Below are positions 1 through 64,000 of a DNA stretch of 64,000 nucleotides, piece by piece. The stretch is from Apostichopus japonicus. Taxonomy: Eukaryota; Echinodermata; Holothuroidea; Aspidochirotida; Stichopodidae. The stretch's first letter is position 1. Each line of letters opens with the position of its first letter. The stretch lies in the NCBI RefSeq assembly GCF_037975245.1, contig NC_092582.1, positions 5,558,001 through 5,622,000 on the forward strand. Direction: 5' to 3'. Position numbers and translations under genes: made by a program. The notes beneath the pieces were generated by a model, which saw only the letters and a program-made list of their open reading frames with translations, was not told the origin of the DNA and did not search any database.

Positions 1-609
1 AACAGGTTATCTGAAATGGGCACAAACTGGCTCAAGGGGTCAAACGGTTATTTCAAATGGTGGAAAACTTGACCATTTTCTCAAAAATATTTCACAGTGT
101 ATACAAAATGTCACGTTATAATGCTCAACAATTATTTAAGGGAATCGCTAGCTGAAAACTGGTAAAATGTGTCTACATTTCACATAGGAAGACTGTCCTT
201 TCTGGATGTTGAAACATTTTGGTTTAAAATTCTGTACTGTAAAATCCTTATGAGTGAATGACATGGTTGATGCCCACAAGGGATTGCTACAAATCTTTCC
301 TGGTTCTCACTTAATTCTTTAATTCACTTTAATTGCTCTACATTAGTCAGAGAGTTACTTTGAATTTTGAGCACATTGTATGGCAAGTAATCACAAAGCT
401 AACTGGCATTCTGGTTAAATTACTGTATTTGTTGCATCTCCCCACCCCTCTCCTACAACATTTACATGACAAACAAGTGGGGGGAGGAATGGGGGGGGGG
501 AGATTGGTGATAATTGGATCACAAAAATCTCCACATGCTTGCAACTGGAAGAAAGACAATCACAATGTCACTATATGTTTCCTGAATTTCAAAGCATAAA
601 CCATATCTA

Positions 610-671
610 CTATACATATATTTCCTGCACTCCAGAAGTCATGAGGAAATCGGGAGGAGGCTTCATTCCAC
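610..671 (-). CDS. probable terminal coding exon of an unrecognised gene
   Basis: On the minus strand an acceptor (AAACAG) at 672-674 is followed by an open reading of two completing bases and 19 codons ending in TAG at 610-612. It encodes GMKPPPDFLMTSGVQEIYV. The C-terminus -IYV resembles a class II PDZ ligand; this is only a resemblance. The exon needs an upstream exon ending in phase 1. The nearest confident upstream exon (2718-2833) ends in phase 0, so at least one exon between them is missing from my model. I do not recognise the product. A second frame through the same bases is also open, which lowers confidence. Confidence 0.4.
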
Positions 672-767
672 CTGTTTACAGACTTTACAGTATTAACCAT
701 TACAACAACTACTAAAGCCTCTCTAGCACTCAAGACTGCCCAACATTCTCAACTTTACTTTTATTTT

Positions 768-1060
768 GACGAGTTGCACACTTACTACCATCTCGACAAG
801 ATGACAAAATTCAGAAAATTGATGCATTGACGAGATCCGTTATCTCGTCAAAACGACAATTTTCTGAATTTTGTCAACTTGTTGAGATGGTAGTAAGTGT
901 GCAACTCGTCAATTTGCAGAAAATTGTTGCATTGACGAGATCCGTTATCTCGTCAAAACGTCAATTTTCTGATTTTTGTCACGTTACCATCTCGTCAACT
1001 CGTCAATTTGCAGATAATTGTCGTTTTGTCAAGTTGGTAACGCGTCAATGCAATGTCCCT
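768..1060. repeat. foldback element with 54-bp inverted arms and nested GACGAG palindromes
   Basis: Bases 768-821 and 857-910 are inverted copies of each other with about 52 of 54 matches. The 35-bp loop is itself palindromic (GACGAGAT ... ATCTCGTC). The loop palindrome recurs near 933-956, followed by a more diverged arm to about 1047. The unit therefore looks like a duplicated foldback transposon. Short open frames crossing it are products of the repeat and are not genes. Confidence 0.75.
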
Positions 1061-1154
1061 TCTACGCTTCCGTAAATAGAATATATGTGGCTGCACTGAT
1101 AGACACTGCAGCTGCTGTCTTTAAATATCAGATCATGGTAACCAGTAACCACTA

Positions 1155-1232
1155 CATATCTCAATGGCAACATGGAAAGTCAAAATGTGGAATGCCAACG
1201 TGGAATGTCAATGTCAACGTGGAATGTCAAAA
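1155..1232. repeat. short tandem repeat, GTGGAATGTCAA type
   Basis: Four imperfect copies of a unit like AACGTGGAATGTC lie immediately before the U2-like sequence. No function is implied. Confidence 0.6.
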
Positions 1233-1251
1233 CCTGATGTATAGTGTTTAG

Positions 1252-1440
1252 ATCGCTTCTCGGCCTTTTGGCAAAGATCATGTGTAGTACAGTATCTGTT
1301 CCCTTTCGAGGGGAATGGTGATGCACACCCGATGATGATCACACAGTCACAGTCCCGATGCAAGGGGACTGGGGTTGAGAGCGGATCAGTCGTTCGGTAG
1401 TTTGGTTTTTGTGCCCAGGTTCTTTCCTGGGCAACTTTTT
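1252..1440 (+). ncRNA. U2 snRNA-headed retroposon or divergent U2-like RNA
   Basis: The first 45-50 bases match the 5' end of U2 snRNA: ATCGCTTCTCGGCCTTTTGG forms stem-loop I, and the branch-point-recognition GTGTAGTA follows, here with a 5-base insertion. The rest is not U2. It forms a TTCCC/GGGGAA hairpin, an AGTCCC/GGGGACT hairpin, an Sm-like GGTTTTTG at 1404-1411, and a perfect 8-bp hairpin (1412-1419 with 1426-1433) followed by T5. The 12-base GATGTATAGTGT at 1236-1247 recurs with one mismatch at 1449-1460, which suggests a retroposition target duplication. U2-headed SINEs (SINEU) are known in crocodilians. Alternatives are a chimeric U2 pseudogene or a divergent snRNA. The match to U2 is by my own recognition of the sequence. 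Confidence 0.65.
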
Positions 1441-1460
1441 CTTAAAAAGATGTTTAGTGT

Positions 1461-2717
1461 AGTGCAACATGTCAACACCAGTTCCGTACCTTGAAGCACA
1501 TGTATGAATTATTACAATCGCCAGACTTACAGTATACAGAAAACTAAAATGTGTGGATGAATACAGTACTACAGTATAAAGTAGGGTCAATTTATCCTTG
1601 CATAGTGACTTTTGACTTGAGGTCTCAAGAGGTATGTACAAATCTATATCATTCTGGCGGAATCTGATCAAATTTCATTGAAATCACAGACTGGATCCAA
1701 AATACACAACCAAAGAGCAAATCAGAGAAATTGCCATTACTGCTAACCTTTAAAAGTATCTAGTCCAGCTTAAGAAGTTCTATTTTTGACTAATGAAATT
1801 TGAAAATACTACTACTGTACTGTAGAAGCAGCCTGATGAAACTGCATGTATGCAATTCCTACACATTCTGTACCATAACTGTGAAACTGAAGGAACAGGT
1901 GTGATGTCATAGTTGCACATTTACAGCATAATGTTCTGGTTTTTTTTTTTTTCAAACTTTGTTTCGATCTTGAATTGGATAGGGTTCCAACTTTTCTTCA
2001 TGGGGTTTGAAGTAACCTACTGTATGACTGTGGTGTAATTGTTAATGCATCTCAATTTTGGAGAAGAAACTTTGGATAAACACTTCAAGGAAGAATGTAG
2101 AACAGATTTGTCCGGGTGCATGAAATGACACCCATATCTAATTCACTTTTGCTACAAAACATGTCAACTTCAAATGTTATCTTGACAAAGATACAGGTAG
2201 AATTAAATGCAAATTTCATTACAGTAGGATGCTTCTACAGTTCTAGAATGTCGCTCTTTCATCAACCCCCAAAAAGCTCTTGGCATAGCAAAATTATGGT
2301 ATGCCATCATACAGCACTTTTATTCACTTATACACAGATACAGTAACAGCTCAGTATTATATGAGAGATGGAATCCACAAACCTCAAAAAACTAAGATCT
2401 ACACCTACTATTACTGTAGAAGTGAAATATTCCATGCTAGCCCGATGACACCATTTGCCACCTGTTTGATAAGTCCTAGTAATGACAATCTTAATGAGCT
2501 CAACAGCAATTAATACCAATATCATCACGATTTACACTTAATATCCTATTCCATCCTATCTAGACTTGTGAGTTGTAATTAAGCTTTACTTTAAAAATGA
2601 CTAGGACCAAGCACAGTTGGTCAAATTATCATAGGTCTACATATTAACCATAGGTTTACATACTGTACCTACCATTTTCCAAGAGTCAATTTATTTAAAA
2701 TGTACTGTAAGACTTAC
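1461..2717. other. intronic or intergenic sequence, no gene seen
   Basis: Low-complexity AT-rich sequence with T-runs. Short open frames here have no splice signals or composition that I can support as coding. Confidence 0.4.
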
Positions 2718-2833
2718 CCTCAATGGTTTATTTACTGATGGAGGTCCCATCGTGCTGGTTTGTGGTGGGCTTGGTGAAGTTGGTGACTGGTCTAGGCTAC
2801 TGACAACTGTATTTGTACTTTCGTGCAACTTTT
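2718..2833 (-). CDS. internal coding exon of an unrecognised gene
   Basis: On the minus strand the exon lies between a CTTGCAG acceptor and a consensus GTAAGT donor. It is 116 bases: two completing bases plus 38 codons, with no stop in the chosen frame. The product is rich in Ser, Thr and Pro (KLHESTNTVVSSLDQSPTSP, then PPQTSTMGPPSV), so it is probably a disordered linker. Its 5' phase (needs one base) matches the phase-1 end of the exon at 4206-4326, giving Glu across the junction. I do not recognise the gene. It may be a separate gene or a 3' continuation of the giant gene upstream; the phases of the latter do not join directly. Confidence 0.6.
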
Positions 2834-3689
2834 CTGCAAGTTTAATTGAACAAGTGTTGTCTCAATGTCCTTAAAGAAATATGACGATGAGAAGCTATAA
2901 ATAACTAGCCTATCTGTTGTTACTGACAAGAGTGATTGTGAGCTTTCAAGGGGTAGCTACATTAGCTGATATTGACAATGCTACTTGAATTTGAAATATC
3001 ACTATAGTACAGTGTAGGCTACACAATACAGCTATACATAGTACAGTAGCCTAATTGAACTTTTATCATTTCCGCTACATTCAATGAACAGAAGCGAGAA
3101 CTATATTGTTTCCGAAAAATAGCATTAATCCTGAACGAAACTATGTAACCTTTAAGATGATTATGAAACAATATCCAATCTCAAACACACAAACCATGAG
3201 AGGTGACAGATTATGCTCAGCGACGCATGCAGCTGGTAGTAGTTGTAATATGGCACATGTGGACGCGGTAGTATCCAACTTTTACAACTGTTATTGTCGT
3301 TACCTTCATGAAGCACCTACAAATCAGTTCCGCAATTCGTTACACTGTACGGCTTATACCTCGTTCTAAGGGAGTCGGGATATGGTGGTCTGTTTATATG
3401 CCTATAGCATTGCAACCTGCACCGATTGGAGTAAAATTGTCTGTGACATATCAAAAGTAATGTGTTTTGGCCTGCCGTCAGCTTTAAAAATAAGGCAGAG
3501 ATCGGTGGATAGGGTCTGATCGGAGGCAGGGTCAGGCACGCATCAGGCAGATTGTGGTACACAATTTTGAGAAATGCACTCGCTAATGTTATTAAACTGT
3601 ATGATAAAATGGGATGACGATTTAGAAAGGTAACCTTTTAACCTCTCCAGTTCCCCCGCCTCCTCCCCACATATAGTCCTATTAACCAA

Positions 3690-3770
3690 CGCCACGGTCT
3701 GGGGAGGGGTATGGCCGTCTGGGAGGGGTATAGGGCGGTCTGGGGAAGGGAAGAGCGGTCTGTGAGATGT
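3690..3770. repeat. minisatellite, GGTCTGGGGAGGGGTAT type
   Basis: Three to four imperfect copies of a 17-20 bp G-rich unit. Confidence 0.6.
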
Positions 3771-4205
3771 AGTGGTTATTCAAATTAATTTAAAGCTATT
3801 TTGAGTATAATTGTTCCTCCTTTTGCATCACACATACTGTATATCACTCAATGTAACTGAAATGAAATATGTGGTTTACTTGACGCCGTGGCAAGTAAAA
3901 TACAAAACATAATGTATCCCATGTATAAGCCTTAATGTATTATGCTTAATTATTTCCATGTATTAAGGTTACCCCCTCTCAATATTGTGCAACATGTTAT
4001 AAGAAACATGCTAATTAATGTTTTCAGCAACGTTTTCTTATCTTGAATGATGGTCAAATACTGCTAAAAGGTTGTAGCAATTCAGAAAGGTGAAAAATAC
4101 TTCACAATTTTATGCTAATTATACGCTGGTGTAACGTTTGTTTCTACCATATTGGGAAGAGTCTCTCACACTCCACCACATCCACGTAAAACAACCACCA
4201 GTTAC

Positions 4206-4326
4206 CTGCTGTCAATGTTGAGGAGTGAGACCTAAGGCGAAAGTCCTGTTTTTCGCGTTTCCAAAGATATATCGAATGAATCCACTCTTCGTCCAGGTGC
4301 ACGTTTTTAACGGGAGAGATGAGGGA
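4206..4326 (-). CDS. probable internal coding exon of the same unrecognised gene
   Basis: After a TGCTATTAG acceptor the minus strand reads 40 codons and one base in phase 0, up to a GCAG|GTAACT donor. The reading contains VHLDEEWIHSIYLWKREKQ and ends SHSSTLTA. Its phase-1 end fits the exon at 2718-2833 exactly. A second frame through the exon is open for most of its length but stops before the donor. A further candidate exon at 4438-4522 (CTTTTGCAG acceptor, GTAAGT donor, containing DRNNLDYNLNRKQ) ends in phase 2 and does not join this exon without a stop. That candidate may be an alternative exon or not real. Confidence 0.45.
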
Positions 4327-4522
4327 CTAATAGCAGGTAGATGATGTATGTAAGTATTAATTTAATGCTAAAAGAGGCAAAATGACAAATAGAAGAAAAA
4401 AATGATAGATAGAAAGAAAAATAAACGATATACTTACATGATGAGCTCGAACCGAGCAAGTAGTGAGACCTGTTTCCTATTCAGGTTGTAATCTAGGTTA
4501 TTTCTGTCACATAATCCATTAA

Positions 4523-7500
4523 CTGCAAAAGATTATTCATTCATATAATATTTAAGGTGATCTTAAGCAGTGACAAAATCAAGTCTGGAAGACCTAAGTG
4601 GGTCAGAGGAATAAGGAGGCGGGGGGGGGGGGGTGTCGGGCGAGAAAACTTCACGGCTGGACGACCATTTGTTGATCTGAATTTTAAACCCATGAAAACT
4701 AATATTACGTAAGCTATCAGAGCCGAAATATTACACCTTCTTTATTATCAAATCGCCAAGCCAAGTAGTTTAACCTCGAAGTGTGTTCGTCAGGGGAGAG
4801 GGGTTGAATTACCGGTAATTATCGGTAATTTAACAATATCTTGTAGGTAGACGATACTTGAAGCTGGTAGTATAATGTTAGGTCTTCTATACAGGCAACG
4901 CATCTCATCTGTCCTCATTGTCCAAAATCCAGGGATATGCATGGGATTCCCATGCTAACATTGTCTACAGGCATATTAGTTATATTAGTGACCAGTCATT
5001 TCGGATGGATAATTTCTCGGCTACCAACAGTTCCTACCATATATATATATATGCCATAAGTTTGATGACTGTACAGGACAACATATTTGCCTTCAAAAAC
5101 CACAAATATATAATACGTATTGTAAGGTAGCGGAGCGGATAGAAGGGGTGGGGGAGGGGAAAAGAGCGCTGTTTCATACATTAGAAATTTCTTGTTTTTC
5201 CTTCAGTCATTAAGAGGCACCCTCTTGTTTTTTAATGCTTTTTCGTATTTTGAAGTGAGAGAACATGGCATAAAAATGTGCCATGTTGTTGAAAAGTTTT
5301 CTTGTTAACAATTCATATGCTAGAAGATGTGGGAAAATGCAGAAAAAGGTAAGCTTTGAGGTACGTGCATGATTTCACCCTTAAAATGTCCCACTGTATC
5401 TCGAAGTTTGTGCCATCTCCTTCCATGCTCCACCCCGTCGCCCGTCTCCCCCCCCCCCCCCCACCCCTCCGTCTTCCTCGGTGACGCGTAACGTGATCAA
5501 AAGCCTTCAAAATTGGATTCAAATATGCTACAAGATCAATTGATCAAGTTAAATCATACAATCACTTTACTGACATTAAGGCATTAAATTGCCTAATTGA
5601 ACAATCCTCAGCATCTGCAAAATTTGGAAGGTTAGAACTACCAGGGAAGTACATTTGACAACTACTAGAAACAATTAGATTGTTGAAATTTGGGATCAAT
5701 ACGGATGACTCATAGCGAATATATATGATACATAGTGTTGCGCGAAATGTGTTGTCCACATACGTGCCACTCACGCTCTCAATTTCATTCAAAAATTAAA
5801 TAAAACAATTTTTAAGCTGCCCATTTGATATATATTTGACACTCTTGGATGTCCGATACAAATTAAGAGAATGTTATAAACTATATGCGTTAATATCTAT
5901 ATTGGTACCTACTTTACATTTACAGACTATATCAGCAGTTCGTGATTTGGTGTTTAAATCTTATTCAGGTGCAAAGCTTCAAATACTGAAATGCTATCAA
6001 ATATGCAAATGCGCAAATTTACATCTTCCTCAAACCTCAATTCCCTTTCCCTTTGTTGTAGTAGTTAATTGACCTCTTAATTTAATTGATTCTATATTTC
6101 GTCAACATAATAATAATAAATGCAGGTAATGCATATACACATATTCCATTCATTACTTATATATACCATTTAGAACTGTACTATAGAAAAATTTTGATTT
6201 CCATTAAACTAAGAAAGCCTTATTAGTATCGACTGAGTAACGACGATATTTAAGGTATATTACTGTGCAAACGATTAAGATAAGATACCTTGATCTTAAA
6301 CTAACCATATGAGTTTCACATTAAATGGATTATACAACTGTTCGTTATGTCAAAACAGTCAGAAAGTTTAAAACGTACAAATCACTTTTTGAATTTTCTT
6401 TTACATATTTGAAAATATCGGCATGGTATGCACAGTGCATGGTGACAATAGCCAGTAAAGGACGTTCACTGAGTTTTGTACTCATAATTTTGCTGTATTA
6501 AAAATTCATTTAAGGAATATATGAGTATAACTTCAGAATAACACCTTAGATGCATAATGTCATACGATATATCTAAGCATTGTGGCCCATGGTAAGTTGA
6601 ACAAAACTGTTATCCATCTAGTGAATAACTTGCATGAAAGAATTCCATTAGCATCATTCAATTTCAACATAAATGTACCAAGAATAATTTTAATAGTGAT
6701 CTAACGGTTTTTTGGTAGAAAGATAATGATTTTCGTCGGATAAGTATTTCCAATATTATACAGAAAAACAAAAGCCTTTTGAACTTAATTTCCATTAAGG
6801 CACTCTTTCGGCTGTTGCCAGATATAATTTAACAAACTATCTCCAAATTGGTAAAAAATATATGTTAGCTAGTTACTCAAGAAAGGTTTCAAGAGATATA
6901 TGCAATAGTCACAAATTTGTGTAAATAGAATGAAATTAACGTGCAACTCTTAATTATAATATGCACACAAACAGTACTGGGTTACTCAGTAATCCTGAAG
7001 GTCCAAATTCATCGGACACACAGAATGAAACATTTACAACATGTATACATAACGAACTACGGCAATCACCCTACAATGATGAATAGACTGACTTGGTAAG
7101 GACAACCCGTTTTCATATTTCGCGGTCAACATCCATTATTTGCTGATAGCCAGCCCATGACAATTCGATAGATTTCAGTCACGTCCATTACCTTATCAAT
7201 TACCTTTACCTTATCCATTACCTTATAACGAAAAGACAAAAATATGTAGATACGTAATAAGTACAAAGTTATAGGAATATACGAATACACTCTAAGATCT
7301 AGCATACCAAATATGTACAACTAATACAAATTACATTATTTTGTGAAAGTATAGAAGTTTACAATAAACATACCTAGGTAAGTGTGACAACTTCAGTGGT
7401 ATGTTGAAACATTGCATAACCGAATAAAACATGCATTATTAACTTTTACATCATATATTAAAACTGCTTTTGAAATTTGACCGGCAATTTTGACAGAAGT

Positions 7501-8172
7501 ACCGAGTATTAACCAACATAAGGTTGTAACTAGCCAGCCAAAACCCTCCGAGACTGTTTCACTTAGTAAAGTTTGAAGGTAAATTGTAGTCATTAAATCA
7601 CATATATAATTCACATTAGTACGTTAGTACTAATCTAATGTAAAATAGACAATCGTAAATGCTTCACAAATTTCGAATGGAACTTCAGGACTTGATATGA
7701 GTTTTGATTAGTCAAAGTTAGTAATCAATATAGTAGCATTCATGACCCCGAAACAGTTCTCAAGAAAGAATATTTTCAATTATACTGAAAAGTATTGTTA
7801 ATACCTACTAATGAAACTTAACTGCATTCTTATACAATTCAAACTGCACTGCACTATTAACATGAGTCTGGTAGCACGTATTTAGTACAGTGCTATGTAG
7901 TAGTTTTTCCGTGTGAGTATTGTTAACAGCTTAATGTATACACTTACTTATTGTAGTTCGTAGTCACAAGATCTTAAGCATAATTTTCTATATACATTTT
8001 CACGAAAAATGTTTAGCGCGCAAAATATAAGTAGTTCATGAAATCGATATGTTGAGGGTGTAAGGAGATAAGAGAGAGATACAAATGGTTATAAACACTT
8101 AGTTGATTAACGATTTAAAAAGTGACTCCATGAGGACTGTAAAGACTGCTTACAAGGGGAAAATGATAATAC
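4523..8172. other. long stretch with no supported gene
   Basis: AT-rich sequence with a poly-G run near 4620, a poly-C run near 5450 and a TA repeat near 5040. It must hold any 3' UTR of the giant gene and the missing 5' exons of the downstream minus-strand gene. I found no exon here with matching signals and phase. Confidence 0.4.
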
Positions 8173-11100
8173 CTACTTCTTTAAATCTCTCTCGGGTTTC
8201 TGGTAGCCGGAATAGGCTGTGTATTTTTTATTTTTTGTAGAATGTTCACTCGACGAATCGTAAGCACGATAACCTGTAAGCAAAGTCGTAGATTTGGATT
8301 CAATAACCCCTGACATAGACAGGTCTTGTTTAACCTTGCCCTTTTCACGTATTATGGAAGTGGCAACAGGGCCTTTGGAAGAAGAAGAATCTCCGACACC
8401 GATCGCACCTGAAACGTCGTATTGATCACAAACTGAGCTCCCATCGGAGTCGGTCGTCATTTCATCACCGTTTTCTGCCAATGACCTCTTTTTCAGTAGG
8501 TATCCACTTCCTTGAGAAGCTGTCTTTCGAACTCTCAAGATGGACTTAAGATGATCTGCATCATTTTCAGAGTCCCCGGTGTCGATGTCCCCTTCCACTC
8601 CACCTTTTAGTCCTGCATCATCTCTTCCTAGTGGGGATCCGCCATAAAGCTCATTCAGTCTTGTAGTGATACCCTTGGATGATCGGCTTTCAAGTTCCAA
8701 CATCTTCTTGGAAACGGGGATGGGTTCAGACCGCCTTGTTGAAGTCTTTGTCGACGAGTAAGAATATTCCCTTTTACCTTCCGTTTCTTTCTTTCGCAAG
8801 TCCTCCTGGTCGGCGAACCTGACCTGACCTGCTTTTCCATTTCTATTCGTTCCTTTTCCTCTTCCACTCAGATATCCCGTTCTTGTTTCTTTATTTGCAG
8901 TATCATGTAATAATGATTGCATCGGTCCCCTAGTTTGTCCAAACAATGATGGTAGAACAGCTGTACCTCTGGACCAAGTAGAGTGGTGGTAGCCTGTGCT
9001 CATAGTAGGACTAACGTTACTTGTTGTAAGAATAGCTGTCGTGTACGTTGCACTCGGGGTAGATGCTTGTAGAATCATCACTTGGCATCGTGGAGGAAGC
9101 TTCTGTAGAATGGTAGTAGCAACATTTACCATTTGAGCAGGACTTTCGGTGCTGTTACTGTTAATGATTGATGTCTTAGATTTAGAGGTAGAACTTGAGA
9201 TGGATCCCAAACTCTCTGCCTGCTTGAGAAGGTTGTATAACTCCGCATCAAGTCTAGCGGTTTCAGCGTCAGATTTTCGCGATACTTTCGTGTTTCTTAT
9301 TAATTTGACTGGCTCTTCTTTAATTGAATTAAGTTTTCTTGTATGGTGGTCACTACTTGAGGATCGAAACTGATGATTCATAGACTGCACTTCCTGATGG
9401 TCTTGACCATGAACGTAATCGGTGAGATTTCGTTCGATCTGTGATAAGGAGGTTTGTTTTTGTACATTGCTGCCGGCAACGGATTTCTGCGCCAAAAGTT
9501 GAGAACTTACTTCACTTGGAAACAGCACGGGTGAGCTAGCCGAGTCTCTCAATACTGGACCAATCTGTACATATCTGTCTGAAGTATCGACGAGGCGTTC
9601 AGGACTAGTTGAGTTGTCTTGGTAAGTGGTTCTAGATGCGAACTGAATTGGGACGTCCCTAACACGCCTGACTGTTTGGGATTCGGTTGATATTTGCTGT
9701 TGCGCAAGAGCCGAGCCTGTTGAAGCTTCCTTTGTAGCTGGTTGGAATTGCATAGAAGATGAAGTATATCCGAAATCATCAGAAGTTTGTACTTGAGCTG
9801 GCCGTCCCGGTAAGGGTGTTCGATGGGCTTGAATTCCCTGATTTCTCCTCTCTATAACCATATCAGTGCCGTGCGTTCTCGTGCTTGACGAAGATGAAGT
9901 TAGGCTATCATGAAAAACTGATTTTTCATCCCTTTGAGGAGTAGCTTGTACGGGGGTATTCGTTAATGCATTAATCACCATCGATTGCGTCCCTTCGTCG
10001 ATGTGTGATGGGATGTATACATACTGGTCTGATCGCTGTTTTCGATCAACCATTGGTAGGTCAGTTTGGAGACCAAATGTCTTGGTAGAGACGTGTAGGG
10101 CAGGACTAGTTCCGGTCTCAGACACGACAGGCTCGATCTGAATAGTAAATTCTTTAAGCATTCTCTTCTGAGTTGTGGTACCTCTCTCCATTATTGTGGG
10201 CTGAGTTTGTGATATTCTCTCAAGTGATTGTGGCTTCATTTCGGTGACTTGCACACCCTGGTCATTTGTGGGACAATCAACCTGAGTTGGGATACTTCTT
10301 ACTTTCATTTTGTGAGCAGATATTCCTTTGTCGATTACGACGGACTTTTGTGACGTCACCAAAGCAAGGTTTGCAACTTGAAGCTCATGAGTTATGTCCT
10401 CCCGCAGTTCCTTTTCTATCTCTTCCCGTAGCCGCGGCTCAAGTTCTTGCCTCACAGACTCCTTAATCTCATGTTTAATTTCTCGTTCTTTTTGGTTATA
10501 CACCTCACTCCTGTACCTCTCAATAAGCTCCTCCTTCACTTCACTCTCCAGTTTATCGGCTAATTCATTTCTAACTTCCCATGTCATTTCATTTTTGAGA
10601 TCACTTTTGACTGTGTCCTTCAATGTGTCCCTGAGGTCCCTGGTAACATATGGTTTCATTTCCTCTCGAAGGGCTTCTTCGACACTCTTCTTGATTTCAC
10701 CTCTAACCCGAAGTTTAACTTCGTCTCGTACTTCCTCAGCAATCTCGCGTTTTACTTCGTGTCGAACGTCTAAGGCTACCTCTTTCTTAATGTCACTGCG
10801 CACTTCAAAAGCAACTTCTCGTTTTACCGAGTCCCTTAATTCTTCTTTCAATTCTTTTATTACGTCATCTCTGACGTAGTCTTCTATGAGATTGCGAACA
10901 TTTGCTTCAACGTCTTTAGCAACCTGTCGTCGGACATCATCTTCAACTTCTCTAGCGACTTCCTTCCTTACGTCAATTTCAATTTCTCTCTTAACTTCAT
11001 CCTTCAATTCATGTTTCAAGTCCCTTCTGGTATTCTCCCTTAATACATGTAGTTCCTTTTCATTAAGATAACTTGGTTCAGGTGCCTCAGTGGATGAAAA

Positions 11101-14100
11101 TGGCCAAGACTCTGAATGTTGGAAGCTTCTCTCAACAGAGCGTCCCCGTAGAGGCGAGGTTACTGCGTCACGAGACTTTGGTCTTGACCTTTCCTCTTGC
11201 ACAAGCTTTTCTCTAAGAGCTTCTTCTATAAGACTCGGTAAAATTTCTGTCACGTACTCTGCTTCTACTTCCTTTCTCACTTGATTTTTCAGTTCTGTCT
11301 TCATCTCTACAATTAACTCCTTTTCCAGTTTTTCCATCGTGTTTGGTGTGATGGAACGGGTTGTTTCTGGTCGTACGTGTTTCTCAATAAGAACATCCAC
11401 TCTTCTCTCTGGGATTTCAATTTGAACTGGAACATCTTTTACCATCCTTGGTTGTGTATTCATCCCTTCACTGACGGTACGTGGCTTTATATCAGAGTAT
11501 ACCCCGACTGAAGACGTTAGAGGCATGACCTGGGCACCACTGTTAACCATCGGGGTACGCATGGTCTGCGTTGAGGACGTCGTACGTGTTGTCAAATCCA
11601 TGAAGGTGCCTGCACTAGTCAGTGCAACATCTCGACGACTATGGGACTTTCTTACGACTTCCCGCGTTATAAACTGTGTGCCCATTTCTTTTCTTATTGA
11701 ATTGTATGTAGCTGTTCCGCGACTATGTTGAACTGGATGGAATTCGAAGCTGCGCTGTCTATTGTCTTGACGAACGTCTACCATAGTATCTACACGAGAT
11801 GGTAGCTGCATAACAGTCTTTTCAGGTACCGTTTGTGTTGTAGTTACAATTGATGAAACGTTGGTTTGTGTAGTACCATCCACAACACTTATTACATTTT
11901 CCTCAATGTTATCTTTTGTGTAAGCTTCGCTGCCTTCGTTAACTTGTATTTGCAATGTTGTCGTGTGGACAGGCTGAAGAGAAATTTGAGTTGAGGCAAA
12001 AAGCGTAGGTATCGGAAGAGGAGACAAAGATCGTTGAGTCGTTGTTGTTTGTACCTGGGTAGACTTGATGTCTGCGTCTGGTGTCACCTGAGAGGAAATT
12101 TCATTTTGATATACGGTCTCGAAAGATGTTCCAATATCATTCGTCTGCACAACGGTACCTATCGAGAAGATCGAAGTCTCCGGGTTGAATTGATAACCTA
12201 TTACAGAGCTATCCGGTCTAACAATGGTCCCGGTTTCTTCTTGTGGCATCTTGAGTTCGTCAAATTGGTTATGAAAGGTACTTGAAGATTGTTGATGGAG
12301 AACACTAGCTTCTTTAATTTCCACTTCCTTCTCTACTGCAATGTACTCAATTTCCTTGAAGTCGCACGAGAACTCTTTATCCTGTGTTTCAGCATACACT
12401 TGAACCCCCGTGTCACTTTTTTCATTTTCTATGTTCACCGTCACTCCGACGTCGTTCTTTTCCACAAAAGTCTGTGCCACATGATCTGTAACATCGACTT
12501 TCTTTTCTTTCTCTGTTTGTGTTTCCTTTATGGTCAATATTAGTTCTTCAGTAGACGTCTGTTTAAACGCAACCGTCTTAGGCTCAGTTTGCACACCTCG
12601 ATCATCGGCATGTCCCTCGTATTGCGTAGTACCGTCGGTATGAGAACTAAGTTCGTACAAAGTGCTCACATCCGACGTTGACAAGACATCAGTTTGTGTT
12701 TCTGTAGTTGCTCCAAGTTTGATATCATACTGCGAAGAATTATCATTCATGGTGACCAAGGACGCAAACGACGTACCCGTCTCCGCGGTTGTTACAACGG
12801 CTGTCTGTGATTCCATCGCTCGCATGCATATTTCACTTTGTGACAGTTGACTGCACACCGAAACATCTGCTTGTGACCCAGTATCTTTCAAGTTTATCTC
12901 GTTCGTGCCGACCATCTGATCACTTAAAACTTTCTCATCGGTCTCAGTAAAGGAATGTTTCATTGACATATGGAGTGTCTGACTACTGCAATCATCTACT
13001 TCGGGTGAATGTTGTAATTCTGTATCTCGTGTGACTAAATCGACTTGCTTCGTCTCGAAGGTCTGTGAACTGTTGTCGGTAGATTCTTTGCTGATCGTGT
13101 TGACAGCATTCTCTAAAGTTAACACAGGACTTGTTTGTGATTCGGTATCATGTGATGCACTTTGATACTGCACACCTTGATTTTCTCTCGATGGAGGATC
13201 CGTCTGCCCGTTGAAGGATTGATATGACAGATCCATCCATGTAGATGAATCAACGACTTTCACTTTCTCTTCCTGATCAGTTTGAGTAAGAGATGAAAAC
13301 ATTTCTTGCTGTGCCTGAGAGGAGGCTGACTCCTTGGTCACAAGGGTGGTCTGGATCTGGGCATCACTTACAGAAAGGTCAGACGAGGTAGCTGTATCCC
13401 TCAGTTCCGGTTTATTTTCTTCAGTTTGTGTAATTGAACACAATGAATCTTTCACAGGCCGATTAGCTTGAACATAAGCATCAGTAGTTAGTACTACGAT
13501 TGGATCTAACATTTCATCTTTAACATCGATCTCATCAGTCTGTGTACTTGAACTGTTTTCTGGATGTTCAACCTGTGAGGAGCTATCTCTGATATGGACT
13601 TCGGTTTGAGTAACGTTGGACGTCGATTCTGACGTCTCGGTGTGAACAACCGCATCCACGAGATCAACTGATGTTTTTTCTACGGCCTGCGTTTCCGTGG
13701 ATGTTTCTACAAGTTCTTTTACTACTGTTTGAGAACCTTGATGCTTCTCTGAACTCTCATACTGTGAATCGTTGTCCCTAACGATAGGGGATGATTGAGT
13801 CGATGCGTTCGTTTCCGTTATCTCCGTTGACGTAGCACTAGACTTCATAATCACATCTACCTGACTTCCTTGATGAACACTATCTTTACTAATCTCTACT
13901 TGTACCCCGATATCTTGGTCATTTCGGTCATATTGGCAGGATGCTTGTTGAGATTCAACAGTTGCTTGCATTGGTACGAATTCGGCCTGAGTTTCTGTGG
14001 ATTTTTCTACAAGTTGTTTTACTAATGTTTGAGATCCTCGGTGATTCTCTGAGCTCTCATACTGTGAATTGTTGTCCCTAACGATAGGGGATGATTGAGT

Positions 14101-17100
14101 CGATGCGTTCGTTTCCGTAATCCCCGTTGACGTAGCACTAGATTTCATAATAACATCTACCTGACTTCCTTCATGAACACTCTTTACATTTATCCCTACT
14201 TGTATCCCGATATCTTGGTCGTTTCGGTCATATTGGCAGGATGCTTGTTGAGAGTGAACAGTTGCTTGTATTGGTGTACTATGATTTTCTACGTTATCTG
14301 TTTCGGTTCCTACATTTCTGAAATTCGCTGTTGTCTGCACACTTTGGTTTTGACTAGTACCTTCATCCACCTCAGTCGAGATGTCTTTCGTTTGTAATGG
14401 GATCGTTTGGATGACAGTTTCTCTAACCTCATGATTGATTGGTGATGAGCTTCGGTCGGTCAGATCAACAGTTGCTGTTTGCGAACTTTCCACTTTGACA
14501 GGACTTAGTATAGTCTGAGTGGCGTCGTTTTCAAATTCTTGACAGTCAGTTCCAATACCAATATCAACCTGTTCCAGGTTATCTTTAAGCAATGCCATAT
14601 CCTCAAATTCTTTTAGACGTTCTTTGAGTTCTTTCATACGTTCTTGCATTTGTCTGTATTCGTTCATTTCTATCTTGATCTGTTCGAACTCTTCCATTGA
14701 GAAAACCAACACTGGATGAGTTTGACAATCAATGTCAATTCCACTGTCAGTGTCACTTTCGTCATCAGAAACGTAACATTCAGTACCTAAAGTATTCATC
14801 TCTGGTTTTGCCATTGAACCCTCGTTTTTGTAGGTTGGTACTTCTGGGGCTACCTGGCATTCTCTGTCAGATGAAAACAACTGCATATGTTGGGAGAATT
14901 CAGACATTTCTTGAACACTTTGAATACTCTCTTCGACCATCGATGGTACGAAACTTCCAGAAAAATGATTCTGTTCTATTTCAGAAGTTTGTGTGGGGAA
15001 ATCCGAAGTTTCTGGTACAGCAATTGATCCTCGAGAAACATAGTCAATCAGCGTTTGCACGTGCTTTGATTCCATATCCCCCATCACAGTTTCAGTAAAA
15101 ACTGAAGCAGTGTCTGGTGATGCAACCGTTGATATTTCGTGTGTGTTAACATCTCCGATCTGTTGGGCAAATAGAGCTGTTGAAACTACTTTTTCATCAT
15201 AATCGTCAAATTCCGAGATGTATACTTCAGTCTCCTGATCGGAAAATTTAGCAACGTCAGTGAATGTCCACGTTTCAAACGTGTCTTGGGTTGCCTGAAC
15301 TTCTTGCTCAACTTGTTGCTCTTCATGACTAGCCTCTGATCTTTGTTCAACTTCAGCCACAATTGTGACTTCTTGAACTTCCTCCAAGGGGTCCGCCATC
15401 ACGGATGAGTCATAAGTACATATTTCAGTTTGTGATGATTGAGTAACACAGTCAGACGAAATCTGCACGCCTTGCTGTTTTACGTTTCTTTGAATATCAG
15501 TCATGAGACTTACGTTCGTCGTTCCTACTTGTGTTTGCTGGAACCCATCCGCCATGCTTCTTGTTACCTCCACGGACACATCTTTTACATCATGCTTACA
15601 CTGGGTTGACTTTGATTCCACCTGAAAAGGTATAGTTGTGATCCCAATGGAGCTATATTGTGGCGTAGTCTGTATTGCTGTTGACGTAACCTCCATAGAT
15701 TGTTCTTGGGCAGTCACGTGAGTGTCAACCATTTCTGGCGCGCATGTAATTCCGACTGATGGCATTTGGAAGAAGATGGCATCATTCCCTGTATCCGTTG
15801 TACTTTGACAAGCAGATGTTCCAACATCTGTTGTTCTTGCAATGACTTGCACTCCGCTCTCAGACACTGAAAGTACTGTTTCACTTGATTTGTCTAGATA
15901 TCTGATTGAAACCTGGCTCGAGGCGTTACGTACTTCAACAAAATCGTCTTCCTTACTAATGACGTCATCTCCGATGCCCGCATCTACTGTTTCGACGTCA
16001 ACTTGGACAGACGTTGTAAGCATCGAATCGAGATGTCTTTGCCTTTGCCTGCGTTGCTGTCTTATTATTGATTCTTCAGTTTCTTCTTGAACCCCGTTTA
16101 TAATGACGTCCCACGTCCACTCCGGCTGTGTTCCCGTGTCAATGAGTGATGGGCCTTCTGGACCTTTCAGCGTTAAAACACCTAACGATTTGGGGACATC
16201 TTCCAAATCAACAAGTTTAGACTGGAGTTGACGAATTGTTTTTCGATATTCATTTTCAAACTCTTCTCTCAAGTCCGTAATGATATCAGACCACTTTTCA
16301 TCTGACTGGGTAAAGTTATCGTCCTTTTCCTTTTCCTTCTCAGTCGATTTTAATTTTATCACACCCATGCTTGTTGGTTTCTCAGACTTCCTAGTCCTGC
16401 GGTAAGACTCTATCGCAGACGTCTCAATCTCTTCAGTAATATTCTTCCATGAGAATGCTGGATCTGTCCCAGTGTCATGTTTCTTCACGCGCGGCTTCTC
16501 CTCTTGCTTTAACTTAAACACACCTGCAACCGGAACTCGCTGTATAGTATCTTGCTGTTTCCTCTGACTTTTGTAGCTTTCCACTGCATCTTCCTGTACT
16601 TCATTAATAAACAAACGCCAGTCAAGAACGGGACTTGTCGCAGCGTCGGATGTCGTAATCTTTGGTGTTTCCACTTGTGTCTTTTTCAACTTAAATACAC
16701 TAACGACTGGTGCTTCTCGTGGCTGATCAAGTCCATGTGCTCTGATATACTCGTCAATGGCCGCACCTTCAATCTCCCGTACTAGTCGATCCCATTCTAT
16801 CTCAGGTTCTGTGGCATCTTCCCACTGCACTCTCCTTGGTCGGTCACGAACCCATGTGCGCAACGTGGAAACAGCAACACTCGTTTTATCATTGTCTGTT
16901 TGAGTTCCTTGCATGTGAGAAGGCGTTGCGAAATTAGCTGTCGTAGCTTTCGAAGTCATGTTGCTCAGTGTTTTCAAACGGAGTATTTCTTCCGTTTCCT
17001 CCTGAATGACACTGACAATTTCAGTCCAACTCCATTTTGGTTGGATACCCCTGCTTGTGGTTTGCTTTCGATTAGCAATTGTGGTTTGCTCTTGAATGAT

Positions 17101-20100
17101 ATCCACCAACTGATGCCACGAGAGGTCAGGTTCTGTAGATCGTTCAACACTTGAGTGTCTTTGTTTCCGTCTCCAAAAGTCTCCAGATTCTTCATGTATT
17201 GTTTCTACAAGATGTCTCCATGTGATTATTGGATCGGTACCCATCTCTGACGATATTTCCGTCTGTCGTCGAATTAACATTTTACGAGCTTCGTCGGTCA
17301 CTATGTCGATCAATTGTGCCCAACTCAAATCTGGTTGTGTTCCTGTGTCCCGTCTTCTCACACGTTCCTCCGACTTAGATCTTAATTGAACAATTCCCAA
17401 GCTCTTTGCCCTGTCAATCAACATTTCTCGATCGTAAGAGATGCTTCTTTGATATTTGGATCTTTCCTTGTTTGTAAGATTGATCTCTTCCATCACTATA
17501 TCGATAAGATCCGAAAAGGATAGATCTGTTTCTGTCCCAGTACTTCTCACAGGGGCCTTGGTGTCTTTCTTTTCCTTGAGCGAAAACACGCCGATGTTCT
17601 GAGGTGAAATCTCTTCACGTAGATCAGGTACCGACTTACTTTTCATATTTCTTTCAGCTTCCAGTGTGGCAATATCAACAAACTCACCCCAACTAAGATC
17701 CGGAGAGGTTCCCATATGCGCTACAGTCTTTTGTGGCTTTTTCTCTGCTTTTAGAGAAAACTTTCCAACGAGAGGAACTGATCGTTTTTTGTAACGTTGT
17801 TCCTTTGTTACCCTCTCCTCTATTCGTGCCTCCATTAACCGCAAGAGCGTATCCCAAGACACGTCAGATTGTGTGCCCATGTCGACTACACCATGATATA
17901 ATTCTCGGTCGGATTTCGAACGTCTGACTGGAGATCGGCCACGCCTACCATCTTCTGTTCTTATTCTCATTCGAACGTTTTGAATTAGAGTCTCCCAAGA
18001 CACTTCGGGTTCTGTAAACTTATCCTTCACTGAGATCCTTTCATCACCGGAGCGAGTTGCATGCCCCGGAGACACGCTCCGAGATCTGCGGTTTCTTTCT
18101 GTCTTACTTTGAGACCTTCGTTTGTCTGAGTAAGTTGATGATAAACCACGACTTTGAGCAGAGGATGATCGATATATATGAACCATTTCTCTTTCTGGCT
18201 CCGAAAAGTATCTATCGTCGGGACTTTCAGCTCCACCTTGCAATTCGTAAGATAAACCATCCCAGGAGAGGTCATCTCTGTCATGCAGAGATCTCTTTGT
18301 AGGTTTATTCTTTGAAGTTTCTTTCTTATTTTTTCTGTAGCTCGTTAGCCGTGACAATGTCGATTTCTTTTTGCCACTCTTTGACTTTCTTTCCGCAAGC
18401 ATGTCACTAGTCAATTTTTCTTCCAGTTCTTCTAGTAGACTTCTCCATGAAATCCTTGGCTCGGTGGTAGCCACCCTCAGTTTTGGCCCACTGCATTGGG
18501 TTGAAGCATTAACCATACTTAAAAACATCTCCCTTTTATTTGCAGATTTTGTATAAGTATGTTGTGATCTGTCGTTATCGCGCTGAGATATCTCTGTGGA
18601 TGCGGATCGTATCGTCGGTGAACGGCTTTCGCGTAACCGAGGCCAACCAGCTGTTGATGAGGTACTGGTTTCTACTGAATTCTGCAGAGAATGTGGACTA
18701 GGTGAAACAAGTCGAACTACGCCAATTGTTGGGACGTCTTCATGGCTAGCACTTGTAGCCGAAGTCTCAATTTCCTTTCCTGATGGCGTAGTAGACCTGG
18801 ACCGAAGCTGATGCTCTCGTGTCCTGCTGGCGCTTGATAAATGCTTCTGGTGAAGTTCCTGTAAAAGGAGAAGGAATAGTGAAATTTTGTGAACATAAAC
18901 AAGTAACAATACATAATGCTTGTAGTATTATTATTATTATTATTATTGTTAATAACAAATGCGCGGATTTGATTAAGAAGCGTTGCTGGACCGACAAGTA
19001 TTGTCGATAATGGTTATTTCAAAATATTTAAATAACACGTTTGTGCGTTTTCCTGGTTTAAGTTTAATTTCCGTATACCACAAGATATTTTCATGTGTTC
19101 TGTCTGTCAACAGGAACAAAGGGCACGATCTGGTAGGAATAAGAAATTACTCAGAGCGAGACTTTTGCGGTAACATGAAAAGACATTAGAAGAATTCCTA
19201 TATATTCGACCAAAGAAAATTATTTCATTTCTTTATCTTCCAGACGTGCTACATTACAAGATGTATAAATTACTAATCCCCAGGCTGGTACTATACGTCT
19301 TCTTGAACATTGCGAGTCTATCTGAGTTAACTAGAGGGAGGAAAAGCGGTCACGGATGGGATGACCAGTAAATTATAGTAAACATGAACATAATAGATAG
19401 AAACGGAAATTCGTTTGCTCATAGATAAATATGTTTGCCCGATGTTTACCTGTGATTCACTATTTATCCTCTCGGAATATTTTATAGGTGATTCGGACCT
19501 TGATCGCTGCAATCGTTTCTTCTGGTACCTATCTTTTGTTCTTCCCCTGACGCCTGATGAAACTCGTGCAATTGGCTCCTCCTGGATTGCATCAACGAGA
19601 TGTATAACTCCTGAAAAATAAATACGTACAAATCAATCATTTTATCTTCAAATATCAATATTGGATGATGAGGTTTTGAGCACAATGCACAGAATTTAGC
19701 AGAGAGCGAGAGAAAGAGAATTATTCCGGGTTATGTGGGCTATAGTTCTGGCGGAAAGGTGTGGAAGTCAAAGGCGTAGGAACCGGGGGGCTGGGGGCGG
19801 CAGCCCCCAGTGAAAAATGTGGAGGGGCGGAAGTATCATTCCGCCCCCCGCTTCGCAAGTCAGAAAACCCCTTTTTCATTTCCAAATGAGAAAAAAATCT
19901 CATTTGGAGCACCAAATTGCATCTAAGGCCTGGTGAAAATACAAAATTAAGTTTACAAAATGGAGTGGGTGTTGAAGTGTGCTATATTGCACCAAATTGC
20001 ATCTGAGGCTACCTGGAAATGCAAAAAATTCCAAAGGGGAGGGGGACACCCCCTCCCCTTAGATCCCTCCCCCAGGCCGGCCATCAGTCTTCAGCCCCCC

Positions 20101-21705
20101 CTCCCCCACTCAAAAGTACCTTCCTACGCCACTGGTGGAAGTACGTTCATAAACGGCACTTTCCATCCGCTGGTATGCAATATTAAAACTTATGACCTTA
20201 CATTGCTAAGCATAGCTGACAGTTAAAAAGAAAAGTGTTATCAACTCACCTATAGTTGGAATACTATTTGTATCTGAGGCACTCTCTATGGGATCCCGGA
20301 ATGACACTCTCGTTCTTGGGTCCAGAGTAGTTTCTGAAAATGATCTTGGAAGAGTTGTACTGGACCTACTGACATATCTCGTACTTTTTGATCGTGCCTG
20401 GTCTCCCCGTCCTGTCTTGAATTTTGTTGGTTGTTCAGCACGGACAAGGGTAATAAACTCCTTCCCATTTACAACTTCACGTTTGGCCACATGATAGTCG
20501 TGGCCATTATGATGTCTTACATCGTTGTTTCCTGACTTTGCAAACCTTGAAGGAGACTTCCTTCCATCTCCAAGAGTCTTTGCCTTTTCCGCCCCAGAGG
20601 CGTTCATGGCAACAGATCCGGTTATCCCATCACTACGTTTTTCGATTGCTTGACGTCTGAGCATTTCTCTTTGATCCATAGTAGCGGTTCGGTGACTCTG
20701 ACCGTCATTTTGTGATACGTGTCCATGAACTGTTTTGTCTAACCGTCTATCAATGTCTCCATAATCATAAAGATCTTCGTCACTGCTCTCTGATCGACGA
20801 GTACTTGCGATTGAAAAGTTTTCATCTATCTCGATTCTAGTATCACGCGATGCCAACGGTCGATCCGGTTCAATTTCAACGGCGATGTCATCTACAACCC
20901 CTCCACCACCGTGCGAGCGCCGATACCTATCGCCACGCTCGTCGTATCTGTTTTGGGATTGTCTGCTCGTGGTGCCAACGTGCGACGTTGTCCTGTAAGT
21001 GCGAGTGGATGATGACTTCTTCGTGTCTGACTGACGATCGCCCTCCACAACAACTCCTACTATAATGTCTTGAGTATCTGGTACCAATTTAATTTCGCTC
21101 GACTTGTAACGAGCTGAGGTAAAGTTGATGGCGTCTAACTTGGGCAGAGATAATGGAAAAGCTTTCTCAAGGACATCATAATCGTCTGGGATATTCAAAT
21201 CATCTGACGACAGCTTCCAATTTATTTGGTAGGTTTCCTTCAAAGGGTTAAAGTCATTGGCCACGTCAATCACTGAATTACTCCTAGATGCACCATCACT
21301 AGTATCGAATAATGACGGTGTATCAAGAGAATCGCTGATGGTGAACACAGAGCCTCTTCCGGAATCACTACTTGGCCTCCCTTTGACGCTGTCATCCTCG
21401 GACTGGTCTTTGTCTGCTTTAGCTTCAATGTCAACAGCAGTAGAAGGAGAATAAACAACAGCCGGCTCATTATTATTACGCTTGATTCGCTTTTTCTTCC
21501 ATTTTTGGTATGCTAAGTAGGCAACAAGTTCAAATAGAAGCGTACCAACGAGGACGGCGCAGCATGCGCCGATCAGGATACCGACACTGACCCCACCTTC
21601 GGGGAACACGCAAGTCGACTGTGCCGATACAGGAGGTGCCAGAGTAAGAAGTAATGTAGAACAGACGATCAACAACGGATTGTTGTAATGGTTAAATCCA
21701 CCCAT
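8173..21705 (-). CDS. giant single-pass membrane protein with LC8-type TQT arrays (about 4,100 aa)
   Basis: Three coding exons join in phase: 21705-20250, 19610-19450 and 18858-8173. Donor GTGAGT at 20249, acceptor TTTTTCAG before 19610, donor GTAAAC at 19449, acceptor CTTTTACAG before 18858. A TTTTTCCAG acceptor ends at 21834, so a 5' UTR exon lies upstream, and the first ATG in frame gives MGGFNHYNN. Residues 1-28 look like a signal peptide, 29-38 are a tiny ectodomain with one Cys, and 39-66 are a membrane segment followed by a basic stop-transfer (KWKKKRIKR). The cytoplasmic part has about 15 SWxxLV modules (residues about 670-1460), many TQT/SQT motifs (about 1600-3030), a short coiled coil (about 1925-1970) and an octad-repeat charged helix (about 3135-3365). 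Exon 3 alone is 10.7 kb. The reading ends at TAG 8173-8175; a GTAGGT donor overlaps the stop, so further exons are possible. I do not recognise the family. A scaffold role is inference. Confidence 0.85.
10390..11075 (-). repeat. protein-level octad repeat: long charged helix
   Basis: About 28 consecutive units of 8 residues follow a pattern with hydrophobic V/I/L at positions 2 and 6 and Lys/Arg and Glu/Asp between them. Examples are EVAREVED, DVRRQVAK, EVAFEVRS, DVRHEVKR and EIAEEVRD. No proline interrupts most of it. The strict 4+4 spacing differs from the heptad of a normal coiled coil. The opposite strand stays open over the same bases because of the repeat. Confidence 0.85.
11400..15620 (-). 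repeat. protein-level array of TQT/SQT motifs (LC8-like linear motifs)
   Basis: This stretch of exon 3 encodes a Ser/Thr/Gln/Val-rich disordered region with more than 30 occurrences of [STVI]QT followed by polar or acidic residues. Examples are SSSTQTDEID, NVTQTEVHI, SLTQTDQEE, TETQTDVLS, GVQTEPKT and KETQTEKEK. TQT preceded by a short beta-forming stretch is the core anchor motif for dynein light chain LC8 (DYNLL), which binds such motifs as a dimer. The family knowledge is established; binding by this protein is inferred. Confidence 0.8.
13690..14290 (-). repeat. 300-bp in-frame tandem duplication inside exon 3
   Basis: Two copies of a 100-residue unit lie exactly 300 bp apart. For example CATACTGTGAAT plus the following GTTGTCCCTAACGATAGGGG occurs near 13760 and again near 14060. 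Both copies encode SQQASCQYDRNDQDIG, SQVDVIMKSSATST and TNASTQSSPIVRDN. High nucleotide identity indicates a recent duplication. Confidence 0.9.
16090..18470 (-). repeat. protein-level repeat array: SWxxLV modules alternating with GVxxLK motifs
   Basis: Inside exon 3 about 15 modules of 40-60 residues share a core of acidic/Pro, a hydrophobic residue, S/T-W, two residues, [LI][IV], then an acidic helix. Examples are PDLSWAQLIDIVTDEA, PDLSWHQLVDIIQEQ and PEWTWDVIINGVQEE. Most are preceded by GTxxD or TEP. Between modules a second motif recurs, such as PVAGVFKLKQEEK, NIGVFSLKEKK and SMGVIKLKSTEK; exon 2 already holds TIGVIHLV. The array is a built-in tandem architecture, presumably a helical binding module. 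I know of no family with it. Confidence 0.8.
18925..18952. repeat. ATT trinucleotide microsatellite
   Basis: About eight uninterrupted ATT units in the intron before the large exon. Confidence 0.9.
19769..20134. mobile_element. non-autonomous hAT-type MITE, copy 1
   Basis: The 366-bp element starts CAAAGGCGTAGGAA and ends TTCCTACGCCACTG, giving imperfect terminal inverted repeats of the hAT kind. It is flanked by a perfect 8-bp direct repeat GTGGAAGT (19761-19768 and 20135-20142). It has no transposase frame. The body shares the same sequence blocks as the element at 28342-28696, in the opposite orientation. It sits in the first coding intron of the giant gene. Confidence 0.85.
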
Positions 21706-21834
21706 CTTATAACATACGTTATTAAGAATTACGCAATGGTTGGTACGGGTCTCTGGAAAGAAATACAAAGGAAAAGTTTTCACTTGTGAATATATATTCA
21801 ATATGGGTAAACATCTGGGAAAAGCAATGGACAC

Positions 21835-22393
21835 TGGAAAAAGTAGTGATTAGTGATGTTAAAGTGTTGTAGAAAAGCATATAAAGCAGGCTAATGCACT
21901 TTTAAGGAATTTTAAGAACGAATTAAGTTTGCCAACCTGCCTCACATCATACACTGTCATAGCATGACGGCTTGGATGGCGTCGGCTTTACAATGTTATT
22001 AGCTATTTTGTGTTTCATGTTGATCGAGTCACGGCTACTCAGTCAGTGACTACATGCCACATACTCATCTTTGGAGAGACTTTATTTTGTTCTTTCAAAC
22101 ATTTGGAATGTTTGTAGAACTTACATCTTAACTAATCATTGGAAGCAAAGGCAGTGGTATATCTAAAGGAAATGTATTGCCATGAACGGAAGACATTTCC
22201 TATGCATATCATCCATCATAAACAAGATCAATGTTTCTTCGTGTATTCCAATATCACCACTCCGTAGATGCACATGTGTTCTTTAAGCATCCTGCTTGAA
22301 ACAGAGTTTGAAAGTATGAAACAGAGTTTAGTTGCCTACTTCTTATACACAAAAAAGAAGGAAGAAAAAGTAATAATAGCCCAAGGGCACTAT
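21835..22393. promoter_or_regulatory. upstream region of the giant gene (minus strand)
   Basis: The intron before the first coding exon and probably the promoter and 5' UTR exon lie here or beyond. I could not place the transcription start, and no TATA box is convincing. Confidence 0.2.
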
Positions 22394-23936
22394 GGTTCCT
22401 TGCTTATAAGGACTAAGCACTATCCTAAAATTGTTATTTCCGGGTTTAATGTACGCACACAATATTATTGCCATAAATATCACAAATCAATGATTGGTCC
22501 TTTTGAGAATCTGTTGATCTTTGTTATATCAGTTTATAATAACTTGCAGAATCATCCTAACTGTACTTAATAACTTTGGTTGCACAGGAGTCAACCCATG
22601 GACAATTAAAATATGGCCACAAAAATTCAAATATTCAACTTAAAGAAAAACTAATACAGGTCACTGGAGGCGCTATACAAAGGTCTTGTGAGGTCTGCAG
22701 AGGTACAACTCTCAAAACCAAACAAAGCCTTGACCTCTGATAACTTTGTGCATGAAGGTCGCACAGGGATCAACCATGTTTGGAGATTGAGTTTTTGACC
22801 CATAATTGACCTTTGTTGACCTTGGATCATATGACCGTTATGTTTGGAAACGATTGTTTACCCTATTCACAACTAGTCCAAAAATGTCAACAATGTCGGA
22901 CCCCATCAGTGAGAGTTTCACAAGTTATTGCCAAAAAAAAAACATTTAACCCATTATTGACCTTGGATTACATAACGGTTATTTTGGAACATGTGCCCCT
23001 ATTTCATTCACAACTGGTCCCAATATATCAGCCATTTTAGACTTCGTCATTGGAAACTGTTGCAAAAATTAGCATAAGTGGGCAGACTTTTGCCCATAAG
23101 CAACCTTGAATGAACTTGGATGACATGACGGTCTTTATGAAAAATGTTCCCCTCGATGATGTGCACTCCATAGTATTATTGCTATGCACTCTAATGAACA
23201 CACACAATGTTATTGCTAAAAAGGTATCAAATCCAACTTTTGGCACCTCATAACTTAAGAACCAGGTGTCCGATCGAAGCGGGAGTTAGTTTCGTCTATA
23301 GCGCGCACAGAGCTCTATCAAATATTAAAATACTGACAAACTTTTTTTCTTTGCCCTGTATCTCCTAAAATGAGCAAATTTATATAAAAAAAACCTTAAC
23401 CTCTGATAACTTTGCACCCGAAGGTCGCACAGGGGTCAACCCATTGACAATTTTGATCGGAAGACCATTTGAGATCTGAATATGGCCACAAAAATTCAAA
23501 TAACCAAATAAACTAATATAGGTCACCAGAGGTCAACCTAAGGTCAAAGGTCACAAAGTTGCTGGTCGACTTATGGATTACAATAGCGTAACTCCCAACC
23601 TTGATGGACATTTTGTTCTCAAGTTATCGCAAAAATACTAGTTTTTCACCCCTAATTGACCATTGTTGACCTTGGATCACACAACTGTTGTATTTTAAAA
23701 CGATCCCTTCCCCATTTCCAACTAGTTCCAAAATAACAAACGTGTCCTAACTGACCTTTAGTGACCTTAACAGGCACCGAAAACAATAGGGCACACCTTC
23801 TCACTATGGCGGATCTAAATACCAAGTTTGAGTTAAGTTCAACTTTTCCTTGTTAAGTTAGAGTGTACCCAAGCAAATGTTACACACACACACGCTAAGT
23901 TGAGTACATAGGTTCCTTTTGCTAAAGCAAGGAACC
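22394..23936. repeat. 1.5-kb repeat with 12-bp inverted ends and diverged internal copies
   Basis: The span begins GGTTCCTTGCTT and ends with its exact complement AAGCAAGGAACC. Inside, a unit around 'GACCTCTGATAACTTTG ... GGTCGCACAGGG' occurs near 22728 and 23395. A second unit around 'TTGACCTTGGAT' occurs near 22817, 22960, 23110 and 23668. No transposase is visible. No clear target duplication was found, so the boundaries are approximate. Confidence 0.5.
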
Positions 23937-24563
23937 AAAAAAGACAAACTTAGTTGGTCCTGCCACGCATATTATATAATTCCTACATCATCTGCCTAAT
24001 TTTTACTCTTGTATTGCTCCTTTTGTATACTTAACATTTTTATACTCGCACCAATTAATTGTAAATGGAATACCTGGCAGACTAACGTGTTTATACAATG
24101 CACGCGAAAAATTACAAACTTGGTTGATTACTCCGTTACGAATACATAATTCAATATCTACTTTTGTCAAGTGCAACAATACCATGACGTCATGCGAAAT
24201 CGTGGGTTCATCACTCATTGTTCCCTTCAAAGAGGCCCCATTGTCCAAAATTCCAAAGAAATGGTACTAAAGTCAGAGGTCATGGCAACTCAATTTCCAT
24301 GTCTGGACAATTTTCTGCAGTCTGAATATATTTCTAAATCTTGCAATATTTTTAATGCCAAGAGGTATTTGCTGTCTACAGTGGCACAATGGTTCAATAA
24401 GCTTACCTTATACGGTACAAGCTTCTTTTTTTTGCACATGATGTAATACATCTATAGGAGTATTTCTCTACGTAATTCCTACTCATGATCATGATTTTGA
24501 CTTCTTCAGGTAAGCGTCAGATAGGGTCTAACTAGGCCCTTAATTTTGTGATTAAATAAACAA

Positions 24564-24841
24564 AGTGGCTATTCTTACAACTATTCGTAAGAATAATTTC
24601 CGACTACGCATGCGCAGTTGCTATTTTTATGACCAGGAGTACTATTTTTACGACGAGTAACAAAAATTTCCGGTTAGGGTTAGGGTTAGAGTTAGGATTG
24701 AGGTTTAGGGTTATGTTTAGGGTTAGGGTTACCCCTACTACATGCGCAGTTGCTTTATTTACTCTACTGCGCTTGAATTCGCCTTTGTTGTAAGAATAGT
24801 TTATAAATAATTGTTACAACTAGTCGTAAGAATAGCCACGG
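24564..24841. mobile_element. inverted-repeat MITE with internal telomere-like GGTTAG array
   Basis: The ends are inverted: GTGGCTATTCTTACAACTA at the left and the complement of GTGGCTATTCTTACGACTA at the right. Between them, 24672-24733 is a degenerate TTAGGG-type array. There is no coding capacity, and no clear target duplication was seen. Confidence 0.7.
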
Positions 24842-25209
24842 CCTTAAATAAATGTGAGGTTAAAATATGTTCACTGAACTGATTCAACTGATCGACAAAT
24901 ACTGTGAATCTCAAAACAAAGTGCTGTGACAAGAAGAATAGTTTTGATGAAATTGTGTTGTGAACGCACTTTTATACAGAAAGTGTGCGATCCAATAAAA
25001 TATTTGTTGACACACCAATGCAGAATAATGTCGTCAATGTCCACGGCATAAATACAACAAAGCATTTATGACACTTGATGGAAGCTAAATTGTTAGTGGA
25101 ACAATATGACGGGTTCTTTATGCTGTACAATAGAATCACAGCTCTGTCCCACGCTACGTCAATGTTGTATGTATTGGGTGGATGTGAATATGAGAAGTGG
25201 AGTTGACAT

Positions 25210-26965
25210 ACATGGACCATCCCCCCCCCCCCTCCTCTCCAACCCCATCCTCCGTCAATAACGGTTCACTGCTTCCTTTACACTATTTCCATGATGAAAT
25301 CGTCAATAACTATCCAAATCCTATAGCAAGATGAAATCCGATTGGGTCAAATTTACACTGATGGGTTACAACAATTTTATCGAGTTGTTTCTGTGGTTTC
25401 ATCGAGTGAGCCAGTTACCGGACCGGTCATTTGTCCGACTCATGTGCATGGAATCAGTTAGTCACAGAGTTGTACCTCGGGGATAGGGGTATAGGAGTAA
25501 AGCTACGAAATTATAGTAACCTTCTAACTGTACATTCAAAAGATTTTGTTACTCGATTTAATAATTCTTATACTGCATATACTAGAGATATGGAGCCACA
25601 ATGCGCTATCAGTTTACTTCAGACTTCCTATAAACTAATGTTTCGAGATATCCTTCAATCTATATGTTATACAGTATAGTCCACACACACTACCGTTAAA
25701 AACTCGATAACAAGCAAATCACTTTTTTTCTTTCTTCGGAAAAATATTTCTATACTTACAGATTCGGTCTTCTTTTCAATAGCAATTTCGATGACATGTA
25801 ATGCACAAAATTTCCTTTTATTTCTTGTAGTTTTAAGTCTGTTTTACCAGTTTTCATGTTACACTCCCGCATTGATGTTCACCACCATCTACGACCAGTC
25901 ATCTTTATGCTTATTAAAATAGGCCTCTACTTAGATCTATATAAGAACAAGAATGTTTGACGTGGGAAGGTCACATACCAGCCTTATAAAGGAGATAACA
26001 CGCAATGTGATTGGTGAGAAAACTTGGTAAATAAAGTGGTCGGCTGTCTTGAGAAAACCCTCACCTTGTTATCATGCCTTTGTTGTAGAGGTGACAAGTT
26101 CGGAGAGAACACCCAAAGTAGCTGGTGTGACACTGAAATCAGGAAACAGCTAGTACTCAGTCGGTTTATTGTAAAATTTATGGTTAACCAACGTGCCAGT
26201 CGAAACTGGCCAATTTCCAATTCGGAAAGAGTTGTAAAGTAGTGTCGAATGTTTGTTAATTTATGTACATGTAATTAAGCATGATCGTACACTGGTTCAA
26301 GGACAGATTGCATGTTGGTGATCTGCATGCCGGTCAGAAACAATTATTGTAAATAATAAGAATCTGGATGCTAATCCAAACAAAGTAGGATGCAAGCTGC
26401 AATTATCCTTGTCTTGTTTAAGGAGCATATAGGCGTAGTAGCCCAATTTGATTTGGGGGGGGGGGGGGGGAGGCTGTAACGTCTTGCCCGAAAAATATTA
26501 CCAAAATTGTTCGCGCTCCGCGCGCGTTCAACATGTCACTGTACATATCATATTGGCTTTTACATTAGTAATGGCGAATAAGTCGGGCAAGCTCAGGACT
26601 TTATTTTAATTACCAAGGAGAATTTTTTAAGCTATTTATTTCTTTTAGCTACATCATGGCAATTAATTTTTCTTTCAGTAGGTGCCCGAAAATTTTGCCA
26701 GAATTTTCACAAAATATTTGGTTGGGGTTGCAGCCCCTCCCCCTCCCCCTCCCCCCCCCCCTCACCCCGCCTATATTTAGTAGTAAACATATTGTAAACC
26801 TTTCAGGAAGTAGCAGCGTGGAATTGACGGTATAACATATTCTATGGTTTTCCCCTTTCTTCATATGTACGCCCTTCTTTCCACTTACCGGTCATTGTTG
26901 AGCCACAGATGTGACTACTATAGTGTTACAATGCAGTATGTTAGTCCTATACGTCCTACACGTCT
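25210..26965. other. no supported gene
   Basis: Sequence with poly-C near 25220, poly-G near 26455 and C-rich tracts near 26740. One possible minus-strand exon near 25758-25830 ends in a consensus GTAAGT donor and reads KFCALHVIEIAIEKKTES, but a second frame is also open and no partner exon was found. Confidence 0.3.
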
Positions 26966-27496
26966 ATGGCAAGCCATGTGGGACAAACACCGCATAATAT
27001 ATCCGCGTATTAATTGAATATATACGCGTATTAATTCGAATATAATATGTGTTGTACATGTGTAAAGTTTCGCTTTATGAAGCGATCTCGCGAGCCCGCC
27101 AAAACATTTATCGTTGGTATATGTATACAGCAAGAGCGGAAATGTTTTTTTCGTGTATATTCTAATTAATCCGTGCATATATTGGATTTAATCCCCATAT
27201 GTATTTTATTTAATACGTGTATATATTCGAATTAATACGTGTATATATTCGAATTAATACGTGTATATATTCGAATTAATACGTGTATATATTCTAATTA
27301 ATACGTGTATATATTCGAATTAATACGTGTATATATTCGAATTAATACGTGTATATATTCGAATTAATACGCGTATATTTTTAAGCCATATGATTGGATA
27401 ATAATATATACGCGTATATATTCCAATTAATACGCGTATAAATTCCAATTAATACGCGGATATATTATGCAGTGTTTGTCCCACATGGCTTGCCAT
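26966..27496. mobile_element. AT-rich MITE with TGGCAAGCC ends and a 22-bp tandem core
   Basis: The left end ATGGCAAGCCATGTGGGACA is matched by an inverted copy at the right end, with inversion continuing for about 60 bp (CGCATAATATATCCGCGTAT). The core (about 27211-27375) is some eight copies of a 22-bp unit containing TACGTGTATATATTCG. The flanks carry ACACGTCT and ACACGTCC, a probable 8-bp target duplication with one mismatch. There is no coding capacity. Confidence 0.8.
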
Positions 27497-28341
27497 ACAC
27501 GTCCTCCACGATACACTACGTCGTCACCTGTCAAGACCTCATATTTTGCTACATTTTCTCACAGTATCAAGCAGTAGAGCGGACTATACATAGCGATTCT
27601 AGGAAGGGTGCGTACGTATAAAGTTGAAAGGATACCGGAATTAGCCCAATTCTCAAATTAATAGTACGGAATTGTTACAAAATTGCTAAACCTTATCAAA
27701 CGTACAGAATTGTGCTGGATTTTAGGGCCTTCCAAATCATTCCCAGTCACACAATCATATGTATAGGAATAGGTTTACAAATTACAGTAAAAAGTTTTGC
27801 TGAAGCCTGATCCTCAAGAGGCTTAAACTCATATTTGCACTCTACCGTAGCGCCGAAGGTTGTGACTTTATTATCCGACAAAAGCTTAGAATTTTATGAT
27901 GAGGCATCACATTTCTTCCATTAATTTTCACTGAAAATTATTCGGTAAAATGTCGTCTTTTGAGAATGAATAATCAAAATTCAGAAAAATTATGGAACAA
28001 AACCCCCCTCCCCCAAACTTTAAGATGTTCCTGAAAATCGTACAAACTTTCCCGACAACCATCCCCCTGATGTTGCTACACGTACCCATCCACAATAGTG
28101 AGAAGGGTACAGATTCCCGACCCCTTCTTTAATTAATTCTTGGTTAAGAAATATACCGTACTTCATAACTAATACAACTTTGAATAAAATTGCGAGAAAA
28201 AACCGACTGCAGGCATACGAAGTGTCGATTCAGTTATAAAACAATTAGCTGCAATTCAAATGGTTCACTTATAACACTTACAAATACTTTGGGGTATATA
28301 TATTGTTACCGTAGCAAGCGAAATATGTGAATATGATAGGG

Positions 28342-28696
28342 CAGTGGCGTAGGAAAGTACTTTTGAGTGGGGGGCTGAAGACTGATGGCCGGCCTGGGGG
28401 AGGGGTCTAAGGGGTCCCCCTCCCCATTGGAATTTTTTGGCATTTCCAGGTGGCCTCAGATGCAATGTGCACACTTCAGCACCCACTCCATTTTGTAAAT
28501 AATTTTGCATTTTCACCTGGCCTTAGATGCAATTTGGTGCTCCAAATGAAATTATTTTCTCATTAGGAAATGAAAAAGGGGTTTTCTGACTTGCGAAGCG
28601 GGGGGGGGGGGGGCGGAATGATACTTCCGCCCCTCCATATTTTTCACTGGGGGCTAGAGCCCCCAGCCCCCCCCCCCCCCGGTTCCTACGCCCTTG
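28342..28696. mobile_element. non-autonomous hAT-type MITE, copy 2
   Basis: This 355-bp element starts CAGTGGCGTAGGAA and ends TTCCTACGCCCTTG. A perfect 8-bp duplication TGATAGGG flanks it (28334-28341 and 28697-28704). The body matches the element at 19769-20134 in reverse orientation, including CAAATTGCATCTAAGGCC-type blocks. Poly-G and poly-C runs inside produce spurious open frames. Confidence 0.85.
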
Positions 28697-28950
28697 TGAT
28701 AGGGAAATGACCTCGACGTACTCCTCCTTGCTAATTACACCGTGGCCCATTTTATGTACTAATATTAATTGAATAATGGTTATATATAAATCAGTGGCTG
28801 ATCCTGGATTTCTCGAAGTAGGGGAACCACAGATAAGCATCGTTAGGTACTGAATTTCCCTCCGACATACGGTATTAATCAACGAGAAAACATTGATATA
28901 AACAGTTGAAAGGAATGCTCGGGTACCGTAAAAGCGTGCCCAATTCTTAC

Positions 28951-29100
28951 CTTCTTTTGAGTAAGATTATATTCGCAGATAAACAATTTCCGAGCACTTC
29001 CTCCATTTTCTTCAATGGAAGTATCACATTTTGTTTCTAATGTAGCTGATGATCCATTAATCATATAAAGGTTCCCTAAATACTGTATTGTTTTCGATGT
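28951..29100 (-). CDS. possible coding exon of an unrecognised gene
   Basis: The minus strand has a strong pyrimidine tract (CTTTTTTTTCAACATTCAAG) and then exactly 50 codons up to a consensus AAG|GTAAGA donor, phase 0 at both ends. It encodes sequence including TIQYLGNLYMINGSS and KLFICEYNLTQKK. Other weak candidates upstream on the same strand are 30091-30156 (IFIKVLKRLECSDDK) and 30893-30977 (RYLVQNIGKEFLYELQITL). The phases of those two do not join each other directly. No family is recognised. Confidence 0.35.
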
Positions 29101-30978
29101 CTTGAATGTTGAAAAAAAAGGTTCTGATGCTCTAAGGGTGTGTGAAAATGTTCTAACGTAATCATTATGTCTGTCACATCTGTCACACAATCTGTCTGTT
29201 CGTCGTGAAAAGCCCAGCTCCTGCAGAATTAACTTATTGGGAAATTAACTATAGAACAATAAGGAATGCTAAGTAGACAGGAAAGAGTTTGTGTATAAGA
29301 CGAGCTTCTTTTTGAGAAGTAATAATAAGAGAAATTGTGGGAAGGCGGAAGTGAAGGTGGAAGGCTGCCCCTGCCCTGGTTGGAGAATTTTTAAGAGAAG
29401 GAGCATTCAGAACCCTGCCGGTGGCTGTGCTGTATAGCTCACAAGCACTCTAGCCACCGGGTTCATAGTTTTCTATAGGGCTTAGGGGCCACTAGCCCCC
29501 CCCCCCCCCCCTCTGCTAAGGCCGAGGCCTCCTTCCACGAGTTAAACTTAAGGATATCCAGTGTGTTGGATCGTACAGATGAAGTTATATACCCATGCAT
29601 GCAATCAACTGAATCACCATTACTGAACAAACTAAACTAAACTATAAACTTACTCTTGACGTGCAATATAACTTACTTTTTGTACGGCATATACAACATC
29701 TTCTATGAGAATATAAAGGAATAAATATTCGAAAATGAGGTAAAACACTTGCACAAAGCGATATATGGACATTCTCTTCACTGCTCGTGTCCTCATGTTG
29801 GTGACGACAGTCACATGTATGATAAATATTACAAAGGGGAAAATACTTGTTTTTTCCTCTGTCCATATTGACAAGAATGGGTATATGTACAGTATATACC
29901 ATTTCGAAAAACAGAACGTGTGTAAGCAATATTTAAGCACTAACTATGTAGAAACATATCGTGAAATATATACACAAGTCGATACAAGAAAAGAGACGTT
30001 TGTCGCGCTTGTAATAACGTGTTTAATTAGCAGTTATTAATTTACGTGTTATTTATTGGATGCAGCCATTACTTTAAATAAAAGCAGTACCTTGACCAAA
30101 ATAGGTTTGACTTTATCATCTGAGCATTCCAGACGTTTCAGTACTTTAATAAATATCTTGAAATCCAAACGGCAAAGATACTTTGCAGGGCGGATCCAGG
30201 ACTTTATAGAGTGGGGTGGGGGGGGGGGGGGTACGTGTCGTCCTGTCGACTCCCAGATTAAAATTGACATAAAGTGGTGTATTCTGAGGTATGTTAAGAT
30301 TATAAATATGGTCTACAATGGAATTAATACTAAATACAAGGTTGTGTGATAACTTTTGATTTTTTTTTCTTCTTCTTCTGTGAGGCGACCGGCCCGGACC
30401 CGGTCCTGTATTTAACTTATATTTACTTATCTGCTTTGTTGGACTATTACGTAGTACTAACATCTAGTTACGTGTGGACAGACTGAGATGACAACACTGT
30501 GTGAGGAATAATGGAACCGCGGTGGGGACTTGTTATCCTCGATAGAAGGAAAGCATTTTGAGTGCTGGCGCGCGTAATCCATGTATGTCTTTCTTTCCTG
30601 GTCGACCTCAATATAAAGTGTTCAGACACGAACTCTTTTGCAATTCTGAGGAGCTGTGTTATATGTAAGCAACATTAACACAAACATGCAATATTCGAGA
30701 CGAGGCAGCTTGCAACATCGGATCGAATAAACATGGAACAGTCTGAGCCGAATACACAATGTCGACACTGACCCACCCTAGTATGGGTTATAGCCTAGCT
30801 ACTCTTGCTATATGTTACTATATATTATGAACTACGGTGCATGTTGTATGCTTGCATGGGATGGCACCAAAATAGCTTTTAATTTCGCTTACCTCAATTT
30901 GATTTTCCCAAGTGTGATCTGAAGTTCATAAAGAAATTCCTTTCCAATATTTTGTACCAAGTAGCGATGTAATGATAC

Positions 30979-32081
30979 TTATATTCGATGACAACATTCC
31001 AAACGAAATGTCGAGCTGTTTTGATACTCCGAGCACCGTCCTGCAGACAAGTCAGGTAATTCCACAATCACTGCATGATATAAACGCAACCAATATAGCC
31101 TACCTACTGTACCTATATGGATAAAACCCACAAGAGAGAAAACAAAGTCAATCAAAATACATATCACGCTCAGTTAAGTAAATTTGGAATTTCTGACGGC
31201 AAACAATAGCAGTTAGAAGGTGCGGAGGGTTGACAATAGCTAATGGTATTGTTGTCAGGTGTATCTATGGCAGGGATAGGTGATGAGTGGCCCTCCAGTC
31301 ATGCGGAACCGCGTTTGGAATTATTATGAAGGCCAACTTATATGATATATATACAGATTTGATGGAGCTATGCAAAGTATGGAATGTACCATCGGCGACA
31401 AAACTTTGGTGGGGTAAAAGGTCTTTTGCATGGGAGTGGATTGTATCAGACAGGGTGTCAGACGTGGTGGGGGGGTGGAGATGGAACAGGGGAAAGGGTT
31501 CCTTTGTGTTGTTTTTAGGTAGTATCAAAAGTCTAAGTAGTGTGGCTAGAGGGGGAGGGACGGCTTAACCCAGCTTCCCCTACATGTTACCGTAACAAAC
31601 ACTCACGTATAGAACCCAGAATGTCTGTATGAAATACAATTAGTTAATATGTTCTAATTCTCTCAGTCATATCTGCACAATGACAAATGTAAACTCTTGT
31701 CACTATGTTATATGTAATTATAAATATAGCCCAGGTTGGAACTTCACTAAAATACCGTAAATGAACTTAAGAGTGGTGTCAAAGCATGGAGCTATCTGTT
31801 TATAGCTCCATGGTCAAAGTATCTTGTCAAAAATAAATTAGAGATCACCCATCGAGTACACAAAATATGATGATTGGCCGGGTGGGATGGGAGAGGGTGG
31901 CATGAGCAGGTCCACGTGTCCTTTTTCCTACCCGTCTCTCTTCCATGATTCTGTCATTTTCTTCTACTTATCTTCTTATACGCATAGTTTCAACTTGTAT
32001 GTTTTAATACGAAAGCAGTTGGATGTAACTCCGACTAGGTAGCCTACGTGTAGCGGGGTTCAGGTGGGAACAGTAACTTAG
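30979..32081. other. no supported gene; one short perfect hairpin
   Basis: An 11-bp perfect inverted repeat CATGGAGCTAT / ATAGCTCCATG lies at 31785-31812 with a 6-base loop. Open frames here have no supporting splice signals. Confidence 0.4.
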
Positions 32082-32089
32082 GTCGGCGT

Positions 32090-32944
32090 GGTATATCCAG
32101 TCAAAACGTCCCTTTACCAAAACGTCGCCGCTTTTTTAAGACCAAAACGTCCCCGCTTTTTACCAAAACGTCCCCGCAGTCAAAACGTCCCCGCTTTTAT
32201 AATCAGTTGGAATGCAAGTGTGGATGTTTTTAGTTCAAATCAAAGAGTAAGGATAAGTATAGTTTAGTTGAAAACACAGTTTTTAGGAGTGGGAAGCGCC
32301 GGTTATGAGGGCGGAAACATTTTTGAGTATAATTTTCTGAGGTAAGATAATATAAATAGAAGAGGGAATTAATGCAAGAGGGCTGTAGGGTAATAGGATT
32401 TTATAACACGAGTTGGTTTCTGAATGAATACGATATTGAGGGAAGGGAATAAATAAGACTTTTTTTTTTTTGGTTTACGTACAACAAGTTACTTTTGGAA
32501 TATGCGAGACGGGCTGGATAAAAGTGATATATATTTTCCTACAGCACATACGTTTATTTTTTTTTTCTGAAGACACTTTATATTTTTGATTTTCGTGATT
32601 CTTTGCCTATTTTTCTAACCTTTTCCAGAATTTGTTCTGCCTTCTTATTTTTTGATGGTCTAGAAGGGGGACTACGGCTAAAGCCCCCAGCCCCTCTCCC
32701 GTCTCTGCCCTCCCTAATTGTATAGTCATTCATGATTTATTTAGCGCCTGTAATCCAACTTGCATGCCGATAACTTAGCCAATTTATAACTTAAAATTAA
32801 TATATATTGACAACTGTGAATGAATATGATAGACGGGGACGTTTTGACTAACGGGGACGTTTTGACCAACGGGGACGTTTTGACCAAAAGCGGGGACGTT
32901 TTGGTACGGGGACGCTTTGGAAAGGGACGTTTTGACTGGTAAGC
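32090..32944. mobile_element. 855-bp element with subterminal arrays of AAAACGTCCCCGC
   Basis: Inverted termini contain CCAGTCAAAACGTCCCTTT. About five copies of the motif AAAACGTCCC(C)G face inward from the left end (32101-32200), and about five inverted copies lie at the right end (32833-32938). A perfect 8-bp direct repeat GTCGGCGT flanks it (32082-32089 and 32945-32952). The middle has T-runs and no transposase frame. The multi-copy subterminal motif looks like a transposase-binding array. Confidence 0.75.
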
Positions 32945-33291
32945 GTCGGCGTATAGTATATATAGCCCTATATGTAACGGTCTCATAGGATGCACCCGGC
33001 ATATGTCTGATCAATCATATAGCAACCATATACTCATATTTCATGATCATGGACTTCTTCATTAAAAGCGGGAGTATTCTCTGACAAATTAAACTTAAGT
33101 TTATTTAGTATTATTGTATTATTGCCAGTACGTTCAAAACCAAATATGTAACATGATTGGTATACAGGAAAAAAGATAAGAGTGTAGTGCTTAGTTTAGC
33201 TTAAAAAAGTATCAGGAGGGATACTCAAGTCCCCATGCATCAATGACCCTATAGGAGAGAAAAAAACTGAAGACACAAACACTCACACCCG

Positions 33292-33482
33292 ATTACAATA
33301 CTTGTCCAAAGCATTCTTAAACCCATTCAGACTATTTGCAAGTACAACTTTCTCAGGCACTGCCTTTCCACTCATTCACAACCCTATTAGAAAAAAGTTA
33401 TGCAGAATATTAATGCTTACCGGTTTCAAAGAAAGATTGTGTTGGTCCTTGTTATAAGTATCCAGCGATATTCGCCTGTTTA
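33292..33482 (-). pseudogene. decayed C-terminal end of a non-LTR retrotransposon reverse transcriptase
   Basis: The minus strand reads NRVVNEWKG and then, after a frameshift, PEKVVLANSLNGFKNALDKY. This matches the usual RT C-terminal pattern RVVNxWNxLPxxVVxAxSLNxFKxxLD of CR1/RTE-like elements. Upstream a third frame gives HNLSLKP and ILHNFF, consistent with the same region. It is frameshifted and truncated, hence dead. Confidence 0.65.
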
Positions 33483-33499
33483 TAAATATTCCGAGAGAA

Positions 33500-34829
33500 A
33501 GCATAAATCACTATATGTATATACATACACATGACACACGTACGTATACTGTATAGACGCAGTATTAGTCCCGAGCTCTCACCCTATTCATTTAGTATAC
33601 TCGGGTCGATCAACCTGCAGTAGGCACGACTCACGTATAATCTCCATAATCCCTATAGAATTCCACAGAATCGTCATTGTTAACCATAAATGTATACGTG
33701 AAGGAAATTTAAGAATAATCTTCACTTAAGAACTTGGAAAAGAGGATTTGAAAAGTTCTAGCTTCTTAACCTATTTATTCTTTTTTGTTATTTATCGATT
33801 GCTCTTTTAATCTGACACACTGTAGCTCAATGGCAAGGTCAACAAATCGTGCATCTTTTCTTCATAGCATTGAAGCTCACTATATATGTACCCAACTTTA
33901 CAGTGTTAAATGCGCTGCTAACTATTCGAAACCGTTTCGATTAACTTCAAGAAATCGACGAGGTATTTTAAAATATTACATTTAAATTAAACTTGGGGGA
34001 AGTAATATTTAAAGTGCAAAAAAGATATAATGTTGATAATTTGAAGGGGGGAAAGGAATTATGGGAGAGGGAATCCTCTACATTAAAAACATGTCCGTTC
34101 TCTATAAGTAAAAGTTTCTCTGCTGAAGTAACGGAGAGCATTATCAGTGTACTTGCTCACACCATATATACTCTCCTCGTCGCTTTTCACATTTTGTTAT
34201 ACTTGATGAGAGTAATCTTCAATGTGGGTTTTTACCCGATTGGGCTGCCATTTTTGAACGGTTGCGTCACAGAAACTGACAATAACCTTGATGGTCGCTC
34301 AAGATCTGACTAGCCTCGTATATCTATATATGTGGTTCTGCACACGACAAGATAAGTACGTCAACTGGCGGTCAATTTAAGGGACAGCATTTCTTTTGAA
34401 ATATTATCGCAAAGTGTCGAGCACAAATTCGAATTACCCGCAACTGATTTAGGTAGGGCCAGAGGCGGGCCCGGGAATTTATAAAGAGGGATGTGGCCTT
34501 AGGGTCGTTGCAATCGACTTCCATATTGGGGGTTATGGGGGATTTCCCGAGATATTGGGGGTTTGGGAGGGGGTATTCTCCGAGAAATTATAAAAGTTTA
34601 TACGTCGAATAGTTCATTTTGTATATTAAGACTATGTGTTAGTTCTTTATTGAGGTCTAAGCACAGGGTTGTGCTAAATATACTTTTAAAACTGGGCCGG
34701 TGTACCACTCCCCCACAAACTGGATCTGCTCCCAATGGCGTCCTGTGAACGGAAGAGTGGTCTTATTCTTCCCAGACTGAATGTTAAACAGTCGCTCGAC
34801 TGAAGATGGAGGTGGTCCTCCCGCCATTG
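33500..34829. other. no supported gene
   Basis: AT-rich sequence with a G-rich patch near 34460-34570 that resembles the edge of a MITE. Open frames of 60-106 codons lack splice or composition support. Confidence 0.35.
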
Positions 34830-35399
34830 TGGCAAGCCGTTTTAGATTAACCTCCCAACTCTACTAAAGTGTAATATTTCTACTTAGTCGAATTCAATTC
34901 AACTTTAGTAAAATAGAATTCGACTTAAGTGAAATAGAATTATACTTAAACAGAACACAAATGTTCTATTTTAGTTTGGAATGCAATTTCACTTAAGTAA
35001 AATTGTATACCACTTAAGTAGAAAATAATTTCACTGAAATAGCATTTTACTTTAAAGTAAAATATATGGCCTATTTTATTTACGTGAAAATGAATTCGAC
35101 TTAATAATAATACTATTTCACTGAGGTGAAATTGTATTCTACGTAAGAATGATTCAATTTCACCCTAAGTTAAATAAAATTCTACTTAAGTGAAATGATA
35201 TTTCACTTAAGTAAAATATGTATAGCCTATTATATTTAAGTGAACAGAGTTCGACGTAAGTATAAATTGAATTTGACTTAAGCATAATACTATATCACTC
35301 AAGTGAAATTTAATTCTACTTAAGTGTAATTCAATTTCACTCAAGTACAATGCATATCACTGAAGTAAAATCAGGGGGTAAATGTTAAAATGGCTTGCC
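34830..35399. mobile_element. second MITE with TGGCAAGCC ends and palindromic TTCACTTAAGTGAAAT core
   Basis: The left end TGGCAAGCCGTTTTAGATT matches the complement of the right end AATGTTAAAATGGCTTGCCA with few mismatches. The roughly 500-bp core is a degenerate tandem array of short palindromes of the form TTCACTTAAGTAAAAT. The termini resemble those of the element at 26966-27496 but the core is unrelated. No target duplication was found. Confidence 0.7.
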
Positions 35400-38300
35400 A
35401 TACAACTCCATCCCAACCCCAACCGTTGCGCACAACACTATACCAATATTGCATGATAAAGGCGTTGAAATGAGTCACTGTGCAGCTTCCTGTACCATTG
35501 CAATCAAGTTTCACTGTACTAATCCGAACTAATCTAAATATTTAATATAAACTTATATCTCCTATGCAGAATGCAGTTTTTCTCTACACGGGACCCATTT
35601 TCTTTCATATTTAGTTCTCTGTGAGAAAGATATGCTGACAAAATTGTAGACTTTTAGTACTATGACATGACATCTCGAAAATTGTATACGTTTATTTTTT
35701 GCCAAAATGCTACGTATAAGTATGTGACTTGACAATTCAACAAATTTCGTTATTTTGTCAATGTGTTAAACCATTATTCCATGGGGTAACGCAGCAATTT
35801 GATTATTTTCTTCAAGATACCATATATGTTACTATAGCAACTTGACAAATCGACAGATAGTACGTGTTTCGACGGGTTGTCAAGATAAGAACAATAAAGC
35901 AACTAGATAATTTGACCATTTTGTGACTGAGATGTCTCAAGTTAGTGAAACTTGTCAGCTCGACCAAAATAACATTTTCTTATGTTTTTTTTTTTCAAGT
36001 TAAGAGTCAGACAACAGCTCGACACTTTAACTAGTTCTTTCAAGATGTAACATTTATTGACTGAAGGTCGGCAACCCAACAAAAATATGTAAATTTGTTT
36101 AGCACTGTCCTGATATTGTAAAAACGCATCAAGTAACTGTACATTTTCCCGAAATGCCCCGGTGGAACGCCTTACTATCCACAAATATATTTAGTATTAC
36201 GGCAGTGACGTCACCACCGAAACTCTAAGTTGAACTTCCAATAAGGACAAAACTAAATTGCAGAATTTTGAGGCTACACTTATTGTGTCCAAACACAATT
36301 GGTGATGTCGATAAAATTCACACCAACTCCAAGGATGAAGGCTTTGTCAGATATTGTCCTTGGAACATGACAAAGGTAATAAATAAAGAGAGGCTTGGCT
36401 AAACGACGCTCACAGAACAAAACTAAAGTCAATGACGAACAAAAGGAATATTTATAAAAAGAAGACAAGTTTAAAGAAACTAAAGAGGCTCTGATAAAGG
36501 AAGTTAACAGGACGAAATGAAGGTTACTAAAAGAAAGAATTCAAGATATAAAAATGTACGTCCAATACCATCGAAATATTCTAGCATAAACAGCAACTCA
36601 AAACTTATAAACTTCCTGCAAAGAATATTTTCACAGGGATCTTTTTATAGGAACTATCACCATATGTAAGTCGATGTGTTTGCGTGTATATGTGTGTGTA
36701 TTTAATTATCCGTAGTTGCAGAATGGAAGGCAGAGATAACCATCACTGAAGGTTCATATTTTTCGGCTCAGATTTTGTTAGGATACATATTAATTATTAT
36801 TTCGATGGTCGCCAATTATGTATAGAAAAGCGTCACTAGTAATTATGAATACTTGTGTTCGTCAGATTTGGATCGAAATCAGCAGCAGACAATAATATTG
36901 TTTATGTAGGTTATTGTAGTTTCTGATGAAGACATCCATTTGGGGTAATATCACACACCCATATGCAGGATTTACTATGCAGCGCGAAAGATCATTCCTT
37001 ACTGAGAATTTTGTTTTACCTTCGAATATATGTTAGGGGTGGTTCGTAACACCCCCCCCCCCCCACCCATGCATACGCCACGCTTGATGTCACTAGTGAC
37101 CAGGGTATCCAGAATATTCAGAATGTTTCGAAAATTGGGAAGGGGGGGGGGGGAGAGGGGAGAGAAACACAAGTATCCCATTCCCCACTTTTCAAAGTGA
37201 GGGCAGTATATCTCTTTCTATACTGTGAAACGACGCCGAGCTTGTCAACGACAATACTGCCATAGAAGTGATAGGATACACACCGGGAGGATGCCCTACC
37301 CCAGACATACCAAACTGAAACGTCTTCTGTCAGAGAGATGATAGCCCAAGTGGCCCGATTATGTATTACTTCAAGTTTTATGCAAATGGTTAATGTGGGG
37401 TCGGTAGGGGGGGGGGGTGAGTTACCTTTTAAACGAGACAAACAGTACAATTCTAGTTCCCACAAAAGTCAGGATTTCAGTAACCAAGCTCTCTACCAAC
37501 AGTTGAGCATGATGAATAATGGCACAACTGGAAATCTTAGTCAAGATCCTCCTGTTATACCCAAGCAGCCCCCCCCCCCTCCCTCCTCCAAGATCAAGGA
37601 GCACTTTGAAAGCTACAAATTTATCAAATACAGCTTGAAATATAATGAGTTGTCTCAAGATTTTGGTAGGTAGATCCATCCTACCCATGATTTATTGAAA
37701 ACGATCAATAGTTCTTGCTGATGGAAACTGGTGAATTTCAATAAAGTGAAGTGTGTACGTTAAAGTCGGTAATACAATCAAACCAAGATGTACTTTGTAG
37801 TTTGCTGGTCAGTTGCACATAGGAATCATAGGACATCAATCTCTGGTTCCTTTCTACCCTACTCCCTCGACCCACACACAAGGTAAACAGTATGATTTGG
37901 CAAAATTATTGAAACTACAAGATATTTATTGACTTAAATCTTTTTGAATAAAGCATCCTTTTTCAGGACAATAAATATTGTCACTATTTCATACATCAAT
38001 GCTACAGTGAGTGTACAATGGAAAATGAAATCCATTACTGAAACCTATCAGGTTTATATATTGCAATCTGATTGTCTCCAAAGAATATTTTTACATGTGA
38101 CAATACAATGATTCATGCTTTAACCACTTTCAAGAAAAATATCATAAAAGAAAACTTGTAATTAATGTGAAAGGGCATTTTTATCAATACTGTAGCAGAC
38201 AATCAAACCTTGATGAAATTGAGGGTTACCTTTAGATCTAGTACATGGTCTGTTAATGAATATTTAATCAACCTGTATCAGCTCTTTTAAGGTTAAATTA

Positions 38301-39598
38301 AGTCAATAAAATGCACCTGCAACTTGCCCTGATAAATATGAAGTCCAGATACTGTGATCCTTTTCTGAACAGATGAAGGAATTGTTTTGCAAATTCAAAT
38401 GACTGTATCTTCAATCCTCAGTATCTGGAGATGAGAGCAAGATCTTGAGTTTGGGTTTCCATAGAAATCAGCTTTCAAACTTCAAAGGTTTGCTCTTATT
38501 TTATATACTCCTAAGTCTTAAAGATAAAGTTCACAATAATATGATACAAATACCAGACTTCATATCAAGACTATGATTTTTAAAGGTGATCACTTTTTAC
38601 CCCCAAATATGCTTCTTTAGAAAATTCGGTTAAATGGTCACTCATTCTCAAAATTCAGTACTAGGTATTTTAAAGTCACTTTCAAAGCACTGTGCCTCAC
38701 AGACAGATTTTACATTGTCTAACTGAACACGCCTCAAGGTATATATATATGTGCATAATTAGAGAGTCCAAACCATCCAGGAAAGAGTGGGACAACTTAC
38801 ATCAATTTTCATCACGTTAAAATTTCAGGTAAATACTATTAATGAACTTTAACTTGAAAATTATATATAGCAACTTAGAATATCCATCTTTTAAGGACAT
38901 GGTAAATCATCTTTTGTTACCTCGTTAGAACTGTGGAATACAATGAACTTCATGTACAGTAGAGTGAACATAGTACAATGGAACTCCACTACAGTAGATT
39001 TAGTTTCCATTTAAGTTAACGACCATATAACTTTGACCTGAACTCAAACTATACCCTCACTGAACTTCAGACCCAGCTCTGACAGGGGTAAGTACTGTTG
39101 AAATTATAATTTTTAAAGGAAAGTAAAGCAAATGAGTGCAAAATAACTTTCACAGCACAACACTTTCCTCCTTGGTTTTCTTGCTATTTGAAGCACACAC
39201 CCTTTGTGAAAGTGAACTGTTCCAAGAATGGTTTTTGGTTGAGAATTTGGTGACGGTGATAAATCTAATCTCATATTCTTCTATGATACAGTACAAAATA
39301 TTCAGCTATATTAATACATTCTGTTACCCATCAATGATGACAGTGTTAGAAGCTTAAGTGTCTCAGCTCCATGTAAACAACAGCACACAAAATACATTTA
39401 TCTTTGCATCAATGACAGCCATTTCTTTTGAACCATCACCTTAACCTACATCCCAACTTTAATAGATCATATGTCCTTTTAAACCATACATAGGAATGTA
39501 CATTAATCAGTGCCACCAACCGACAGAACTTACTGCACAATATCTTTGAGCCATCGTACAATCAAAGCTACCAAATGAGGCTGCCTAAAGACAGCCAC
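35400..39598. other. no supported gene; degenerate TTGACAA-type repeats and poly-G/C tracts
   Basis: Between 35630 and 35960 many short stretches resemble CTTGACAATTTGACC in both orientations, like a decayed cousin of the element at 768-1060. Poly-C and poly-G runs near 37050, 37140, 37410 and 37570 give spurious glycine- and proline-rich frames. The rest shows nothing. Confidence 0.4.
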
Positions 39599-39604
39599 TT
39601 TATT
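39599..39604 (-). terminator. probable polyadenylation signal of CDC26
   Basis: AATAAA on the minus strand, about 150 bases past the CDC26 stop codon. Confidence 0.45.
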
Positions 39605-39752
39605 TAAATCAATTGGTCATCCAGCCAGATCTCATAATACATAAACGATAAAAATCTAGTCTGTCCACGAGATCCCCCTGGCAAGTTGTTACAAATACCA
39701 CTGCTGGCCTGATTTGCTTCGCAAAAGTCCTCACAAAATGCCATGTTAATTA

Positions 39753-40037
39753 TCATCTTATAACATTGTCTCCCACTCTGCTTGGTGCCGATGATGCTGG
39801 GGATGGATCAAACCCAATGCGAGCTTGAATCCTTTTTTGTCTGGCAGCTGGATCCAACATGTCTGTCCCTGTCATGCTCGATTCTCCGAGTGTACTGTTG
39901 ACTGGAGATTCATTGTTTGAAGGTAGCCCAACTTCCTGCTGTGCTCTCTTCTTGCGTTCATATTCTTTCTTAAATTCTTCAAACTCTTCTAAGTCTTCCA
40001 ACCTGAGCATTATACGGCTTGGTTCTCTCCGAATCAT
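39753..40037 (-). CDS. CDC26: anaphase-promoting complex subunit CDC26 (APC12)
   Basis: The reading encodes 94 residues starting MIRREPSRIMLRLEDLEEFE. It has the features of animal CDC26 (human protein about 85 residues): the N-terminal M[IL]RR[EK]P[ST]R segment, which binds the TPR groove of APC6/CDC16, then an acidic/charged helix (EFKKEYERKKR). A C-terminal RIQARIGFDPSP block matches the conserved RIGYxP motif. CDC26 stabilises APC6 in the anaphase-promoting complex, a nuclear and cytoplasmic ubiquitin ligase. A CATTTCAG acceptor ends at 40074, so the start codon is in the second exon and exon 1 is non-coding. A donor near 40350 (ACA|GTAAGT) could end that exon. The gene is head to head with PRPF4. 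Confidence 0.9.
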   Translation of the reverse strand: MIRREPSRIMLRLEDLEEFEEFKKEYERKKRAQQEVGLPSNNESPVNSTLGESSMTGTDMLDPAARQKRIQARIGFDPSPASSAPSRVGDNVIR

Positions 40038-40379
40038 CTTCCTGGTTTTACCTTTGCTAAACTCCTGCCGTTTCTGAAATGCAAGTAAACAGAATACATG
40101 TATCATATAATTATCATAATGTACAGCAAATGAAGGCTTAATTGCAGAATACCTACAGGTTTGGAACTTGGAGTAGGCTAGTCTTAACTGTTACTTGTTA
40201 ACGTTAGGCCATAACTTTGCTTAGAAGTTAGAACTTCAGAAGCACTTGACTGTGTTGTACATAATTGATGGTAGGCCAAAGTAACCACACGTAATAAGTC
40301 CTGTGCCCAAAGATAACTCATTTCAGTACTGGGGATTGGCTAACTTACTGTGCGTACGCGTTTGTTGTGACAGCTATAG

Positions 40380-42551
40380 GCCTACGGTGTTTTATATTAC
40401 ATTTACAGGTATATATGCAGCATATCCTAGCCTTTTTCCTAACTTTTTCCATGGCTCCCAGTACGTCAATCAATGCTAGCGTAGTAAACCTATTGTAGAC
40501 CAAGGACGACTATGGTTCAAGAGATGAAACTCATTTCGATTTTAGCTCACTTCCTACACCGCAATTATTGTAATAGTGAATATCACCTTTTGACGCTTAA
40601 TAATATGTGATGGTGTCTCACATCCGTTCAATAAATGAAAAGGTAACGAACTTTTTTTTCGGTAACAATTTGAATACGATTATGACTGAGTGTAGGACAG
40701 TAGTACCTCTCAGTTTAAGTTTGCCTGAATTTTATAGCCAGGTAGAAAATATTGCAAATCATATAAGAATTAAATTAATACAAACACCGCTCAATTAATT
40801 ATTTTCCTTTAAAATTTACATTTAAATGTATAAAATTAACTATTTTGATAGACATATTGACAGATAGATATTCTAAAACGTTCCTTAACTTTACATTTTC
40901 CTAATTTGAGAATAACTGTAACACTTGCTTTACAAATGTGTACGAACTACGACGCAGCGCGCGACTTGACTTCTTGTAAAATATAAGTATTTTGTACCAT
41001 CGTGGTAAGTTGGGAAAGCCATTTCATACCAGTGTTTGTTCCCATTATGAAACCAAATGTTTAAGCATGTTTCATGAAACCAAGTCTCCGAGTTTATTAG
41101 CCAGAAAATTAAATGTAATGAGTGTAGCAGTGTTTGTGCATTGGTAGCACTTCCACGAGAACTTCAACAGCATGTATCGTTCAGATCAGGTTCAAAGTGT
41201 AACTAATGGCGCACTTAGTGGCAAAGTTCACCCAATCTAAGTATCGTACCAACATGTTATATGTACATCTAAGCCCATATTTTAAACAAAAGTTGATCAA
41301 GTTATAGCAGGCTATATGATTTTTGTTACTGTTAGGCCTAGAGTTTAGGGCCTGTACACAGGGAAATGGTATTAACATTAATTACAAAGTCAATTGAGGA
41401 TGTCAGTTAGGCCTAAGTCACTAAAATCAAAGGCCTGAAGTTAGGCAGAATTACTAGTCAACATAAATCACACTGATTTAACTTATAGATTTAATTGTCA
41501 TGAGTTAAAAAAAAAACAGAAGATTTAAATAAAAAATTGTCAATGGCAAGCAAGTTTAATTAAAATTAGAATAACTTTGCTTAACACTTTCTTTAACATT
41601 CATGAATCTGATTTAAAACACAGCTGACTTTTGTGTTTTAGAAAAACTTAATTAATCCTCAAACCTGTAGCTAGGTGATCAGTTAAGTAGCTGTAGACCA
41701 AGACATAACTTTGACATGGCATTGCTTAAGCCTATCATTAAGCAGAATCTTACCAGTATATGCTGTGGCAAGTCTCAAAATTGAGGGAGTTTGCAGGCTA
41801 AATTCTAGTGGATATTTTGTTTACCAGTAGAAAAAGAGAACACTTGCATATTTACATCCAGAAAAAAATATTAATGCATTTGTATTAATTCCTCCTTTCT
41901 AATTTTAACAAGTGACTAAAATTGAACAATTCTTGGCCTGCATGATGTAACATATGTATCTTTGCTTAACTTAATGGTATGTGGCTGGCTGTGGGACGAA
42001 TACGTAGCATTACAACTTTCATTATTCACCTGGCGGCTGGACAAGGATGGAACTTTAGTTGAAAGCTGCAAACACTGGGTCAATATCAATGCAAATCTGA
42101 CATATATGCAATTGTGTACTCTGTGTAAACCTGTACATGAAGACTAAGGGATATTTAGAGATAGTAGACTGTTTAAAAATGTTTAATAACTCACAATGTA
42201 CTGTACCATATGTTATATTGGACACAATAATTTGAATGTCTTTGAAGGACTACTGTGCCTGTTATTCAACCTAGTTTCTAATAGTGGTTGCAGTTAACCC
42301 CCCCCCCCCCCCTTGCTTGGCACTGTGTGGAAGTGTGGACAAAAATATACTAGATGGAAAGTGTTTGTGAGGTGTTTATGAAAATAATCTCTGATGATGT
42401 GAAAGCCATTTTTCTTGTTTCTTGTCAGTTTATGTTTGAATTTCATGAACCTTTTTCATTCCAGTCATTTTTCTTATATTCCAGTAAAGGCTAGTCAAGT
42501 TTTGTTAAATTAAGATAAAGAGGATTGCTATTATGTTTTATTTTCCGGCAG
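40380..42551. promoter_or_regulatory. shared upstream region of CDC26 (minus) and PRPF4 (plus)
   Basis: A likely non-coding first exon of PRPF4 ends at 41004 with a strong donor (GTG|GTAAGT) and splices to the CCGGCAG acceptor at 42549-42551. The CDC26 first exon probably lies around 40350-40600. The promoter is therefore probably between about 40400 and 40990. A short GC-rich patch (CGACGCAGCGCGCGAC) lies at about 40950-40965. No TATA box was seen. The 41005-42551 span is intron with nothing else visible. Confidence 0.45.
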
Positions 42552-42581
42552 ATTCTTAGCACTGCCATCAAAGTCACAACC

Positions 42582-45500
42582 ATGGATGAAATACCAGCAA
42601 AAAGGCAGAAAATTCACTATGGAGTCTTGGACTTGAAACTTAAGGATCAGTCTTCTGCAGGCTCAACAAACATCAACTTGTCAAGTGGTAATAAATGTTT
42701 TTAGTTTAATTTTAAATAATGGAATAGCACACTCTTAGATTTTCTGTATTTTTACCACTCATTCAAATTCGATTTAAGTTGAAATTGTCTGACATACTTT
42801 ACACACTTACTACAGTAATAGTGTCATTGGAATGTGCACCATCGTACTGTGGAAGTTAGTACTAGTATGGTAATACGTAAGGCTAATAGATTAAAAACAG
42901 TCCTTAACAACTGGTGAGCTGATGTGTTAACCATTTCTGCATCACCAACCTTCAAACTTTATTTTAGCCTTTGTTGGAGTTTTGTTTACTTTTTTCCTAT
43001 AAATGTTAATGTAAATTGATGCAGTATGCATGGTTGAATATATTTCAAGTATTGTCAATGAATCTTCCCTCAGGTGAAACACTTGACCTTGAAGATCATT
43101 TGAGTGAAAGAAAACAGGCTCTTTTGGCTCAGTTTGAGAAAAGGAGAAAGGTAACTATGAATGGGCGAATGATACCTAAGCATTGTCTGTACCATCCTTG
43201 TAGGGGAAATCCAACATCTCCTTCCTTCACATTTTCTTTATTGTTATAAATCTTGGTATTAGCACTCAGAACTTAGCAAACATTACTACACACAGAATGA
43301 TGCATGTAAACAGAAACATGGTTTATTTACTACCTGATGATAAACAAACTTCATAAATCTCATAATTACTTTACATCCTAGAATTAAATTATTCTTTCAT
43401 GCAGGAGATATTTGTGTTGACCACCTTTTGGGTTGGGAATGATGACAGAAAGATGCATGGCAGTTTGTTGTAAACAGAAACATGGTTTATATAATACCTG
43501 ATGATAAATGCAATTCATAAATCTCACAATTGCTTTACTTCCTAGAATTAAATTACTTTCCAATGCAGGAGACCTTTTGGTTGAGTGGGATAAGGGTGGG
43601 GAGGGGAGGGACGGAGGTTTACATTGCAAACTTTATGTCCTGAGGAACCAATTACCTCTTTCACAATAGGAATGGGAGAGGGAAGGTCTGTAAACATCTT
43701 CAGATCCTTGCAGAGCTCAGGATGGTAATTTCCAGTGTCAATTTCAAGTGTCAAACTATTGTGCTGATATGATGCAGAATAGTAATTTTGTTAAATGGGT
43801 CCCACTTTACCATGTAGTTCTTATTTTGTCAAGAACCAACAACATGCTAAAACTAATTTACATATATATACAAAATATAAATATATATATATATATATCT
43901 ATCTATATATATATAGATATAGATATAGATAGATATATACAGATATATATATATATAGATATATATGTTAATATACATATTACTTGTGTTGCATAATACA
44001 CTTCCTTCTCCCCAACTCCCCCCTCCCCCCTCCCTTGCAAGTGCCATCGCTGCCTTGCATTCTTTTGAAACCAACAGTCTGATGCCCATATTACCAGTGC
44101 TTGTTCAAACATTACATTAGTTGAATAGTGACAAAACAGATAAGGAGATAGAACTACGTGGTATAGTCTACAAAATGAGAAGAAGAAGAAAACAATTGAA
44201 TAAGAAAGTTGCTTCATTTCAATAAGATTTTACATGATCTTTTCTTGTGTTTGTTAGGCAAGACAGATAAATGTAACCACTGATGATGCTGAAGTCAAGG
44301 CCCTGCTCAGAAAAAATGGCGAACCAATCTGTAAGTTATTCATCTTTTTGCCAATTTCTTGAGAAGCTGACCCTCCCTCATTTGATCTTTCTCAAATTAT
44401 CAATTTTTCAATTGTGAGGCATTTTTCCCTTGATTGATTCACATTCTTAAAGTAGTTTTGGAGATACCGTTTGAAGGGAAGTACTGTAAACATGGAAGCC
44501 AAAATTCATACAGCCATTTCAAGTGGCCAGACCTGTGCAGAAGTATTAGTATTGACCATGTTCACACAATTCTAATATTCTGGTTTAAGGAAGTTGTAAA
44601 TTTCTATCACAGAACTAATTGAGTCAATTCGACATTGCAGTAAATTTAAACAGATACTGGTCACAATGATTAAATGAGGTGAATGTTGGAAGATTTGTAT
44701 CTTCCCATGAAGGTTTGTTCGGAGAAGGACCAGCAGAGAGGCGAGAGAGATTGCGGCATCTGTTGGCTGATCTAGGGGAGGTGCAGTCCAAGAAACAAAA
44801 GGCAGAGGAGGAAGAGAGGCAGAAGAAGAAGATGGAGGTAGGTGGGATGTTTTTAGTCTTAAGAGTTAAATACCATCAGTTTTAATAGGAAGCACAGTCA
44901 ATTATTCTCGCAATGGACCTCTTAACCCTGTGTAGGAGTTGAATGCATTGTGTTTTGGCACCATGGCCAAAGTAGGATGCCAAATGAGCTGCAGCAGCAT
45001 TGCAGCCATGGATGCTACAGTGGATCTTTTGCGCTGAGCAGTATCACACAATAAAAACTGCTGACCTGTGGAGATGATTATTTGATATCCATTCAGCTTG
45101 TTTAGTTTAAGCCATGGAAGTTTAATTAGAGGTCATAAGTAGTACTTAAAGGTAGCTGTATTGGCCCCAAATATGCTAGATATTCAAATACATGGTCACC
45201 TATGGTCAAAATTCTTAAACTGTTTTAATTACGACCTTCGAGGAAATTTTCCTCACTGGGACATTCAGTCATCTTGTGTGTTCCTCAAAAATGTCTGAGA
45301 ACAATTTGGAGAGTAAAGACCTCCAGGAAAGTATAGCATGCCAATAATTTGGGGGCTATACTGACTACCTTTAAAAGTACTGCTCCTTTAAAGTTGTGGA
45401 TTAGTGTGTTTACACCAAAAGGGACAGCTTTATAGATTTGTGTATATGTCAGTTAAATACAGTAACGTAGCGTACTGGATTGACAACAATCAGTAAGTTT

Positions 45501-48500
45501 TCCAATTTCCATCACAGCTGGTGAACTAATTGAAGGTGATTATAACAAACAAATTTACATTGTTTCAACAGGAGGAAGAAACCACCTGGTACCACGAAGG
45601 TCCAGAAAGTCTGAAAACTGCTAGATTCTGGATCGCTGATTATTCAGTACCTCGGTAAATAGTTCAAAAGTCATCTGGCAACGATTAGTTACTATAACTG
45701 CGTAATTAAATTAAGCTTTAATCAATGGTCCTGAGTGTTGACTATTGTAACAATCACAAATATCTGGCATTAATAGTAGCTTTTGTCAGCTTATTGAGTA
45801 TGGTCAGTACTGCTGCAACTGTACCTCATGTTACCAGTGAAGTGTTATTATGAGATTTTGACATAGTTATACAGGAACTGGTGATTAGATTTCAACATAC
45901 AGTAGCTGTGTAGAAATTCATCACTTTATGCTTCCAAAATCAAATTGTCTGCACCTGATGATTCTTGTCCTTTACTATGATTGTAGAGCTATAATATCAA
46001 ACATTTTGTATCTTATGTTCAATTTTTCATCACTTCCAGGGCAAGCAGCAGGCTTCAAGTAGAAAGAGAGAGGCGAAATATTACTGATTCAGTGAGGAAT
46101 GCAAAGAGACAAGAACTTCATAAAAATCTGAGGGTGAGAGTCTTATTTCGTAATTTAATTTTCTGTTTGGAAATATTCTGGACAGCCTTTTGGCATACAT
46201 GTTAAATGTTCCTTATATTTCTATGATCATGTTGAGCAATATGAGTACACTGGTAAAATCTCTTTGGAAGTAGCTTCTGTTGGCAGCAGTTAACATACAA
46301 TGATCTATAACACAATACATTTCTTTGTGGCAGTGAATTAACCATAAATTCGAAGACATTCATATTTTGTCTATATAGCATTAAATGTTTTGCTTGTATA
46401 AATATGTTAACATTATAGTTTATTTATACCTCAAATGAAGGGATAATCATGAATCAACATTGTGTTAAGTCGTTAACAATATCCACAGAATTGCAAACAT
46501 TGAAGTGTGTTTAACTGTCTGTCTTTGTGTTTTGTCCAGTCTCTGACAGCAATTGGAAGTCAGATCGGAGATGAAAGACCAATCTCATTCTGTCACTTCA
46601 GTCCAAATTCAAAGATCCTGGCGACAAGTTCTTGGTAAGATAAGTTGTTCCTGTTTTGGATTGTACCCCATCAGGTCAAGTTTTTCAATTGGTCGTCCGA
46701 GAGGGCCAAATTTCTATTTTGTACGACCGAAACCAGCTTTGGAGGTTGCTGGGGGGAGAACTAGTTATTTACATTCAAATTGTGACACCAAACAGGTAAA
46801 ATGATAAATTGGCAACTTCTTCCATCACTTTGGAGAAACTGAAATGGAATTAAAACCGGGTGGTAGGTCTATTGGACCACCAGAAAGGGAGGCCGAAAGC
46901 TAGTGTACTATTCACCAAACCTACACATCTCTCCTACAGTATTGTTCTTTGTTATTTCGGGCAACCAATTTTGCTGAGTGCCATTAGTCACCTGGACTTT
47001 CGGTTTTGATGGAATCAATGTTCAAAAAAGATCTGATATATTTACATTATTTCTTGTACCAGAATAGATGTATTTGATAAAGTTAAGAGCCATCTTCATC
47101 TTCAAGAAATGGGTATAAAGGCTCATGTACATCCATTAATGATTCAAAAACGTTCACAAAAGTTGACAAAGATTTGAAGTTGACGTTATGCCTTCCAACG
47201 TGTACGTCTGGAAAGAAAACAAAACAGTCAATAGTGGTGAAAAATCCTTGAAATTGAATCTCACTTTGTAACTCAAAATATAAGAATATTAAAACCTAAG
47301 GACACCCAGGTGTAGGCTTTGGCTGCAGTTTAGGATGAAGTGTTTTTTAGTATCCATGTGCTCTTGCCTTATAATAATTAAAACAGGTGCAAGATGAGGA
47401 GTTTTTGTATGATAACCATACAGCCTCTGCAATATTTGCACTTTTTATATTGTCATCAAGATATCATCTTACCATTATTTTCATATTATTTAGGAGTGGT
47501 CTTATAAAACTATGGACAGTGCCTGAATGCGAACCTATCAGAACATTGACAGGTAAAAACCTTATCATTATGTTTTTCTTTGTTATGTTTTACAAAAATA
47601 AAATTTATTAATACTAAAGTGATATATGCATAGAACAGATGGTAAATTTTCAGTTTTAGGATTTAGGAAGCTTGCCTAGATTTTTTTGCTGCTGTTTTGG
47701 TTAGTGTTACTTTAATTGTATTCAACCATCTAACTAGTAATGTTTTACACTTAGATAAAAATGAGTGATGGGGGGGGGGGGGCAACTATATAAATGCAAA
47801 CAGAAATTTACTGATAGATATAATCACCATGATTAACATCATAATATTTATTTTTTTTCATTGAGTATCTATTATTTCTTCTTGCATATATTTGTGACAA
47901 CTTCATCAATGGAAAATTACAAAATCAGAAAAAGAGATGAAGGTAGAAAATGTTGCCAAGATTATATTTGTAAAACTGCTAATATGCAAATTTTGTAATC
48001 CTAATATAAGAAATTATTAATCATCGTTTTGCGGGGTAAATGAGATTTTTAAATTAAAATAAAGACATTCGAAAAGCATGCTTCACTTCCTTGGACCTAA
48101 ATGGTGTATAAAACAATTTGAATTTCTTTTCTCAAAACTTTTACATGAGTGCTTCCGTTCATTTGTGATGTAATAAATACCTCTCCTTTTATTATTAGGT
48201 CACACACAGCATGTTGGGGCGGTGAAGTTTCATCCAAAAGCCACAATCTCCTTAGAAGATAATGACTGCTGTCTGGCTAGTTGTTCGGCAGATGGTTCAG
48301 TGAAGTTATGGTCATTAGACAGGTAATGCATATTCAGTAGTTGTTAAATAAAAGCAGTGTGGTATGTTTAAGGTATGTGGATTTCAACACTGCGTCCTTT
48401 GTGACCTCATTAGATTAGTAACTAGGCAAGTTGAGAGCAGTTTTTTTTTAACATGATATTTGTGTTATCTTTGAGACATATTTGTCAAACATGAACTGTT

Positions 48501-51500
48501 GAATATTGCTTTTGAAATGGGGCTGAGAGATTATTTGTGGAGAGGGAGTGGGGAAGTTGGGAGGGGATGTAGGGGGTAGATAGGAAAGGAGGAAGGAAAT
48601 GGCAGGGACTGCTTGGGAAAGATTATCATATCTTCTTTTGTTGTTTGTGTTGGTTTGTGTATAATTATTAATATCTCTCACAAAGCCAACAATTGTGTAT
48701 CTGTTTTGGGATCAGGTTTCCTAGTGAAGACTCAAATTTAAACCAAGCTTCCCTTCTCAGGATTCTAGACTGAATTTGAAATTTGTCTTTCTATTACACC
48801 AAATACATGTTTGTTTGTTCTTCTCCTCAGTGAGAAACCAATAGCTAATATTGAAGGACACACAGCCAAGGTATCTAGGGTTGCTTATCATCCATCTGGA
48901 CGATTTCTCGGAACAACATGGTGAGTGTTGCTGTAACGGTGTGTTCCAACTGTATAGATCGATACATGGATATGGATTTATTTTGGATTCATCTATTTAT
49001 CAAGACAATGCCCAGTAAAATTTTCAAAGTACCATATGGTTGTCAAGGATTCTGCACTACTGCAGTGGTGAGAGAAAAGCAAATCAAGTGTTCACAGTCT
49101 CGGAGTTGGCTGTTGGCCAAGTAAGCCATTCTTTTGGGGCACCACAGTGCCGCTGTCCCACCACAGTGCTGCTGCTGCACCACTGGTGCACCACAGTACC
49201 ACTGCTGCACCACAGTACCACAGCACCATAGTACCGCTGCTGCACAACCTTCATTGTTGCTACACTACAGCTGCTGTTGTTGATTTGCATAATTACCAGA
49301 ATTATACAAGCATTTTTCAATACCTGCAACATTCTCAAAAAGTAGTTTGGAAAGTTCTGTGACAAAACTCACAAGGAACTCATCCATCTGCATCTACAAT
49401 CTGCTGGTACTGATTAATACAGTGTCAATATCAACACCTGTCCATTCCCTATAGATGCAACAATAGGCTATGCTTTGGAACATCTGTCCAACGTCTTTTA
49501 TCTCCAGGCCAGCTGTAGGTGTTTGTCTCAATGTAATATTGTGTAAAAGTAAGTTGGCCTGACGTTTCGATCCTAGCAGGATCTTACTTTTACACATTCT
49601 CCTACACAGGCTCTCTGGTGGATAAGCAGTTTGCTAACAGTTTTATTTTATTTCAATATAATATTAACAGGCTGCTAAGGTGTTTATCATCTGTTATTGT
49701 GTTGTCTGTATTGCATCTATATACAGAAGACGTTGTACTTCAGTATATTTGGGTGACAGGTGACATAAATACATAACAGCTGTTCCAATAATGTATTTGT
49801 GTAATAGAGATTACATATGGCCATCCACAGTCAACTGCAGAAAGTGTCATCTATTTTGCTGCAATATAGGCTAGAAGGACCTAAATTGGTCACTTATGGT
49901 CAAATTTGATCTCTTGTTTTCTCTGCCCTCTTTGAACATCTTTACCTCGCTGATTCACTCAGTCATAGGGTTTGGTGTTTAGATCTAACCACGTAAACCA
50001 TAACCACATTGTAACCCTATTCATTGTCTAGAAATAAGTTGGCAAACGAGAACTATGGGGTCAAGGTTCGGCATGATTTAATTTTTTGGAGCATAACTTG
50101 ATGACGTTGATGACAAATTTTGATGAGTGAATAGTAAATTTATCATTTCTCTTCCTTGTTTCAACAGTTTCGATTGTTCTTGGAGACTGTGGGACATAGA
50201 GGTCCAGGAGGAGATTCTTCATCAAGAGGGACATAGTAAGGGGGTCTACTCCATCGACTTCCAGAATGACGGAGCTCTTTGTGCAACAGGGTGAGGAGGC
50301 CACATGCGCCCTGCAAACCCCACTGTGCCCACCTGTCCATTCCAACATATGAAAATAAGAATATAAAAAAATATATATAAAAACAATATTTTGTTCCAAT
50401 AGTTATAATGATGTCACTCACTCTGCTACTGCCAGATATAGTCACTCACAAATATTACCCCAAAGTTAAAACTTCCCATATTTGCATTAATGCTCTAAAT
50501 TAACCCCATATTCTAGCATATTTGTTTATAGTCAATCACCATCTGCCACTGGAACATGTTGTACACTGTTTGATTGGATATGTAGAACAATCCATCTTGA
50601 TTTTGTACTCCTTTGTAACCTTTCAGGGGAATGGATGCCTTTGGAAGAGTTTGGGACCTGAGAACTGGGAGATGTATAATGTTCATGGAAGGACACTTGA
50701 AATCTGTCTTAGCGATTAACTTCTCACCGAATGGGTAAGTTATGATAAAGAAATAAGATAACACACATCTTCTTCAGTTAGCCTCAGAAGAAGATCCTGC
50801 TAGGATCGAAACATCAGGCCCTCTATAAAGTTACTTTTTCAAAATTTATTAGTGAGAAACATCTCTATTTGGTCTTTGCTTGTACATTTTTCTCGCAGAG
50901 GTTACATAGTGTATTCCTACTCTCTTTTTCATTCTTAAAGCTATCAGGTTGTCACAGGTTCGGAGGATAACACATCGAAAATCTGGGACTTGAGGCAGCG
51001 ACAGTGTCTGTACACGATACCATCACACAACAACCTGGTGTCCGGGGCCAAATATGAAAATGGTACGTATCATTGATACCCTCAAAGAGTCTGACAATTT
51101 AAAGGGAGTAAGAGGAGAAAGTTTTGAGGTCATTGTCATTCAGAGGTGAATAATAATAATAGGATAAGTGTCTTCCTAATGGTTATATTCTTTCAAAAGG
51201 GCAGTGTAGACTCAGGTACACTCAGACAAGGAGAACCAGGATGAAGCTAAGAGGGAAATGGTATTAAATTTTGTCAAAGTCATTTTGAGTGTGGTTTGCA
51301 GTTCTATGGTGATTATTGTAGCTTATAATTGAGGAGCCTCTTACTTCCAGTTGCCCTCGTTTGATATCACACTATATGGCGTTGTTGTGCACTTTGGTAG
51401 GTTTTTGAATGTCACCATTTTGTTCTTCCAGTTTTAAATTTCAAACTTACGTTAGATAGGATGACCGTTTCTATTTGGGGGTGGGGGTGTGGGGGGGGGG

Positions 51501-52343
51501 AATTGCCCATCTTTAAGCTACCAGAGGACATAGTAAGAATATTTTGCATGAAGTGTCACATATTTTTCTCTTGTCATGAATTCATTTTCTGCTTTCCACA
51601 GACACTGGTGATTATCTTGTGACCTGCTCTTATGATAACACAGCCAAGGTAAGTGGGAACTGATTGTTCTATGTTTACAACTGGGAAATGGGGTATTTGT
51701 GGTTTAGCAGGCAGACAATTGACATTGTGTCCATGTTACCTTCACTGTAAGAATGTATTTCATATGACAGTAGGTTACATAATAGCATACCATGGCTTTC
51801 ATAGTGCTCATTCATTTCATGTTATATGGTAATTTAAGTTATTTTGGGTGGTTGCTCAGTATGGTTTGTAGAAGCTTTTAAAGCACTCCTTGATTTGTAG
51901 GCCGATGGTTAATTTGTCATTTTACTCAGTCAATTGCGTTGGGACAATTATGTGTCAACAAATGAATATATCTATATTCCGAAAGCTTGACTATCTGTTT
52001 CCTAGTGTTTAGTTTTGGTGTCCTTGGGCCAGTGTTACATTACCATGAATACACTGTGAATGTAATTTTGTGAAACGTTAGTGTCAGATGCTACTTAGAC
52101 GGCTTTACTGATGGAAGCATTTATTTGCATTTGATGTAAATAATCGTTTGCTGGCATGTCTTGCAGAGTGAAGTAATGATTGGATCTTATATTTTTCAGG
52201 TTTGGTCTAATCCAGGCTACTCATTACTAAACACCCTCTCTGGTCACGATGGCAAAGTGATGGCAGTAGATATATCTCTGGACGGACAGTACATAGCAAC
52301 ATCATCGTACGATAGGACCTTCAAGCTCTGGGGGGTGGAATGA
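42582..52343 (+). CDS. PRPF4: U4/U6 small nuclear ribonucleoprotein PRP4 (15 coding exons)
   Basis: Exons: 42582-42687, 43074-43150, 44258-44330, 44713-44837, 45572-45654, 46040-46133, 46540-46634, 47494-47552, 48199-48322, 48831-48920, 50170-50292, 50627-50734, 50941-51062, 51602-51648, 52200-52343. All have GT-AG borders and the phases join without a stop, giving 489 residues (human about 522). The N-terminal part has the PRP4/SFM domain ([17 protein letters not shown], from residue about 86) and the conserved [10 protein letters not shown] block. Seven WD40 repeats follow, with typical endings such as [33 protein letters not shown] and RTFKLWG. PRP4 is a core protein of the U4/U6 and U4/U6.U5 snRNPs, bound to PRPF3 and PPIH, and is needed for spliceosome assembly in the nucleus. 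The N-terminus is about 30 residues shorter than in human. Confidence 0.95.
43307..43600. repeat. local tandem duplication in PRPF4 intron 2
   Basis: A block starting CAGAAACATGGTTTAT and ending near a CAATGCAGGAGA-type sequence occurs at about 43309 and again about 164 bases later at 43475. The copies are diverged. Each ends with an acceptor-like sequence (ATGCAG|GAGA). Confidence 0.75.
43860..43980. repeat. TA/GATA microsatellite
   Basis: Alternating TA with GATA and ATAG units in PRPF4 intron 2. Confidence 0.9.
49135..49250. repeat. minisatellite CACCACAGTACCRCTGCTG
   Basis: Six to seven imperfect units of 12-20 bp in PRPF4 intron 10. Frames through it are low complexity and not coding. 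Confidence 0.8.
49540..49596. repeat. palindromic repeat fragment carrying GATCCTAGCAGGATC (copy 1)
   Basis: A perfect 14-base inverted repeat (TGTGTAAAAGTAAG at 49540-49553 and its complement at 49583-49596) encloses GGCCTGACGTTTCGATCCTA. The core is the reverse complement of the motif at about 50789-50820. Confidence 0.75.
50789..50822. repeat. repeat fragment carrying GATCCTGCTAGGATCGAAAC (copy 2)
   Basis: It shares the core GATCCTGCTAGGATCGAAAC followed by (A/G)TCAGGCC with copy 1, in the opposite orientation, two introns downstream. The flanks form an outer stem (GCCTcAG with aTCAGGC). Confidence 0.7.
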
Positions 52344-53595
52344 ACCATTCTGTAACATTGAAAATAATACTTGTTGATATGTCACCATGGTAACTGCAGA
52401 GCAGCAAGTGTTGGATGGCACGAAGACATTTCTTTGTGGATAAATATCACAATTTCTGACTTTAATTTATCCTGTGGTAATGGAACATCAAAAGACACAT
52501 GACATGCCTGATCAGCATGTTGTGCTTATGTCCATGGTATTAGTGGCCCAGTAAAGTTGGAGTCTGAAGCATGGAAATCAGGTGGTTAGTATTATATACA
52601 TTTCTTTCCAATTGTTGCTATATAATGCCAGTAGATGTTTAGTTGCACAGATGCAGACACTCACCTAGATAAAAAAAATATTAGCCTGATGTCTCAAAAA
52701 TCTTAAAAGCTGCTGGTTTGTATTCCTAATTCTGGCCAGGTAAATTGTTAGTGTGTTGCCAAAAATTTCAGAGCAAAATATTTGAAACACAGAGGACAAA
52801 GTGTTACCTGCTCTTGCAAAAGCTATCCTCAGCTCATGAGAACCCAATAATAATCAGAGCAATGGTTTTAATCAACCATAATTCAGTTGAAATTTGAAAC
52901 AATCAGCATGCGACATTGTCTAAGTTTGTTTTTAGGGCTTACTGGTGAACTATGGATATTAAGGAATGATAGATAGGCAATACACATGTAGAGCTCTCTG
53001 ATCAGTTAGTTCTTATATGATTTCATGTTTCTGGTTTTGTTATGTAAAGTCGGTACGCAAAACGATTTTGGTTTACAAGGGCAATTTTTGTACCCACCCC
53101 TGGTTTAGAACTTCCAAGTTGGTCAACTGTACAACTTCCCCGCTCAGTGACTTATTTGCATAGAAGGTACATCCCAAGTACATTAATGTGTGTGAACCTT
53201 CATACAGTTTATAGTGTCTGTGTGATGTATGATGAATGTATGTAGATCATCAGATGTTATGAACAGTGTCCAAGCATAATTATGGTTCAGAATTGATGCA
53301 TCCCTCTTTGAGACTCAAGCAAATGCATTTCTTTGGAGCCTCTGTTTGTTGAATCTTGAGCAAATTGTTTGAGCAGGGACTGTGATGTGGATGCTTTGAT
53401 GATAGACTTAAAGGAATGCACATTATGTCCCATCTTTGGTAGTCCATCATTTAATCTGAAAGATGTACCCTCCATAGCTGGTTTAGACACAAAAAAAAAT
53501 TAAAAATTGTCACCAGAAACAAACCAAATATGGAAGAAAAAAAAACAATTCATCTTTGAATGAATGTTTCATTTTTATACTGTATAGAAAATAAA
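52344..53595 (+). terminator. PRPF4 3' UTR region ending at AATAAA
   Basis: No gene is visible after the PRPF4 stop. AATAAA at 53590-53595 is the most convincing polyadenylation signal, which would give a 3' UTR of about 1.27 kb. Earlier AAATAA-like sites could also be used. Confidence 0.5.
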
Positions 53596-53810
53596 AGTTG
53601 TAATCTTTAAAGTTTTTGCTGCTTTTTTTTATGAAGGGACAACAAAACATTGAACTTTGGATTCCCATATAGGCTTAAATCTGTAACTTATTTACACAAT
53701 ACAATAGTTATTTAATTGTCTTTCACTTCTGTTCTCTGAAGGATACGGAGGAGCAAGGAACATTTTCACAATCAATTTCCAGTTTTTTAGAAACACATTT
53801 GAGTTTATTC

Positions 53811-54313
53811 ATAGCTCCCAACTCTTGAGAAGGCAAATGCTGGTCCATGCCATGAATTGCCGTCCTGGGGGAGGGGTATAAGGGGGAGTCCCCCTCCGCT
53901 CTTGAATTTTTTTGGAATCCTGGTGATGCCTACATGTAAAATGGTGGCACTTAGAAAGGCTTTTGTCACCCAAAATTTTCTGAGAAGTATGCATTTTTTT
54001 GTGTGTAACATCAATAAATTGAATTGTAGGTGATAATTCATTCTTTCCCGTGGCATGAAAATGTTCACTGCTTGCCCCAATGAAAAGAAATATAGGCTAA
54101 TTTGAGGTTCAAATGATGCTGTAAAGGAGGTTTTATACTCAATTATGCTAAATGCTAAAGAAATGATGGTTGCTATATCAAAATTTGATGCAATTATTTT
54201 TATGTATACTTGACAATTACAATGCAGGTTTTTCGGACGCTTGCGCATGTCAGCGGGTTTGGGTGTTAGAATGCGGGTCCAACCCGCGTATTGCGGGTCA
54301 GTTGGGAGCTCTG
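53811..54313. mobile_element. hAT-like MITE with AGCTCCCAACT ends
   Basis: The left end CATAGCTCCCAACT matches the complement of the right end AGTTGGGAGCTCTG. Flanks GTTTATT and GTATATT agree at 6 of 7 bases, a possible worn target duplication. A C-rich block near 53880 resembles the GGGGGAGTCC-type core of the other MITEs here. The 202-codon minus-strand frame across it is not supported as a gene. Confidence 0.65.
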
Positions 54314-56086
54314 GTATATTGTGACTTGCTGCCTTGATTTTGCCTGGTATAACTGTCAGACTGATATGTGACCAAGAGAGGTGTTGTGGAAGGGGAGAAA
54401 GGATAAAAACCACACCCCCTCTTCCCTTCAGTTATCAGTGTTCTTAATAACCACTGCACATTGTTCAAAGTTTGAAATAAAGACAGAGCAAAAAAAAAGA
54501 AGAATTTTGACACACTCAAGTTTCACATTCATGACATTAAAAAATATATTTACATAAAAATAGTGTGAAAGGAAATGAGAAACTGCAGCATCACACAGAT
54601 TATATAGAACAGAAAGATGCAAATAAAGTCAGGATCGTTCATTTAAAAACAAAATTTGGCTTCGATAACACTGCCTCACAAATTTTAATTGATTTGGGGA
54701 GATAGCACAGCAATTAAACCACACCCTATTTTGTTATGTTCAAGAAGATCACATGACTTGAGGAAATATTAAATAATTAAGGAGAGTCATCTACAAGCCT
54801 TCAAGCCAATCAGACTTCGCTACTGCTATTACTGACTGTTTGTAGCAGAGTTTTGAAAAACCATATTTTATTACTGTAAAAGTTACTTTTCACTCCAGTG
54901 TAATTAGAGAGAGAAAGAAGAAAAGTCCAAAACAGCACATTAACTAGCTCTTAATGAGCTACTGTCTACTTCACTGCCCTATTTACAAGTGTTAAAATGT
55001 TATGAAAATATTTCTACCGATATTGACAATTACAATGATATTTACTGAAATGACCTAGCAGCAGCAAGTTTTGTAACTGCCCAATAACAGTGTCCAGATT
55101 ATTGAGCACAAACTTAACAATGATAACCTCACCAATAATATGTTTTCCCAGGAAGAGCTATACCAGAGATTAGGATTGACAAATTGTTATATAAATAACA
55201 TTAACATGATAACAATTGGTGGCTAACATGGAAGCTACAAAAAAATTAAAATTCCTTGATTCTACTTAAAATCTTAATTTGATCTACAGTGATCATTACC
55301 TATAGTAGTAATCAATAATGGATGTCTACTGGCCTCACTATGGACTTATATACAATAAACTCATGGACACAACAGGCCTATAACCAAATGAGTATAAATA
55401 AGGGGTGGGTGGGAGAGGGGGTAGAGATGGCAGGTTCATTGCAACACCTACCCTCTCGCTACTCCCATATGTTACAAATGAAGCACACATTCATAGACAG
55501 CAAGATGTCCACATCCCGACAGTGAATGATGGATTTTTATCCATATTGGCACAATTTTCTCAATTTTTTGGCATTTTTGCTTTACTCACATGTTTTGAAA
55601 ATGTATTTATAGGCCTGCATAACTGGCAAAAACTACAAAGGCTAATTAATATGATACAGTTTAACAATGTTTTACAGCATTAGTATTACTAAATTGAATG
55701 TTAATAATATTTACTTTTCATAAAATGCCCTCTATCACGCAATGCACAAAAATATATATTTGCCTCTATCTTCCAGTTCCTTTTGATGGTCAAGCATGTT
55801 TTCTATGATCCTTCTCGGCCCCCCCCCCTGATTCTCCCTCCCTCCTCCACCCCTCTTAAACATACAATGATAGACAACTGACATTTCAGTTTGAGTGCCT
55901 TGCCTTGTACAGAGAAATATCTAAGTTGTACTTGATTGCAATGTTCTCCTGGCCTTGCAACAGTTATCTTACATATATGTGAAACATAGTAGTATTTACC
56001 TTATCTCTTAAAACTAAGGAGTTCTTTACTGTCCCTAACAGCCTCAGTTAAAAGTCAAAAGCTATTTACTTGTAATTCCTAGAAAC
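54314..56086. other. intergenic or SPACA9 3' flank, no gene seen
   Basis: AT-rich sequence with a poly-C tract near 55820. PRPF4 and SPACA9 converge here. Confidence 0.5.
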
Positions 56087-58652
56087 CTAGTAATATTTAT
56101 TTTTCAAGTTCATAAACCTCCTATGGTCCACTTGGTTGATTTTATTGTACGATGCACCCCTCCATGGTGCTTTATCCAGTGTAATCTCACCATTTACGTG
56201 AAGCTTGTCTGCGCGACCGTTCAGAGTACGTCGATAGAACAGGACCGATTCATCCATCCCTTTCGGCAGTTTGCCCATGGAGAGTCTGAGCATCTGTTTA
56301 CTGAGGTCCTTCGTGTCCACAGCTTTATCTCTGGACCCTATTGCAGTCTTTGCTCTGGAAGGAACTTGACCTTAAAAGAAAGAAAAGATTATTGAATGCT
56401 ACAAACATGAACAAACAATATGAAAATAAAAAGTAAACAATAATTGCAATTTAATACTTTTACCACAAATGTTTTAGAATGATCAATCATAAGTGGTCAG
56501 TCATAGCACACCTTTGTATCTCTTGTTAATGGCTTTCCTCTTTGTTTAACGGACATTCGTTCTCCCATTTTTGTTTTTGAGCCTACAGAGTGTCTCGGCA
56601 AAATTTGATGGGACTGAATTTTTTCAAGGGTGCCAGGAGAGGGCACAAACTTTCAGGGACAGTTGACATTTGTCTTTATTTATGTATTGTGTTCACAATT
56701 TTCTTAACTTTTCATAACAAAAGGGCACATTTTACCAAATCAAAATTCCAGAGGTTTCTTCTCAGATATGAAAGAATGTTTCATTAGTACCATCTATTAT
56801 TTTATCAAGAGAACTGCTGCCATGGTGTAAGTGAAATACTATTTGAAGTTTGATCAGGAGTGACCATTATGTGACCACTCTAGCAGAGAAGGGGAGGGGA
56901 GGTTGAAGGTTCATTTTGTGGGCATGTGACAAGTATGATGACATTCTGTCTTGAGCAATATAAGTTTCCATGGCTACAACAAATGAAAACAGCATACTTT
57001 CTGTTTTGGAACGTTGATGTCTGGCGCTTTGAATGACTCGTGCTGCTGAAGATTTCCTTGCAGGCGGCCAAGTCTCATCCAAGGATTCTTGGTTTTGCTT
57101 CGCCAGTTGGCTCTGTATTCTAGTTATCTGATCGAATATGAAGGGAAGTAAGCTAACACAACCTCCAAACTGAATTCTAGCCTCTTCACAACTGAGATGG
57201 TTTACCTAGAGATGAGACAAAACAAAGCAAGGTGATCAGTACAGTATTTATAGTAAGTATTTATAATAACATAGAACTTCACTATATAGCAGTATTATGA
57301 TTAAATAGAAACAAATCATAGAGGAAATATTGCATACTAGGGTTGGAGGTTATTCATTTAGAGATACTTGAAGTTGCTCAACTAATCTCCCCCTTGCTTC
57401 CCCTCCCCCCCCCCCAAACAAAAATAGTTAAAAAGAAAAAAACTTGTCATGGTTGGCACTTGGAAAGGGTTACACCCTAGTTGAAGCTACTTCATTTGCA
57501 ATCACCTTAATCTGCTCAACCCCCATCCGATAAATAAAGAAATATTGAATAAATGAATGACTGACTGACTGAATAAATGGATTTAGCTTGGAAGTCAAAC
57601 GTTAACTCAATAGCGACAACCCAATGCCAATAGCCTCTGTCCTTTTGGCTGCAAAACTACCTGTATTCCTTTTTCAACTCTAAAGATTGAAAATGGTGTA
57701 TTTCCAGCTTACTTCTGTGTGCGGATATTTTGCTTTGAGCCCAGAAAAGTCGTTGCTTGGGTTAAGCAGAGTCTTCCAGCGTTGCATGGCCCTTGCCAAG
57801 GGTCCCTCCATAGGCCAAGAGCTACTTTGAGACTCGACTTGTTGTCTTAGAGAGTCAAGGCTTCTCAACAGATCCAGCCACTGTTGCATTGCTCTTTTGT
57901 CTCTTGAATTCTTACTTCTTTCAAAGAGCTCCTTCACCTGGTTAATCAAGCAATACAAAGTAAACAACTTAATAAACTATTTTAATAATCCAATAATTCA
58001 TGAAAACAATTAGAGGAACTGCAGAATGTTGGTAGTTTGCAAAGTGATAATTTAAGAAACTAATTTTCGTACTGAAAAATCGATAACATTAATTTTGCAT
58101 ATTGAGGTTAAAATGAGGATAAAATGAAAGATTTCTGTAAATGCTGAAAAGCAAAACTTGTCACAGGTCATCATGTAAGATTGCGTTTCTGTCTACAGTC
58201 TTCTTTCCATCATTACAAACTTTTACCCAATTGATTAGTCGTTGCCAAACAGGTGAATATAAGCAACCTCTTCATACTAGTTAATAACAGAGCGGAAAGT
58301 GAATTTAAACAATTGACTACTACTTAAGATCAGCTATGCAAGACATCTAAATTAAGAAAATTCATGTGCCTCACGTCTGCCAATGATATAACACAACAAT
58401 GATGATCTAATCAAGACCTGTTCTAGTTAAAAGTTACTGCACATTTAACTCTGAGAAAATAAACTAAAAAAGAATTTTTGAAACAAAAAATTGGAAATAA
58501 CAAACCTCAGCAATGGACTTGAGAGGTTTACTCTTTTCATATACATCTGTCCTGGTATTATCTAGGGCTGCTACAAATGTCATCTGCTGTTGTCGTAGAG
58601 TGTTGTACCTCTGCCTCAACTTGGCTGCCTCTTGACGGAGGTCTCCCATCAT
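56087..58652 (-). CDS. SPACA9: sperm acrosome-associated protein 9, microtubule inner protein
   Basis: Four coding exons on the minus strand join in phase: 58652-58506, 57937-57713, 57205-56998 and 56370-56087, giving 287 residues. The N-terminus has LRQRYNTLRQQQMTFVAALD followed by KPLKSIAE. The core has LSGLKAKYPHTEV-type sequence (here DFSGLKAKYPHTEVNHLSCE) and IQFGGCVSLLPFIFDQI. These are the conserved blocks of SPACA9. In mammals SPACA9 lies inside ciliary and sperm axonemal microtubules. Human isoforms are about 168-222 residues, so the C-terminal 110-120 residues here, ending NQVDHRRFMNLKNKYY, are an extension. Two Met codons start the reading (58652 and 58649). An acceptor just upstream (58669-58671) shows that a 5' non-coding exon exists, probably ending at 59403 with GTAAGT. 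Confidence 0.85.
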
Positions 58653-58671
58653 TAACAGAGTCTGAACACTG

Positions 58672-61193
58672 CAAACTGTTTGGTGTAAGGAGAGATATTT
58701 TACATAAGCAGTTGGCTCTTGCTATTCACATGCATATTTGATGCAAGTAAAAATATTATCAAGATTCCAAGTAACTATATCAGGAGTCCCCAAAGTAGTT
58801 GTTGTTATCTATACATACCATGGGGGACTAAGAAGTACTGTAGGCTGGCTATAAATGACTTTTATAGGACCTGATATTTAGCATTTTGAGGTAAAAAGTT
58901 GATAAAAAAAGTCAATCTGAATGTAATGCATCAATTTTACTAAATTTCGTTTTCATAGTAGGCTCACTATGGGAGTATGGCTGTATAAGCCTACATAGAG
59001 CATGGGTAGAATATAGGGATGTTAGGTTGGTTATTTAATTACCGCATTGGTTTAATTATTTACTTCTGTTAGTTGTTTTAAAAATGGTCTCTGTGCCGAA
59101 TAAAAGCGACCTTTTCTGTTCTTGCCACGAGGGCCAATGTAGGCTCACAAATTTCATAAAAGGTGTGGTGTCAAAAGGGTTTGTAGAATAGGGTTCCAAT
59201 GTTAATGCTTAGCGCTTTAAATAGCTCTATCCAAGGCCAAGAATGACTTTGTGGTTTCACTGATCAGACTACCTACAGTATGATTTGCCTAAATTAGGGC
59301 TCACGTACACGTCTTGTCAGCATTCAGAATAGAACAAGGCTAGGTCTAACTAAACTAGTTTAGCAACGTACCAAGCAAACTTAATAACAATAAGTTACTT
59401 ACCTAGAATGGTGTCCAAAACTGTTGAATCTTCGTTGTGACTCAGTCAGTGCGGATATCAAGGTACTTGGTATCAAATTCGACTTCGAACCAGTTACCCA
59501 AAGACTCCTTAACTTGGTTTACAGCACCCATGTGAAATTAAAAGAACCAGATTCAACGTCAACCTGTATCACTCAGTCATCAACTTGTATTGGTAGGTTT
59601 ACGTTAATAGACCACCTGCATCGCATGTTATCCCAGTTTCGCGGATGTAATTGAACAACAGCTGCACTGTGCATAAATGCTTGTACTATAGAGCTAGCTA
59701 CTGCGCTTGGAGAATTCCCATGGTAACTGTGATAAATATTCATGAGTACTTTAATATCAGGTTAATCCAAAGTTACCAAGTGTATTTTGTGTTTCCACTG
59801 TCGCTGTCTCAATTTTATCAACATTTTATGCAAAAAATAACTGTTAAAGGTCAATTCAAACATTAAACGCGTAAAATATGGGAAAGAATCGTCTAATCTC
59901 AGCCGCAAAGGCGTTACACTTATTCGCTGCATCAGGTAGGATCACTTACTGTGTGTGAATAAAGTGAATATGTGAATATGTGAATGAATGTAGGCTACGC
60001 CTAATGTTATAACTTATACGTAGCCTAAACCGTAACATATTTCTGTGCGAGGGCTGCACTACATTGCAATTCTTGCCAATAGGTTCAACTAGTCCAACTT
60101 CATTAGCTGGTGCTATAGCCTATATGATTTTGCATTTCACCTTGTAATTAGATTCAGAGATTAAAAAAGAAGCTCATCTAGCCAACTGCAAAAACCCTGG
60201 TCATATGGCCTACATTGTACATGATGTATTACTATAAATAGGGGGGAAAAACATGATAATTGCCTAACTTAGGGAGGCCCTTGGGCCTTACTGTGGTGAA
60301 GTGTTACTTGTTGTTAGTGTTACTAGGGCCTGGCTATCGTACTTCTAAGGCTACCTACTGCGTACTATATTACATGCAAGGGAGTAATTATAGATGCAAG
60401 TGTCGTGTCATTCTTTACTTTAACTTAGTCTAACATTGTAGCAAGGCAAATGTGTATCCTAATAGTAATAGAAACCCTGTGATTTGAGAGCACTGATTGA
60501 CTACCAAGTGAATGTAACAAACAGGATGGGCCATGAGTGATGAGCCAGTCAGTACTATACTAGGCCTAAGTACTTATAGTTTTTCTCAATTTGATGCATA
60601 ATAGCAGTCAATAAAGGCCTAGTCATTACCTGTAAATAAATATTTCACCATTAACTAAGCATCAGACTTTCAGAGAGGATAGGCTATAATATTACCATGC
60701 AAAGGGCTGGATAAATTTGAACTAGCTCTAATAATAGCCTAACTTAGACTAGTTACTGATCAATCCCAATAACATACTTATTACGTAGGCAAGGCCTAAC
60801 AAGTAGCTTCTTTGCAAACCTCTAACAAAACAGATCATGGAGCAAACTCAGTCATATTTGTAAGTTATCCTTTACTACAGTAGAACATTTCCAGCCCTGT
60901 GGAATGAATGAACATTCAGCAAATACCATGACTTGTTTACATAATGTTTGTTATGATACTATAGGTCTAATTAGATAAATATGTTGCAGTATCTTGTATG
61001 CTCTGGTGAGAAGTATATTTAGATGCAGTGGTCCAAATGCTTGTGTCCAAACAGTGTTTCTTTTAAATTTTCCAAGCTTTCTCCATCAGCCACGTGTTAA
61101 ACATCTGTCATCTTTTTGTGTTTAGGTCCTTTTTCCTTTTTATGAAATATTTGTTGTGAAACTTGCATTTGATTAATTTTATCTTATTTTCAG
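58672..61193. promoter_or_regulatory. bidirectional upstream region between SPACA9 and the serine-rich gene
   Basis: A non-coding SPACA9 exon probably ends at 59403 (CTAG|GTAAGT on the minus strand). On the plus strand a likely first exon of the downstream gene ends at about 59935 (GCATCAG|GTAGGATC). Between them, roughly 59450-59870, should lie a shared promoter. The plus-strand exon contains ATGGGAAAGAATCG, which meets a stop after the splice, so it would be an upstream ORF. The remainder is intron. Confidence 0.35.
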
Positions 61194-61355
61194 ATGCTTT
61201 CTGATCGTTGATAAGCAACAGTGAAACACTATGATGGTGGACTTAAATTCACCAAATATACAGTATCAAGACACAAGATGAGGTGAAACATTGACCTATT
61301 CACCTACAAAGAGCTATTCATTCCTCATCAACTACTACTAGTTCTTTGCATAAGC

Positions 61356-63945
61356 ATGGACTCAAACTCAATCACAGATGGCACTGAAATTAGTGGGATG
61401 CCCGCTATGCCAAGGAGAAAATCAAAAACATTGGCACGATTAAAGTAAGAACTATTGTCATAAGAATGGTTGTGAAATTAATGGTATGATTAAGTACTTA
61501 TTTGTAGGATTTTTTAAATACAAATTGTTGTGGAATGTCTTGCCTAGGAAAAGTGATCTTTTTTTTTTGCAATTTAAATTTCTGCACACCTTCAGAAGCA
61601 AAGTGTATTTTGTTTGAAAGAAATCCATTTACATAAGAATTTCAGTCAGGTTTTGTAGGAAATCTTGAAATCTCTGACTTTCACCCCAACTGAAAATATC
61701 AACCATGGTAAATGGAGGGAACAAGGTTATCAGTAAAATGATGTAAAATCATAAAGTTTTCTCCTTCCAAATTCAGGGACTGAATTCTGTTAACCCAATG
61801 GACCTTCCCAATTTCCCATGTAAATTATGTAATCAGTGCATAATTAGTGACCGCCTGTATGAGAGAGGAGTCAGAGGGGCATTTTCAGATAAATTACAGA
61901 GCAATTCCTTCTTTAAAATTTTATTTTTGGTCTTCCAAAAGCAAAAATTCTGGAGCTTTCATGAGACGTTGGAGATACATAAATTGCAAAAAAATTATGA
62001 AGAAATGGTATAACATTCTTCTTAGCTGTTTGGGAAAGCTATTCATGAAAGGTTTTCTCTATCACATATAGACCAACAAATGATGTTTGGGTTTGTGTCT
62101 CCTTTAGTGTCTTGTTGTCTGCAAAATTGTAAACTGGTCTTCTAGATCAGAGGTGAACAAGTATAAATTTACAGTAAAGATTTTCTGCATTCCTCAAAGT
62201 TTACAGGTACCAGTCAGGTTTGCATTTCACTAAATTATGATATTCTTTGTTCCAGCTGTTTGCTGATCAGAGTGATTGCTCATCATTAAGTGTGGTGGTA
62301 AAGGAATATAGTTTGCACATAATAATTTGTAGAAATAGGATGGAGGGTTGGGAAGGAAGTACATGGTGGAGAAGTGGTGAATAATGATAGGGCATTACAG
62401 ACGTAACAATGTTTTGTTAATTAATGACATAGACGTCTCTTTGTTCTTGAAGTACTGAGAATGTTGGTCGTTCAGTAAGTTTTTCACCTTAATCAAATTG
62501 TCAACTTGCTACTAGAAAAACTTTTAGCTTTCGATAGCAAGAGATTTAATTTATCAGCTTGCAGTAATTATAGAAACAGAGTAAATAGGTGAATAAGCTT
62601 AGAAGTTAGAACTCACTTTGTGTTCATCATTTAAGCTCGCATTGTTACAGTAAACATAAACGTTTATGTTCATACCCCCATTTCTTCCAATTCCAGGAAA
62701 CTGAAGGCTCAGAAAGTTCAGGATCAATTAGACAGTGAGACCATAAAGTCTAATAATTCTCCACAAGTTGATAAAGCGGGAGGAGGTTTGGTTGAAGATG
62801 GAGACACTGGAGAGGTAAATGTCAATGCCGATTTCGGACAAAATTCAAGTCCAAGCGATGCACTCACTCCGACTAATGACGCCTACAGTTCTTCACTTTC
62901 TAAACATTCATCATCTGCTCCACCCCTGTATTCATCTCCAGACGGAAGAATTTCAAACAGGAGCGACGTAAGGACTTGGAATAAACAGGATCATGTACAA
63001 AGTAGTAGTACGAGTGCAATCTCCCAACCAGAGGACAAACTCTCTTCTCTGGATGAAAATGTCTCTATGGATGTGGGATCTCTAACTTCAAGCTTGGATC
63101 AAAGATTGCCTGAACAAAGACAAAGTTTGTCTGAGGTCAAAGAAGAGATAGAAGACGGTGCTATAAGGAAAGGACAAGATGTTTCAAATATAAACTTAAA
63201 CAAGGAAAGTTTTAGGACAGAAACTACTTCAAGAAGCACAAGTGGGTTGTTTTCTCATAATGGAAATGAAAGTGCAATAGATACCCAGGTCCAGCGGCAG
63301 GGTTTCCGCTTGCCTGGGATAACTAGTCGATCAGTTTCCGGCAATACTGATGTCAAACATATCACCACAGGTGATGTAACAAATGAAGTCAAAGCTGACA
63401 GAACCACAGAAACGGATAGCGACGATGATGATTTGATCGTTATTGGAGGAAGTTGCTCTGAGATTTCAAGACCTTCCTCATCAGCACATCTTCTTACCTC
63501 ACCGATCCAAAAGAAGGTACTGGCATCAACACGAGAGGATAAAGATGAGAGTGAAGATGAGGCGATAGGGAGTGCTTCCTCGGACTGCGGATCTCAGCCT
63601 CTGGAGCAATCAGAATCAGTGTTGAAATATTCGGATATATCCGCCGGTAACGTCACCTACAAGAACCAGCAGAATAGGGGAGTGTTTCAGTCCTTGGATA
63701 TGGACATGAACTCAAGCAGGGATGCTCTATCGGATCTGAGCCATCCGGGCACAAGTGGTGTATCCAGTAGTAAGAGGACGGATTGTTCGGAGAGCGATTT
63801 GACAGAGAGATTGAACTCAAGAACCTACTCTGAACCTCCTATGGGAAGCACAGAAAGTCTTACGGATACTAACAGATCGTACCTCTCAACAGGAGCCCTG
63901 CGCCAAATCACTACTCAGGCTGCAAGACGCAATCAAAACAGGTGA
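61356..63945 (+). CDS. serine-rich disordered protein, two coding exons seen, possibly incomplete
   Basis: Exon 61356-61444 (preceded by a TTTTCAG acceptor at 61193) reads MDSNSITDGTEISGMPAMPR and ends in phase 2 at GTAAGA. It joins exon 62697-63945 (ATTCCAG acceptor) in frame as ...ARLKKLKAQKVQDQLDSE. The open reading reaches TGA at 63943-63945. That stop lies in an AACAG|GTGACC donor-like context, so the gene may continue beyond the window. The visible product is about 445 residues, rich in Ser, Asp, Glu and Thr. It has a basic N-terminal segment and an acidic-then-hydrophobic DSDDDDLIVIGG that resembles a SUMO-interacting motif. It ends ALRQITTQAARRNQN. I do not recognise the family. A nuclear role is a guess from composition. 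Confidence 0.7.
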
Positions 63946-64000
63946 CCGGTTTCTACTTGTCTTTAGATCTTTCATAGCTCATCGCTCTGAATTTAAATAG
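63946..64000. other. end of window, intron or 3' flank
   Basis: Nothing recognisable in the last 55 bases. Confidence 0.4.

What the first reader, a model, noticed from the sequence alone, without database searches (positions are those of the whole stretch)
8173..21705. A 4,100-residue membrane-anchored protein with dozens of LC8-type TQT motifs
Three exons join in phase into one protein with signal peptide, membrane segment and a disordered tail carrying more than 30 [STVI]QT motifs. TQT is the established anchor motif for dynein light chain LC8. Known LC8 scaffolds such as Nup159 or ASCIZ carry roughly 5-11 sites. An array this long, tethered to a membrane, would act as a polymerising LC8 dock or dynein/myosin V adaptor. 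I know of no described protein with this layout.
Basis: partly seen in the sequence, partly recalled or inferred. Interest (0 to 1): 0.8.

Follow-up and report, generated by a model that had tools for sequence, protein, structure and literature searches.

The report
Giant membrane-tethered LC8-motif ladder (candidate)
An echinoderm gene encodes a roughly 4,100-residue, apparently membrane-anchored protein whose tail repeats a motif resembling the dynein light chain LC8 docking site about every 11 to 13 residues, which could let it be zipped into a very long rod; no binding has been tested.

Summary
The gene is as described: three exons (21705-20250, 19610-19450, 18858-8173, minus strand) join in phase into 4,100 residues with 31 [STVI]QT sites against 8.9 in shuffles.

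In ten-fold cross-validation there are 70 hits (shuffled 15.0), 34 neighbouring pairs 11-13 apart (shuffled 0.4, maximum 3) and one 6-10 apart. The motif resembles the published LC8 consensus; its shortest usual spacing, 11, equals that of a verified LC8 pair in Drosophila ASCIZ; the genome encodes a near-identical LC8.

Best reading (0.47): LC8 dimers zip two parallel tails into a long membrane-anchored assembly. A dynein/myosin V adaptor is less likely. Against it: 65 of 142 chained units lack the central Q; 3-residue linkers gave off-register complexes in ASCIZ; no binding was measured; no second species could be searched. A single-sequence AlphaFold model showed no fold (mean pLDDT 34), weak evidence. 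If most sites bind, this would exceed the 11 verified sites of ASCIZ several-fold.

The parts
20250..21705 (-). Exon 1: start codon, hydrophobic N-terminus, short ectodomain, membrane segment, basic juxtamembrane stretch; aa 1-485 and one base
21622..21705 (-). Putative signal peptide aa 1-28 (hydropathy and inspection; no predictor run)
21508..21582 (-). Putative membrane segment aa 42-66, followed by QKWKKKRIKR
19450..19610 (-). Exon 2, aa 486-539, AG/GT bounded, in phase; no Pfam match
8173..18858 (-). Exon 3, aa 540-4100 and stop
16036..18477 (-). Module region aa 667-1480: 14 copies of xGTxPxxSWxxLxxxxxEE, a helix with a near-invariant Trp; seven GV[FI]xLK-like elements lie in this region and two upstream of it
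   Evidence: alignment A1; positions; helix modelled for one module with pLDDT about 79-94
11413..16017 (-). Main LC8-motif-like grid aa 1487-3021: 102 units in the chained alignment (an upper figure), 60 with Q at the anchor, 36 with [TVIS]Q[TVI]; usual spacing 11-13
13681..14280 (-). Recent 100-aa tandem duplication of nine units (aa 2066-2165 / 2166-2265), Ks 0.19, Ka 0.11
10351..11025 (-). Charged helix candidate aa 3151-3375 with a hydrophobic residue at every fourth position (96%)
9457..10332 (-). Second stretch of the grid aa 3382-3673 (21 units in the chain, 13 with Q, 6 with [TVIS]Q[TVI])

Best explanation
A gene that is single-copy at our search sensitivity in an echinoderm genome encodes what looks like a type I membrane protein with a tiny ectodomain and a ~4,000-residue cytoplasmic tail. 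About 1,800 residues of the tail carry an old 11-13-residue repeat whose core resembles the LC8 recognition motif. Inferred mechanism: two chains lie in parallel (perhaps helped by the membrane anchor, the lone ectodomain cysteine and the long charged helix), and LC8 dimers bind matching sites on both chains at successive positions, zipping them into a long, partly stiff assembly. If the whole main grid were extended it would span about 0.5 micrometre (1,535 residues at 0.34 nm; arithmetic, not measured). Strong QT/QV units would nucleate; weaker and Q-less units would stay flexible or bind by avidity. The Trp-helix modules nearer the membrane would bind another, unknown partner. Shown: gene model by sequence, motif, spacing, saturation of silent sites, presence of LC8. 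Inferred: topology, binding, duplex, rod, function.
For: A motif found without LC8 input matches the LC8 columns in order (rank 3 of 5,040 column orders; flanks alone 1 of 24). The grid holds under ten-fold cross-validation (70 hits versus 15.0; 34 pairs at 11-13 versus 0.4) and when sites are chosen only with the published-peptide matrix (56 sites at 2 bits or more; 18 pairs at 11-13 versus 5.3 under jitter, 0 of 2,000) or the [TVIS]Q[TVI] pattern (48 sites; 9 versus 2.9, P 0.001). Pairs closer than 11 are rare; dASCIZ sites QT2 (274-285) and QT3 (285-296) are 11 apart (PMC5963919 passages) and solved two-site complexes have 3-9 residue linkers (PMC12797016 passages), against 3-5 here for an 8-residue core. 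Units share protein cores but not silent bases (fourfold third-base identity over all pairs 0.27, random 0.29), so the cores look selected. LC8 is present: best genome copy matches DYNLL2 with E 2.6e-54, identical over the last ~37 residues. Charge-hydropathy puts the main grid on the disordered side.
Against: 65 of 142 chained units lack Q at the anchor (S 19, E 13, G 8, T 7, rest fewer). In the column comparison the similarity sum itself is slightly negative (-0.83 bits): only the order is favourable, an average unit is not a good LC8 site. G/S at -2 and P at +3 are as informative as some anchor columns, which LC8 does not demand; K/R at -3 is weak; hydrophobics at +2, disfavoured by LC8, occur in 19% of 11-residue but 38% of 12-residue units (background 27%). 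Linkers of 3 residues gave off-register, heterogeneous complexes in ASCIZ, 6 and 9 gave homogeneous ones (PMC10046861 passages), which argues against a perfect rod at pitch 11. The published-peptide matrix passes 8 or 9 of 28 non-binders. Spacing is not significant for [TVIS]QT alone (29 sites; 2 pairs versus 0.6, P 0.13) and is weak with a 5-residue blind motif (19% at 11-12, shuffled maximum 18%). A two-way split with a lightly regularised matrix found far fewer grid pairs (7 of 26 and 6 of 23 spacings). Adjacent units agree a little more at silent sites (0.34, n = 62). Anchor conservation in the recent duplication is not significant (2/27 versus 16/73 changed, P 0.08). Aa 3376-3700 falls slightly on the ordered side of the charge-hydropathy line. 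No binding, expression or second species.
Confidence: 0.47

Rival explanations
1. The 11-13-residue repeat is an intrinsic beta structure (solenoid or strand-turn repeat) or a docking array for a different partner; the LC8 resemblance of the Q-bearing units is incidental or secondary.
For: Q is not invariant while G/S at -2 and D at -4 persist. In 11-residue units residues at -1, +1, +3 and +5 lean hydrophobic, as in a beta strand. A similar GTQ/GTxP core precedes the Trp helices.
Against: Single-sequence AlphaFold2 of 17 units gave mean pLDDT 34 and only isolated short strands (weak, no alignment). Best PDB sequence match E 0.2. The order of preferred residues fits LC8.
Confidence: 0.3
2. A mostly disordered tail in which perhaps 15-45 canonical sites bind LC8 more or less independently, with the regular grid being an old repeat relic and no rod.
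For: Only 15 sites score 8 bits or more and 43 chained units have a canonical anchor. Short and long linkers give heterogeneous complexes in ASCIZ (PMC10046861 passages).
Against: Silent sites are randomised while cores and 11-13 spacing persist, which a relic would not be expected to do.
Confidence: 0.18
3. TRAF-type or other receptor-tail motif array.
For: PxQx[TS] occurs 5 times versus 1.3 in shuffles (motif recalled).
Against: [PSAT]x[QE]E (recalled) is not enriched (11 versus 12.5), while the LC8-like [DSNE]x[GSA][TVIS]Q[TVI] pattern is (15 versus 1.1).
Confidence: 0.03

Closest known systems
ASCIZ/ATMIN (human 11 verified LC8 sites and 16 predicted, Drosophila 7; PMC10046861 and PMC5963919 passages)
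   Same: Disordered tail with many QT-type LC8 sites of mixed strength; one Drosophila pair is 11 residues apart
   Different: ASCIZ is a zinc-finger transcription factor; here no Pfam domain above threshold and no C2H2 pattern, a membrane segment, and several times more candidate sites on a more regular grid
Nup159-Dyn2 (yeast nucleoporin, 5 sites, stiff beads-on-a-string; PMC12017986 passages)
   Same: Consecutive LC8 sites stiffened into a rod, the mechanism proposed here
   Different: Five verified sites; nuclear pore protein with FG repeats; here only three FG pairs
Kir4.1 channel with LC8 (PMC11999606, start of abstract in search listings only)
   Same: Membrane protein reported to carry LC8
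   Different: An ion channel copurifying with LC8, not a giant repeat tail
Bassoon, 53BP1, GKAP, Chica, Panx, Pac11, RSP3 (multivalent LC8 clients named in a PMC10046861 figure legend)
   Same: More than one LC8 site in a chain
   Different: Fewer sites than ASCIZ where the passages I saw give a number; not membrane-anchored repeat giants as far as I know (recalled)

Membership tests
Multivalent LC8 clients | Several motif-level LC8 anchors above chance | tested here: met
   [STVI]QT 31 versus 8.9; 15 versus 1.5 at 8 bits; 48 [TVIS]Q[TVI] in aa 1481-3700 outside the second duplicate copy
Multivalent LC8 clients | Sites lie in disordered sequence | tested here: inconclusive
   Charge-hydropathy: main grid disordered side, 3376-3700 slightly ordered side; AF2 pLDDT 34 without alignment
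Multivalent LC8 clients | Site spacing that lets neighbouring LC8 dimers bind (11 or more residues; 3-9 residue linkers in solved pairs) | tested here: met
   searches compared; note the off-register caveat for 3-residue linkers
Multivalent LC8 clients | LC8 present in the same organism with intact groove sequence | tested here: met
Multivalent LC8 clients | Direct LC8 binding measured | not testable with these tools
   needs ITC, pulldown or native MS
ASCIZ/ATMIN | N-terminal C2H2 zinc fingers | tested here: not met
   no Pfam match above threshold in any of the three exons; no C2H2 pattern in the joined protein
Nup159 | FG repeats (and an N-terminal propeller, recalled) | tested here: not met
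   three FG pairs in 4,100 residues; no Pfam domain above threshold; membrane segment instead
Beta-solenoid proteins | Confident solenoid fold | tested here: inconclusive
   AF2 single sequence, mean pLDDT 34, short isolated strands only

The most novel reading that the evidence does not exclude
The protein is a membrane-anchored molecular zipper: scores of LC8 dimers bind in register to two parallel ~4,000-residue tails at an evolved 11-13-residue pitch, making a rod of up to about half a micrometre with several-fold to about tenfold more sites than the 11 verified in ASCIZ.
Probability: 0.3. Interest if true: 0.87.

Novelty: new variant of a known kind. Interest (0 to 1): 0.65.

Why it matters
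LC8 is usually discussed as a hub that dimerises clients with one to eleven verified sites. A tail with a conserved motif pitch over some 1,800 residues would suggest that LC8 can serve as the main building block of a long cytoplasmic filament attached to a membrane, and would give a natural system to test how motif spacing, weak sites and in-register binding control LC8 assemblies. The spacing rule also offers a way to look for LC8 ladders that simple TQT scanning misses.

Tried and rejected
Pfam scan of all three exons: nothing above threshold. Paralog search in the genome with three stretches (P0002, a 147-aa Trp-module stretch, a 156-aa grid stretch): only this gene, plus one chance-level hit on C9, E 2.1. 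PDB sequence search of a grid stretch (best E 0.2) and of the Trp modules (best E 0.03 over 17 residues): nothing convincing. AlphaFold of the grid from a pseudo-alignment was dropped because MAFFT aligned overlapping fragments by identity or inserted long gaps; a single sequence was used instead. Simple residue autocorrelation is only modest (lag 11, z 4.3), so I relied on the motif grid. The in-sample count of 142 units is biased upward because the matrix was trained on the same sequence and the chain rewards 11-13 spacing (50 shuffles gave mean 18.6, maximum 33, with that same matrix); one search is the fairer figure. A lightly regularised two-way split was much weaker. Motif discovery on three other parts of the protein gave 8/37, 5/30 and 7/23 spacings at 11-13, so dense packing alone yields some; the grid had 60 of 96. 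Motif width mattered: the excess at 11-12 is clear for widths 8 and 6 and marginal for 5. TRAF and AKAP ideas were checked by recalled patterns only, in the grid region. The dynein/myosin V adaptor idea was judged from literature, not tested.

Rows left out: the binder matrix used 16 published ITC-positive human peptides (11 of 12 positive rows of Table 1 of PMC6607443, the twelfth being a second MUC4 row; 5 of 7 of Table 2, two viral left out) plus 4 peptides quoted in papers (Bmf, gephyrin and two consensus peptides); weak binders were not used. Of 43 non-binder rows 28 were used; 15 were left out by my choice (poor or no anchor, PLK1 and ILK among them, second versions, and viral or phage rows). 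One search used 18 of those 20 binders. The second copy of the 100-aa duplication was left out (spacing tests; silent-site test; training and test) and 85, and of the training, but not of the counts; a stretch offset by about ten residues was left out instead.

Full report
What is there. On the minus strand three exons, 21705-20250, 19610-19450 and 18858-8173, have GT/AG borders and compatible phases and give 4,100 residues. The exon 1/2 join creates PTIGVIHLV, echoed by PTIGVVRLV inside exon 3, which supports that splice; the exon 2/3 join rests on splice signals and phase alone. The window lies on contig C22 of a 671.6 Mb, 35-contig assembly. Its 16,099-base contig C35 is mitochondrial: in COX1 the best-matching PDB chain (7o37, mouse as I recall) has Asn at sites such as STNHKDIG where this genome has AAA, and Ile at sites read as Met by code 5, which has 22 ATA codons.

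Layout. N-terminal hydrophobic stretch, a very short ectodomain with one cysteine, a membrane segment at about 42-66 followed by basic residues (hydropathy only); fourteen Trp-helix modules between 667 and 1480 and nine GV[FI]xL-like elements, one module modelled with a helix at pLDDT about 79-94, whole-model mean 72; the QT-rich region 1487-3021; a charged stretch 3151-3375 with a hydrophobic residue at every fourth position (96%, other phases 7-11%); more QT-rich sequence to about 3690; a C-terminal tail.

Motif counts. [STVI]QT 31 versus 8.9 +/- 2.7; TQT 12 versus 2.4 (500 shuffles). An 8-mer matrix built from published peptides (PMC6607443 Tables 1 and 2; its Results were read in full and one Methods section; consensus and Bmf peptides from PMC3078936, abstract, first part of Results and passages; gephyrin from PMC12057147, abstract and two sections) scores 15 sites at 8 bits or more, shuffles 1.5; 17 of 20 binders pass in leave-one-out, but so do 8 or 9 of 28 non-binders. 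The matrix is mine, not LC8Pred, whose values I could not obtain.

Hidden repeat. Expectation-maximisation with no LC8 input found D/S-x-G/S-[TSV]-Q-[TV]-[DE]-[PLV] in aa 1486-3690 without the charged stretch and most of the duplicated copy. With width 8, 60 of 96 neighbouring spacings are 11-13 and none is 8-10 (shorter is excluded by construction); 11 or 12 make up 53% versus a mean of 10% and maximum of 15% in 20 shuffles. With width 6 it is 40% versus a maximum of 14%; with width 5 only 19% versus a maximum of 18%. With a 5-bit cut over the whole protein, pair distances are 0 at 6-10, 26, 19 and 9 at 11, 12 and 13, 2 at 14, 0 at 15-16, then peaks at 22-24 and 33-37. Ten-fold cross-validation, each block scored only by a matrix trained on the others: at 4 bits 70 hits (100 shuffles: mean 15.0, maximum 23), 34 consecutive pairs at 11-13 (0.4, maximum 3), one at 6-10 (0.7). 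A harsher two-way split with a lightly regularised matrix keeps the signal but weakly: 28 hits versus 9.3 with 7 of 26 spacings at 11-13, and 24 versus 7.3 with 6 of 23 and three at 6-10. Sites picked only by the published-peptide matrix also fall on the grid: 18 pairs at 11-13 versus 5.3 +/- 2.1 under jitter, none of 2,000 reaching it. By pattern: [TVIS]Q[TVI] P 0.001, [GSA][TVIS]Q P 0.004, Q[TV] P 0.008, [TVIS]QT P 0.13. Residue autocorrelation peaks at lag 11, z 4.3. A chained alignment lists 142 units, 77 with Q and 43 with [TVIS]Q[TVI]; this is trained on the same sequence, counts the duplicated copy and rewards the spacing, so it is an upper figure.

Age and selection. Between units, fourfold-degenerate third bases agree no more than chance over all pairs (0.27 versus 0.29, 3,930 comparisons) and slightly more between adjacent units (0.34, 62 comparisons), so most of the shared amino acids are not recent copying. 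The one recent event, a 100-residue tandem duplication, has Ks 0.19 and Ka 0.11; anchors changed at 2 of 27 and other positions at 16 of 73, P 0.08, suggestive only. The gene is single copy at the sensitivity of three searches.

Why LC8. The blind motif agrees with the published natural consensus [D/S]-4 K-3 X-2 [T/V/I]-1 Q0 [T/V]+1 [D/E]+2 and with the small -2 residue of the phage-selected one (PMC3078936), except at -3. Among all 5,040 orders of the seven shared columns the true one ranks third, and flanks alone rank 1 of 24; yet the similarity sum is slightly negative (-0.83), so an average unit is not a good LC8 site by that matrix. Of the position rules in PMC6607443, the lack of hydrophobics at -4 is kept (8% and 6% in 11- and 12-residue units, background 27%), that at +2 only in 11-residue units (19% versus 38%). 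Spacing fits: dASCIZ QT2 274-285 and QT3 285-296 (PMC5963919 passages) are 11 apart; solved two-site complexes have 3-9 residue linkers (PMC12797016 passages). LC8 in this genome: four full-length family members and one partial, the best matching DYNLL2 with E 2.6e-54.

What argues against. Almost half the chained units lack Q. Eight have SP at positions 0/+1 (GTSP, ATSP and the like); from memory Pak1 binds LC8 through a similar TSP site, but the paper I opened (PMC2698211, passages) gives only its residue range, so this stays recalled. G/S at -2 and P at +3 are stronger than LC8 needs. In ASCIZ a 3-residue linker led to off-register and heterogeneous complexes at high LC8, while 6 and 9 residues gave homogeneous ones (PMC10046861 passages); most linkers here are 3-5, so a perfect rod is doubtful. 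AlphaFold2 on 17 units without an alignment gave pLDDT 34 and scattered strands: no support for a solenoid, but weak evidence either way. Alternating hydrophobics in 11-residue units keep a beta structure possible. PxQx[TS] is mildly enriched (5 versus 1.3).

Mechanism. Reviewed work says LC8 binds two client chains in register and that as many as eleven sites have been found, in ASCIZ (PMC12017986 passages); sixteen are predicted there (PMC10046861 passages). From this I infer that two parallel tails would be zipped by LC8 into an assembly tethered to the membrane. Help from the ectodomain cysteine and the charged helix is speculation. A dynein or myosin V adaptor role is not favoured by that literature.

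Novelty. Eight searches of the open PMC library (all hits listed except 10 of 32 and 10 of 12) showed in their listings no protein of this layout. Subscription papers and preprints are not held, and no eukaryote protein database could be searched, so it may already be annotated as an uncharacterised protein and homologs may exist. I file it as a new variant of a known kind, not as a proven LC8 client.

Noticed in passing
10351-11025 (aa 3151-3375, minus strand): A run of about 55 tetrads such as KREI-EIDV-RKEV-AREV with a hydrophobic residue at every fourth position in 96% of cases; a period of 4.0 is not that of an ordinary heptad coiled coil.
   Followed up: partly
16036-18477 (aa 667-1480, minus strand): Fourteen modules xGTxPxxSWxxLxxxxxEE whose start resembles the grid core and which continue into a Trp-bearing helix; seven GV[FI]xLK-like elements lie among them and two upstream. 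Partner unknown.
   Followed up: partly
21508-21621: Predicted mature ectodomain of about 13 residues with a single Cys, and a Glu inside the membrane segment; from memory this recalls dimeric signalling chains such as CD3 zeta.
   Followed up: no
units with Q0 at aa 924, 1281, 2011, 2818, 3107, 3457, 3624, 3648 (window 8173-18858): Eight grid units have Ser-Pro at positions 0/+1 instead of Gln-Thr; possible proline-directed phosphosites or Pak1-like LC8 sites (recalled).
   Followed up: partly
39753-40190, minus strand: Exon matching the anaphase-promoting complex subunit CDC26 (Pfam PF10471).
   Followed up: yes
56867-57976, minus strand: Two open frames matching consecutive parts of SPACA9, sperm acrosome-associated protein 9 (Pfam PF15120).
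   Followed up: yes
62635-63945, plus strand: 436-codon serine-rich open frame near the window end, no Pfam match; probably a large exon of another gene.
   Followed up: partly
27156-27466; 32833-32937; 34884-35346: Minisatellites with units of 22, 18 and 21/42 bases.
   Followed up: no
G000 contig C29, about 14745-31219: Several COX1 pieces with TGA codons, possibly mitochondrial DNA copies on a separate contig.
   Followed up: no
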